A DNA stretch of 64,000 bases from Haliclystus octoradiatus (lineage: Eukaryota > Cnidaria > Staurozoa > Stauromedusae > Haliclystidae). The stretch lies in NCBI GenBank assembly GCA_916610825.1, contig OU744446.1:18321131-18385130 (forward strand). Reading direction: 5' to 3'. Below are positions 1 to 64,000 of the stretch, in pieces; position 1 is the stretch's first letter, and the number at the start of each line of letters is the position of its first letter. The notes under the pieces were generated by a model that was given only the letters and a program-made list of their open reading frames with translations, had not been told where the DNA came from and made no database searches. The position numbers were made by a program, and so were the translations under genes.

Positions 1-554
1 CTCATACTGAACGCTGGAAAGTTCCCTCGCAAATTTTAAAAAGTAAACAAGCGATTCGCAAATGTTTTTGAATACAAATTTTATACGAATTACGAAAGTA
101 ACTTATAAATTCCGTCCCTGACAAAACAAAACAAATAACAAATTATGAGACAAGTTGTTCAATGGTAGGCTATGTATATACAGTTTTAATCTTATTTAAC
201 AATCTTCTCGCAATTTCTCACAACTTTATTGCAGATATAAATTAGTCCTAGTCAGCTAGAGTTTATAAACAACAAACTTTTATATTACAAACTGCAAACA
301 TTTAGGTATTTTTAGATACTCAATAGTTACCTTGCTCAAATTTGTTATTTTATGGGGCTGTATTTTTGTAGCCAGTATTAATAATATCCAACTGTTTTGT
401 TTTAAAAATTAAATCTGAATCAAGTGGAATTAAAATTCATCCTCCAAATCACGACGCTGCAGTCGTCATGGATGCCTTTGATTGGCGGTTGTATTTAAAA
501 TTTATTATGCAAGAAGCGAATAAATAGTTGGAATTTTGGTTTCTACTAAAACAG

Positions 555-650
555 TTAGACAACTCGCCCTTGTTGACTACCGTCTTAAATAGTAACCTCG
601 AAGGACCTCAGTGACTATTCGACGGTAGCCAACTCGGGCTCGTTGTCTAA
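555..650. repeat. 96-bp imperfect hairpin (MITE-like)
   Basis: The left arm begins TTAGACAACTCGCCC and the right arm ends GGGCTCGTTGTCTAA. The arms also share CTACCGTC/GACGGTAG and pair over most of ~40 bases. The loop is about 15-20 bases. It could be a tiny foldback element or a precursor-like RNA hairpin; the sequence alone does not decide. Confidence 0.7.
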
Positions 651-1056
651 TTGTTAAATATAAATAATGATTCTAAAATAGGACGTCATATTGAAATACA
701 AGGTAAACGTTTTTTTGAAATTCCCGTCGAAATTTGTAAATAAAACTTAGTCAGGTTGTCAAAGCTGAAGAATAATTGAACATTAAACGAGATTCACCAA
801 TGATCCATTGTGTTTTTGAGGGATTCATTAAGAGTAGATTGTCCTTGAGCCAATTTGAGATAGTTGGAAGGTCGTTTTGTATTTCATTTTGTAATTGCGT
901 TTAATCTGTGTGTGTCACTGATATACAGTTGTGTCATCAGCGTATTGGCGAATTTGGCAATGTTGAATGAAGAGATGGAGACCATTGGTTAATATTACGG
1001 TTAACATGGCTTAGTTACATCTAGACACAATCACGATACTAAGGACAGCTTTGAAT

Positions 1057-1122
1057 ATTGGACTTTATATACGCATGCGCTGTCTCTCATTAATCTTTGC
1101 TGCTGTTGTGATATGGGAGAAT
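1057..1122 (+). repeat. Dispersed repeat copy 1 with ACGCATGCGC core
   Basis: A 66-bp block starting ATTGGACTTTATATACGCA and ending at GGGAGAAT recurs with few changes at 7997-8058. The ACGCATGCGC core resembles an NRF1-type palindrome, so a promoter-derived or SINE-like origin is possible. This copy is followed by AAGGTAAGT at 1142-1150, a good splice-donor match, but no coding exon is visible. Confidence 0.6.
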
Positions 1123-1201
1123 CTACATCAAACTTCACCTTAAGGTAAGTCTCGGTTAATGTTCAATTCTCCCATACCACAGAAGCTAAGATTGATGAGA
1201 T
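1085..1201. repeat. 117-bp hairpin overlapping the dispersed repeat
   Basis: The segment from TCTCATTAATCTT to TATGGGAGAAT is repeated inverted as ATTCTCCCATA...AAGATTGATGAGA, about 85 percent matching over ~37 bases with a loop of ~43. The copy at 7997-8058 has only the left arm, so the hairpin is particular to this locus. Confidence 0.65.
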
Positions 1202-3401
1202 TTCAAAGACATCTAAACACAAGTACCAAGGGTAACCATCTAAAAAGACAATAAACATGAATAAAATATGATGATAAGAACAATAGCATACTAATATCCA
1301 GGACTGAATTAAAACGTGTTAATTAACTATAAAACTGACGCCTGACGATATTATACAGTGTCATATCGATTATAACCGTAAAGGTAAACGCTAGAAGATA
1401 CACATCTAGTTAATACATACATGCATGCATTGCATATATCAATGAATTCGTAACAGCGTTAGCGTATTTTATCTGCCTTTTTTTCGAGCGATTAAACATT
1501 TCTGAAGGCAGGAGTCGATTTTCATATTTCAGGAGGAAATGTATAATTTTAAAAGGCACTTTGCAATGAAGTGCTACGCCGGAGGAGACCAACATCATAC
1601 GGCGCGGCTTGAACACAGGTGAATCTCTATCAGCGCTCATCATCAACTGACTTATCCAACAAGAAATTGAGTCATTTTCATGCACGCTTAATTTCCCGGT
1701 TGCAAATAGGGAATAAGCGGATGTTTTTGCACCTCAGCTCTTATAGATCTGTTAGTTCTCAATGTATTGCGATATGCGACAAGCGAGTTTAGTATAACTG
1801 CACCATTTTGCGTTCTATAGAAATCCCTCTATTTTCATTACTGGTTGTTTTCTGTCAGGCGCAGGATATTCAAATGACTAAATGTGGAAAGCGAAATAAT
1901 GATTAACTTATTTAACCAGTTTTGTATACGAGTAAGATCGAGCGAGTATACAGTTTGTATTCTTCGAGCTAATACTAATGCTGTATTAGGAATGGCTAAT
2001 TTATCAGTTATTGCTGTAAAGTCATATTATCACGAGAAGTTGAATGTCCTTTATATTGCAGAACCATGGTCACGTCCAAATATATATATATGCGCTGATA
2101 ACGGGGCAGCGGATGATGTACTGGTATATATAAGCAAAATTCCAGAACCTTACAGTGACAGTTGTTACATGTGTTGCATAAGGACTGTAGTTCCGATAAA
2201 ATAGCTCTAAATTCATTAAAGTTAATATGAGTAGTTTCTTGTGGGGAACATTTTCCCCAGTTGTGGGATCGCCTATGCAGGCCTTCCAATCCATTAAGTT
2301 CAAAAAATCTATTTTCAGCACATGATAAATATAGGACTCTCAAATATTTTCTGTTTGGAAAATTTGCTTTCGTCAGCCCTCCATATAATGTATTTTGTCA
2401 TTTTGTCAAACTTTCGAGGGCATAGAATAGGCAGGTCCACTAAAAATTTCAAAGTTGATTTTATTCGTGTTTTGGATATATCATACCCGCAGAATTCCAT
2501 AAAACTGATAAAAATTCCAATTTTTTTTCCAAAAACCCTTCATTTTTGAGTTTTAAATCGAAAAATATCGTAGAACGTCAAACCGATTTGTGATTGGCTT
2601 GCTATATTTATGACGTCATTTCCCGGAAAGAACAAAATCACACTCCGCTAAACAATGGAGACTTTAGCATTTTTTGTAATTATTGGTATCGTTGAACGTC
2701 AAATTTGAATGTAATCATTTCCAATAGCACTGCCGTTCCTGTTCAAAAAATATTGAACACTGACTTCAAAAAACTTATTACGGTGACCCGAAATATTCAT
2801 CAATGGAAATCGCTCTCAAATATTTATATCAATTTATGCTGTTTTTGTCTACGTTCGAGCATGGTTCGAGTGTCGAAGCGAGAATGAACAAGGATGATAG
2901 ACTAGCTTAGCAAATTATTTGAATTTCAAATTACACACATAAAGTTTCAATCAAGCTGGATAATAAGTTAAAGGAGTTGTATGATCTACTATTTATTAGC
3001 AAATTATCCACGTTATTTTCTCGAGAATCATATGGCCTATTATAGGATCAAATATATTGTAGCTATGATTCTACTAAATAAACATTCACTGTCTTCGCTG
3101 ATCAATTGGATATCACAGATATATAGCTAACTATAGCTACTACATCAATATCGTCCATTGCCTTCACACAAACTGCATGATAATTCATTGGTCCAAGTAA
3201 ATATTTGTTAATCAATGCAAAATGAATCATAAATTGCTTTGCGGTTTTCGGAAAATTATACGCCTCGACGTAAATTGCCGTAGCATGCGTGATCGATGTG
3301 TAAAATATTTAATTTAAACGGCAACTTTATTGAATTTGATTTCTGATTTACTATAATAAATCCAAATCTAGAATTGGTAAAGCGTTAATTGGTCCATTTA
3401 A

Positions 3402-5114
3402 AGTGCACGTGACACCAAAAATTTTTATTCCGGAATCAAGTAGCCCATGCAAAATAAATAGGAATGGCGGCAATAATTTTTCGATTTGGACTCTTATAAG
3501 CGGAGATATTTAATTTTGAAAGTACCATATTTCAGAAATAGTGCTCCTTCGAAAGTCGGAACTCATGCCGGAATGACAAGAGAGCCCACTATGGAAAAAT
3601 AACCAAGTCTAGACTTCAACAAATCGTAACTTTTTTCTCGCGAAAAAGAAATGGTCCATTTTCCAGAACAGATATGTCCATATCTTCGGGACACCTTGTT
3701 GGCCATATATGACTGAAATTGAACGTAAAATGTAGAGTTTAGAAAGGTTGTATTAGACTTCGATGGAGTTTTTCTGTCAAAAAGGTGTTAAAACACTGGA
3801 TTAACGCATGTTATGCATCAAGGTGTTGACTACTAAAACAGCGGCAAAACGCTTTATATTCACTTCGCCGCGGATGATGATCTAAACGTCTATAAAATTC
3901 ATTGCGCTATTTTAGTCAATCTCCCGCAGCTTAACGTCAGTGCTTCACTGATTTGTTAGCTTCAATCTCAATGATTGGCTATTAAAAGCCATTGCATGAC
4001 CCCCTGTTTGCCTTTCAGCAGACGCGTTTCTTCACCAAAAACACAATTACAGAAAGATGAAATCGACACACGCAATGTGTTTAATATCATACCTTAATCT
4101 AATTTTATATTCGACGGACAACGGTTGTTGTCGACTTCTTCACAAAGCTATCCTGTCTAAGAATTATATTAATCAATGAATTTAATATGCTGAAGATGTT
4201 TTTATCTGATATATAAAATGCAATATTATATCACAAAAGACTTTGATATATTGACGACACAGAGAGGTGTATTACATTTGGGCATGATTTGGGGAATGAT
4301 GGATATAATAATTCACTGAAACCAAAACATTTTGTACAGTTTGGACACACATATGGACAGTTTTACATTAATTTTGACTTTCAAATCCAACCTTTGTCCG
4401 TCGAATATAAAACTAGATCAAGGTATGATATTAAACACATTGTGTGTGTCGATTTCATCTTTCTGTAATTGTGTTTTTGTTGAAGAAACGCGTCTGCTGA
4501 AAGGCAAACAGGGGGTCATGCAATGGCTTTTAATAGCCAATCATTGAGATTGAAGCTAACAAATCAGTGAAGCACTGACGCTAAGCTGCGGGAGATCGAC
4601 AAAAATAGCGAAATGAATTTTATAGACGTTTAGATCATCATCCGCGGCGAAGTGAATACAAAGCGTTTTGCCGCTGTTTTAGTAGTCAACACCTTCATGC
4701 CATAGCATGCGTTAATCCAGTGTTTTAACACCTTTTTGACAGAAAAACTCCATCGAAGTCTAATAAAACCTTTCTAAACTCTACATTTTACGTTCAATTT
4801 CAGTCATATATGGCCAACAAGGTGTCCCGAAGATATGGGCATATCTGTTCTGGAAAGTGGACAATTTCTTTTTCGCGAGAAAAAAGTTACGATTTTTTGA
4901 AGTCTAGACTTGGTTATTTTTCCATAGTGGGCTCTCTTGTCATTCCGGCATGAGTTCCGACTTTCGAAGGAGCACTATTTCTGAAATATGGTACTTTTAA
5001 AATTTAATATCTCCGCTCATAAGAGTCCAAATCGAAAAATTATTGCCGCCATTCCTATTTATTTTGCATGGGCTACTTGATTCCGGAATAAAAATTTTTG
5101 GTGTCATGTGCACT
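3402..5114. mobile_element. 1.7-kb foldback DNA element flanked by TTAA
   Basis: The arms at 3402-4124 and 4391-5114 are inverted copies about 723 bases long and nearly identical. The tips are AGTGCACGTGACACC and GGTGTCATGTGCACT. A TTAA lies immediately outside each tip (3398-3401 and 5115-5118). The spacer (4125-4390) is single-copy and non-coding. TTAA duplications are known for piggyBac and Kolobok superfamilies; no transposase is present, so this is non-autonomous and the superfamily is inferred. Arms this similar imply recent formation or ongoing gene conversion. Transcription through it would give a long double-stranded RNA. Confidence 0.88.
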
Positions 5115-5118
5115 TTAA

Positions 5119-7000
5119 AATGTTTGTTAATCCAAATAAATGCACACTGAATGCGATTTCACCGTCTTATATCTGATGATAATAACACAAGCAACATTTG
5201 ATGATGCCTGACAGACGAAATAAAAGAACGAAGATTTGATGAATAAAAATAACACTACTTTGATGCTCAAGTGATGATCTAAACCGTTTATATATGAGTG
5301 AGGTTTCTTCTCTAAATTTCAAATGTATATATTTCCAAGTGAATGCTGCCTACTTTTCGGTGAGACTTTGGTAAAGACGAGTGAATCTTTTCGTTTTGAT
5401 GTGAACGAACACTTTGAAGGTCTTTGACAAAAACAATGGGTTCACACGTCGTGCACGTGCAGATCGGGCAGACTGAGAACTGTTTGTTTGCGGTCGGGAA
5501 CCGCGAGAGAAAGATATGGAAAAGATTTGTTTTGTTTCGCTACAAAAAGGACAAACCGAAAAAGAAACAAAACTTTACCCTTAGTCTCGTTTAAAAATCA
5601 GTTGTTCTGCAATTATACTATTCACAGAAAATTTGGATAAAAACTAACGAATTGATGGATGAACGGTTTTGGATATCAAGTCATGATAATAGTAGATTTC
5701 TCACTTTGTCCGGATTATGACGTCACATTCCTTCACCCACCAAAACTTGCCGTTTCGTAACCATGGTTACGCAATGTCATTTTAAGTCAGATATCTAAAT
5801 GGTTTGTCGGTATTTTTGAAAAAAAAAATCGAGGATATTAAACTTATCCTTTGATCTTCGTATGGATATGTTTAAAGTACATACTTAAATTTTAGTGGAC
5901 CTGCCTATTCCTATTATGCCATCTTAAGGATAGGCGACCTTATCTATTTATGACACCTTTATCGTAAAAACGGTTCGTACTTCAAACCAAAGAAAAATGA
6001 TAGCATTTGCTACAGGTACTTTGGATGATTATCAAATTGAAGGGCTAACATATGATCTTCAAGGGCGTGCTGAGCATAAAAACTTATGCGAGGTCCATGA
6101 GAGGCATACGAAATGGAATAATGAGCATTGCCAATAAAGCTTCAGATATTTTTGATCATAGATCCCATGGGATAGAGTAATATGTATCTTTGAGATTGAT
6201 AGCCTGGATTTTAATGTTGGGGTTGAATGTTAGGGTTTGTTCCACCCTTTCTGGTCATAGAAATGTAGATGAGATCATCACCATCACCATTTATTCAGAA
6301 ACCCATTCAAAATAAAGGTTACTTTTCCTTTATGGTTTGCGTAATCTCCCAATATAGAAATTCAGAAAGGAGGTTTTCTCCTGTTGTGTAGCATCCAATT
6401 GTAATTGCCTATTACAATCCAGACAGACATAGTAAAGTAGTTGAGAATTCAATCATGTGCCCTGACACAAGCTCAATATCGTAGAGTCAGATGTAAATTA
6501 GATTTTCAATACTCTGATTCCTTGTAATACGAGGAATGAAATTGCTTACCTCGTAAATTGATTGTGATATTATTTGGCTAGGTCCCTGTACCCCTGTTGG
6601 CCAAAATACACTCATTCCGAGTTATTTGACGTGAGTTAGACATCGACAGCTATTGTTTGGCGTTGACTGTTACTAAAACAGTTTTTCTCTGTCTGAAGAT
6701 TCATCTCCAGTTACAGTTGAGCCCACTACGTGGGTTATCACATAATGACTCAAATTGTAGATACAAATCATTCTGGTACATTTCCCTTGTGCCAGAATGA
6801 GGTTATGATTTGATGATGTCAGCAAAAGCATGGCACCAAATAACGCACTCAAAATCTCCTTTGGCATAGTGTACGATAGGTAATATCAACATAGCATAGG
6901 TAACAATTGTTGTGGGAATGATCCCAGCAACAAGTGTGGATTGCACACCTTGCAAGTCAAACGTTTGTGTTTCTTAAATTTTGACTATATTATACAACAC
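5119..7000. other. Non-coding stretch
   Basis: No convincing gene is seen. Bases 5690-5960 are a diverged inverted partner of 2330-2640, sharing TTAGTGGACCTGCCTATTC at 5893-5911. The rest shows no clear structure. Confidence 0.5.
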
Positions 7001-7009
7001 GCTTTTGCT

Positions 7010-7738
7010 GCCCGGATTCTCACTCAAAGAATCGCTACAACGTGAAAAACATTATTCATCACAGTCATTGCAGACTCACGTTGTTCTGGTAATGAAATCT
7101 ACCTGAAATTTCTGTTTACAAGGAATCATTCAGCATTAGTTGGCCCTTCTTCTCTTTCGTCTATTTTGGACCTATATCCTCCGGTTATGTTTTCATCATC
7201 AGAATGATGTTGAAACACGGGCACGGTTGCTATCAACAACCGGCAATAAATTGTTAAGCAATGTCATTACATACTTAACTTGTACTGGTAATGAAATATT
7301 ACCTAAAATTTCGGTGAAGGAATCATCAGCATTGGTTGACTCTTCTTCTATTTCTCCAGTAATGTTCTTATCATCAGAATGATAATGATGTTGAACACGG
7401 GCAGGGTTGCTATGGGCATTCTCACGCAAAGAATCCACAACCAGCAATAAATTATTCAGCAAAGTCATTACAGACTTGACTTGTACTGTTAATGAAATAT
7501 TACCTGAAGTTTCTATTTGGACCTCCTGTCTTTCAGTAATGTTCTCATAATCAGAATGATTTTGAACACGGACACGGTTGCTATCGGCATTATCACACAA
7601 AGAATCCACAACCGGCAATAAATTAATCAGCACATCCATTACAGACTTAATTTCGTCTGGTAATGATTGCTGGGTTGTGTTATAATATTGGGGGAATAAA
7701 TTGGCTATCACGCAAACAGCCTTCGCCAGAATCTTCCG
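7010..7738 (-). pseudogene. Decaying tandem-repeat ORF, ~150-170-bp units
   Basis: Four related units run along the minus strand. The first three stay open as about 170-180 residues with a repeated core VMTLLNNLLPVVDS followed by an acidic Asn/Asp/Glu-rich segment with SDDENITG-like words. The frame is open only from about 7738 and has no ATG. An ATG further upstream (near 7775) sits in another frame that stops early. The last unit (7010-7200) is broken by stops. The heptad-like leucines suggest an amphipathic helix repeat. I do not recognise the family. It could be an exon of a repeat protein or a translated minisatellite. Confidence 0.45.
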
Positions 7739-7996
7739 TTATCACTTTTTTGTTCAAGGTCGTGGAAGCCATTATGACATCCATAAGTCCATAACGTCAT
7801 TGTTTTCCTTGGACATTTCCAACAATAAAAACTAAGAACCACCTTACTTATAAAATACTTTAGATTAAATTGATTCAAATAAATAATAATAACAATATAA
7901 ATACGAAATCAGATCGGCAATTAAAACTGTAAACAGTATTCAAAACTTTGAAAAATCAGAAAATAGTACCGACATGGTCGAAGCACATGCTGTAAA

Positions 7997-8058
7997 ATTG
8001 GACCTTAGTACGCATGCGCTGTCTCTCATTAATCTTTGCTGCTGTGATATAGGAGAAT
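7997..8058 (+). repeat. Dispersed repeat copy 2 with ACGCATGCGC core
   Basis: Matches 1057-1122 with small indels: ATTGGACC, then TACGCATGCGCTGTCTCTC, then AATCTTTGCTGCTGTGATAT. It lacks the inverted right arm found at copy 1. Confidence 0.6.
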
Positions 8059-8252
8059 AGGAAACTGCAATGTATTACTAAATAAATAATCTTTACTTAA
8101 AGAAAGACTAACGTTTTGAAGTTTGAGTTTGATCCAAGGACATTTTAGTAATTGAAAACATTGAATTTAAATTGAATTCTAAATCATTAATTCAAGATTC
8201 GAGCGACCTTCCGCAATATAAACAAACTTTATTATGAAATTTGTTTTATTTT

Positions 8253-8421
8253 AGAAGAGAGTTACCACACGCCTTTGCCGTGTTTTTATTCATACTACAC
8301 TTGAAAATGGCGAGAGACACTCGGGGAAGTGTTAAAAGCACTCGTGGCATCCCCGCCATTTTCCGTGTAGTAAATATGAATACAAACACGGCAAGATGTG
8401 TGATGATGGTAACTCTTTCTT
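8253..8421. mobile_element. ~170-bp foldback MITE
   Basis: The arms pair from AGAGTTACCA (8258) to TGGTAACTCT and on through TTGCCGTGTTTTTATTCATA. An inner stem joins GAAAATGGCG to CGCCATTTTC, with CACTC/GAGTG around the centre near 8337. The short plus-strand frame across it is a by-product of the hairpin. Arm words (TTGCCGTG, ATTCAT, CTTCAC or TACAC) recur in the hairpin at 47506-47615, which suggests one family. Confidence 0.75.
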
Positions 8422-8424
8422 ATA

Positions 8425-11400
8425 TTTACAAGAGTATGACTACATCATGAATAAGTGTGATTAAATCTTTGTAGAGTGAATGACTGATTATGATCATTCT
8501 CGGAGTAGAGTGCTATCCTTCGGCAAGGATGGATAGAAAAGAAAGTGAAGTGTATTCATGAAGTAATTGAAAGGATATTTGAATAATTTGGAATTCTTCT
8601 TGAAACAGTGTCGTCGGAGAAACATATTTTTGCAGCTGTTTCTACACCGTAATAAACGTTCTAAAAATTCAGTTGCAAGGATTTTTAGCATGGCTTTCTT
8701 CACTAAGCAATCTTCTTTGATTTAATTCCTGCTTTGCTAAATCCAGTACTCTGCCAGCTTCACGAAGAGGAGGAATGCCCGTGATACTTTATGTATCATA
8801 CTTGACAGAAGTTGACTTGAAATGTTGGTCGGATTCTAGGTTCATTTTAATGTCAAATTTAGCTCTCCATTGACTTTTTAGTTCTATACAACATTGCTTC
8901 GGGTTTGTTTCCTCTCAAACAGAGATTATAATCTTCCGGAAATCCAGATAGGAAATCAACAATCGCCGCAGAAAATTTTACCAGCATGACTGAATTGATC
9001 CATAGAGTGTCTAGTGGGCTTTAATTGCTTACTCGGTTGGTTCTCTTAAAGTCATTGGAAAATTTTCATGCTTTCGATCATGTTGTTTACCAGCCGAGGT
9101 AAATTGCCGTTGATATTTGTCAATACGGGCTTTAGCTAATTGTCTTCTTGTTGTTAGGACATCTTGGTCTGAATCCTACATCACCGTTCTCTTGACTTTC
9201 GACACGTTGGTAGCGCTTCTTTGGCTGCTTGCTGCACCGTTTTTACATACTCAGTAAAGATTTCTTGGCAGTCATATGCCAGGATTTGCTGTAAACGACA
9301 CTGGGAACCAGTAAGCACAACTACGGTCAAACTGGAACTGCTTTATTGTTATTCACATTTATACACAGATATATTACAGCATTCACAATTCATCCTATAG
9401 GGTGATGACGTTAATTACACATAGAATACAAGTTTATATACACAGCAAAAACTGAAAAATGGCATAGCCATTAAGTCTTATTTCAGAGAAAAATTTAGTC
9501 CAAACAAGATCTGTTTTACCAGGTATTTCACACTTCTTGGACGCCGATCAAAATTGTCTTAAAAAAGAGATATAAAATCTCGCATACCTGTCTGAGCTCA
9601 TTATGTCTTGTATCAAGATAATCTAGCTTGCTGCTCCTACTGCAGTTACATGCGATGAAGGAATCGAGGTAGATTCTATATATCTATATATTTATAAAAG
9701 TGGTTGTTTGAATTTTATTTTATTTCGCATCACTATATAAGCGATGCTGTTCGTTTACATTGTGTGAAAATTAACCAAGAAACTGAAAATAAATTGCAAT
9801 CACTAGAAATGAGAAGGAAAATTATGAATTATATATACCTTAGTCCATAATACAAATAGTTTTGACATTACAAGTTCACCGTTGACCACCTGTAGGTAGA
9901 CGGTCTATATAGGGTGATTCCATATATTTAATGTATGGAATATGTTTCATTGTAATTGGGTAAAGAGTAAACTGTACAACAAAATTAATACAGTCCATAT
10001 CCTTTTATATCTATATCAATGTATTAAAAATGAGGGAAAGAAATGGTCAAAAAAGTAACGCTCTTTGTATGGTTTTTTAAATGTACCTTTTTTTTAGTAA
10101 TAACAAGGTTACAACAGTATGATGTTTGTATGCGTGTATTTTATTTCTAACCATCAAGGATTGGCAAATAAAGTATATACAAAATATCTATATTAAAATT
10201 TATACAGCTATGTCATACAACGGTCATACAAGTGAGCATATTTTCTTATGGAAACGTGAAATATATTGATTTGATAATTGATGTAATTTATGATAGGCAA
10301 TTTAACATTTTAAATAATGCTCGATATAAAGCAATAGCTACATTGGATTTAGTTAATTGAATCTGTTGTAAGGTTTATCTTCAATTTTATAGAGTTTTTA
10401 AACAAGATAACTATAAATGATGTCGATATTGTCTAGAAAAAATGTTAAATTTCTACTTGCATTGCGTTGATGATTTTAAAGATAATACAACTCACAGAAA
10501 ATTACTCTTCTTGAACGACAGTCTCTAACCAATCATGTAATCGTCTAATAGCCAATTTGATGTTTTTTCTGTGGATTTAGGCAGGACACCGTTGAACCCA
10601 AGTAGTATTATTATTATTTTAATCACGTCAGGCCTGGAACCATATCATTCAGCGAATCAAAATAATAATAACTTCATATTGTAATAGCCGTGGTAAATTA
10701 TTTACATTTACCACGTTGTAGTAAGTAACTGAATAGCTCTTTAGTCGCCTTCAAAGTACGGGTTACAAAACCAGAGTCAGCCATTCAGCAAAAATTGAAA
10801 ACATTTGAAAATATTAATCAAACAGAAAATAAACAGCATATGTGATATGATTGCGGAGATGACAGCTTTTCGCAAATAATGCTCGAGTTGACGCAGTATC
10901 TATCTACTATATCCAATGATCGTTGTATGATATATATCTATCTAACATTTGCAATAAAAATAAAATAAAGCAAAATAATACATTCATGCGGCAAAATGTG
11001 AAACTTATTGCGTGAGTCACAATTTCAATGATTACTGATCAAGCTGGGTTTCAACTCCGCTTAGCGGTACATCACAGAGACCAGTGTGACCATGGTGTGA
11101 ATCTAGCCAAAACCCCAGCTGGAAATCTTGCCAAAAACTTCACATCTATTGACGGTTGGTAATTTGCTATGCAAATTTTGACATTGAAATTTTGAGCGCG
11201 ACTTTGAAGGCTGAAGAAAGTGTTCAACATCTACTGGGCTACAAACTACAATGCCTTTAACAAATTTGATACTGTATTACTTGGCGATTATATTGGAGAA
11301 TTAATATTACTCAAACACGATGATGCATACAACAACTTCGGTCGTCAGAAGATGATTTGTATCAAGCAATCAGAATGAAAAGGTATGTTAGGCTGAGCAT

Positions 11401-12800
11401 CTTTTAATTTTGACTGCAGGCAGATTTGTCTTTCTTTTACAATTGTTATTCGTATATGCCCGTATGATTATTATCACATAGTCCTGCTTTACACTGTAGA
11501 CTGTTTTATAAATGTATCCACATATTCTATTAAATAGGTGATGTCGTATAAACTGATCAAGCGTTTGGAATTCTGTTGTTTTGAGTTCGAACGAATCTAA
11601 TTGTACTGTTCCTGGTTCACGCAATGAGCGGTGTTGCAACTGAATAATAAGCAGGTGAGCCTATTATCAGTCTACCAACATTAAAAATGACATTATCCCG
11701 ATTTCATAACATATTAAATGAACTCAACAAGTAATAGATTTAGATTTATTATCTTATGTGTGTAGGAATCCAAGTCAAAAGTAGTAAATACTGTAACCAT
11801 TGTAGGCCTATAGATATAGCTACTGATATTGTAGACTGATCTACTCCTGACAATTAAATAAATGAAAACAAATATTTAATAAATTAATTGGCTATCAAAC
11901 GAAAAACAAAATAATGAAACGTTATTGTTTTTATAGAAAGTCTACTGAACAGGGACCCGAGGTCCAGAGGCCGAAGCCGACAGCAAAAGGTTTCATATAA
12001 TTACCAATAGCCAATAGCTTCCCATTTCATTTGTTCTTCGTTTGTGATAGTATATACAATTATAGTATGAAATTTATAGTTGCTGCACACATAAATTCAA
12101 ATGAAATCGGATTAGTTAAATGAACAAGTTATTGATTTTCGAATAGATTTTCGAATGTATTAACAGTTTCTGAGCTGACAAAAGTAGAATCAGATTTAGC
12201 GTCAATATTAAATATTTCCGATCCTACAGCAGTGTTGTTTCTAGTAATTCGCCTTTTGATCTTGCTATCACTTATATGGAATTTAACTTCTTTTTCAGAG
12301 ATGCGACTATCCTAGCAGATACAATACAAGGTCAATATCAAGAAGTTGGATAAACTATTCTGAATAAATTATGATGATGATGAATGGAATGGATTGGATG
12401 ATCATGTCGACTTCAATTTTGTTGGAACATTCTGCAACGAACTAAGAATTAAGCCTACATTATCTATAAAGTATAGTATATAGGCTATCTTTAATAATTT
12501 AATAATTTATTCATTACTGTTTCATCAATCTGGTGATGATGTTTTAACTCTATATTTACTGTATGCTTCTTATTCTTAATCTTGTAATTATAGTTGCACT
12601 TATTATAATTTCGTTTTTTAATACTTCTTAGACTTAATAATTCCTTATAAATTTGATTATATGAATTATAATAACTACGAAATTAGTTAAAGGATTGTGT
12701 TCATATTGTGTTTGGATAGATACTGAAATAAATTTGCTCATGCAAATGCGATTTGGATATATAAGGGGAATTGGGATATTAGTATTTATTTATAAAAGAT
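8425..12800. other. AT-rich non-coding stretch
   Basis: Apart from the LINE-like remnant, no gene is supported. Small hairpins occur, for example around 10604-10672, where TTATTATTATTTT pairs with AAAATAATAATAA. The frames at 8494-8703 and 11388-11639 (minus) show no domain. Confidence 0.5.
8950..9300 (-). pseudogene. LINE-like remnant, region before the reverse transcriptase
   Basis: Read on the minus strand, 9180-9300 gives LQQILAYDCQEIFTEYVK followed by an Ala/Lys-rich helix, and the next ~200 bases give broken pieces such as QLAKARIDKYQRQF in shifted frames. This composition is typical of the linker between endonuclease and reverse transcriptase in non-LTR elements. No catalytic motif remains, so the call is tentative. 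Confidence 0.35.
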
Positions 12801-12802
12801 AT

Positions 12803-13087
12803 CTATTGATTCTGGGTGTGAAAATACACAATTTTAGGCTTAATAGGGCGCCATACTTTCATTGATAATTTACAAGTCACAGTTGCATGATCAGATCTAA
12901 TCCACAACGGTTGTATTGTTCTAACCTTTATTGCTAGTCGTATACATTTCGTTGGTATCAATATATAGTCCAAACGTGCGCACGCAAACACGACAGAAGT
13001 GTTTCCGTTAAGAAAAGAAGAAACTTCAGATGTAATCGATGTACTGGACTGTGTATTTTCACGTTCATGGTCCCGAATTTGTTTCAA
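12803..13087 (-). pseudogene. LINE endonuclease (APE-like) C-terminal remnant
   Basis: The 94-residue frame contains ARLDYILIPTKC and, about 25 residues later, PLWIRSDHATVTCKL. In APE-type (EEP) endonucleases of non-LTR retrotransposons the final conserved blocks are a (R/S)-x-DYI strand and an SDH motif carrying the catalytic His, in this order and spacing. Nothing upstream or downstream in frame continues the domain. It is a fragment, perhaps of the same LINE as 8950-9300. Confidence 0.55.
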
Positions 13088-13244
13088 AATAATTTAAACG
13101 GTTTTGCAGAGAGTGGGGTATTCGGTTGCGCAAATCAACTCCTCGGTATCCAATTCAAACGGGATGATTAAGCAATTTCACCGGTAGTTCAAAAGGAGAT
13201 GATATCGTCAAGACGACTTCATCACCAAACAGCGTCTTCCTCAA

Positions 13245-13481
13245 GTGTTATTTACACTAAGGATTACACATCATGGAATAATAGGGACTACAGCCCTCTA
13301 TGCTTTTACGGGCAGAAGACCAAGAACAGCAGCACCAGTCATTGAAGAGTTAAAAACTGATAACATTGTTAATCCTATTGATCAGGGGCTGATTCAGTAT
13401 GGTGCAAAAGAAGTTCTCGCATCAGTAAAAATTCAAGCCTTGATGGAACTTCTGTCCTTCTTGAAAACAATGCCGTTGTGA
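13245..13481 (+). CDS. Unrecognised 78-residue ORF
   Basis: The frame ends 50 bases before the Gypsy element. It includes RRPRTAAPVIEELKTDN and a helical C-terminus with KEVLASVKIQALMELLSF. It has no domain I recognise and no clear splice borders. It may be an exon or chance. Confidence 0.2.
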   Translation: MLFTLRITHHGIIGTTALYAFTGRRPRTAAPVIEELKTDNIVNPIDQGLIQYGAKEVLASVKIQALMELLSFLKTMPL

Positions 13482-13536
13482 CAAAGTTCTGTCTAGTTTA
13501 CGTCACACTTGTTCGTAGTAAGTTGAAAGTAGTATT

Positions 13537-13801
13537 TGTAATAGTATGAGAATAAAGCATTATACTCAGACAGAGAAGAGACGTGTAGCTGCAGTAACAA
13601 GCAACGAAGGAATGGTTTATTATGAATATATATCGGAAACTATACAGAGAGAACGGATAGGATTATATGTGAATGATCACGTAAGTTAGCTGTTTACATT
13701 GTAGATTATATTGGTTAAGATGAATGTAAATAGAACTACTATCGATATTATTATTTGTATTGAAACTGCTATTGTTGCAGTAATTATGTTAAACTACCAC
13801 A
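13537..13801 (-). repeat. 3' LTR of Gypsy element
   Basis: In element orientation it runs TGTGGTAGTTTAAC...ACTATTACA, with TG/CA ends. It is identical in length to the other LTR. Differences from the partner are single substitutions near 13557, 13563, 13589 and 13795. Confidence 0.95.
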
Positions 13802-13816
13802 TGCCCCCCTTTGGAG
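13802..13816 (-). promoter_or_regulatory. Polypurine tract
   Basis: Directly abutting the 3' LTR, the minus strand reads CCAAAGGGGGGCA. This purine run is in the exact place where plus-strand DNA priming occurs in LTR retroelements. Confidence 0.85.
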
Positions 13817-13826
13817 CGCTTGTGAT

Positions 13827-14010
13827 TCATAAGTGAAGGCGCTTAGGTGGGTGGGTGATTCGAGTGCTGCGTCTTGGTTGGTCTACATCTGAATCTGATT
13901 GATCGACAGCTGGATCTGGTTGAGATGTGACATCATCTGGGGATGAGGTTGATGCAGGACCATAATAATGACGAAGGAAACGACGGTTTCGCAAATACAC
14001 CCGACCACTT
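13827..14010 (-). pseudogene. Gypsy pol C-terminal tail, separated by an insertion
   Basis: Minus-strand reading gives SGRVYLRNRRFLRHYYGP, an acidic Ser/Asp-rich linker, then RRSTRITHPPKRL and a stop just before the PPT. This block, including the RRSTR-x-x-x-P-P word, is what normally follows the integrase core in such elements. The integrase ORF instead ends near 15264, so the tail has been cut away by the element at 14011-15293. Confidence 0.8.
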
Positions 14011-15293
14011 CATATCAAACTTAAGGGTGACATCCCCTTAGATCTTCTGCCGCATTCAATATTTATGATTATGGCCGCTAAGAAGGCTTACTACGTAAAA
14101 TAGTTTAAAACATTAAAAATTTAATGCTTTATAACGCAAATCTATAAATGAACCTATGGAATCCATTAGATAAATATACAAGTTTGATAATAACGTGAAC
14201 GATTTTTCTTTATTAGATAGTTTGGGCTCGGGAAATCGTGATTATCTTCCATGAAGTTTTCTCCGTGAAATTTGTTGTGTCTACTATGGTTTGAAATTCC
14301 CGCGCATAGGAGCTGCCTTTATTAGAGACCAGGGTTAATTTGTGATTCGCAATATCCCGGATGAACAAACAGATTTTGGATCAGCGTTTTTCAAGGATTG
14401 TTTTCATATCAAATTTGTCGTATTTCGTTGAGGTTTGCTGCTTTTCGAGATGTTAGCCAAATTTTTATATTTTGCGTTCATTTGTTTACAACTACTTGGT
14501 AGCCATGTGGCTGTATCTTAAGAATTCTTCGGAGAATGATAACGATGACATCAACTCTGTCACTCTGATTGAATCAGAGTGAGTCTGATTCTGTTCTGAG
14601 CAACGATCATCAATTCATCATAATCATCAGAAAATAATGGACTTAATGAAGTATGAAATGTGGTCAGTTTACAGTTAGCTACTATTCATGCAGAGTCGAG
14701 CTGCTTACAAACATTTTCTATAATTTGTATGAGTAGGCCCCTATCAAGTATTATATAACAGAATGTTTCCAAATTTGAAGTTTACAGTTTTTTACATTTT
14801 AGATAATATCAATGCGCAAGTTAAGTTTCATACAATGAATTTGTATAATTTTCATGTATCAGTATCTAGTAAAATACCAACGATTTTCAATTATGGATTT
14901 CTTAAACTCCTTGATGTATGGACATGTTGATTACAGTTTCAATACAGGTTTGCTTCGATCTTCGATGATGTTTTATTCTTTTGACTCTTCTAATATTTCA
15001 CAGTTTTAACTTAACATTATTTAGTACTTATGTTGTAAAATTATTCTGAAAGCAGCTATTATGAATGATATGGACATTGAATTATAGGCAAATTTATTTT
15101 CTTATCAATGTGACTTTCTTATTCTTGCTTGAGCGCCGAACGTTGTTGCTGACATTCATGTTTTCTTTTGAGAAAGTTAAGAAAATGACGGAGACAGGGG
15201 CTGCGGAAGTTTATTGCGCATGCGTATTGTGGTAAATCTAGACCTCAGAAATTTATCAAAATGTCACCTCTCAACAGAAAAGAGTTTGATATG
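14011..15293. mobile_element. 1.28-kb TIR element inserted in Gypsy pol
   Basis: The tips are inverted: CATATCAAACTTAAGGGTGA at the left, and on the opposite strand at the right CATATCAAACTC followed after a gap by GAGAGGTGACAT. Both sides are flanked by TT, but the true duplication could also be TA inside the tips. The host pol reading resumes across the two edges. The interior has no sizeable ORF; it includes a GCGCATGCG palindrome near 15218. The superfamily is unknown; a 2-bp duplication would suit several. Confidence 0.7.
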
Positions 15294-16928
15294 TTCTGAT
15301 TTAACACAATAGCTACGGTGTCTATCATTGATTGAAATGACTTCAGCAATTTTGTCCCAACGATGAGAGATTGGATCTTGAATCCGAACAACATCACCAT
15401 GAGCCAGAGGACAAAGGTTGCGAGAGTGGAGATCGTACTGACGCTTTGCATTTGCCTTCAAAGTGAGTGATTTTTTATCTGCTTCTTCAAGTAGAGCTTT
15501 TATGTCCAAAGTGAATTTAGCTGGATTGATAGGTAATCGAGTGCGCACAGGCTTACCAAACAAACGTTGAGCAGGGCTCAAGCCATCATTGCGTGGAGTG
15601 TTGCGATACTCCAGTAATGCATTATAAAATTCAGAGGTATGAAGCTTGCCGTTGGAAGTCGTCTTGATCACAATAGACTTCATTGCCTTGACAGCGGCTT
15701 CTGCGTGACCGTTGGCAATATCGTGATAAGGAGAGGATGGATCGTGATGGATCCCCCACTCTTGATAAAATGACTTGAATTTATGACTGCTAAATTGAGG
15801 ACCACCATCAGATGTGAGACGGACAGGTACACCCATTGTGCATAGCCAGGCCAAGAACACTTGGATGACGTCATCTGTGTCGGTACCACAACCACAATTC
15901 ACAACCATTGGCCAACCACTATACTTATCAGTAATAACTAGGAAGTCAATACCAGAATGTTGGAACAAGTCAGCAGAAATACACTCACCAGGACGTGATG
16001 GAGGTAAATCTTGTAGTAGTGGTTCTTTACCCAATGAAGGTAACCGTTCTGCACAAGCTGAACATTCACGGACCAAAGTAACAACATTGTTGGTAATGCC
16101 AGGCCAGAAAACACATTGACGGGCACGAGCAAGGGTGCAATAGCGCCCCAGGTGAGCTGCATGAAGGTCAGCAAGGATGCCAGGACGTAGTGCGATTGGG
16201 ATCACCAGACGATCTTTGAATAGTACAATGTCATCATCCAGAAGTGAAAGATCATGTCGAACAGACCAATATGGATGGAGGCTGTCATCTAGGTTGGACT
16301 TGTCCGAAGGAAAGCCACACCTTAATTGAGAGTGAAGCTTGAGGTACACTTGATCCATTTTGGCTTCAGTACGGAGACGAGTCAGATGAGCATCTTCATC
16401 AGAGGATGAGGTAATGGATGCGATGGCTGAGAAATTTGATGATTGATGTTGTTCAATATCATCTTCAGGATCAGCTGGTGATACCGGAAAGCGAGAAAAT
16501 ACATCGACTACGGTGTGCTTGCTTCCCGCACGCCAAACAGCAGTGAGTTGGTAGCTTGATAACTTTTCTTTTAGACGAATCAGACGATTGCTTGGGATGT
16601 CACTGAGTGCCTTAGCGTTGATGATAGAAATTAACGGTTTGTGATCGACCACTAGTTCAAAGGTGGTACCACGGAGGAACAGATGACATTTTTGGACAGC
16701 CCAGACCACAGCACAAAGCTCAATTTCAGTCGCAGAGTAACGACTTTCAGCGTCAGTGACGTATCGAGACCCACATTGGAGAAGTTTCCAAGAGCCATTA
16801 GGTTGTTCACACCAAAGAGCATAGCCAAGTTCTTTTGACTGAGCAGCATCTGTTTCAAGGCGTAGATTTGCCTGATGATCGAATGCACACAGGACACGTG
16901 GAATTGTCAGGACAGAGATGAGTTTCTC
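15264..16928 (-). pseudogene. Gypsy pol, RNase H and integrase part
   Basis: The frame is open from about 16928 to 15264. RNase H-like sequence comes first (LETDAAQSKELGYALW, SATEIELCAVVW, VVDHKPL). An integrase zinc-binding region follows, with HAAHLG and later CSACAE, then the catalytic core with D in ISADLF, D in LTSDGGPQF and E in GHAEAAVK. The three catalytic acids are all present. The frame stops shortly after YCVKSEH, where the inserted element begins. Upstream it is joined to the reverse transcriptase only through a frameshift near 16929. Confidence 0.9.
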
Positions 16929-18412
16929 AAGGCTTGTTGATGTGCACCTTCCCAGAAAAAATTCTGCTTTGTGCTCAAAAGTGCTCTTAGTGGTTGTGAG
17001 ATCACAGCTATATCTGGAGTGAACGTCTCAAACTGTTGTACCAGGCCACAGAACGAACGCAAGTCACTGCGAGTGCCAGGAACAGGAAACTTTTGAAGTG
17101 CGTCTACCAGGTTTGGAATGACAGTGTAGCCAGATGAGGACAGTTGATAGCCACAACAAGAGACAGAAGGTTGGGCCAGGAACATCTTCTTTGGATTGAG
17201 TGTGATGCCATGTGCTGAACAGCGTGTTAGAACTTCATGGACACGTGCCAGATGGGTTGCCAGATCACGGTCGTAGATGACTACGTCTTATACAATTTTG
17301 CGAAGGTTGGTGATGCCAGCCAGAGCTTCGTCACCACGTCGGTTGTGTTCATCGCCTGCACTACTCAAACCCATAACATTGCGTAGAAAACGATAACAAC
17401 CCCAAGGAGTAATAAAGGTAGTCAAGTGCCGGCTTTCTGGGGAGAGGGCAACTTGCCAGTACCCATGGCGAGCATCTAGGGTAGTGAAATATTTCATACC
17501 AGGAGGTATTTGTGAAATTTCCTCTCGTGTGACCTTTGCTGGGTACCCGGGACGTTTGACAAAACGGTTCAGGGCAGTCAAATCGACAGTTATTCTAGGT
17601 TCGTTGGAATTCTTGTTAGGGACGACGACCATGGGGTGGATCCATGAAGGGGACTCTCCGAGGGGAACCTTCTCAATGACACCTTTGCTGACCATTGAGG
17701 ATAACTGGATTTGGACTGACTCTTGCCAGTGGAAGGGGACGGTGCAGGCCTTGTACCTCTTGACAGGGATGGCATTTGGCTCCAATTCAATAGAAATTGG
17801 AGGACCAGACATAGGGGAGAGGGGTCCGTCTATATTAAAGACCGTAGGAAACTCGCTGATAAGATCAGGGATCTCAGAGGAAGGGTTAGGGTTGACATCA
17901 GGACCTTCCATTGGTACAGTGTTCTGGGCAGTGGCAGGACTGAGAGAAACGGCTGAGACATTATGGGGCCAACTGGGAGGGAGAATTCCAAGGGCTATAC
18001 AACCATGTTTACTTAAGAGTGGTGCATTCAACTCCTCGACTACATAGACATTGCAGGCATAACTATGGTCCTCATGAGATAGTTTCATGGGACATGTACC
18101 GATTACGGGCAATTTGCACTTGTCTGCCGTAAACAATTCTTTTGAAGGAGGGTATAAGTTCAGTTCTAAATCAGGGTCTAGGTGGGCTAGAGTGAATCGG
18201 CTGATAACATCACAGGCTGCACCACTATTGGGTAACCAATTCAATGGGGAGGTACTCCGATAAGTGGTGGTTGGTAATGAGATAGTCTCAGAAGACATTG
18301 CTATATTTCCAAGGTAAATATGATTCTGTGACTTTGATTGTTGCACAGCAGCTTGTGCTTTTTTTTGCGACAAACCACTTGATAATGTCCAACTAAACCA
18401 CAAAAGGAACAC
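16907..18412 (-). pseudogene. Gypsy pol, protease and reverse transcriptase part
   Basis: The protease region reads WLPNSGAACDV: the invariant active-site Asp of D-S/T-G-A is Asn here. Reverse transcriptase blocks follow: IHPMVVVPNKNSNEPRITVD, FTTLDARHGYWQVALS and WGCYRFLRNVMGLSSAG. A stop codon at 17288-17290 falls at the first position of the catalytic DD pair (context KIV-stop-DVVIYDRD). The frame then continues to 16907 as thumb and connection. A 1-base frameshift near 16929 separates it from RNase H. The protein could not be functional as written. Confidence 0.9.
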
Positions 18413-19536
18413 TGGGCTTCCTTAGCGGGACATTCAGGGCGGGGATGGGTGTTTCTCCCACAGAAGTTACATTTCCCACTTGGCTTAGACTGGGAGTTAG
18501 ACTGTAGTTGTGGTTGTGAAGTCTTACTCGATTGTTTACGTTTGGATTTGGATTTCCCAGAACTGACAGCTTGAACTGTGGAAGGTTTGGGCTGGGAGAG
18601 TTTGCTCTGGGTGCTTTTGCTAGACTCTTGAGCTGTGCAAATATCTAGTGTCTTCTGGAGGGGGAGAGAAGTAAAAGATTCTGCCAAAACCTTTTGTTGT
18701 GTGGCACTATCTTGAATGCCACAAATTAATCTGTCTCTGAATCTGTCATCACGGTAGATTTGAGAAAATCCGGTGTCTAGTTGACAATGAGGGCATGCCT
18801 CGGTAGGGGAAAACCCACAGCTCTCTTCGATCAATCTGAGGGCGGCACAGTACTGATCAACGGTCTCACCTGTGTGTTGACTGCGAAGGTGAAATTCCTT
18901 TCTTTCCAAAAGGGGATTCCTTTGACGTCTGAGGTATTCTCCCATCTTTTGTATGATGTCATCGATGTCGTCGGTCTCCTTTATGTCTAGAACACTGCCG
19001 GTCCACAATTGCGACCAATCTTCATCAATGGCAGAGGGAAGAATACTTCTTCGAGCAAGTAAATTACAATCGTGACGTATCCTTGTAGCTTCACTGTATC
19101 CAAGAAAACGTTCTTTCCAGTCACGAAATGCTGATAACGTTAATGATGATGGTGATTTCAGCTTCGGTACGTCCATGCATTTGGCAGCACCTCTACTTGG
19201 AGTTCGGTTGTCGCCATCTTGTCTTGTTGAACCTTGATGTAAATTTGTGACAAGGCTATTGAGAGCTTCTTGAAATGAATGTTGCTGTGATTCTTGAATA
19301 GCGTTTTGCTGTTCTTGCTGTTGTTTTAAGACAGTTGTTAGAAGAGACAGCACATCAGCTTGATTATCTATTGTTGTTGTTGATTCGGCTTCGGTTTGAC
19401 GGCTTGTTGGTGATTGTGAGCGGTCATTGTTGTCTTCTAGTGTACGAAGTCTTGTTTCTAACGCTTCACGAAGACGTGTTTCTTCTTGGAGTTTTGATTT
19501 CAACTTTTGTGTTGCTTTACTTGGACTATTTGGCAT
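18301..19536 (-). CDS. gag: Gypsy gag polyprotein
   Basis: A 411-residue frame starts at an ATG about 115 bases inside the 5' LTR. It has a Lys/Glu-rich helical N-terminus, Gln-rich middle, then a capsid-like region (LRRQRNPLLERKEFHLRSQ, GETVDQYCAAL). Two zinc knuckles follow: CNFCGRNTHPRPEC (C-x2-C-x4-H-x5-C) and CSFCGLVGHYQVVC (C-x2-C-x4-H-x4-C). It packages element RNA in virus-like particles in this family. It overlaps pol by 112 bases in a different frame. The open frame is intact. Confidence 0.92.
   Translation of the reverse strand: MPNSPSKATQKLKSKLQEETRLREALETRLRTLEDNNDRSQSPTSRQTEAESTTTIDNQADVLSLLTTVLKQQQEQQNAIQESQQHSFQEALNSLVTNLHQGSTRQDGDNRTPSRGAAKCMDVPKLKSPSSLTLSAFRDWKERFLGYSEATRIRHDCNLLARRSILPSAIDEDWSQLWTGSVLDIKETDDIDDIIQKMGEYLRRQRNPLLERKEFHLRSQHTGETVDQYCAALRLIEESCGFSPTEACPHCQLDTGFSQIYRDDRFRDRLICGIQDSATQQKVLAESFTSLPLQKTLDICTAQESSKSTQSKLSQPKPSTVQAVSSGKSKSKRKQSSKTSQPQLQSNSQSKPSGKCNFCGRNTHPRPECPAKEAQCSFCGLVGHYQVVCRKKKHKLLCNNQSHRIIFTLEI
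18359..18366 (-). promoter_or_regulatory. Gag-pol frameshift site (A8 run)
   Basis: Eight A residues on the coding strand lie just after the second zinc knuckle. Gag reads R-K-K-K across them; pol reads Q-K-K-A one base back, so a minus-1 slip at the run fuses gag to pol. This is the standard strategy of many Gypsy elements. The position inside the 112-base overlap supports it. Confidence 0.75.
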
Positions 19537-19634
19537 TATGAAATGTATTTAGCGACGATGTAAATAAACGAAAATCTCAAGAATGAACGATAAACAATGG
19601 ATGGAACGGAATATTTATTAAACTTGTAATAACT

Positions 19635-19652
19635 TGAATATCAACTGCGCCA
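19635..19652 (-). promoter_or_regulatory. tRNA primer binding site
   Basis: Immediately inside the 5' LTR the element strand reads TGGCGCAGTTGATATTCA. Its complement ends in CCA, as a tRNA 3' end must. Which tRNA primes it was not determined. Confidence 0.85.
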
Positions 19653-19917
19653 TGTAATAGTATGAGAATAAAGGATTATTCTCAGACAGAGAAGAGACGT
19701 GTAGTTGCAGTAACAAGCAACGAAGGAATGGTTTATTATGAATATATATCGGAAACTATACAGAGAGAACGGATAGGATTATATGTGAATGATCACGTAA
19801 GTTAGCTGTTTACATTGTAGATTATATTGGTTAAGATGAATGTAAATAGAACTACTATCGATATTATTATTTGTATTGAAACTGCTATTGTTGCAGTAAT
19901 TATGTTAAACAACCACA
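19653..19917 (-). repeat. 5' LTR of Gypsy element
   Basis: A 265-bp copy of the left LTR with the same TG/CA ends, bounded outside by GTATT. About 98.5 percent identical to its partner by eye. Confidence 0.95.
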
Positions 19918-19922
19918 GTATT

Positions 19923-20849
19923 GGTATGGTTATCAACATGATGTGATTGGCTTGTTTATGTGTAGTGCGTTATCATATTTCTGTCAATCGGTGATCATAA
20001 TTTCGCACCAGTCTGATTGCTCCTCCAATAGCTTGGTTTGATTTCGCACTATTCGGATGATGTATCTGAAGCATTCCTCGCAAAGAACTCGAGTAGTACC
20101 CAATCAAAGTGCCCTATCTAGAATTTCCAGCATTTTTCGCATTGGGTTGCACCCCCAGAGAAATCTTAGCAATAAAAAGTCTCGCTTGATCATTGTTTTT
20201 GTCATGTGAAAATGATGTTGGATTTCGCCTCCTGTGACTACCAAATCAAATTCACAATGGCGACGATCAAAGGTGTTTTCTTATTATTTTAGATTTAAAA
20301 ATTATTATTTTAAATTGTCCCCGTTGTAAAAAAGCAATAAGGATGGAAGGGTTGAAATTAGTATTTCAATTGGAGATTTTGAAGGGCATTTTTGTAAGGA
20401 AATGTTGGGCGTAACGAATAAGGAATATGTAACTTATCCGAATTGCAGTTTCTATTATTAGAGCGTTCTCGTGCAGCAAATCTCGCCCATGTCTGGAAGG
20501 CCTATACTTGATTGATTTTCATTTTGATTTACTTATGTATTTAATTATATGTCACCGTTTCTATATCTTTCTTGTTTACATTTACCCTACGTTTATTTTC
20601 GATTTTGTCATGCTTTAGTAAATTAATGATTTAAAGGCATTTGTCGGATTATATTGATGTCTGTAGTATTCAATATCCAGAATTTGCATCTTGAAAGTTA
20701 CGTTCAAGATGTTCTACGGGTTTTATTTTCAAAAACAATTCCTAGGGGGAATGTACCCGCCTATTAGGGTGCGGTTTTTCCCCTCTTCGGCCGGACTCCA
20801 CTCACTTTCTTGCACAAGTCAATTTCTCGGCTGCATCCACCCCTAGTAT
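19923..20849. other. Non-coding spacer between Gypsy and ISL2EU elements
   Basis: About 930 bases without a supported gene. No repeat boundary seen beyond the flanking target duplications. Confidence 0.5.
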
Positions 20850-20928
20850 AGAGCGTTTTCCTGTGACGTCACACGCCCTTGAAAATATTGCGGCGGCCAT
20901 TACGGGTTCCAATATTCTAGTTGAGAAA

Positions 20929-21474
20929 ATGGCGAACGCAGAAGTGAACTCAACTGACGTTGAAAATAATGAGATACCTCTATCCAATTATGCTCAAAAG
21001 TTGAAGAAACATGTGAGAGAACGCTATTTACAAAAGATTGCTATTATTGGTGTGGATTCATTATTAATTCCCGATGTAAAGTTTGATGGAGATAACCTTC
21101 CTCCTATCGAAGCGACAGACATTTTTTCTTATCTTGTTATGGATACGAGTCATTACACTCAACAGCAATTCAAAGCGTTTAAAAGCCTTTAAGCTTACAA
21201 CCAGATGATTTCAGGTTTCATTACTAGTATTTCTGCTTGTATTATAAAAGATATTTACGTTTTGTTTGGTAAAGTCAGACATTCCCAGCGAATCAATGAT
21301 CCACCCATTCCATTGTGGATTTTGACAGACAAAAAGGGAACAATTTTATGTGCACATTGCATTGGTTGTATGGCTGGTTTGGGCGATCTATGTTCACATG
21401 TTGCTAGTATACTTTTTTATGCAGAAGTGTGGACAAGAATTAATGATAAACTTGCTTGCACACAAGTCAAATGA
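20929..21474 (+). pseudogene. N-terminal and SWIM-like segment of the YqaJ protein
   Basis: The segment ends in CAHCIGCMAGLGDLCSHVAS, whose Cys and Cys-x-His spacing recalls SWIM zinc fingers, followed by a hydrophobic LFYAEVW helix. A TAA at 21190 interrupts after FKAFKSL and a TGA at 21472 follows CTQVK. The frame itself is maintained throughout. SWIM motifs bind DNA or protein in transposase-related proteins. Confidence 0.75.
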
Positions 21475-22680
21475 ACATGGCTGCTTCCAACAACTGTAAA
21501 GGAGGTATCTTATTCGCCTGTAAAATATATCAATTTTGCATCTACCAAAAAAAGAAAATCATTGCTTAATGAAGCCATTGAACATGCAGCTAAAGATTTA
21601 TATAGTAATAAAACTAATGATAAGTCCAAAATCATTCCTTCGCCTTCACCTTCAGAGCTTGCAATATTTCATGCTGCTCTTAACAAATGTGTCATAAAAC
21701 CAGTTTCACTTAGTTTGGTTTTGGATTACGCTGAACAATTTATTAGTAAGAGCAGAGATCTTTCAACAATTATGGATTTATATAATCAACAGTATTTATC
21801 TCTATCATATGACCAGCTGTTAGTTAAATGTGATTCCATAAAATTAGACATTGACGAGAAACACATAAATCTCATAGAAGAAGACACCAGAGAGCAATCG
21901 CAAGGACAGTCCTTCTATCTGCATAGAGCTGTTAGAATTGGTGCGTCATCAAGCTACAGTGCAAGTCATTCCAATCCAGCACAGCCTTCACAATCTTTAA
22001 TCAAGAATTTATGCTACCCAGAGCTATTCAAATTTTCTTCAGCTGCTACTGATTTTGGCTGCAGGCATGAAAAGCTTGCAGTACTAGCTTTTGAAGCTGC
22101 AATGAAAATTGACCATACAAACTATTGTATAACACCATGTGGACTATTTGTCAGCAAAGATCACCCATTTATTCATGCTACTCCGGACTTTTTGTCATAT
22201 TGTGACTGTTGTGGGGAAGGGTGTGGTGAAGTGAAGTGCCCCTACTGCCTTGATGGAATGGATTTCCAAGCATATATGCTTAATCGTAACTGCTGCTTGA
22301 TAAAGAAGGACGACGACAGGTATCATTTAGATCCAGCACATCCTTATTTTTATCAAGTTCAACAGCAACTGGCCATTACAAAAGTCAAATTTGCTGATTT
22401 TTTCGTGTGTAGATTTGATGGAAGCGATATAGAGTTTATCAGTGATAGAATATGTTATGATTTAGATCACTGGAAGGAGACTTTTCAAAAGTTAGAAACT
22501 TTCTGGAAATTTTGTATTTTGCCTGAGGTACTTGCCAGGTGGTACACCAGAAAGGAAAATATTTTAAAATTGCATTCAAGTGAATGTAATGTCTCATTAA
22601 CTTGTTTTTGCCAGCAGAATATTGACGAAGAAACTGTTTCATGCAGAAACACTGACTGCCCTATCAAAAGGTACCATCCC
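21475..22680 (+). pseudogene. YqaJ-type exonuclease segment
   Basis: Counting from the Met at 21562, the PD-(D/E)xK core has E170 in GCRHEKLA, D209 in ATPDFL and E223-x-K225 in GEVKCP, then HPYFYQVQQQLAIT, the Tyr/Gln helix typical of YqaJ and lambda-exonuclease relatives. All catalytic positions are present. A CDCC...GCGEVKC Cys cluster sits at the active-site strand. A PHD-like finger starts at CFCQQNIDEETVSC, and the frame is lost near 22670 within it. Confidence 0.85.
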
Positions 22681-22984
22681 ATGTCTTCAAATGAATGTCA
22701 ATCAAAACAAATTTCCGATTTCATGGTTATGTCCAAACTGTTCCAGATTACCTGAATTTAAACGGCAAAAAACAGTTAATCAAGATGTCAAGCTTACCAT
22801 GGAAATTAATATTATTTGCTCTTGCAAGAAAGCTTATTGTAAAGGCGATAACATTATGAAATGCTGCAATATCAACTGTTCTAACGGTAAAATATTTCAT
22901 CTGGATTGCCTTGGCTACAAGAGAAGGCCAAAATACTATAAAACAAACTGGTACTGTAATACTTGTATAACAGAAAGTGCTTAA
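22671..22984 (+). pseudogene. PHD-like finger segment
   Basis: After the frameshift the reading gives WLCPNC, completing the first finger. A second follows: CSCKKAYCKGDNIMKCC, then HLDCLGY and WYCNTC, a C4HC3-like arrangement. The segment ends at a TAA (22982). PHD fingers read histone tails, so targeting to chromatin is possible. Confidence 0.7.
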
Positions 22985-23593
22985 TTAGCAATTGAAGTAG
23001 TTGTATCATCTGAATCAGATAGTGACGAAGATCTTGCCCTGACTCTTGTTACTGTAGGTACGTCCCGTAAAAGAGCTACTCTAGCTAAACTTACCGATGA
23101 ACATTTCAATATAATTAGCAGCAATGGTTGGCTTGATTGCGACATAATTCATCAGGCGCAAGTACTGCTGCAGAATTTGAGTCCATCTATGGAAGGGCTT
23201 CAGCACCCAACACTTGGACCCTGTCGAAATTTTGGCACTGTGAAATCATCATTTGTTCAGATTCTCCACACTGGTACCTCCCATTGGGTTTGCGTCAGCT
23301 CTTCTAGTAGTGAAGGAACTGTTTACCTGTATGACAGCCTCTATCAAGGAAAATGTAACATTGAAACGATAAGGCAAGTCAAAAATTTAGTAGGTAATGT
23401 TTACAAGGAAATTATTTCCATACCAGTATGTCAACAAGACAACCATAGTGACTGTGGTATTTATGCAATTGCATTTGCAACTAGTTTTTTATTAAACACA
23501 AACCCTGCTGACTTTAATTTTGATAAATCAAGAATGAGAATTCATTTGTTAGATTGTTTAGGGTCTGGAATTATGAAAGCATTTCCAGACTAA
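22985..23593 (+). pseudogene. Ulp1/SENP-type cysteine protease segment
   Basis: It continues in the same frame after the stop at 22982, with an acidic SSESDSDEDLALT linker. Counting from the Met at 23177, the triad is H36 (SHWVCV), D53 (LYDSL) and C93 (HSDCGIYAIAF), with a Gln at 86-87 for the oxyanion hole. This is the C48 peptidase pattern that cleaves SUMO-like proteins. The domain ends at a stop, 263 bases before the palindromic spacer. Confidence 0.85.
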
Positions 23594-23855
23594 TATTTAC
23601 AATTTTAGATTTTCTATTTATGTAAATACATCATCAAATAATTTCTTGTTGTTTATTCCATAAATCTTAAAACTTATATATCAGCATATCGGCAACAATG
23701 TTTTATGTGTTTTGCTTAATTTTTGAATATATTTGCAGCTAAATACTCGTACAAATTAGTGCATTAATTCAAGTTAATGAATTTAAGAACCAATAAAGTA
23801 AACAGTAAAGTTCATGAAAATCTTAAAAATGTGTAGTACTGTAACATTATGGAAA

Positions 23856-23962
23856 GTTCATGAAAACGGAGCCCTTCAACATTCATGAACTTCATAAACC
23901 TTGTCCATGTTTAACACAGTTTATGAAGTTCATGAACGTGGAATGACTCCATTTTCATGAAC
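23856..23962. terminator. Palindrome between the convergent transposon genes
   Basis: The left arm begins GTTCATGAAAACGGAG and ends TTCATGAACTTCATAAAC. The right arm is its imperfect complement across a loop of ~20 bases. Further GTTCATGAA words surround it (23809, 23964, 24015). Its place between two convergent genes suits a two-way 3'-end or barrier element; that function is inferred. Confidence 0.6.
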
Positions 23963-24532
23963 TGTTCATGAAAAGAGATAATTTTACAATTTTGAGTTGA
24001 CTGGTTCGTAAACTTATGAACTTGTTTCACATAGATAATAGATTATAGAAACTCAAACTTGTTACTAGTTAATTGGCATTATTATGAATGCCTAGTAGCT
24101 ACTAAATGCCACTACAGTAGCATGATCATGAAATTCATATTATTTTATCTCTTTACTCCAGATACAGAAATTTGTATAAATTATCTAACATACTTTTGCC
24201 AAACCATCTCTCGCTTGTTACTTGCAAAATTATTACCTATTAGGTTGTATCATTCAGAAGGTAGATCCACAACAAACAACATCTTAAATAGCAAATCAGA
24301 CAAGAATATAATTCAAGTAATTAAAAAGTTACCGTAGCTAATCGATGTGACGTGGTATTTGCTTAGAATATAGAATACAGAAGAAGCAGTATGTGAGCAG
24401 TGAACATTCCTTGCTTTAATTTGTGAATACTAATGTTGTAAAATCTATATAAATAATGGTAATTACTGCAAGATATTGCCAAAGATTGTTTACTAATATG
24501 ATACAGTAGTTGCCCATGATTGGTAAATAAAA

Positions 24533-26094
24533 TTAGTCATAGTAAAAATGAAAAATAATACTATGTGAAGGCATATTGTTATAATCAAAAGGTATGATAG
24601 GTGCGCATAGGTTTACAAGTGCAGAACATACTCTTATGATACTATCAATTGTAGGAACATCATTTGACCCACTAGGTGTCATGAAGTCAATTGGAAGTGT
24701 TCTTTCCAGAATGCTGTACTTTTGACGCAACAGTCCAATTACTCTTTCAACATGAATTCTAACATTCGCAATTGTCCTAGTTTTCTCAACATCGATTGGA
24801 TCAAGTTGATCAACACCCTTGATAAATGCGGGGATTGCCAGTTCTGCACCTGTCATTGTTACACTCTCCTGAATGGTAAAACCTCTATCTGCGAGAACAT
24901 AATCTCCAGGCAGTAAGTTTTTCAAAATGCCACAGTTCTCTGTTAAAAATTTGTCTGAGGTTCTACCACCCCATGCTTCAGAGACAAAGCTAATTGTACC
25001 CTGAGGGGTAATTCCAATCAATACCTTGACAGTGTTATGATGCTTATAATTGGAAAACGTCTGCGCCCGTGCTAATAGGTTGGATGGACGCTCAATAAAT
25101 ACTTCGAAACAATCTATGATGACTACTACCTTGTGTCCAAAGGCTTTTTGGTAGCATTTTGGGATCGTAAACCATAATTGTTCTCTGTTAGGCCATGATA
25201 TAAGTGCAGAGAGTCTGGCATCAAGAATAGGCATCCAGCTTGAAAATATCTTTGAAATAGCAGACACTGACATCTCAAACCGATATGCTAGATCCTTGAA
25301 CGGTACACCCAAGCGTAGCTTTATCAAGACTGCCACAAATTCTTGAAATAGACTCAATGTTGTATTTTTCCTATTCACAAAAGGAACCACGAATTCGTAA
25401 GTGGTAACCAATATTTCATAGCTTGGCAAACCAGTATAATCATCAAAGTATGACTTTTCAAACGGATTTAAATTTGATGTAGGCATCAAGTATTCAAATT
25501 CTGATGTCTGGGTCGATGAATCAACGTATTTCAAAGGTTCATAGTCACCATTAGCAATATCAAAACCAACAATTTCATCTTGGTCGTAGTCAGAGCTTTC
25601 AGCCTTATCGGTAATTTGTTTATCGTCATCCAGTTTTGATAATTTCAATGCTAACTCAATATCAGCATTTTCAATCATGCGCTTTTTTCGCTCCTGTGTT
25701 CTTATAGCTCTTTCACAAGAACCTTGACTTTTAACTTGGAGACTTTGGTATGCCCCAACAACAAACTTGGAACCCAATCAGGGTTATGTTTATCAAATGG
25801 CCGAGCAGCTTTACCACTGACAAAATGTTTATCACAAACACGATCATTTCTTAAAATCTTTTCAGTTATTCCCACCCTACTAATAGCTGATATCCAGAGG
25901 GTTCTTCTTTGAGTCGAGAGGATTTTAGATGCTTCTCCTTGGTTTGTTATTATCTCTGGAACTCTTGAAAAGTGAACTTTCTCTACGACGACGTCAGTTT
26001 GGTTTTTGTTTTGACGTTTGCCAGTCTTTCGGCCACATCCAACTATTAAACACATAGGCATACTGATAATTGATGATTTAAGTATTTGTAACAA
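24533..26094 (-). pseudogene. THAP-DDE (DDE_4) transposase of the ISL2EU element
   Basis: The N-terminal frame (26094-25702) is a THAP domain: C-x4-C in CLIVGCG, FSRVPEI, LWISAISR, CDKHF (C-x2-H) and DWVPSL near its end. The catalytic frame (open 25777-24533) has a helix-turn-helix region ([24 protein letters not shown], split here as about residues 158-181), D222 in [10 protein letters not shown]297 in VLADRGF and E344 in [10 protein letters not shown]. The DDE triad is complete and there is no stop in the catalytic part. A frameshift between about 25777 and 25702 separates the two domains. It is expected to bind the tips and cut and paste the element. Confidence 0.88.
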
Positions 26095-26273
26095 CGAGAA
26101 ACAACGTATACAAGTGGTATAATCAGTGATCGTCGATTAATGAAAACTAACAGCAAGCGCCACCAAATTTCAACTGCGTTTTCAACCGTGCGTTTTCAAA
26201 AGATTAGGAACCCCATAATGGCAGACGGAAGCTATAGTGATGTTGCCTGATGACGTAGGGGAAAACGCTCTAT

Positions 26274-29200
26274 TGATCAACAGAAATCAAATGCTATCAT
26301 GGAAATCTATATCACGACAAAAAGTTGCATTTTTTAAAATTAGCGATACGAATTGAAGGAGAGCGTACTCTGTTGAAATATAGACCAAAATACTCTATGG
26401 TGACTTTGCATCTACCGCACCAGATCGTGTTACTGTCGAAACAGAAGGAGGGAAAGAGCTTGTACGTGCTCGATCACATGTCAAGACTGTTACTAGACCA
26501 ACATCCACAAATGATAAAATCGTTACTGGGTTAGGACGCCGTGATAAACCTACCTAAGAAGTATGACCTTTCTAATATGTAGACAATTATATATATACAA
26601 GCAATAAGTGTAGGCTCAGTACTGGATCTTGTGAGATAAAACGTTCAGATTACAAAATAGCAAATATGGTTTAACAATTGTTACACTCTGAGAACATTTA
26701 AAGTGTAAGTCCTTGAAATTAAGAAATCTAAAACATGAAAATATCGTTGGATCTAAATTGTCTTGTCCCACTCGAGTATTTTCCGCTAGAGCTTGACCTT
26801 TTTATGCTCTATAACGTGGGTGGATCCGGGATTTCCCGGTCAAGGGCGCAAGTTCCCCTGAAGAGGGGGCGATATTTGAAGAAATTATCTGAAAAATTTC
26901 TTGATGTACCAAACATTTACTGACAGACAAACTGTTTCACCGAAGGTAAATTGTAGCCTCATCCCTTTCGTTTCATCCTGATCTTTAATATTATTATCAA
27001 CTTAGTCGATACCTAGCCTCATTGCATCACGGCAATCATTTTCAAGCAGCGCTCCAGTGAGGGCCTAATAAAGTTTAAGGTTACCTGCATGAATTATCTG
27101 TTGTATGATTTCAATATCACAATCATACTTATATCGTCGCCATTAAGTTAATTTAATTTCAATGTGTAAATATTTCCAGGCCGTATGGCTTGGGGTACTT
27201 CTATGCATCAGCTATAAGGGCAGGATTACCCTTGCAATCTAGATTTTTGTTTCTATTGTTTTTGTAATCAATATGTAAAATTCTTTTTGAATTAGATAAA
27301 ATACGAAAATTGATATCAATTCCAATAAAAATATTTCAATATTGCAAATGATGACGTCATAAAAGATGGCGGATTGCTTATTCATTAATCAAGTTTATCC
27401 GAGAAATGCTAAAGCAACGCAATTGCAATCTTTCCCAAATTACTGCACAGTATTTCTGGGGACATCAGCATCATTCTGAACTAGAATTATCATCACAGGA
27501 CTGTAAATTATTTAATAATCAATTATTTGACGATTCCAAGCGAAAATCCTCGTGCGGCAATTTGCATTTGTGTTCATAATATTCATATTTCTACATCAAT
27601 CCAGACAATGCTAGTTCAAATGCATCAAAGAATAAAACAGAATAGTGCTGCCCAAATTTGAGGTAGTTAGATCAAGTAGCTTTTGAGGAGTTCTAATTTT
27701 TGTGTATTCAAAATCGTGAAAATTCACTTCTGAGAAAAAGCAATAAACAAATTTAGTTCAATATTAACACTTCATAACTTGACAAATTATCGGATTTTTA
27801 CTACATTAGGAAAGTGCAATTCTCATATATACATTTCTATCTATATTCCTTGTTACGACTGTTATCCACTTTGAGCCGCTTTCGGCATAGTAATTTGGTT
27901 GTGCAAGATCCATCTTCTATCACAATCCGAGACAGTAATTTTCATGACTATATGTTTTACAAGATTTCGAGATTTCCAAATGGATTGTTACTTCCAGCTA
28001 GTGTTGGTTATAATTTGGTAGCTGAAGCTGTAGGGTTGAAATGTATTCCGCTGAATGGAGCAAGTTAAACAAGTAAACCAATATCGCCACATAATCTTTT
28101 TTGACTGTGGCATTCCACAAACAAACAAATAAGGATGGACGTTAACATTTGCTTGAAGTTTGCCATGAAGTTTAAAATAAACAATAATGAATAACATTTT
28201 ATCACAGAAGTGATTGCATATGAGACCAATATAATAAAGTCAAATATAATCAATTATTATAGCAAGAAAAAGTAAGAGAACGCGAAATTGGAAAACAACA
28301 TTCCGTAGTTATAAAAGCCCTCACATTGTAATTTTATGATCCAAAATCCAAACGAAGCAAAATTCTCAACCAAATAATACTATTATTGGTAAATACAGCT
28401 GGGAAAACGGTAATAAACCATGTGAACACTAGCGAACACTACAACCAAAACATTGAAAAGTACAATGTAGGCATCGAAATCAGCTGAGGGAGCCATTATA
28501 CAAACCGGCGTTTTTTGTCATGTGACTCCGTATTGGCAAAACACAGAAAGATGCATATCATTATCATTGAATGATCAATATTCTATGCTATTTTGGGGCA
28601 ATAAAACTAGACCAATAGCGAGTTTAGTACTGTATTGAGGATATCGGGCCGTCAGCTTCACAGAGACAAAAACATGAGGATTCCAATGATGTGTGGTGAG
28701 CGTGTAGTTTTCAAAACAGTATGTAATGAGAAACTGCAAAAAGATGTTTGTATAACTATGAAATATTTTACGGAAAGAATGAAAAATCACCAGGTAAGGT
28801 AATTTGAAATCAATATTCTGCAAATAAACTGAAATCAGGAAAAACACAAAACCAACAAAAAACTATTAATAATTATAATACGCAAACCGCGTCGGTGATC
28901 AAATCACCATTGTTTCATTATTGTTAAACTCCTTTTCCGCAGAGCACTTTCCAAACTTCTTATTCGCTTCTGAGTTATCTATAGGCCTTTAGCTATCCGA
29001 CGTTTTGTTTTTACAGTTTAAAATGCTATAAATTGCTCATAAATTGCGATTAAAATTTCCAAAATCGTGATATTTCGACGGAAGTTATGTGAAAATAAAC
29101 TGCCTAGCAACATCACGAATTTTAGATCACGCTTTATTTTAATGGCTGCCAAGATTTCGTAAAAGTGTTTTATCATATTTGCAAAAGTATTCCAATATGC

Positions 29201-30207
29201 CTAGAAGGAGAAGTGGTCCAACAATACTCCATTTTACAACACAAACAGAGACACAATTCTCGGTAAGTCTTTTACAACTTAAATGTTTAAAATGCTTCAT
29301 GTAAAGTCTGTCGAAGTCACTTTTACCGTGGTTTTTACCCTGTTGCATGAGGGCTTACAGGACTCTGATGGCAATTGTTACTTTTAGTTTTCTTTTGAGT
29401 ATCATAATCCCAAATAGCTTACTTTGTTATCAAGTCATCGTTAGCAGAAGAGATTACTGTGTCACTGTATCGCCAATATTAGCTTGATTTGTTATGAACT
29501 GTTCTTCGTTGGAAGAAAGGATTTACTGTGTCACCCGTTTTATGTCAGCAATTCTGTTCTGTTATCCACACTGCACATACAGAGATTTGACCCATAACAA
29601 ATAAACAAATTCAGAGAATTAGTGTGGTACTTTTCAGTCGTCAAGCAGTTGTAAGTTGTACAAATAGAAAATTGAAGTTGTAACCTAGAAGTTTAGCTGC
29701 CTTCTATCCTTTTGTCGAAATGTACATTTATAATGTGCCATACATTGACAACGTCCACTGTGTCACCACTCACCTACCTCATATTACAATGATTAAAGTA
29801 AACAATATGTGGACACAGTAGAAAATGTTTAGCGCAGCTTCAAAGACATATAAATACCATAACTGATGGAAATATTTAAATACTCATGTTGTGATCTATG
29901 TTGAAAAGGATTTACTTTTATAGAAAATGAATTTACATTACCATGCATTCGATCGCGATATGAAATCTATCTCCGTCAGAATCATCTCGAATAAAAGACA
30001 ATTTATATTCTATTCTTATCGGGTTTAGACTCTCCTTTGATGAAATATGATTGTTAACTTGTTATTGATTGGTGTATCAACTCAGAGAACCTGTGATTAT
30101 GTATGTATATGTTTTCAGGTGATTATCCCGCTCGTAATTTTATTTGTATATCATTATTCTTTGTTATTTGGATCTTATTTGGAAAATGGTAAGTTACATT
30201 TTAATCA
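26274..30207. other. Long non-coding stretch
   Basis: Nearly 4 kb with no supported gene except one possible first exon at 29197. Repeated words occur at 29440-29780 (GGATTTACTGTGTCAC and variants three times). The frames at 26325, 27814, 28575 and 29139 have no recognisable domain. Confidence 0.5.
29197..29262 (+). CDS. Possible first coding exon, 22 codons
   Basis: ATG followed by MPRRRSGPTILHFTTQTE and an uninterrupted frame to a strong donor, TCG then GTAAGT at 29263. The upstream base context (CCAATATGC) is ordinary. No downstream partner exon was found, perhaps because the hAT element and its LINE lie beyond. Weak. Confidence 0.25.
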
Positions 30208-30809
30208 ACAATGTCCAGTGGCGGATCCAGGGGGGCGCGGCAGGGGCAAGCGCTCCCGTCAGATTTTCAAACTGTTTGATGGCGCCGCGGCTGTTGTTTT
30301 GCTTTCATCCTTTACGAAAACAATAACTGAGAAAACGACTTGTAAATGAAATTTCATCCTGAGTACGTCATATTTTTTCGTAGCAGATTGGAAGTAGCGG
30401 TATGATTGTTATAATAATCGTATGATTGGACACTAGACTAGAAGGAAGTCAACTTAACTTGACCAATCAACGACACTCATTTCGCTACCGCGGAAGTAGA
30501 GCATCCAATAGATAGCTTTGATTTCGCTCCCCTCAGATGACGTAGCCTTCAAAGAATTGCTATGAACCAATGATAATGCTCTATTTCACATTCCTGACAT
30601 AGTTCGCCCCCCTCGGCACCCGTGAATAACAAAGCTTGTCTTGCTTACTGTCCTGCTTGTACTTTCTTTTCTCTTTTTGTTATTTTTAAACCCTTGAATC
30701 AGTCATCGTTATCTAGCCTCCTTTTGTTAACTTAATCACAAATGGCGCTTAGCGAAGGATTAAATTCATAATCATTGTTGGAACACATTAATATAGTTTG
30801 TAAAAAAAT

Positions 30810-31875
30810 CAGAAAAATATTTACACTTTAATACGCTTAAAAAATGTTCTTTCCCAAAAAGTTCAGATATATAATGCAGTCATCAAGCCTCACCTAGAAT
30901 ATGGCCTAGCCATATGGGGAAATAGCTTGCATTTAAATACCTTGAACAAATTACGTAAACGATGTATTCGAATAATTTGCAACACCAAGTACAATGCTCA
31001 TACTGAGCCACTGATGAAACACTTTAACATTTTAAAAGTCAAGGATATTTATTTTCTAAAAGTTCTTTCTTTCTTACAATCCACTGTAAAACCGACTTGC
31101 CCTACTATATTGTTAGGCATGTTCGAATTCATGCCCCTTAAACGACGTCAACAAAATCGTTTTATAGTTCCTTTCTCTAAAACATCATATCTCCAGCGGT
31201 TACCTGCATACCAATATCCTACTCTCTGGAACAATTGCTCACACAAGATTGATATAAAACTGTCCAGAAAATTATTCCTAAAAAGCATGAAACTATTCAT
31301 CATTCAAACTTACTCCACTGCATGTATAATACCCAACTGTTATGTATGCACAGATCATTAGTCATTTCACATTTTAGCCTTATATTCTTTTTTTTCATAT
31401 CCGCATTTTTTATTTTATTTTCCTATTCAATAATGTTAACAAGATCTCTCTCTTTTACTCCACTCAGACCTTCATTTTTCACTGATTCTTAACTCTTACG
31501 TGTTAACAACTTTGTTAATTTTCCTATCCATATTTTTCTTCAACCTTTTTACAATATTTCACTAAATAAAATACTCATGCTATCACTCAGCTTATTTGAA
31601 TTATTTCTATTGTTTGTAAAAAATACTTGAATAAATAACTAAAATATTTTACATTACCTGCTACAGACTCTAAATATGTAATAAATAATAATGAACAAAT
31701 AATTTCCCCCAAATAAGCAAGCACATTGTGCTTAAGGGGTGACTCCAGTCATATTTGTATTTTCATATATTTATGATTGAAATATATATTCATTCATTCA
31801 TTCATTCATTCATTCATTCATTCATTCATTCATTCATTCATTCATTCATTCATTCATTCATTAATTCATTCATAT
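30810..31875 (+). pseudogene. 5'-truncated LINE, reverse transcriptase C-terminus and 3' tail
   Basis: The frame starting near 30810 reads LIRLKNVLSQKVQIYNA and HLEYGLAIWG, then KLRKRCIRIICNTKYNAHTE, ending at 31361. These are the conserved blocks downstream of the catalytic site in CR1/L2-like reverse transcriptases. A ~430-base 3' UTR and a pure (TTCA)n tail follow, as expected for a 5'-truncated LINE insertion. It lies wholly inside the hAT element. Confidence 0.8.
31787..31875 (+). repeat. (ATTC)n microsatellite, LINE 3' tail
   Basis: About 21 tandem ATTC units with a single TTAATTC variant near the end. It sits exactly at the LINE 3' terminus, so it is best read as the element's tail, possibly expanded. 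The open frame across it (IHSFIHSF...) is an artefact. Confidence 0.9.
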
Positions 31876-33519
31876 ATTCCAAGGAGATTATTTCACATGA
31901 GTTCAAGGTGTCATTTTATTTGAACGATGCTGGTAGAAGTTTGTGAACTTTCAGAGTTGCAGTTTGCATCGTCAGGTCAGAGAGAAAACTCATAAACTCA
32001 TAAGGTCATCTCAAATTTGGTGGAAACTTATCTTGGTATCATTATTCACCAGGCATCCTTATCCAAACTCTGGAAATACTAAACAAGACAAATGTTCTTC
32101 TCTCTCCAGGGTACATTGTTTAAATTTTTATTTACTATTTTCTTAGAAATGCTGATATATCATATATTTAACTTGAATATATACTTGTTTTTCTTGGTTA
32201 CAACATTTTTTGTCACTGTAAATTTGGAATAACTATGAGATGGACCATACTTTGTAGCTACTTGAAAGTCCGATTTGGATATGCAAAAACGATGCTACAG
32301 ACATCCTAAGAGGTTTTAAATTTCAAAAATTTTCAGGGGGAGCATGCCACCAGACCCCCCTATATGGACGGGGCTTCGCCCCTCTACCCCAGAATTCGTG
32401 CACCCCTCAGATTTTGGGCTGGATCCGCCCCTGACAATGTCTGCTATGATCGATGATTATATGCAAACTTTTCGCTTTTATTCTTGTAACACAAGGTTTG
32501 TTACGCTTCTCCAAATTATTGGAATGTTTTTGAATTCATCACGTTTTTCATCAGTGGATGAATTGATTATGAATTCATATGAATTCATTGAACCCTAAGA
32601 ATATTATAATTGTTATTTATCACAAATCATATGTATTATTTTCAATTCAATTTAACTTTGTTCTAATACATATACTTGAATTTAACTTCATCAAATGTTG
32701 TTCAAAGATAACAACAATACAAATTATTTTTATTTCGAAACTGTAGCAAATATTGTGTCTTGTTCTTATCGCAAATCAGCATAGTGAAATTTTAATTTTA
32801 ACAATGTTTACAGTTATACTATCGTTAATTACGGAAGTAAAATCTTAAAACCAAAGCCTGCCCATAACATGAGCATAAACAAAATGTTTCCTACATTTTT
32901 ATATTAAATTATAAATTATATAAATTATCTTATACAATGCGTTGATTAATTCTGAACTCTGTAAACTTAGACTGTAGACGATTTGATAATATCTTCGAAT
33001 TTTGAGGAATTTGTTTCGAATTAGTCGAACGCTGACGTCATTTTATACTTTTATGCCCCGCGTCTTTCTTTGATTTCAACACATATTTTTCTTGGTTTAG
33101 TTATTCTAGTAATTCAAAGCAATTCAGTATTTGTATTATTTTAACTATCATAAAATTGATGGACTTACTTGTTCATATCTTTTTCCTGGAGCTTAAATTC
33201 AAAACAAATTTTCATTCTGGAGATCTCACTTGGCCTTCGATTTATGTACCCGCTACATTTCCAACATGTGAAATTTTCAAATATCTAAATTTGTTAATAT
33301 AATGATATCAAATAAAGTATTAAGGGAAGTTAGGGAAGTAAGGGAATAATATTCATACAACAAATATGTTAAGGTACATGGTTATCTCGACACAAATGTT
33401 TGCATAATTTCCCGACAACGGCATCGGTATTATTTCGCCAGTGAGACGTACATAAGACGCAGACAGACACAGATATATAGGAATAATTTATCTACAAACA
33501 GACAATAATTATACACTTA

Positions 33520-33632
33520 CTGTATGACACCGAGGAAAATAGTGAGTTTTATTTCCCTGAGGGTCCGAAGTACTTCGAGGAACCCGAGGGGAAATAAAAC
33601 TCACTTGAATATTATTGCCAGTGGTATGCCTA
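33520..33632. repeat. Strong palindrome, foldback element
   Basis: The core from GTGAGTTTTATTTCCC (33542) to GGGAAATAAAACTCAC (33603) is near-perfectly self-complementary over 62 bases, with an inner CGAAGTACTTCG dyad. Weaker pairing continues outward (TATGACACC against GGTATGCC-like sequence). Probably a small MITE; cruciform or RNA-hairpin forming. Confidence 0.75.
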
Positions 33633-34067
33633 TCCGACTCATTAGCCATTGTTCATACATGCCTCAACGCAATGAGCGTTGAATGGTATAGACCAATACC
33701 TGGTAGAAAAATTCGTGGGTAGCCATGGCAACCTGGGCTCCACGCAAAAAAAGTTCATCATGATACCGTCCTGAGGTAGAAATACGATTGGAAGAATTCC
33801 AGAAATTTACATCTGCTTAATTGTTGCAAACTTCTTTGTAATTCAATTTAAGTGTTTGATAAAAATTAGTTATACCTGAACGTATGTATACTAAAAATAA
33901 ATCATAAACTTCGATATCAATATTTGTTTTTAACTTTTTTATTCATCAATTCTCTCTATAGGCTACCCTAATTTATGAGAAAATATCTGCCTTTTGTATT
34001 TTGCTTTTATTGCCCTGATCTTCAACTACAGGTGCCACAAATCATGCATAAAGCGGACTGAAGAATA

Positions 34068-34360
34068 AATTTCTAAAAACAAGAAAATTGTTCTTAAAAT
34101 AAGAAAGTTGGAGAATGAAAGTATTTCTGCTTACAAGAAAGTCAATCTGAAATTCAGAATATTTTTTTTGAAAAAAAAAATCTTAAAACAGTGATAACAA
34201 ACCTTTTTCTAAGGCAGAAAATGTTTCTTGAAATCAGAATAGTTATCTTAAATACAGAAACATTTTCTTGATAACATTTTGTTCTCAGATAATTTTTTTT
34301 AAAATTCAGAAATATTTCCTTTATTCCAAAAAACTTTCTTAAATTAAGAAACTTTTATGT
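34068..34360. repeat. Series of TTTCT-N6-AGAAA dyads
   Basis: At least eight short imperfect palindromes occur in 290 bases, for example GTTCTTAAAATAAGAAA, TTTCTGCTTACAAGAAA, TTTCTTGAAATCAGAAT, TATCTTAAATACAGAAA and TTTCTTAAATTAAGAAA. Spacing is roughly 25-35 bases. It looks like a decayed tandem array whose unit is itself a dyad. Confidence 0.6.
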
Positions 34361-34454
34361 TTTTCAGAGTATATATTTGGTTCTAAACCAGCGGCCATTA
34401 AAGCAGTACAAATACGCGTAACTAATTCATATTTGATTCCCTCTGCAATAATCC

Positions 34455-34570
34455 CCAAATTCAATTCAATTCAATTCAATAACTTTATTTGAGTGTCAAT
34501 GTTTTTAGCTTTACAAAACTAATTGGGGACACTATAATGCTTAAAGTGACAAATTTATATATATAAAACA
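34455..34570 (-). repeat. LINE 3' end remnant with (AATTC)n tail
   Basis: Five AATTC-type units (34458-34482) are followed by AATAACTTTATTTGAGTGTC. On the minus strand this reads as a LINE-like 3' UTR ending in a (TTGAA)n tail. There is no coding part nearby, so this is a very short truncated insertion. Confidence 0.4.
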
Positions 34571-35819
34571 AATAAAAAAATTAAATGGATTAAAGGCTGT
34601 AAGAGTCATAGTCACTAGTCACAACAAAGATTATATTTACAAATAATAATAGTAGCAATAATTATTTTTCTTTCAATAACAAGTAACTTTAATTCGAGTA
34701 ATAACAAGCAAAATGCCAGAAGCAATAACTTTGCGAGATAATTTTATGCTTGAACGTTTCGAAACGTTGATATCTGTCTCTCCATGCTTCGTAGTGATCG
34801 ATAGTAATATGGATTTAACTCTTTCGATTTAATCTTTTAAATATAAGATTTAAATTATTCTACAATAATTTTCGATTTCAAAACATAGTTAAATATAAAA
34901 TTAAGTAATAGAACATTAGCACATCAGAACGCATTCTATTTTTTGATGATCGAGTGAGCGAGTATTTTAAGTTTCTGAGTTATACTGTACAACGAAGAAA
35001 TTCTAAATCTAAAATAAAATCTTTAAATCAGCTTTAAAATCCTTCACTTTAAAATAAATAAACTAAATGTATTTTCCAGCAAATTGTCATACCATACCAA
35101 TAAATCTTCAATTGTTAAACTGTTAACAATAAACTGTTACAAATTCAAGGGACTTGTAGTATTTCTTGGCGACTTAGCTGTTTTGAGGATCCGTAGTATA
35201 AGAACGATAATAACCACAATGGTTCACAAATAATTCAAAAAAGCAAAGTAAAAAATAATGGAATATCTCATTAATCTCCAGATAGAAGGTAGAAAGTGAA
35301 TAAAAAATTGTAGCAATCAGGTAGAATTGAATTAGATGGTATGAAATAAAAATAATGACAAATAATAAGTAAATTTACGGGAGCTCAAACAAACACTTCT
35401 GAAGCTAAAGCCGCAATCGAACATTCTATATTCCCACTCTTTGCAATATACAACAGATTGTTCTTTGATTCTTTGAGCAAAGACTTCAGCAGAACAACTG
35501 ACCCCATACAGAAAAGCATGACACTTGAAGCTACAGTATAAGAATGTGTGGTCTCTGACTCCTTTCTATTTCTATATTATTATTATTTACAGCTCTGCCA
35601 TTTATGACATTAAGCACTATATTATTTGCTAATAGATAACATCTAACAATATATACAATATATATATGTATACTGTCTATTGCGTATAGTGTATAGTATA
35701 AAGTGTTTGTGTATTGTGTATACAGTGTATCTAGTGTAATTGTGTATATAGCTGTAATGATATCACACGTTCACATATATAGTATAATCGCAGCATGATT
35801 GTAACGTTTGATGACACTA
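34571..35819. other. AT-rich non-coding stretch
   Basis: Nothing recognised. A TATA/TGTA-rich degenerate microsatellite lies at 35640-35760, just before the pentanucleotide tract. Confidence 0.5.
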
Positions 35820-36253
35820 ATAGAATAGAATAGAATAGAATAGAATAGAATAGAATAGAATAAAATAGAATAGAATAGAATAGAATAGAATAGAATAGAA
35901 TAGAATAGAATAGAATAGAATAGAATAGAATAGAATAGAATAGAATAGAATAGAATAGAATAGAATAGAATAGAATAGAATAGAATAGAATAGAATAGAA
36001 TAGAATAGAATAGAATAGAATAGAATAGAATAGAATAGAATAGAATAGAATAGAATAGAATAGAATAGAATAGAATAGAATAGAATAGAATAGAATAGAA
36101 TAGAATAGAATAGAATAGAATAGAATAGAATAGAATAGAATAGAATAGAATAGAATAGAATAGAATAGAATAGAATAGAATAGAATAGAATAGAATAGAA
36201 TAGAATAGAATAGAATAGAATAGAATAGAATAGAATAGAATAGAATAGAATAG
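35820..36253. repeat. (TAGAA)n pentanucleotide tract, ~430 bp
   Basis: About 86 tandem TAGAA units with only one visible variant (TAAAA near 35861). Since 5 is not a multiple of 3, all minus-strand frames run as a FYSIL pentapeptide repeat; the apparent 176-residue ORF is meaningless. The near perfection implies recent expansion. Confidence 0.97.
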
Positions 36254-36829
36254 CATGTAGTAGCAGTAGTTCACATCATGAGAATAGTCTACATTGAACA
36301 AAGTTATGAAAATAAAGTGTGCCGTTTAATTGTACTGCTTCTTGATGTCAGAGAAAATAGGCTATAGTTTAATTGCGATTGAATATAAAATTAAATTGTA
36401 ATACTATAATAATTATTTAAAGTGATTGATATAATTCATTTCTAACAGTGTCTTTGAAATAATGTCTTGACATAGTCCATGTGTGAGGAATACCTATGTA
36501 AAAGTTTGATCCCCTGAAACTGATTTCCGCTTGCTACGATCAGTTATCACAGGTGGTAGATGAGGTATCTGTTTGCTTCCTGTCCCGCACATTGTATGTA
36601 TGTTTATTTATCAAATAAATTATGACTGGCAAAATACAGGAAAGCTTCCGGCTACCACTTATGTACAGCCATTGGTATGCAATATAAATATTAGATAAGA
36701 ATGTCAAAATAAAATAAGTTAGTAATGCTATCCATTACAAGCTAATTCAGTACTGAATGTGCTATACTGATTTATATTTACAATCTTTGAAGACTGCTTG
36801 AAATCATAAACAGTTGTCGAGGGTACACA
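36254..36829. other. Non-coding stretch
   Basis: No gene, repeat boundary or hairpin stands out. Confidence 0.4.
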
Positions 36830-37680
36830 TTCTTCTTATAATGGATTCAACATTGGTATTACCCGATTGCTGAATCCATGCTTGGCTGATTTTAGCTTCG
36901 GTGTTGATGATGGCTCCAGCCTCGCATTTTATTTTTATTTTTATCCATACTACATATTGAATTAAGTTCTAAATCGACAAGACTATGGCTTAATTTATAC
37001 ATCAGTCTTAAGTCATGCTGAATTCTACAGCTCTCCAGTGTTTCTATATCATATGCAATGAGACGTTATTGATGAGTTTTATAACAGGGATAGTCCACTC
37101 TGAAATTGTTCATGCATCTTGTCAAATTTCGCTGGACCTTCTCTAAAACAATGATAGCTTTAATCAGATGAGGATTTCATACTGGTGATGCATTTTCTAA
37201 TAAAGGTTTAACGGATGTTGTATAGGCTTTGATAAGCATAGCAGGATTTCGATTGATACAGCATTTCATAGATAAATATGATCTTGAGTAAGCGTTTGCA
37301 GCAATCGTTGGACTGTGAGATGAAGATTTAAGATCAGATGTTATAATCACACCAATATCTCAAATTTCATTTACATCTGCTACATCTGGTATTGAATTTC
37401 GTCTGGTTTATCTGTGTCCAGACAAGTTGTAAATACAAAAAGAAACTTTGGTGTTTCCAACAGAAAGAACAGCACATTTCTCAAATTCAATGCGGGGTTG
37501 CCATTTTCCAGCCCATTTGCATGAATTATCTAGGCTAATTGATAGATAACTTTTGGCAGTAGAACAGCAAGAAAATAGCCTTGCATCATCAGCAAATAAT
37601 TTGAATAACATATTAAAAATTACAACATCACTAAAATGGCAACAGCTCGAGGAACGACAGGAAAGAGAAGTCAACCTTAA
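36830..37680 (-). pseudogene. LINE reverse transcriptase fragment
   Basis: The minus strand reads FNMLFKLFADDARLFSCC (catalytic F-A-DD), CAVLSVGNTKVSFCIYNLSGH, then in shifted frames SDLKSSSHSPTIAANAYSRS and LENASPVWNPHL. These blocks align well with the fuller LINE at 56016-57347 (FADDSKFYSARK, DLKPSSHCSMIAAKAYSRS, LETCSPVWNPCL), so both are CR1/L2-like but different subfamilies. The part before FADD is missing. Confidence 0.8.
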
Positions 37681-37723
37681 ATTCCGTTAAAAAAAATACA
37701 TAGTAGATCTGCTTGACTCACCT

Positions 37724-37924
37724 TTGTTTGTACAAGCTGTGCAAGCGGATTTAAAACCATTCTTGTCAGAACTTCAAGAGCAAAAGACAAGACTAGAGAA
37801 AATTATTAATGTCCAAAAGAAAGAACTGGAAGATGTGAAAGAAATCGTAGAAGGAATCAGCAGAAATTTACGAATTAAAAAATCACAGAATGTTCAAAAT
37901 AGTCAGATAAGCTTTGCAAACTGA
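37724..37924 (+). CDS. Coiled-coil ORF, 66 residues
   Basis: FLSELQEQKTRLEKIINVQK is followed by more heptad-like Lys/Glu/Leu/Ile sequence: a clear coiled coil. It lies between inverted LINE and Copia pieces. It could be part of a LINE ORF1 or a captured exon. The reading extends upstream of the Met as DSPLFVQAVQAD. Unassigned. Confidence 0.35.
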   Translation: MFVQAVQADLKPFLSELQEQKTRLEKIINVQKKELEDVKEIVEGISRNLRIKKSQNVQNSQISFAN

Positions 37925-37944
37925 AAATTCACGGACTACTCAAC

Positions 37945-38085
37945 TGATTAATACTTGCGCCGGACCGTTATGGGCCAACCATTACTGGTGGATGATGGAA
38001 AAACAATCATGCACTCAAAACGAAGATGGTTGACCATACAGAGCCCGAATCGATCAAAGGAGCCATGAATTCAGACCTTAACAAA
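37945..38085 (+). repeat. Inverted copy of Copia segment
   Basis: Plus-strand copy of 38530-38660 (minus): both contain GCCGGACCGTTATGGGCCAA and encode TEP(E/Q)SIKGAMNSD. Identity is high, with a few substitutions. Together with the LINE inversion it forms a Copia-LINE block that interrupts the main Copia. Confidence 0.85.
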
Positions 38086-38194
38086 GGTGAGTCGAGCCGA
38101 TCTACCATGTATTTTATTTTATTTTTATTTTATCTTTCCTTTCGTTCCTCGAGTTGTTGCCATTTTAGTGATGTTGTAATTTTTAATATGTTAT

Positions 38195-40800
38195 TCAAAT
38201 TATTAGCTGATGATGCAAAGCTGTTTGCACATCCATTTGATGTATTTCCAGATCAAGCTTGTTGGCAATGACCAAGATTGATCTGATTGAATTGAATTTC
38301 GCTACTGGAGCGAACGTTTCTTCAACATCTACCTCTTCAGGTTGACCATACCCTTTTGCCACCATTCGTACCTTGCATCTTTCCACGTCGCCTGCAACAT
38401 TTATTTTTGTCATAAATGCTCACCTGGAAACAATCGCTTTCTTTTAGGAGGAACTCAAAAAATTCCCACGTCTCATTCAAATTCCGATTCAAATTCGTTG
38501 TCCAAGACATTTTTCCATTCCTTCTTTTTGTCTGAATTCATGGCTCCTTTGATCGATTGGGGCTCTGTATGGTCAACCATGTTCGTACTGAGTGCATGAT
38601 TGTTTTTCCACCATTCACCAGTAATGGTTGGCCCATAACGGTCCGGCGCAAGTATTGATCTTCTCAACTGTCTTTGACTGTCCTGATCAGTTGCTGGATC
38701 ATCGGCTCCTTGGATTTTTTCTGCTGGCTGGATATCTGCCTCTTTATCATGATCGGCAGCATTTTCACTTGACTCATTGTCGTCTGAGGTATTCGGTAAA
38801 TCAATATCTTCCCCCTGCCCTGCAACTGATGCTGTTTTTCGTCACCGTCCCGATTTCCAAACTTTTCCTCGTCATATTGAACATCTCTCGACACATAAAG
38901 CTTCTTGCTCTTTGACTCCCACAAACGATAACCCGTCTTTTGCATGCTGTAGCTAATGAATATACATTTGTTAGATTTTTGAGTCCAACATTCGTTTTTT
39001 CTGCTTTGGTATGTGCCTAAACGCATCACACTCGGGTTCTTAATGTTTGGCTTTGTGCCTGTAGACAGCGTGTATGGCACTGCCCCTTGAACAGCTTTTG
39101 TTGGGGATCTATTCCGAAGAATCGCTGTAGTCACAACAGCTTCTCCTCAAAACGAGTATGGGTGTTTCGCAGCATGATTTCAGCCCTTGCAGACTCAACT
39201 ATAGTCCTGTTTTCCCTCTCCGCAAACTCCATCCTGCTCCAGTGTGTAATCGTCGCTTCGTTGCCTTTGAATACCATTCGTCTTACACAACTCTTCAAAT
39301 TCTTTGGTTGTACATTCCATGCAATTGTCAGTTCTAACTTTCTTGATATGTCTTCCTGTGAGATTTTGAAGCATGGCATTGTATTCACGAAACTTGCTAA
39401 TCGCTTGGCTTTTCTCTCTCATCAAATAAACTGACACATGTCTTGATTTGTCATCGATGAATGTGATGATGTATCAGTGATTGCCATGAGAACGGGTTTA
39501 CATGGGACCACAAATGTCACCATGAATAATCTCTCCAACCTCGTTTACTCTTTTGGCCTGATTCTTTGGAAATGGCTTCCTGGCTTGTTCCCCCATTATG
39601 CATCCTTCGCAAACACCTTGTCTTGCTCCCCCGCCATCTCCCGCCATCACCTTTGATGCAGTACTGCACTTTTTATTGTCCTCGCATTTATGTACTGTAC
39701 TTCTGCAATCAACAAATACAGTTTCATTCCTAGTTGACATACTCCTGATCCTACTTTGTCACCTTTCTTGTCTTTGAGGAAGCATTTCTTACCTTCAAAT
39801 TTTACTTCAAAACCTCTAGCCGTGATCGCCTTTACTGACAACAGATTCTTCGCCAGATCCGTTACATGTAATACCTTAGCAAATTGACCATCCCTGCCTC
39901 CAAACTCCAAACTCCCATCTGGCATTGCCAATTCCAATGCATTGAACCACTCTGTCATCTCCCAACTTAATTTCCCGTGACTTATTCAATCGTCGATAAG
40001 TACTGAATTGTGATCTATTGAAACACATGTGACATGAAGCACCGAATCAACATATCAATCGCCATTCTCAGACTCTGTGCCATTTTCCTCACCAAGGAAC
40101 AGAAATTCCCTTCGGTTACTTGATCCGTTTGCCTCTTGCTGTTTGTTTGACCTGCTGCCTGCTTTCTTCCACGTCCCTTTGCAATCCCTTGAAAAATGTC
40201 CCGTTTTTCCAAATTAAAAGTATGCCGACTTCTTGCAGTCACGTGCGATGTGACCTTTCCATTTGCCCTTGAAGCATGACCGTGTAACCTTTCAACAACA
40301 AACTCCATTGTTAGAGAGTCAGCTCTTGATTCCAATGCAACAATCAATTTTCCAAAGAAGCCATGATGACTACACAATAACGTCGCGACTTGATCATCTT
40401 CTGTCACAACAGCGCCAACCGATTCCAATTGCTCGACAAGCCCTCTCATGATATTAATGTGGTCTACTATGTTTGCATCTTCAGATATAACAGTCTGGAA
40501 GTATTTCTTCTTCAAGAACAATTTATTCGCAAGTGACTTCACCTGATAGTGACACTCCATGCTTTTCCACGCTTCGCTAGCACCGTTGCTTGACTTCACC
40601 AATGACAACGCCGTGTCACCAAGAGACAGACATATCGTTGCGAAAGCTTTTCTCGCTTGCTTCCTGTATTTGTCTTTTGCTTCCTCTACAGTGGGTTATT
40701 TATCCTCTCCACTCACAATCTCCCATAAACCTTAGTCTTCAAGAACCATCTGCAGCTTGAACTTCCACAAGTGGAAATTTTGTCCCTCGAACTTTTCCAT
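38195..40800 (-). pseudogene. Ty1/Copia retrotransposon, truncated and broken
   Basis: On the minus strand from 40800: gag (MEKFEGQNFHLWKFKLQMVL, with two early stops, then SLVKSSNGASEAWKSMECHY). The pre-integrase and integrase follow (CEGCIMGEQARKPFPK, HGDICGPM, KVRTDNC, GVCGEGKQ/VAEREN-type block). After a linker (GYRLWESKSKKLYVSRDVQY) comes the start of reverse transcriptase (CKVRMVAKGYGQPEEVDVEE, FAPVAKFNSIRSIL, MDVQTA). The reading is in at least seven frames' worth of fragments. It ends abruptly in RT motif A at about 38240, where the inverted LINE block begins. No LTRs were found. Confidence 0.88.
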
Positions 40801-41010
40801 CTTCGACGAAGTGCTCTATTCTTCCATTTTTGTTTTAAATCCACAGGTTTCAGCCATTACAAATCTCGGCCCATAACCTGTTACAAATCTATTTAGACAT
40901 GAATCAGAGACATCAACCACACAGTGAGATAGGGTTAACGCAATCAATGTGATTCCAGGATTAATTGACTGATACGTGGCTTAATCTAATTTGCATAATT
41001 CATGCACTAA

Positions 41011-43965
41011 TTACCTTGCATCTATAATGTAAACATTAATTATTCCAATAGTTTTTTTCTGTTTTGGATGGTGGTGGCTGGCACTGTTTGTGGCTTTGTT
41101 AATTCTGCTAGTGCCACCAGGCCAATAATATGCGTCAATAAATTGAAGATGGGTAGCTGTAATGTTCTTTGGACGACTAAACGTTCCTGTCTGAATAGAC
41201 ATGCCTCGTGGAATGATAGTCCCTCTTTTATAGTGAAATAGTATCTCATGTCTCCAAATAAATGCCGTTTTGCTGGCCATGATTCTTTGAGATATTTCCG
41301 TACCAATTGTAGTTCCTGATCTAGTAATTGCCGTAGAGATGTAATAGTTATGCTATCGTAATCATCTTATAGTGCTGCTTCTTCATCTGGTGTAAGGGAT
41401 ACACCAAATATTAAAGAGCATGTCTGCAAACTCATTATTAGTACCTTTTTTGTGTTCGATGTCATAATCTAAACAGCGGAGTCTATCAAACCATCGGCTG
41501 ATTCTCCTGGATGGATGAACGTTTAGTCGGGAATCGGATAATCGGTAAACAGATAAATTTGATCAGTTCTTAGGGTAAATTGTCGACCCATTAAATACTA
41601 CTCACAATGCTCACACGCCCTTACTCATGCTAAAGCTTTTCTCTCGGGTATAGAGTAATTGCGTTCGGCAGTGGACAGGGTCTTTGATGCAAATTATATT
41701 TGTCTGTCCTGACCGTTTTGAGTTTGAGATAGCATTGCTCCTATGCCTACATCTGATGCATCTGTCGTTACATAGGTCGGAAGGCTAGGATTGTATGGGA
41801 TCAGTACTTCAGGTGATGCGATTCTTGCCTTGAGTACTTTGAATGATGTTTTGCACAAAGGTGACCATTCAAAAGTAACTTCTTTTAGAGTGAGCTTCTT
41901 CAATGGTTCTTTCCGTGATGCGTAGTCTCTGATAAATGGTGCATAATATTGGCATGATCCTAAGAATTGTTGAATTTCATTAGAATTTGTTGGTTCTCTC
42001 AATGAAATAATGGCTGAGAAGTTGTTAGGATCAGGTGAGATGATAGTAACGTTGGGTTTGGACTTGATCATATGCCCCAGAATTGTAATTTCTATCTGTG
42101 CCAAGGTGATCTTTTCTTTCTTTAATCTGAAGTTGTTTGTTTGTAATTATTGAAGAACCAATCGAAGGCGTAAATCGTGTTCTTTTCTTGTTTTACGTCT
42201 TACCAGGATGTCGTCACACTGAGGATGGACACAAGGGATATTAACTACTGTCTTTTCAGTCTCTCTCTGAAATTCTGCACCCGAGTCAACGAGACCCATT
42301 GCTGCTCGTGTGAATTTACAGAAGCCATGACTTTCAGTGATGAATGCTGTTAGCGGGCGTGACACTGCAGGGTCCAATTCAAGATAATAATAAGCGTTTG
42401 ATATGCCTAGTTTGGAAAAGTATTTATCCTCACCCACATTATCAGGTATGTCACCAATTAGTGGCACGGGATGAGTTTGTGGTATAACGTCACAGTTAAG
42501 ACCACCTTCGCAATCAACTTTTAGCTGTGCATCTCTCTTGTTCTTTTTCCTTGTAAAATGAGCAGGATGGACATAATCTCAATTGATTTGTTCAATTATT
42601 CTAGCTTCAAGGAATTCTTGAACAAATTTTGCTGCTTCATCTCGAGGTGCTATTGCAGGCAGGTCAAATCTCTTCGGTGTTGATCCATCTCGTAGAATGA
42701 TTCGATGTTGATAGCCAGGGAATTTTCCTAGATTTTCTTCAAATTCATTTGTTAATGACTCAAGCAGTGCATGTGGTTCAAGCGTTGCTGTTGATGCTGT
42801 TGATGATTTTATTGGCTGTGTCGAATTGAGCTCCAAGTGTTGCTTAGTAATTGATCCTAATTACCGAGATATGTGTGTCCCGTACAATAAAGAATTTAAC
42901 AATAGCAGATATAGTAGACATGTATGTCATATGCGATGAAATTGTCCCTAACACATTGGTTACAGCGGAAGAGTCAAAGTTATGCAATATCAAATTGTTG
43001 GGTGTTAATTCAATATTCGAGAAATATTGTTTGTACAGATTTTCTGATAATGTTGAAACATCTACACCTGTATCTGCAATTAGGGTAGTGTTGACAATTT
43101 TAGGGTGTGGCCCATTTACTGTCTTGATTTGTACATGCATATGGATCTTGTTATCAGGTAAGCAAATTTCTTCAATTGTTTGGGTGTTTTGACTTGTATT
43201 TGAATTACTTTTAGGTTTCCTGCATACCCTTGAGATATGAATGGATATCCAACAGTTGTACCAAAAGGTTTGCCTTTTGCAGGGCAATTACTAGCTCCAT
43301 GGAAATGACCATCTTGCCCACATCCTAAACACTGTTTGTTGTTGTTGTTGCTCGTGCTTTACTGGTACTATTATTGTTATCATTACTATCATTACTGTTG
43401 CCGCTGCCGTTGCTATTATTTCTACGACAGCCATTATTGTTTCTATTGTTATCTGCCGATGTGTTGTATTGTTTGTTGCTGTGGTTATTACCGCGTCGTT
43501 TTTACTTATAACCAGATATTGCACTTTCGGCCGCTGAGTGAAGTTGTGAGATGTCTTTTTTGTGGTTTCGTGTGCACGAATGAAATTAGTAATTACTATT
43601 AAATCAGAGTTATCATGTTCGGCAAAAAGACGATTTTGTTCCTCTTTATCTCAACGATTTAACACAAGATTGTCAGCTAATGCACTGTTTTCATCAGCTG
43701 TTGTGGCAAGGTTGCAGTAGCTAATATTCTTAATTCAGTGGTCCAGTGGTCTATGGTTTCGTATTGTCGCTCTGTTGCCGTTCACGAAATGTTTTAATTC
43801 AAGCCGTCTGTTTACTGTTGGTTTGAATAGATCTTCACATTGTTTTTGAAATATGTCATGGGCTCTGTCGCATTCTGTGGCGTGTGGTATGCCTGAGATC
43901 TGTCTTTGATCTTCTGCTCCTAGAAAAGCAAACAGGTCGAAACTGCGGGCCTTGTCTGTGAACAA
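41011..43965 (-). pseudogene. Second Ty3/Gypsy element, heavily decayed
   Basis: Minus strand, several frames. 43965-43735 is capsid-like (DLFAFLGAEDQRQI...). 43287-42844 is protease, with an intact ADTGVDVSTLS. 42836-42147 is reverse transcriptase (PVPLIGDIPD, FSKLGISNAYYYLELDP, FTRAAMGL, QCDDILV). 42104-41694 is thumb and the start of RNase H (FLGSCQYYAPFIRDYA, TTDASDVGIGAMLSQ). Broken sequence down to 41011 includes IFGVSLTPDEEAA and YYWPGGTSR of the integrase zinc region. The motif A Asp is replaced by Gly (KLGIS), while the DD of the catalytic box remains. No LTRs or integrase core were seen. Older than the element at 13537. Confidence 0.85.
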
Positions 43966-44314
43966 TTTTGGTGGTTGCTGACCCGGTCAATGTTCGACGA
44001 ACTTACGTTGCCTACTAGTGGTTGTGTTGGTATGTTACGTAGTTTTTTTCTGTTCAATGAGATGCAATTCCTTTCTTTCTACGTACACATTAAATATGGT
44101 TATCCATTGAGTCCACGAGATTGTCGATTCACAGCCCACATGGATACGGCAGAAACTCACGTGGCAAGCCTTTGAAATCAGACATGTTAATCTATCAAAA
44201 AGTAATGACTTCCCGACCAAAATACGAGAAAATGTTGTGGGTTCGTAAAAATTAAATAAGTACACCTCATTTCCAATGTTATAAGGTGGCTTAGTACGCA
44301 AAGGGATAAACAAT

Positions 44315-45800
44315 ACTCAGATCAATACAATCGTGACTGCTCACGTTCACTCGACTCTATACTCTTATTTAATCTATTGTATCATGTTGAAATATATGTA
44401 ATTTGATCTACATCGTTAAATGGAGAATGTTACATTGTTACATTGTCACATTTCAAATGCAATCATCGTCAGTGAATAAAGTGGAAACATATTGAGGATT
44501 TCGGGGTAATAATGTCCTTATCTAGTATTCCAGCCCGTAATCCAGCTTGTTTTTCTAAAGTTAACCATTATAGTTGCTGTAGATTGTCGTTCATTTTAGA
44601 GAATTTGGTTTCCCTTGGATGAGTTTAGAGGCCTAATTGTATCAGGGAAGGATGTGAATTTTCCCTTACTGGTATTGCATACAAGGCAGGTCGGAGTATA
44701 ATAGATTCTACAATGGCTCTAGTACCAGCTGCAATTCTTACACAAGGAGGAACACCTGTGAACTTGCCAAAATGGCAAAAAAATTATTATTTCCTGACCT
44801 TTTAGAAAAGGTTATTCGGGAATCTCCTAGCAGGGCATGTATCATATTTACAGCTGTATAACAGGCATTTCGCAACAGGAATGCAACACTGAAAATTTTA
44901 TACCCCAAAAATGCCAGCATAATACTTCATAAGAATGTCATATTTCCGTATATAGCACATATAGATATATATATATATAACCCCAGAGCTGCACTGTATC
45001 GCTTCACATGAGCAGCCAATGTTTATCTGCGCCCCTGAATTTCATGTTGAACGGAACTACAATGCCACGGCTGATACCTGTAATGAGCATTTACAATCAT
45101 TTCTCTGAGCAAAACAAATGCTTTCTCTGAGCAAAACAAATGCTTTCACTGTGAAAACAAGTTCATGAACTGGTTAACTAACATACAATCCATATTTATT
45201 TCATTCCAACTATATAGTCAACATGCCATTTACTTATACATAGCCCATATTTATTTAATTTGAAAGATGTAGTACAATAGAGCATCAATCTCATTTTCAC
45301 AATACTTTACATGTATATAGAAATAATTATTAAAACTGAAATCCACTATCAGTGTTGTTCTGCATTTTTAATTCCCTTTCATGATTCTCTTGTTTTATTG
45401 ACATTCTTCTTGACAAGTTTTATTGCAGACTACAAATGGGAGCAGTGTGATCTCTTTGAGGGGCCCAAGGCTGACTGGCCCCGGGCGCACTACGCAAGGC
45501 GAAGGCTCTTTATGTGCAATGCACAAAAGAGTCCATTTAACAATTGGAAACTATCACCGAGTTGGATACTTCTTTCGAATAGTCAACTAGGTTCACCATT
45601 TTAAATGTAAACAGTTGTAGTGTACAAGAAATTAAAATCTATTCCAAACTGCTTTTTCGTTTCTTGAATAATGATTCTAGAATAAACTAGAATGATCGAA
45701 TGAATCCTCAAAATTTGATTGGTCGCTGAGCGTGTTTCAAATCTCGATGAAACATCATCATGGTTGAAACATGGTTGCTACCCAAAACAAAGTAATCAAA
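44315..45800. other. Non-coding stretch
   Basis: No gene supported. A 22-base unit (TTCTCTGAGCAAAACAAATG plus CT) is tandemly duplicated at 45101-45144. Around 45425-45600 a short GC-richer frame (DYKWEQCDLFEGPKADWP) might be an exon but has no recognised domain. Confidence 0.45.
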
Positions 45801-45809
45801 ACATTCAAA

Positions 45810-47072
45810 ATGGCAGAACAAGTAAACTTCAGTTTCGGATATGATTTTTCCAACAATAATAATATGAATGCTGGTAGGTTTTGTAAAAAAACCGATGAAG
45901 AAATTGACGAGCTTTTGTTGAGTTCAAGTGCGAAGTCAACCAAATACAAAACTTCCCACGCAATAAAAATATTCAAAGGTAAATTGCTTTCAAAATTATT
46001 ATCAAAATACAACAATACGCACAACATTAATTTTGCTGGCATAAAATACAAAATTTGCATTAAAATATATTGTGTTGTTTTACATCACAATGGGCGATTG
46101 TCAGTGGAATAACTGAGGAGCTTGAGAAGATGACGCCCGAGACTTTAGATAGACATTTGCGAAGGTTTTACGCTGAAGTGCGAAATAAACAAGGGGATGA
46201 CTACTCCAAGTCTACGTTGATAGGAATTCGTTATGGTTTAGAGCGCCACCTCAACCAGCCACCTGCAACAAAAGGTATAAGCTTTAATGATGTGGCATTC
46301 AAGACTTCAAATTCAATATTGAATGCTAAAATCAAAGAATTAAAAAGACATGAAAAAGAAAAAGTCGTCCATAAGGAAGCCATAAAAAAGCGACCTTGAA
46401 ATATTGAAGGACAGCGAGGTGTTTTCTACAGATACCCCCCAAACACTCCTCCAAAACGTTTGGTTTAATGTAACGATTTACTTCTGTAGAAGAGGAAGAG
46501 AGGGACAACGGTCGCTGAAAAAAAATTGTTTGAATTTAAAGTGGATGAATACAATTCAGAATATCTATGCATGAGCCACAATGAGTTGGATAAAAATCAC
46601 CAAGGGGGGATGGACGAAAGAGAAGAATAGAGCAATATAGGAAGTTTGTACAAAACTACCAATAAATTCGATGGGTATACAGCTGTTAAATCCTACCTTG
46701 AAAAGATAAATCCATCCTGTGACGCTCTATTTCAATATCCGAAGAGACGCTGGACACCACTTGATGCTGGAGTAACGTGGTTTGAAAATCGTCCTTTGGG
46801 TGTAAATGCCCTTGGCGATATGATGAAAATAATAAGTAAGGATGCGGGGCTTAATGGAAAATAGACATATTATGTCCATCTCTGGACACAAAAACGAACA
46901 GTCGCTACAACATTACAATTCTAGGCCATCAGAATTCCAATTAAGACAGTGTAGTGATGCCATCTCGAATGCATTAGGAAATGATCATCCAGTTGATCAA
47001 GATCAACACAACAACAGTAGCACTATGAGCAGCGTCAACGTCCTTGCCCTCGGAAGCAGGTCCATCCAATAA
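45810..47072 (+). pseudogene. Crypton (DUF3504 tyrosine recombinase), decayed
   Basis: Starts MAEQVNFSFGYDFSNN, with KKTDEEIDELLLSSSAKSTK, the usual N-terminus of animal Crypton and Crypton-derived proteins. After a non-matching ~100 bases (possible intron or insertion) it reads EELEKMTPETLDRHLRRFYA, GDDYSKSTLIGIRYGLERHL and FKTSNSILNAKIKELKR. The catalytic half follows in pieces: SCDALFQYPKRRWTPLDA, WFENRPLGVNALGDMM and, in another frame, NRHIMSISGHKNEQSLQHY. The GH and final Tyr of tyrosine recombinases are present. The segment that should hold an HxxR lies in the break near 46860 and is missing. Confidence 0.85.
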
Positions 47073-48400
47073 TTCTGTACAATCGTTGTTCAACAACTGC
47101 ACAATCGGTTCGGTGAGCGTTCATTACAACAGATAAACCACTTTTAAATTATACTCAAATTGTTACTTGTTATTAGTTTCAAATGTTTTTTGATCAAGTT
47201 CAATTGAATCATAGTTAATAGAGACGATTAAATTCCACAAAACACTTGTGTCATTTATGTGCAGTATCCTTTGCACAAGTTCAGTCCTTCCAAAATATAA
47301 TGGCGGAAATTTCAGCGGTAATCTCAGAAGGAGTCTAAGCCAGCGTTATCACGTGATTCAAATAATGATTTTCATTGGATTATATTCAGTTCGATTTATT
47401 CGTGATATGAAGTGACAGTTTTTGTTGGAAAGTCAAAACATAAACATCATGAAATCGGGAAATCTTAATTAACAACGAAGTCTGGTTTGTTCATTTTAGA
47501 AAAGCGTTCATGCACGGGTTTTGCCGTGCTCGGATATTCATTACGCTTCACTCGTGTCTTCCCAACATCACTCATGCAGGTAAATCGTGATGAAGCACGG
47601 CAACCCGTGCATGAACCCCTTAATTACAGTCAAGTATAGAATTTCATAGATCTCAATCAAATTCATCCATGACGACTGCAGCATCAAGATTTCGAGGACA
47701 AATTTACCTCTAAATGCTTCAGATATAATTTCCAAACAAAACAGTTTATTAGCTACAGATAGGTGATGGATAGATGTTGTTGCAAAAATGAACTTAATTA
47801 GCGAACTAATATTTAATTTAGAACCTGCAATAGAAGTAGGAACAAGAAAATGAAGAGGCGATTATAATTATATTAAAATTGTTTTTGTATAGCTTACCAT
47901 TTTAAATCGCCATTCAAACTTTGTCGGAATTGACGATGAACTACAAGATGCTCTCGTGTAAAATTGAGTCAAAACATTTGCAAACAATTCTATACCGCTA
48001 TTTGTTAAAATTTTCCTAAGGAATTCCAATCGCCCACTTTGATAAAATAATGAACGAATGAGCAACTAATAAGAATATGTACTCATCATCGAATAGTATC
48101 CTAGTCTTGTGATGTTACTAAAAAGGAATATTGGTAGACTCGAGACAACGTACTTAATTTAGTGATACACAGATACACACAAATGCTAACATAACATTAA
48201 ACAATATTAGATGCCATTGCAATAGCCATTACAATAGCCACGCTTCATTGGTGCACTCTGTTAACATTGCTTTGTTAATAATTAATTTGATACCTCATTG
48301 GCTTATTGCATATTGTCCTGCATGGTAGTAATTACTTCAAAGCTGCAGGGAGTCTTCTTTTACAAAAGAGTTAATGTTCGTCAAGTTCTAGAAATCTTGC
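47073..48400. other. Non-coding stretch with a hairpin
   Basis: No gene seen apart from the hairpin at 47506-47615. Confidence 0.45.
47506..47615. mobile_element. 110-bp foldback MITE
   Basis: GTTCATGCACGGGTTTTGCC (47506) pairs with GGCAACCCGTGCATGAAC at the right end. An inner weaker stem involves TTCATTACG and CGTGATGAA. Its arm organisation resembles the element at 8253-8421. Confidence 0.75.
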
Positions 48401-49234
48401 CTATTCCTTCGTAGATGGCAATACCAGGCCAAAAAGGTCATATTCCTTTCTCAGCTTCTTCATTACAGCTTTTTTCAAACTCAACGGTACGTTACCCATA
48501 ATCCTTTGTTTAGTTAATTCTTTTTCAGATTTGGTTTGATAGTACTTCTGCTTAATTGGATAGTGATCATTTTCGTGTCCTAATTTCTCTAATATAAACC
48601 TGGAATCATCTTCGATATGTTCCATATCTCCTATGAAATCATAGCTCATCCAGCATGGTTCACACCAAGAGGAATACGAACACCAATGTGGATCACTTAG
48701 CGTCTGACTTGTTGCTAATATATATCTTAAAAATTGTTCAAAAGTGACCATCCATTTGGGAGATTTATCATCTGATTTTCTCACATCAGTGCGGTTAAAC
48801 TTTTTAATAGCACTATCAAATGAAGAATGATAATATGATTTAGGGTCTAGATTTGAACCAAATTTATCCCAGTAAGCAGAAAACAGCCGGTCAAATGGAT
48901 CACGAATGATCATAAATTTAAAATAAGTCTTAAGTAACTTCTCCTGTTCGCTAGAATTGTAATTGCTTAAGTAGGTAAACTGCCTGTAATTGATCTCTTT
49001 CTTTTGTGTTATTCCTTTCCACCTTGAAAACAAACGAAGCCAATTGGATGAACCAACTTTAGCCAATCCACAAAATATTGCTTTCTCTTCTGGTAAAACG
49101 ACAACATGGTTGAATAAATATTGTCGAACAGATTTTGTTAAACCGTTAAATATATCGAATTCTTTACGTCTTAGGTGACATTTTCTTTTTAAATGCTCCT
49201 TTTTAGTAAACATCCGTGATGTAATGTTACTGAT
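48401..49234 (-). CDS. Carbohydrate sulfotransferase, catalytic exon (Sulfotransfer_2/HNK-1 family)
   Basis: Transfers sulfate from PAPS to a sugar on glycoproteins or glycosaminoglycans in the Golgi. The 5' phosphosulfate-binding loop is CGLAKVGSSNWLRLF and the 3' phosphate-binding loop is IIRDPFDRLFSAYWDKF. The family box CEPCWMSYDFIGDMEHIEDD follows, with a HW...C upstream. The ORF is undamaged to its stop. It opens upstream to 49279 only via a GTG; a good acceptor (TTATGTTCCAG) ends at 49235, in frame with ISNITSRMFTKKEH, so I start the exon at 49234. The membrane-anchor exon must lie further right and was not identified. Closest known types are CHST8-14-like; the sugar acceptor is unknown. 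This is the best host gene in the window. Confidence 0.92.
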   Translation of the reverse strand: MSNITSRMFTKKEHLKRKCHLRRKEFDIFNGLTKSVRQYLFNHVVVLPEEKAIFCGLAKVGSSNWLRLFSRWKGITQKKEINYRQFTYLSNYNSSEQEKLLKTYFKFMIIRDPFDRLFSAYWDKFGSNLDPKSYYHSSFDSAIKKFNRTDVRKSDDKSPKWMVTFEQFLRYILATSQTLSDPHWCSYSSWCEPCWMSYDFIGDMEHIEDDSRFILEKLGHENDHYPIKQKYYQTKSEKELTKQRIMGNVPLSLKKAVMKKLRKEYDLFGLVLPSTKE

Positions 49235-49619
49235 CTGGAACATAATTAAATGATTAAAATGGCTTGTAATTTTTTTCACTTTTATTTAATTTATTTTGTC
49301 AAAGTTGATAAGAAAAAAAAGGAGAGTCACATAATATTATCTCTCATTAAAAAGTAGGCTAGTAATTTGTAGTATCTATATCAATATTTTCCAAAGCTAT
49401 TTACTCCGACCATGCATGTATTGAATGCACAATTTTTCACGCTAGAAATAAAAGATGGATCTCCCTCTGTAACGAACAGCCGGGGGACCAGGGGGGGGGG
49501 GTAAATTACATAATTTTGGCGTATAAATAGTAAAGAGTACATTTTTAAAATTCGGGAGAAAGATCTAGAGTATGCTTTACCACAATAAATTCGATGACCG
49601 ACTGACAATTTAAAGTTTA

Positions 49620-49830
49620 CAATGTGCTCACCGTAGTGTCAAACGGGTGAGTTATATAAAAATAACATTATCTTTTCAATATGCAGTGGGGGGAATGGCT
49701 AGATTTTATTGAGTCAGACTGACTGCTTAGATTTGTGGAAACAGAAGGCCCTTTCCTCTTAATAATGTGCTCGTCAAAATGCGTGATGCAAACATCGTCA
49801 GGTATATCCGACATAATTCATTTCACACGA
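49620..49830 (-). pseudogene. Penelope-like GIY-YIG fragment, minus copy
   Basis: The minus strand near 49820-49780 reads CDSCEMNYVGYT, the same block as in 50201-50524. The flanking 3' region (49620-49690) is an inverted diverged copy of 50590-50715, sharing words such as CCCCCCAC-ATATTGAAAA and TTATATAAC. Confidence 0.6.
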
Positions 49831-50200
49831 ATCACATCAAAAGATGGATATTTTCTTTCTGAATGTGAAAGATTACCTAAGATATTTTTGTCTCATAGGA
49901 ACGAAGTATCCTTGAGTCTATATTTAAATTATTTATTATTATTTTGCTGTTCACTATTTCTAAATTATTCTAATTCCATTTGATGCTAATAAATTTCAAA
50001 ACCTTTGAAAACCAGAATAAAAATGAGTCGGACTGAGTGTGAGCCTGGTTTGCCTATTGAAGGCAAAAACCCTGATCACATGAACATTGTGCTACCTTTA
50101 AGGATCAAGCCTCTGATAATTTCATAAAGCGTCAGTTAGTTGATTTAAGTTCAAAAATCGGAAATACCTTAGGCCAGTATTACAAGTAGGAAATTACAAA

Positions 50201-50524
50201 ATGAATTACATATGTGTGAACAAAAACGAGCTCTTGTCTCGTCGATGTGCTGCATATAGTTTCCAATGTGATTCGTGTAAAGTGAGTTATGTCGGATATA
50301 CCTGCAGACACTTGCATCAATGCATTGACGAGTACAAGAGAAAGAAGTCTGCTGTTTACAAACATGAAAATAAACAAATGGGAAATTTTGAAGACAACTT
50401 TGAAGTTTTTAAACAATGCAAAGATAAGTTTTTGTTTATTAATTTTGTAACAAATGACAGCGATATAAAACGCGGGATTTTACAACGTTTTGCCATATCA
50501 TATCTTCTTGGCATCATACGTTGA
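50201..50524 (+). pseudogene. Penelope-like element GIY-YIG endonuclease fragment
   Basis: FQCDSCKVSYVGYTCRHLHQ and CIDEYKRKKSAVYKHENKQM fit the C-terminal GIY-YIG domain of Penelope-like retroelements (Cys pair, YVGYT for the Y-x-G core, conserved H, then an EH/EY-K helix). The later Glu-containing block has been replaced by unrelated-looking sequence through a frame change. No reverse transcriptase part is nearby. Confidence 0.7.
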
Positions 50525-50764
50525 CTGTTTGATTCACGAAATGCTTTCAATCAGGCCAATCAAGCCAAACCTTAGCACTCAGTCATGACTCAATAAGTTA
50601 TCGGCTTTTCCCCCCACATATTGAAAACATATTGATATTGCCTTTGTGTAAAATAAGCTGTTGTTATATAACGCACCCATTTTGACACTATAGTTAGCAC
50701 TTTGTAAAACTTTTCAACAATTTTGGACCCATGTATGTTAGATAATTTTTCATTTAAAAAACAA

Positions 50765-51855
50765 CTAGCCATAATGTCATAATGTTAACCAGGATTTCAG
50801 TGATAGGCAAGTGATGGTCCACTCATTGTTCACAAACAGTAGCACTGCCAAATGCAAGCTGAGTTACCCGTTTTGAAAATATTAATGACTCATTTATTGT
50901 GTTATACCATACCAGTAGATTTGAGAATCTCTTGTAATTTAATGTTATGTAATGTAATTATTTGGCGTGAACTAGAATATTTACAAGTAGTGCGTATTTA
51001 AAAATTTATGTCGACTTTTAGCCGAAATGACTGGGAAGAAACGTTGTTTCCACCTCGCTATATAATGAATATAATGGTAAATATTTGGCTATGATATGTA
51101 AATCACACTTAAATGAAATAATACCTACTAAACTAGGTATTTTTTAATTTCTTAACTTTTATTTTTATACTTTTAAAAAAATTTTTTTTGAACACTTGAA
51201 CAAATTAAATCTGTATTTAAAGTCATGGTGATAAGCGTAACATATGACGGTAACATGTCTCTTGGCCTATAAATACATTATGATAAAAGCCTAATTATCA
51301 TCTGTTGTTACGAAAAATAGAATATTGAGTAAAATGCTATTTCTAAATATAAGGCGATATATATATGTGCTTACCTTTACTGTCATTTTCATGTTAATCT
51401 TTTCCACAGGGTAGACTATCACTGCCTTCATCTCTAGTTGACCTAAATTCAACATAATTAAGCGCACTAGTTATCTCTAGTAAAATAGTCTATAGTCTAT
51501 CATATTGTCTTGTGTACAGTTTCCATATTAGTTAATATAATTCAGAACTTCCTAATAACTGAGAATTATTCAAATATTTTTGAACACATTATCGAACAAT
51601 AGCTAAGAATACACATCTAAAGTCATAAGTTTTTTATCAAACTTTTGTTGAGAATAAATTTCTAATTTACTACGTATGTAAAATGTTGACCTCAGAAGCT
51701 TCTAAATAAGGAAATTCGTATTATCCTTAATTTTATCATTGCATTTGATCTAAAGGTGATCTAGCAATCGTGCTGGCTCATACAGAATAAACTTCGTTCG
51801 TCGTAAGTAATAATTTTCATTGGCAAGGAAATTGAGATAAAAATGCCTTAAGTCA
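50765..51855. other. AT-rich non-coding stretch
   Basis: Nothing recognised. Confidence 0.45.
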
Positions 51856-51863
51856 AGCTATTT

Positions 51864-52559
51864 TAGCCTACTCGCAGACTCACTATCAAAATGTAAATTT
51901 GGTAAACAGTAGCGTCTGCTAACTCGAGGAAAAAAGCTTGCCTTTGCTGAATCAGCACGGGGCGTGGAAAGGTGTAAAAACTATTGTCCTACAAGGGCTG
52001 TGATTCGAGGCCAAGATTTTTTGGCGACGAATCAGCGAAGAGTATTTCAAAGAGAGGCTTGGTGGGCTAGACTGCAATAACTCCCTTCCTTGTTATTTTT
52101 CAGAAAACTTCATGCCTTTCGAAATCGTTTGGAAAATTTTCATTATGGTTACTCTATATTTGCTTCGTTCGTTCGACAAAATTAGTCTATCACACGGCCA
52201 ATTCAAATTCGTAGCGGCTCGAGGTTAATTCCGGTGAAGCATGAATTAATGCAGTAGACCATTTGATCATTATTGATGTTAAAGTCGAATTTCAGATTTA
52301 TTGAAAATTAGATATCTTCCCTAAAATTAATTGTGACATACTAACTGTAAATGAGTTTCAAGTAAATTAATAATAATATGGTTGGAGTCGTTTGTCTTTT
52401 TCTGGGCCTGACTTTCGTGGCCAAGCATTCTTAGCGAAAGCGAGGCAGCCAATTTCCACGCCCCGTGCTGATTCAGCAAAGGCAAGCTTTTGTCCTCTAG
52501 TTAGCAGACTCTACTGTTTAACAAATTTACATTTTGACAGTGAGTCTGCGAGCAGGCTA
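51864..52559. mobile_element. 696-bp non-autonomous TIR transposon
   Basis: Inverted arms of ~105 bases begin TAGCCTACTCGCAGACTCAC (left) and, on the other strand, TAGCCTGCTCGCAGACTCAC (right). They run through GCTTGCCTTTGCTGAATCAG to GCACGGGGCGTGGAAA with about 8 mismatches. AGCTATTT is duplicated outside (51856-51863 and 52560-52567). An 8-bp duplication fits hAT-like superfamilies, although the tip TAGCCT is not the classical CAG form. The interior has no ORF. Confidence 0.88.
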
Positions 52560-52567
52560 AGCTATTT

Positions 52568-53731
52568 TGGATGGTCAGCTGAACAATATTTACAAAGTTA
52601 CTGCTATTCCTGCCGTCATCGATTATGAAATGCCACAACATCACATGATACTCTAATTTCAACATCAAATATTTCATTCTTTATACTGAGGCATCCCAAT
52701 TGATCAGCTATTTATAAAACTCCTCGATACTTATACAAGCTTACGTATAGATTATACTACTCGATTCCAGGATAATAGTTTATGGTATCGTTTCATAACG
52801 CATTTGTTATGTTTGAAATCCGTATTATATAGACTAATATTCTTTACCTGCTCAACAAGAACATTTTATTATACTTTCATGTTATTACCACCACAATGTA
52901 TATTGACAGTGTAATTGCGCCTTGGATAAGAACATCAGCAGTGTCAATTACTATTCAACATGAATAAATTACCTCGATAAAAAACAGGCGTGTAATAAAC
53001 AGTAAATACTGAAAGAACGATTAAAGTTGATATCAATGCCATAAACCATTTCGCTAGGTCGTTCATGCTGGCCTCACAATTGATTGATCTATAAGTCCCG
53101 CTTTGATACGACGCAATTTGACGAGTGGTAAGCGGTAGTGCCTCACTTAGTTTGACGTGAGAATTGACACTTTCTCCGTTAGATTGTGTCCTTGATAAAC
53201 GATTTTTCTAAATTTAAATAATTCTATATACTGGCTCTACTATGTTTACATATCATTATGTCGACCCTTTTTCAGCTACGACATATAAATTGTTGAGTCA
53301 ACTCATTGCTTAATTAAACATTTATCATTTGGGCCGCTTGCTATAGAACAACGCAAAAACTATACTCAATTGGATGGGATTCATATACCTGTCTGTTATT
53401 ATTTGAGTTTGAAACATAATTCAAATTATTTAAAGCTACCATTAACCATTTTGTATTAATTATCGTCTATTAACGACCACAGTATACTTATAGCTACCTG
53501 CGTTGAAGGAAAAAGAATTTACATACGCATGATTTCGCTCTATGAAAATGACTTACTATATCAATATTTTATTGAGCAATGTTAAATAATTTATTTAAAA
53601 TAATCATTCATTTCCCTTTATATTCAGTTCATTAGAAATAGATTTGTTGAGTGCCTACATACAATTATTTTATCCATAGCAATCTAAACAATAATAGATT
53701 CAGATTAGCAATAATTCAATTTAAGTGATGT
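52568..53731. other. Non-coding stretch
   Basis: No gene or repeat recognised. Confidence 0.45.
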
Positions 53732-54291
53732 CTATGAGCTATTCATCAATTGATAATTATAATAAAAGTCACAGGTACATTTTCTATCATCGTAATAGAA
53801 GCCTATAGCTTGATATGGGTTGGGGTTACACGGTTGATCATTGTAATAACATTGCGGAAAGCAGATTTGCTTTCCCCGCGTGACAGCAATAAAGAAAGTT
53901 GCGCTATCACTTTCAATTACACAGTAGCGTAGGATAAAATTATTTTCTCTATTCAATCGTAATATTACAATGGAAACGTGACTACAGGTCTTTTCGCTCA
54001 AATAAAACTGATCGTATTCATTGCATGTACTGTGTTCGGGCGAAAATGGCATGATTATAGCGATATTATAGTAATTTTGTGTAATCTCGTATTTGTACAG
54101 TATTGTGCACATCTTTTTCGAGGCTGCCTCAAAGCGAGATAGTGAATGTATATTCTCCACTTCTCGATAACCATGGCTGCTGGTGGACAAAAGATAATCC
54201 AACTTATCATGCATGTTTGGAGCGGTTACAACAATGAAAGACTCTGTTATCAAAGCATTTATCGATGATAATAAAAATATAAAAGTTACTT
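53732..54291 (-). CDS. Probable exon of a secreted Cys-rich protein, unknown family
   Basis: A 186-codon open stretch ends at a stop (53732). An acceptor CCTCTCAG ends at 54292; reading on in frame gives VTFIFLLSSINALITES, which looks like a signal peptide. No ATG lies in frame between the nearest upstream TAG and this point, so the Met should be in an earlier exon. The mature part has nine Cys, clustered at the end (KQICFPQCYYNDQPC and RKCTCDFYYN), and two Tyr/Asn-rich strands. The block IHSLSRFEAASKKMC recurs at 62590-62680. I do not recognise the family. Confidence 0.55.
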
Positions 54292-54875
54292 CTGAGAGGG
54301 TCTATAAACTTTATCTAGAAAAATACATTCACGAACTTGAAGGTTAGTTACAAAACACTGTTGTGGTTGTGTGACACCTGATGATGGGCAACGAAGATTT
54401 GCTTCACAACTATCAATAGTCTTCTTCAAGGCAATTCGCATATATCATTCATAGATGAGACATTCATGAGTCTTGTTTCAATGTCATTGGACCTGCATAA
54501 TCTGATTATTAACATGTAAAACGGAATGGCTTAGACAACATTCAATCTAATTATCTAAGTTGGGACAATAAGAAACGTGTAATAATAACAAGTACTTTAA
54601 TAACAAATAACAAGCGACAAGTATTTTATTACTTTCTTATTACTTGAAACACAGATTCATCAAGTACGTTCTATCATGTATGTGTAATAATATATATTAT
54701 GTAAGGTACATTTTGATTTCAAGATCCACTGTTCAATGCTATTTGTAATAAGATAAGATAAAACACTTTAGCTTGTTTGTTCTCTGAAATCATTATCCCA
54801 ATTTCTATCTTAGTTTTAGTCCTAGAACTTGAACCATACAGTCAATTGTATATGGAGGTTTAATAATTCATGCTT
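54292..54875. other. Non-coding stretch
   Basis: Presumed 3' flank of the second THAP-DDE transposon. Its tip was not located. Confidence 0.4.
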
Positions 54876-55631
54876 TCATATTCCTATTTCATATGAATCA
54901 TCAAAATCTTCGTCCTCAGAAATTTCATCTTCTGCAGCTAACTCCTTGATTAATGGGCCTTGAAAGTTAGTTAATAAGCAACATACTGACCATAATTGCT
55001 GAATCGTACCTGCCAATCTCAACGATAAAGGACTGTCAAACAGATGATACTCTCTGAATCGTCGAATGGCTCGCTCGACATGAACTCTGAGGTTTACAAT
55101 TTTCTCGTTGTATAGTTGCTCCTCCTTTGTAAATCTAATTTTTCTTTCAAGGAAGGTAGAAATATCTACAGTGCAACCAAGTGGAGCCAGAAGGGAATCA
55201 ATTTTGAAACCTTTGTCGACCATGATACTGTCATCAGGCCCTAACAGGTCTAACATACCAGATTCAGAAGTAATAGCAATGTCGGAAATACTTCAAGTAT
55301 ACAACATGCTCACAAAGCTCATATGGAGAACTATAAACGAGCTCAAATGGAGAACTACCAACCAATTCCTTCAAGATAGTTGTCCTTCATGGCTAAATGT
55401 CTAAATATTTCAGAATTTGAATACTAGAATTGAAGGATATTGTGTCTTTAGTTCAGTACAGTCCAGAATCACTGTCACGGAATCGTTTACTTGACTTCTT
55501 GTTGGCCAAAATGGTTGAGAACCAAGAACACAATATAAAAAGTTAGCCCATGAAGTAATGTTTCTGCTCACAGTAGATTGATATGTGTTAAATTTATCTG
55601 GTAATTCTTGGTTAAGGCTTCCAAGGATCAA
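54876..55631 (-). pseudogene. Second DDE_4 transposase, catalytic part
   Basis: 55631-55410 reads LGSLNQELPDKFNTYQSTVS, SWANFLYCVLG and VTVILDCTEL (first catalytic D). 55280-54876 reads SDIAITSESGMLDLLGPDDS, MVDKGF (second D), LRVHVERAIRRFREYHL (E) and an acidic tail to a stop. About 130 bases between them (55280-55410) do not fit, so the middle of the core is lost or replaced. The N-terminal THAP and helix-turn-helix parts lie at 58950-59750, on the far side of an inserted LINE. Confidence 0.8.
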
Positions 55632-56015
55632 TCAGTGGCAGTTTGTTATTGTACATGTAATTTGCCATGCACATTGATTTCTTGGCAGTATGGCGTTGTT
55701 TTGTTTTTTTGTTGTTTTTTAACAGGAAAATACAGGGGATTAAATTCACAAATAATTCCACTTACATACATCCTTACACAATAACAAAAGTAAGATTAAT
55801 ATAAAAAATTATATTAAAGGAAGTTGATGATTATATTATATAATTCATTTATTTGCCAAAAAAAAATGACAGGCAAGAACAAAGGAGAGTTTGCACCCTC
55901 ACTAACATGTGGCCTAAGTAATATATATAATACATGAATAAGAAGATAATTAATGCGTGATAAATTGATTGTAAATAAGTAATTATTTAAAGATATTGTT
56001 GCAATGATTAACTGA

Positions 56016-57347
56016 TTAACCATAGCCAAAAATTTTGCAATGTGATAACGTGTTTACTTTTTCGAGTGATGCCTTGAACTCTTTGACAGTCTTAGAATTA
56101 ACTGCGAAGTCCGGTAGTGAGTTCCACCATGGTATCACTCTGTTGTTAAACATAAATTTCGTAATATTGGTCCTACACATTTGCGTTGAATATAGTTTGT
56201 AAGGATGACCACGCATTGTATATTTGTTTATAAGATATTTACAATTTATCGAATCAAGAGATAAATCAATTAAGTCATGCGTGATTTTATAAATCATGAT
56301 TAAATCAGCTTTAACCCTCCTCGACTCTAATGATTCTAGCTTGAGGAGCTTTAGGCGATCACAGTAATCAATAAATTTGAGATTGGCAGCGTTACATATG
56401 AATCTTGTAAAAAATCGCTGAATTTTTTCTAGCAATACAATATCTTTTGCTAAGCAAGGGTTCCAAACTGGGGAACAAGTCTCTAGAATAGGTCTTACAT
56501 ATACTTTGAATGCATTTAATAATAATAAGGGATTTTTTGATGTAAATGATTTCATAATTAAGTAAGAACGTGAATACGCTTTTGCTGCTATCATTGAACA
56601 ATGAGACGAAGGCTTCAAATCGGACGTAACTATGATACCAAGGTCTCGAATTCTATAAACTGTTTGTAAGTGATGACCATCTAAATTGTAGGAAGTATTG
56701 TTACAGTTCGGTTTAGATGTTGTAAACAAGGAGCACTTTTCGAATGCTATCCTCAGCTGCCAAGTTTTCGTCCATTGTGCCAGATTTTCGAGAGTTTTTG
56801 ATAAATTTGCTGAAGTCCCGTTTTTTCGGGCAGAATAAAATTTTGAATCGTCTGCAAATAAACTTACTTTACAATCACCTTCAAGGCAGTCAGCAATGTC
56901 ATTTATGAACAATATAAATAATAGAGGTCCCAATACGGAACCTTGAGGAACACCACTAACTACATTCGAGGGTGACGATAAACTATTACCAACAGATACT
57001 CTTTGGGTACGACCGGTTAAAAAAGAAGATATCCAAGTTAGTAATTCATAGCCTATGCCATAAGCTTTCAATTTGATAAGTAACCTTTGGTGACTAACGG
57101 TATCGAACGCCTTGCTGAAATCAATGTAGGCGGCGTCTATCTTAAAACAGTTATTCAAGGCCTTACTCCACTCGTGTAGCGTATCCAGTAATTGTGTGCA
57201 GGTTGATCGTCGGGCAAGGAAACCATACTGCTGTTTTGAAATAATGTTATTAACTAATAGATATGTACCAATTTGTGAATTGATTATAGATTCCATGACT
57301 TTACAGATGATGCATGTTAAAGATATAGGTCTGTAGTTCTGTCTCAT
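56016..57347 (-). pseudogene. LINE reverse transcriptase
   Basis: A 443-residue uninterrupted frame: NYRPISLTCIICKVMESIIN, QYGFLARRSTC, AAYIDFSKAFDTVSHQRLL (catalytic D76), SGVPQGSVLGPLLFILFIND, FADDSKFY (D166-D167), IRDLGIIVTSDLKPSSHCSM, SPVWNPCL and a C-terminal thumb ending FKASLEKVNTLS. All catalytic residues are present. It copies element RNA at the target nick. Clade CR1/L2-like by motif style. Confidence 0.92.
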
Positions 57348-58222
57348 TGAGGATTTTCCTTTTTAAAAATAGGAACAACAATAGCGGTTTTCCAAATTGT
57401 AGGTAGCTCTCCGCTTAAAATTGATAGTTCGAATAGCATTGACAAAGGCAGTGATATTTCATAAGCGATTGACTTCAGAAATAGGGCCGGATATCCATCA
57501 GGTGAACGCGATGTTTTGTTTGGAAGGCTATGTAATGCCTTCAGAACATTTAAAGAAGAAAATTTAATAAAATTGAGATTTTTCTCTGGATTTACCTTGC
57601 TTTCAAATGCTGGACTTGTTCCATCGTCTTGGCTAAAAACTGAAGTAAAGTAATCATTGAGAATTGTAGATTTGTCGATGTCATCAATTCGTAGTTCATC
57701 ATTAACATCATAAATTGGAGGTATTGAAGGCTGCGAGTGTAATTTTGAATTTACGAATGAATAAAACCTTGTAAGAGAGACATCATCAAGAAGAGAGCTT
57801 TCACGTTTAATGTTATGTTCTTTGACAGCATTATCGTACTCACGAGATAGAGATTTATATATTTGCTTTTGTGTATCGGAATTGTTACGTAATCGGTAAG
57901 CACATCGGCGTCTTAGCATTAGATGTATTATTGTTTTAGGATATTTTGATTTACGTGAACTGTTGTTGGATGTTGGCACATGTAATACTATAGCTGTATC
58001 AAGAATGTTACAAATGCTGTCCCAAAAAGAGTGGACATCTTTATTACAATTGTGGTAAATGGATAACCAATCAACGTGTTGTAAACTTTGACATATTGAT
58101 GGATAATCTGCCTTGCGAAAATTACGATTAATAGATCTTTTGCTATGTGGATGTAATGGTATATTAATTGATATTTCAATAGCGTTATGGTCATTTGTTT
58201 GTGAATGGTTATGCAACATCAA
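57344..58222 (-). pseudogene. LINE linker and start of reverse transcriptase
   Basis: Begins with DHNAIEISINIPL (end of the endonuclease). A basic helical linker follows (KYPKTIIHLMLRRRCAYRLR), then LPNKTSRSPDGYPALFLKS and GELPTIWKTAIVVPIFKK, reverse transcriptase blocks 1-2. It ends at a frameshift near 57350 inside the block that precedes NYRPISL. Confidence 0.85.
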
Positions 58223-58940
58223 TTTCAGTAATCGAGTCTGGCGTTGAAGTAATAACGAGATCTAGACAATTATCCAAACGTGTGGGTTCAGTAATAATTT
58301 GTTTGAGATTATTTCTGTTAATAGAATCAAGAAAGGAATCATGACAAATATCTCCGAAACTTGTCGGAACAGTCCAGTCGATTGAAGGAAAATTAAAATC
58401 ACCAAAAATGAAACAAGGGAAATGATAATTTGTGCAGAAGTCCATAAAGGAACATAGTGAGTATGTGCTGCAAGAACTACATGCTGCCGAAGGCGGATAA
58501 TAAACACATACCAGTCGTTGCTGCTCTCTCGACGAAAAATGAATGTCTATAATGATTGCTTCTAAATTTGAAAAGTTGGATGGTATGTCAGGAATAGTGT
58601 ATCGTAGGGTATTTCTTAAAATAATAGCAACACCGCCTCCATTTCCATCATGCGGTCTATCAGTGCGAATAATACTATACGGGGCTAAATTGATTAATAA
58701 AGAATCTGGAACAATAGAAGTAAGCCATGTTTCAGATACAAGAATGACATCATAAAGATTTGAATTAAGTAACATGTGAAACTGATCTAACTTGTTCATG
58801 AGGGACCGTGAATTAAAATAATAGCATTTTAAGGATGTTAATTTCTTTGAAGAGTTTATAGCTGGAATATCGTTAGTAGATGTAGCTGTATCCATGCTTT
58901 GGCAATTATATACTTCAGCCTCGGAATTAGGATTGTCCAT
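58209..58940 (-). pseudogene. LINE APE-type endonuclease
   Basis: From SSKKLTSLKCYYFNSRSLMN on it is a full EEP domain: NSRSL (Asn), VSETWL (Glu), GGGVAIILR, VYYPPSAACS, FGDFNFPSIDW (Asp, Asn) and LDLVITS. It nicks genomic DNA to prime reverse transcription. The first ~30 residues (MDNPNSEAEVYNCQ...) are not typical and may belong to the host transposase linker. The frame is lost before the SDHNA-type motif, which appears in the next ORF as TNDHNAIEISI. Confidence 0.85.
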
Positions 58941-58949
58941 GTTAGTTTT

Positions 58950-59231
58950 TCTCTAGCATCATTATAAATAGAGTTGAAGAAGGACATGAATAATCCATAG
59001 CTTGTAAATCAAGTGTAGAACCGCATTAGGTTAGGATCTTTAGAGAGCCTATAAAGACCAAACCTCTCCAATTGTAGACGCTCAATTTGATTCTCCAAAA
59101 TACTGATATGTTCAGATGATTTCTTAAGTCCATCTTCGGTAGAAATAGTGATTACATTAAGATAGCCATGGTCTATATTGGCATTTGTTGTGGTCATGGC
59201 ACAGTCGATGGCAACATCTTCATCTTGAAAA
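58950..59231 (-). pseudogene. Second transposase, exon with helix-turn-helix
   Basis: An acceptor CTATTTTAG ends at 59232. The exon reads FQDEDVAIDCAMTTTNANI, a coiled coil (EHISILENQIERLQLE), and RFGLYRLSKDPNLMRFYT then a stop and FTSYGLFMSFFNSIYNDARE. The last block is the DDE_4-associated helix-turn-helix (F-x-x-x-R-x...FYTGF-like). The Gly expected after FYT is a stop codon (59009). Then the LINE begins. Confidence 0.75.
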
Positions 59232-59329
59232 CTAAAATAGGGTTAAAAACAACACACAGTTTAAAAGAGGTATAACAATGTGTAGGCCTACCCCCAATAT
59301 GCCAATATAACCGAAAACACATGCATTAC
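59232..59329 (-). other. 98-base intron in the second transposase gene
   Basis: The donor GTAATG follows TCTAG at 59330, and the acceptor CTATTTTAG ends at 59232. Joining the exons keeps the reading frame from the THAP end (IVPSVFAWKAPE) to the helix-turn-helix exon, which supports a true intron. Confidence 0.7.
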
Positions 59330-59747
59330 CTAGATGAATTTTCGGTTTGATTGTCAAATTATCTCGTTTTGGGAAGTCTTCCTGCTGGCGTTTCCGGAGC
59401 TTTCCAGGCAAACACCGAGGGCACAATACCAGATTTCAATTTTCACATTGCAGTACAAGTCCATTTGTAGCCAGTGGCTTGAAATGCTCTGAGCACGCAT
59501 GATTACCATTTGTTACGTATAATGAATTATTAAAAATATCAAGACTTTTACATAGTTTTCTGCAAGAACTTGCTGCTCTGTTGTTGTTAGGAATTTCTCA
59601 TCTAATAGCGAAAACCCAATCTTTTCTCAATAATCTATCCTTGGGAAATTTATGAAAAGCTAATTTTAGCTTTTTTAGCAAAGGTTCTATTGTATCTCTA
59701 TTTGTACGCCAACTGTTTGAACTGTGGAACTGAACAGTGTTCCATGA
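59330..59747 (-). pseudogene. Second transposase, THAP domain exon
   Basis: The ATG is at 59745-59747 (MEHCSVPQFKQLAYK, then a stop). Then come AKKAKISFHKFPKDRLLRKD and WVFAIR, a stop, and NNRAASSCRKLC. Further on are YVTNGNHACSEHFKPLATNG (C-x2-H) and, after a frame change, GIVPSVFAWKAPE, where VPSVF matches the AVPxxF end of THAP domains. The first C of the C-x4-C pair is present; the second is Phe/absent. The ATG lies inside the 13-bp target duplication of the satellite-bearing element. Confidence 0.75.
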
Positions 59748-59753
59748 TTTCCA

Positions 59754-62569
59754 GTGTCGGCCGTTATTTCAAAAGTAAGTTTGAGATAACGGCTAGGGGT
59801 TACCTCGAACTCGGACAACTTTCTAGACAAGATAATTTTCGTCATGGAGATCACTCTCATATTCTCGTTTTATTATCGAGATCGCGTGCATGGGTTTTCG
59901 TTTGTTTCGTATCTCAAATTTGTAATTGTCGGAATGTTTTCGTCTCAACCTATCAAATTCAGTTTACAACTTTTTTGAGTCATTTAAATTGTAACTTGAG
60001 AAAATAATAGCAATGTAATTCTAAAATATTTAAGTTAAACTAAATTCGTATTGAATCTTCAAATTTGTATTCAAGATGATTAAAATGTGAACAGTATAAA
60101 GTTGGTGTGGAAATAAACCGATTTTATAGAACCAGATGCAGACAACTGTATACGTTAATACATTAAAATTGCTAGAGTCATTCGATGATAACTTGAGTTA
60201 CGGACAAAGTTATATTTTTAAAGAGAGGGTACTATCATAAATGTTTGAGTTGTACTTTCAGAAATTCATATGATGCAAGCTTTGATGTCTTTGATATATA
60301 CATTGTATATTGAGGAATATTGAGAAGGAGATACTTGAATGGACAACGTTGGGGTTATTTAATTATTGACTTTAACATATACAAGTATATAATCGTGTGA
60401 AGAGTTAATTGTGTGCGGGTATTCTGTCCTATTCTCGAACATGGATGCTCGAACAATTAGCAAGTAGGTTTTATGCAACTATCATAGACCAAATCACATA
60501 ACACACTTGCTATAACCCCGAAAATTCTTGCGATATACTGAATGAACATTACAATTTGTTACGTGTGTTGAATAGCAACTTTTAGTTTATTCAAATAGAT
60601 TTGAAGTGTATCCCGGATATCGGGAAATTTCTTCTTTAGATAGAGAAAAATTTTCTATTCGTACATGATCTTCTTGTGTTTTTACTTTGCCGTTATCTCA
60701 AAAAATCCTTCGTACAAAAGCGTCTGTAAAATGACCCCATCATCTAAAGCCATCATCTCAAATTGTTGATTGATTCTAAAATGACTAAAGCCGTTATCTC
60801 AAATCGGTCATCGATTCTAAAATGACTAAAGCCGTTATCTCAAATCGGTCATCGATTCTAAAATGACTAAAGCCGTTATCTCAAATCGGTCATCGATTCT
60901 AACATGACTAAAGCCGTTATCTAAGATCGTTCATCGATTATAAAATGACTAAAGCCGTTATCTAAAATCGGTCATCGATTCTAAAATGACTAAGGCCGTT
61001 ATCTCAAATCGGTCATCGATTCTAACATGACTAAAGCCGTTATCTAAGATCGTTCATCGATTCTAAAATGACTAAAGCCGTTATCTAAAATCGGTCATCG
61101 ATTCTAAAATGACTAAGGCCGTTATCTCAAATCGGTCATCGATTCTAACATGACTAAAGCCGTTATCTAAGATCGTTCATCGATTCTAAAATGACTAAAG
61201 CCGTTATCTAAAATCGGTCATCGATTCTAAAATGACTAAGGCCGTTATCTCAAATCAGTCATCGCATCTAAAATGACTAAAGCCGATATCTCAAAAATTC
61301 TTCGTACAGAAGCGTCTGTAGAATGATCCCACAGCCGTTATCTCAAACCGTTCATCGATTCTAAAATGACTAAGCCCATCATCTCCAATCGTTGATTGAT
61401 TCTAAAATGACTAAAGCCGTTATCTCAAACCGTTCATCGATTCTAAAATGACTAAGCCCATCATCTCCAATTGTTGATTGATTCTAAAATGACTAAAGCC
61501 GCTATCTCAAATCGGTCATCCATTCTAAAATGACTAAAGCCGTTATCTAAAATCGGTCATCGATTCTAAAATGACTAAGGCCGTTATCTCAAATCAGTCA
61601 TCGCATCTAAAATGACTGAAGCCGATATCTCAAAAATTCTTCGTACAAAAGCGTCTGTAGAATGATCCCACAGCCGTTATCTCAAGCCGTTCATCGATTC
61701 TAAAATGACTAAGCCCATCATCTCCAATCGTTGATTGATTCTAAAATGACTAAAGCCGTTATCTCAAACCGTTCATCGATTCTAAAATGACTAAGCCCAT
61801 CATCTCCAATTGTTGATTGATTCTAAAATGACTAAAGCCGCTATCTCAAATCGGTCATCCATTCTAAAATGACTAAAGCCGTTATCTAAAATCGGTCATC
61901 GATTCTAAAATGACTAAGGCCGTTATCTCAAATCAGTCATCGCATCTAAAATGACTGAAGCCGATATCTCAAAAATTCTTCGTACAAAAGCGTCTGTAGA
62001 ATGATCCCACAGCCGTTATCTCAAACCGTTCATCGATTCTAAAATGACTAAGCCCATCATCTCCAATCGTTGATTGATTCTAAAATGACTAAAGCCGTTA
62101 TCTCAAACCGTTCATCGATTCTAAAATGACTAAGCCCATCATCTCCAATTGTTGATTGATTCTAAAATGACTAAAGCCGCTATCTCAAATCGGTCATCGA
62201 TTCTAAAATGACTAAAGCCGTTATCTCAAATCGGTCATCGATTCTAAATGACTAAGGCCGCTATCTCTATTCGGCCAGTGATCTATAATATGCTAAAGTC
62301 GTATCTCAAAGCCATTCAAATTTGCAAAATCTTGCAATCATCGTTTCAAAGTCGGAATCTCTCTATCTAGAATACTTATTCTCGTTTCATTTTCGTTCCA
62401 TTCTCGGTACGATCACTCCCATTTAATATTCGGGAGTCAATCAAAATAGTCTAACGAAAAGTCAAACCAATCAAAAGCTCTCTTTCAAAGAGAGGCTCTT
62501 CTAGATAGAGCAGCATTTTCGTATAGAGTCGGCCAGATTATCGGACCGATTTGAGATAACGGCTGGCTC
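59754..62569. mobile_element. 2.8-kb TIR element carrying a satellite array
   Basis: TCCATGATTTCCA is duplicated outside (59741-59753 and 62570-62582). The tips are GTGTCGGCCGTTATTTCAAA at the left and, on the opposite strand at the right, GAGCCAGCCGTTATCTCAAA (16 of 20 match). A second inverted copy TTTGAGATAACGGCT follows the left tip at 59788-59802, forming a terminal hairpin. The interior is ~930 bases of unique AT-rich DNA, 1.6 kb of 41-bp satellite and ~290 bases of right-end sequence. No transposase. The true duplication may be shorter than 13 if part belongs to the tips. Superfamily unknown. Confidence 0.85.
60689..62275 (+). repeat. 41-bp satellite array with higher-order structure
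   Basis: The unit is CTAAAGCCGTTATCTCAAAT followed by CGGTCATCGATTCTAAAATG and A; about 38 units. In the first half three variants rotate (123-base period: AAGATCGTTCATCG, AAAATCGGTCATCG, AAGGCCGTTATCTC). In the second half a ~330-340-base block repeats (marked by TTCGTACAAAAGCGTCTGTA at about 61641 and 61979, with variants at 60709 and 61309). CCGTTATCTCAAATCGGTC equals the element's right end on the other strand (62543-62561). Confidence 0.95.
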
Positions 62570-62589
62570 TCCATGATTTCCATTCACAA

Positions 62590-62680
62590 AGTTTGGTCAA
62601 CTACATTCACTACGTCGTTTTGAGGCAGCCCCAAAAAAGATGTGCAATGAGCCTATAATTAGCCTGTATAACGTAATTTA
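62590..62680 (+). pseudogene. Fragment paralogous to the secreted-protein exon
   Basis: Reads FGQLHSLRRFEAAPKKMCNE, closely matching IHSLSRFEAASKKMC in 53732-54291. At DNA level 40 of 46 positions match (TACATTCACTA...TTTGAGGCAGCC...AAAAAGATGTGCA). It is in inverted orientation relative to that exon and soon runs into stops. Confidence 0.65.
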
Positions 62681-63260
62681 GTTTGTATTTAAATAATTCG
62701 TTTTGCGATTATTTATAAGTTAATGTGTTGTTGGAAGGCGTTCTGAGTTCATCAGCTCTATGAACCCAACCCTGATAAATTATACTTGATTGCATTCAAG
62801 ATAGTTATTTTGCTAACTGAATAATAGAACCAACAGCATTTCTCAAAATTAAACAGTCCTCAGTTTGGCCAGAACAATCGGGGAGAGTTGGAACAGTGGA
62901 GGAATAGAAGTTTGATATTCCCTTTATGCTAGCAGAATCAAATTTTGTCACAGGGTAGACAAAAACAATTGCTATATAATTACACAAATTACATTACATC
63001 TTTAAAAAATAAGTTTTACAATAACTTTTTCACAGAACTGATTTACGTAATGCCCGTATTGCCCGTAGCACATTCTGCTCGTGGGCTGAAGAATAGCAAT
63101 TACGTTTCGCCTTTAATTAATGTAGCGTAGCAAAATAATGCATACATATATACAGTACTGTATATACATTTAATTAATAAAACTCGAACTTACCTTTTTG
63201 TATTGAAAGTTGTATTGAAAATAGCCATCAAAACCAACGAGCATTGTTTCAATCAGCTGC
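62681..63260. other. Non-coding stretch
   Basis: No gene or repeat recognised. Confidence 0.4.
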
Positions 63261-63299
63261 AAAGATGATGAATCTGAAATCAGAGAATAAGCTACCAGC

Positions 63300-64000
63300 A
63301 TAAACTAACGCCACACAGCTTGCTGAATCCTTTTCAACCTTCTTTGATGATAAAATAGCATCAATAATGAACAGCTTACACCAAAAAGAAAGTGCAACAC
63401 CATCAGTCGTTCTTGAGACTTCCACACCGTATACACTTTCTTGTCTTTCACCACCAACAACAGAAGAATTATCACCACTAACTTCATCTATGTCAACCAA
63501 GTCGTGTTTTTTAGATCCTATTCCTGGCGCACTGATGAAAGACTGTACTCTACTTCCTGTAATTGTCCGTATTATCAATCTATCATTTGAAAGTTCAACT
63601 ATCCCTGTACAGCTCAAAAAGGCTGTTTTGAATTCGGGAATCCATAATTTGCAATTGATTTCAAAAGTAATGGAAAATGTTGTGAATGTCAGATAAATGA
63701 ACATCTATGCCGTCACGATCTCCATCAAAAGTTTCAATCTGCTTATAAGGCTGGCCAAAGCACTGAGACGGATCTAACACATATTCAAAATGACATCCTT
63801 TCTTCCATTGATAAAGGCAAAAATGTTTATTTTGGTGTTACTACATTTATCTGCTGCCTTCGATACAATTAGCCACAAAATCCTAACCTGCAGACTGGAA
63901 CATTACTATGGCATAACTGGAAAAGCTCTGGATTGATTTAAAGTATAAATCGTATCTGGAAAATAGGGCCAAATGTGTAAAAATTGAAAATTCTTATTCT
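63300..64000 (+). pseudogene. LINE reverse transcriptase, partial, runs off the window
   Basis: Reads QLAESFSTFFDDKIASIMNS, then MSTKSCFLDPIPGALMKDCT, LLPVIVRIINLSFESSTIPV, QLKKAVL. After gaps and frame changes come VMENVVNVR, QSAYKAGQSTETDLTHIQND and DKGKNVYF, then SYLENRAK-type sequence. The S-x-SC-x-LDPIP block and HSTETAL-like word are typical of CR1/L2-group LINEs. The NYRPxSNL block is deleted, and there are stops and frameshifts. Distinct from the LINE at 56016. Confidence 0.8.

Follow-up and report, generated by a model that had tools for sequence, protein, structure and literature searches.

A decayed ISL2EU-type transposon in Haliclystus octoradiatus, from a family whose second protein combines YqaJ nuclease, PHD and Ulp1-like domains

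The window analyzed is a stretch of 64,000 nt from Haliclystus octoradiatus (contig OU744446.1, assembly GCA_916610825.1, forward strand). At positions 20850–26271 it contains a decayed copy of a DNA transposon of about 5.4 kb, delimited by 12-bp inverted tips and by an AT duplication, and carrying two genes, a "helper" and a transposase. The features are listed in window coordinates.

20848..20849, no strand: target duplication AT, left copy (AT is found on both sides)
20850..20861, plus: left terminal inverted repeat AGAGCGTTTTCC, arms 100% complementary
20864..20871, no strand: palindrome TGACGTCA, next to the left tip on its inner side, read directly from the sequence
20929..23593, plus: helper gene, interrupted in the window copy (complete copies encode 896 aa)
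21358..21399, plus: SWIM-like zinc motif (C..C...C.H), residues conserved among relatives
21922..22383, plus: YqaJ/lambda-exonuclease-like nuclease domain (Pfam 3.3e-12)
22600..22741, plus: ING-related PHD finger 1, without the cage letters; a frame change falls inside
22817..22966, plus: PHD finger 2 (Pfam E 0.0073)
23075..23590, plus: Ulp1/SENP-like cysteine protease domain (Pfam core 23261–23536, E 1.3e-08)
24584..26061, minus: transposase gene, interrupted in the window copy (complete copies encode 500 aa)
24611..25117, minus: DDE catalytic domain, DDE_Tnp_4 (Pfam E 2.6e-52)
25208..25360, minus: helix-turn-helix, HTH_Tnp_4 (Pfam E 4.2e-17)
25762..26052, minus: THAP zinc finger (Pfam E 1.3e-07)
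26260..26271, minus: right terminal inverted repeat, reverse complement of AGAGCGTTTTCC
26272..26273, no strand: target duplication AT, right copy

An earlier note, made from the letters of this locus, had read tips and AT duplication as the limits of a single element, and this holds: AGAGCGTTTTCC and its reverse complement occur once each in the 64-kb window, with AT outside both. Scanning the window with Rfam and for tRNAs gave no matches. Both genes are damaged. The helper is interrupted by stops at 21190–21192, 21472–21474 and 22982–22984 and by a frame change near 22680; in the transposase the frame changes between about 25729 and 25762, and the stop is lost, the frame continuing to 24533. 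Because both genes are broken, a single helper polypeptide is not demonstrable from the window alone, and the different frames occupied by its domains could be taken to mean that distinct genes or nested insertions had been mistaken for one gene.

Other copies in the same genome decide the matter. Ten of them are complete, 5,467 bp each, with pairwise differences of 0–4 bases, and in each both genes are uninterrupted: they are convergent, each in a single frame, and encode the 896-aa helper and a 500-aa THAP-HTH-DDE transposase. The helper domains, in the order SWIM-like, YqaJ, PHD, PHD, Ulp1, thus form one chain, as the earlier note had proposed for YqaJ, the PHD pair and Ulp1. A single open frame of 917 codons spans the helper in 11 copies of family A, and coral and amphioxus proteins show the same domain order; the complete copies refute separate genes or nested insertions, whose probability is practically nil. 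The exact 23-base left end occurs 15 times in the genome, against 0 for a reversed-pattern control, and right-end matches 16 times, the window being included in both counts, which excludes chance; the different flanks of the ten complete copies rule out both chance and an assembly artefact. No amplified non-autonomous copies of family A are seen among these 15 left and 16 right ends; deletion derivatives (L020, L021) are present.

The earlier note had regarded copies devoid of the YqaJ-Ulp1 gene as evidence against its reading. When such copies were sought, the pairing held at most helper places, a convergent transposase lying beside 43 of the 47, while the flank read for two of the four fetched transposase copies contained no helper. 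The helper plus convergent-transposase arrangement encloses 42 of the 50 Ulp1-family matches of the genome.

Of the 14 copies with both ends within the fetched sequence, 13 are flanked by AT on either side. The preceding base is T in 10 of 13 and the following base is A in 9 of 13, describing T|AT|A sites; A|AT|T was found in none of the 13 copies examined. Tips start with AG in families A, B and C, and with AC in families E and F of the same genome; the palindrome TGACGTCA is common to families B, C, E and F.

The profile check advised in the earlier note gave Pfam matches for YqaJ, Peptidase_C48/Ulp1, DDE_Tnp_4, HTH_Tnp_4 and THAP, with PHD below the cut-off. The presumed DDE triad of the transposase (D324, D399, E446) is kept in all six aligned families; compared with PDB sequences, this protein gave only two matches, both at chance level. 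In the helper, YqaJ scores 47.8 bits (cut-off 22) and Peptidase_C48/Ulp1 32.1 bits (cut-off 20.7). For both domains the fold is present, in a comparison covering mainly helper residues 317–547 and 725–892, and the catalytic residues are in place: Glu-Asp-Glu-Lys in the former, His, Asp, Gln and Cys in the latter, which matches structures of SENP, NEDD8-protease and some ubiquitin-protease enzymes. The PHD match in the window reaches 16.8 bits, under the cut-off of 24; the PHDs of the complete protein weakly match ING chains in PDB (E 2.5e-04 for residues 562–614, 8.4e-05 for residues 639–688). For the SWIM-like part no Pfam SWIM match was obtained at E up to 10 in seven proteins scanned; what persists is a pattern of C.C or C..C and then C.H, its residues conserved among relatives (C144 in 114/116, C155 and H157 in 115/116). 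Lambda exonuclease and YqaJ nucleases are 5'-3' exonucleases forming a ring-shaped trimer. The nuclease described here differs from lambda exonuclease, YqaJ and LHK-Exo in sharing a chain with PHD fingers and a protease, and in having five nearly invariant cysteines (433, 435, 436, 440, 445) around the catalytic D428-E442-K444.

The PHD and Ulp1 domains might be passengers, captured by accident and unused. Repeated capture of Ulp1 by plant elements is reported in the available portion of PMC13317346, and Ulp1 is the least constrained of the helper's enzyme domains. Yet the zinc and catalytic residues of nuclease and protease hardly vary across helper relatives, dN is lower than dS between families A and B, and the helpers of families A, B, C and E are open, reaching residue 895, with an identity to A of 47–69% in the other three. 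Unused passengers are thereby largely refuted and appear very improbable.

All helper parts are present in 66 of the 120 listed relatives, the named ones being from corals, an anemone and amphioxus, while 41 of the 120 miss the full Ulp1 part. Most of the short relatives end raggedly inside shared sequence or pass into unrelated letters, P0080 being without the middle, and they are scattered among complete ones in a quick tree (111 of 155 rows). A separate architecture was rejected on these grounds: the short relatives seem to be truncations or faulty models. The class that does differ, with one PHD, is a sister branch (support 100/100), where SWIM-YqaJ is followed by a single ING-type PHD; its member P0186 matches the ING PHD strongly (8.2e-17). 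The relative P0187, from Exaiptasia, is named after YNG2. Ulp1 was likely added once, in one branch. Outside eukaryotes, no helper relatives were confirmed in IMG/VR (58 pattern stretches) or in GTDB contigs (117 stretches), a result with no bearing on where the nuclease domain ultimately came from.

The two branches differ in the PHD cage. The ING-type cage for H3K4me3, which we take to consist of Tyr, Met and Trp at positions derived from ING2, is kept in the sister branch, with Trp in 15/15, an aromatic residue in 15/15 and Met in 14/15. In the 188 rows outside the sister group, the cage letters are found in none of 112 first and none of 93 second PHDs caught by pattern. Because the cage is missing, ING-like reading of H3K4me3 by the PHDs of the Ulp1 branch is improbable. 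The suggestion that these fingers target chromatin thus finds no support as far as the usual ING/H3K4me3 way is concerned; they may bind chromatin in other ways.

Among known elements the closest are ISL2EU transposons, of the PHIS superfamily, found in animals with an average length of 4,840 bp (Han et al. 2015, PMC4482050). As described in the main text of that paper, they share with our element, besides size, a THAP, HTH and DDE transposase, YqaJ in a second ORF and the AT duplication, so that the likeness noticed earlier is confirmed. Their tips, however, usually start with GG, and A|AT|T is given as a shared characteristic of the target, in contrast with the AG or AC tips and T|AT|A sites reported above; moreover, the element adds a PHD pair and Ulp1 to the YqaJ protein, neither word being present in that main text. 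Since the A|AT|T target is absent, the element is classified as an ISL2EU-type variant, not a typical member.

PHD or Ulp1 in a transposon is not new as such, a point on which the earlier note went too far. According to the available portions of the respective reports, Ulp1 is carried by Ginger1, in one hydra element together with PHD (Bao et al. 2010, PMC2836005), and by Mutator/KIU elements (PMC13317346), and a C48 peptidase gene is present in some Cryptons (PMC3212892). Like our element, Ginger1 links Ulp1, once together with PHD, with a cnidarian DDE transposase, but it has these domains inside a Gypsy-integrase-like transposase; here a second protein carries them alongside an exonuclease, the genes are separate and the transposase is DDE_Tnp_4. 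Mutator/KIU elements and Cryptons use other transposases or recombinases, and neither YqaJ nor PHD is named for them in those portions. RAG-like transposons (PMC7204232) also feature a DDE protein tail-to-tail with a PHD-bearing helper; there, in the text available, RAG2L consists of a kelch propeller plus PHD, the transposase is different, the duplication is 5 bp, and YqaJ and Ulp1 are not named. In our element Pfam finds DDE_Tnp_4 in the transposase and no kelch in the helper. No title or abstract in the open-access (CC-licensed) PMC literature searched links YqaJ to Ulp1 or PHD within a transposon, and the union of YqaJ with a PHD pair and Ulp1 in a transposon protein appears to be new.

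The window copy is therefore an old, broken member of an ISL2EU-type family of autonomous DNA transposons that was active very recently; its identity and architecture are established with near certainty.

As to mechanism, resection and SUMO removal by the helper are plausible; the catalytic residues and folds are present. The transposase would bind the tips via its THAP domain, excise the element and insert it at TATA-like sites. The helper would join it at the broken DNA and resect 5' strands through its lambda-exonuclease fold, turning the donor break toward homology-directed repair; its protease would take SUMO, or a related tag, off repair or chromatin proteins held at the break, with the cage-less PHD pair possibly acting as a docking module. 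We give this whole explanation, element type and mechanism together, a probability of about 0.5; end-processing plus de-conjugation as the helper's role is a tentative assignment, somewhat short of even odds. In a bolder version, the helper would be an element-borne controller of break repair, combining chromatin docking, end resection and local SUMO removal, so that the donor gap is homologously repaired from a sister copy with net copy gain, the branch having exchanged its reader of histone marks for a SUMO-protease upon acquiring Ulp1; this we regard as speculative and rather improbable.

The helper might instead counteract silencing: placed at the element's chromatin by DNA contact and PHDs, it would free silencing factors of SUMO and so keep the element expressed, the nuclease part having another use. 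PHD fingers do adjoin Ulp1 in the helper chain, and plants offer a published parallel: Vandal elements whose VANC genes carry Ulp1 (KIU) lead to hypomethylation of related elements, though without a defined part for Ulp1 itself (PMC13317346, available portion). The missing ING-type methyl-lysine cage and the fusion to a DNA-end nuclease, which suggests broken DNA rather than silent chromatin, speak against an anti-silencing function, which is possible but unlikely. Self-regulation, where the protease would remove a SUMO-like tag from transposase or helper and so set the dose of transposition, fits the frequent pairing of the two genes and the conserved catalytic residues, and is doubtful. End-processing with de-conjugation remains our preferred role.

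The family offers an experimental handle, with complete, nearly identical and presumably active copies, a helper with two separable enzymes in one protein, whose catalytic residues are named, and a sister branch that is one clean step away, having the ING reader but no Ulp1. As this transposon family accounts for 42–43 of the 50 Ulp1-family matches found in the genome, it also bears on the annotation of SUMO proteases and chromatin proteins in animals.

The element at window 20850-26271 is bordered by inverted repeats AGAGCGTTTTCC of 12 bp each, which together with the AT duplication make one 14-bp perfect pair. When the genome (262 Mb in 33 contigs, window included) was searched with the 341-bp left end, 41 matches were found; 11 of those beyond the window show 98% identity across 340 query bases. 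Twenty stretches around the better places were retrieved, and ten of them contain complete copies of 5,467 bp, with identical ends and AT at each side. The ten differ by a mean of 1.56 bases per pair (maximum 4, in 45 pairs): such near-identity at separate places means that the element moved very recently. Along its length the window copy shares about 97.8% identity with the complete copies, and both its helper and its transposase genes are broken. In families B, C, E and F of this genome (the window copy belongs to A), ends sought on condition of AT flanks resemble each other, as A[GC]...TTTTC.

Other features noted in the window are the following:
15267-18421: LTR-retrotransposon pieces in a GC-richer stretch, matching RNase H, integrase and, weakly, reverse transcriptase
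35819-36253: array of the pentanucleotide AATAG (87 copies, 99% matches), open in several frames
40018-40695: Copia-type gag domain (E 2.4e-30)
48404-49285: open frame of the sulfotransferase family (E 1e-33), possibly a host gene
54879-55292: second DDE_Tnp_4 fragment, from another transposon (E 3.1e-20)
56019-57362: open frame for a reverse transcriptase (RVT_1, E 3e-35), from what is probably a non-LTR element
60744-62310: satellite, 41-bp units, 339-bp higher-order period

In complete copies the helper is a single chain: the gene in stretch L009 is one plus-strand open frame of 917 codons, giving 896 aa from the first Met. The transposase (500 aa, THAP-HTH-DDE) is encoded on the other strand, so that the two genes lie tail to tail. 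Both frames are stop-free in all ten complete copies; an eleventh open helper of family A lies in L014. Both genes are also open in other families, including B (L028), C (C2:8338336 and 8340776) and E (L030), and the presumed DDE triad (D324, D399, E446) is retained in 6/6 aligned families.

A CRE/ATF-like palindrome, TGACGTCA, lies at window 20864-20871. In each of the five families examined (besides the window, left ends L028, L029, L030 and L031, representing B, C, E and F) it is no more than 25 bp from the tip on the helper side; in C, E and F it takes the form CACGTGACGTCA. The helper ATG is about 80 bp inward. TACGTCA or CACGTGA is present in the right ends of 4/5 families. The palindrome could serve as a helper promoter element, or else as a transposase site.

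Helper and transposase are often linked in the genome. Merging 58 helper matches gave 47 places, at 43 of which a convergent transposase lies within 9 kb; 95 transposase matches gave 78 places, 43 with a helper match and 35 without. Seven of these 35 have a correctly placed match to C48, the Ulp1/SENP peptidase family (L034 among them). Four flanks from the 35 were retrieved: helper remnants are present in two (L034, L036), and no remnant was found in the retrieved flanks of L033 and L035. A genome-wide Peptidase_C48 search gave 50 scored matches. For 42 of them a convergent transposase lies no more than 9 kb away (about 0.16% expected by chance for each); a further match, C5:20507573, represents a helper remnant, and seven lie elsewhere. 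Among the seven, the strong match at C8:21196594 is probably a host-type gene; the others are at C7:3586502, C2:17630198, C5:4648335, C10:17114388, C1:22800685 and C1:9283562. Those on C2, C5 and C10 score almost equally, and possibly form another small family of repeats.

The helper protein search, with scoring confined to 7,994 candidates, those that had most words in common with the query, found 143 relatives, 120 of them listed; named sources among those listed are Oculina, Stylophora, Montipora, Acropora, Nematostella and Branchiostoma. All six segments are covered to at least 70% in 66 of the 120; 41 have no full Ulp1 part, most stopping raggedly inside shared sequence. Protease residues H794, D811, Q845 and C851, and nuclease residues E389, D428, E442 and K444, are near-invariant among rows with a letter there. 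Five near-invariant cysteines (C433, C435, C436, C440, C445; window about 22201-22239) surround the nuclease catalytic stretch, and possibly form a metal site.

Between families A and B, dN is lower than dS throughout the computable parts, with dS near saturation and SWIM, YqaJ, PHD2 and the HTH-DDE part not computable: dN/dS is 0.10 for the whole helper and 0.06 for the transposase; within the helper, 0.10 for the N part, 0.15 for PHD1, 0.26 for the linker before Ulp1 and 0.275 for Ulp1. Comparisons with E are saturated for almost every part; the linker before Ulp1 gives 0.78 and 1.18 there. By this measure Ulp1 overall is kept no better than the linker, although its catalytic residues are.

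A second search, with helper residues 101-560, found 365 relatives (120 listed), among them a group whose members carry a C.C SWIM motif, YqaJ and a single C-terminal PHD, including P0153, P0166, P0173, P0186, P0199 and P0202. P0153, filed as 'uncultured Candidatus Thioglobus', is probably animal DNA within a symbiont bin. For the PHD of P0186, the match to ING PHDs has an E-value of 8.2e-17. At the three methyl-lysine cage positions, presumably those of ING2, sister PHDs have Y/F/W (15/15), M (14/15, W in one) and W (15/15). Outside this group, none of 112 first PHDs has an aromatic at the first position, Met at the second or Trp at the third (where 4 have F), counting pattern-matched PHDs only (76 of 188 rows gave no match); in 93 second PHDs the Trp position is F/Y in 90, and the other two are I/V and L/I/V in 90 each. 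A tree of 40 chosen proteins, built on the shared part, splits the sister group from the rest with 100/100 support, and a larger quick tree is consistent with this split. Most simply read, an ING-type PHD was first captured from the host; a second PHD was then added, the methyl-lysine cage lost and Ulp1 gained. Since the root was chosen by the analyst, Ulp1 may instead have been lost in the sister branch. The PHD-less P0165 (Argopecten) is nested within the one-PHD group, and so need not be primitive.

The most likely role, at a probability of roughly 0.4, is a division of labor: the transposase would carry out cut-and-paste movement, while the helper would process broken DNA and strip a SUMO-like tag from proteins located at the break. 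What the analysis shows is the linkage, the single chain, the conservation and the predicted folds; every activity, the tag and the partners are inferred. An anti-silencing role, the strongest rival, is judged somewhat less probable.

Parts of the element's layout are found in known systems. RAG-like transposons share the tail-to-tail arrangement of a DDE protein and a PHD-bearing helper (PMC7204232). Ginger1 shares the C-terminal Ulp1 and, in one case, a PHD; its authors suggested a role in repair during transposition (PMC2836005). ISL2EU (PMC4482050) is alike in domains and AT duplication but differs in target context and tip letters; we therefore class the element as a new ISL2EU variant.
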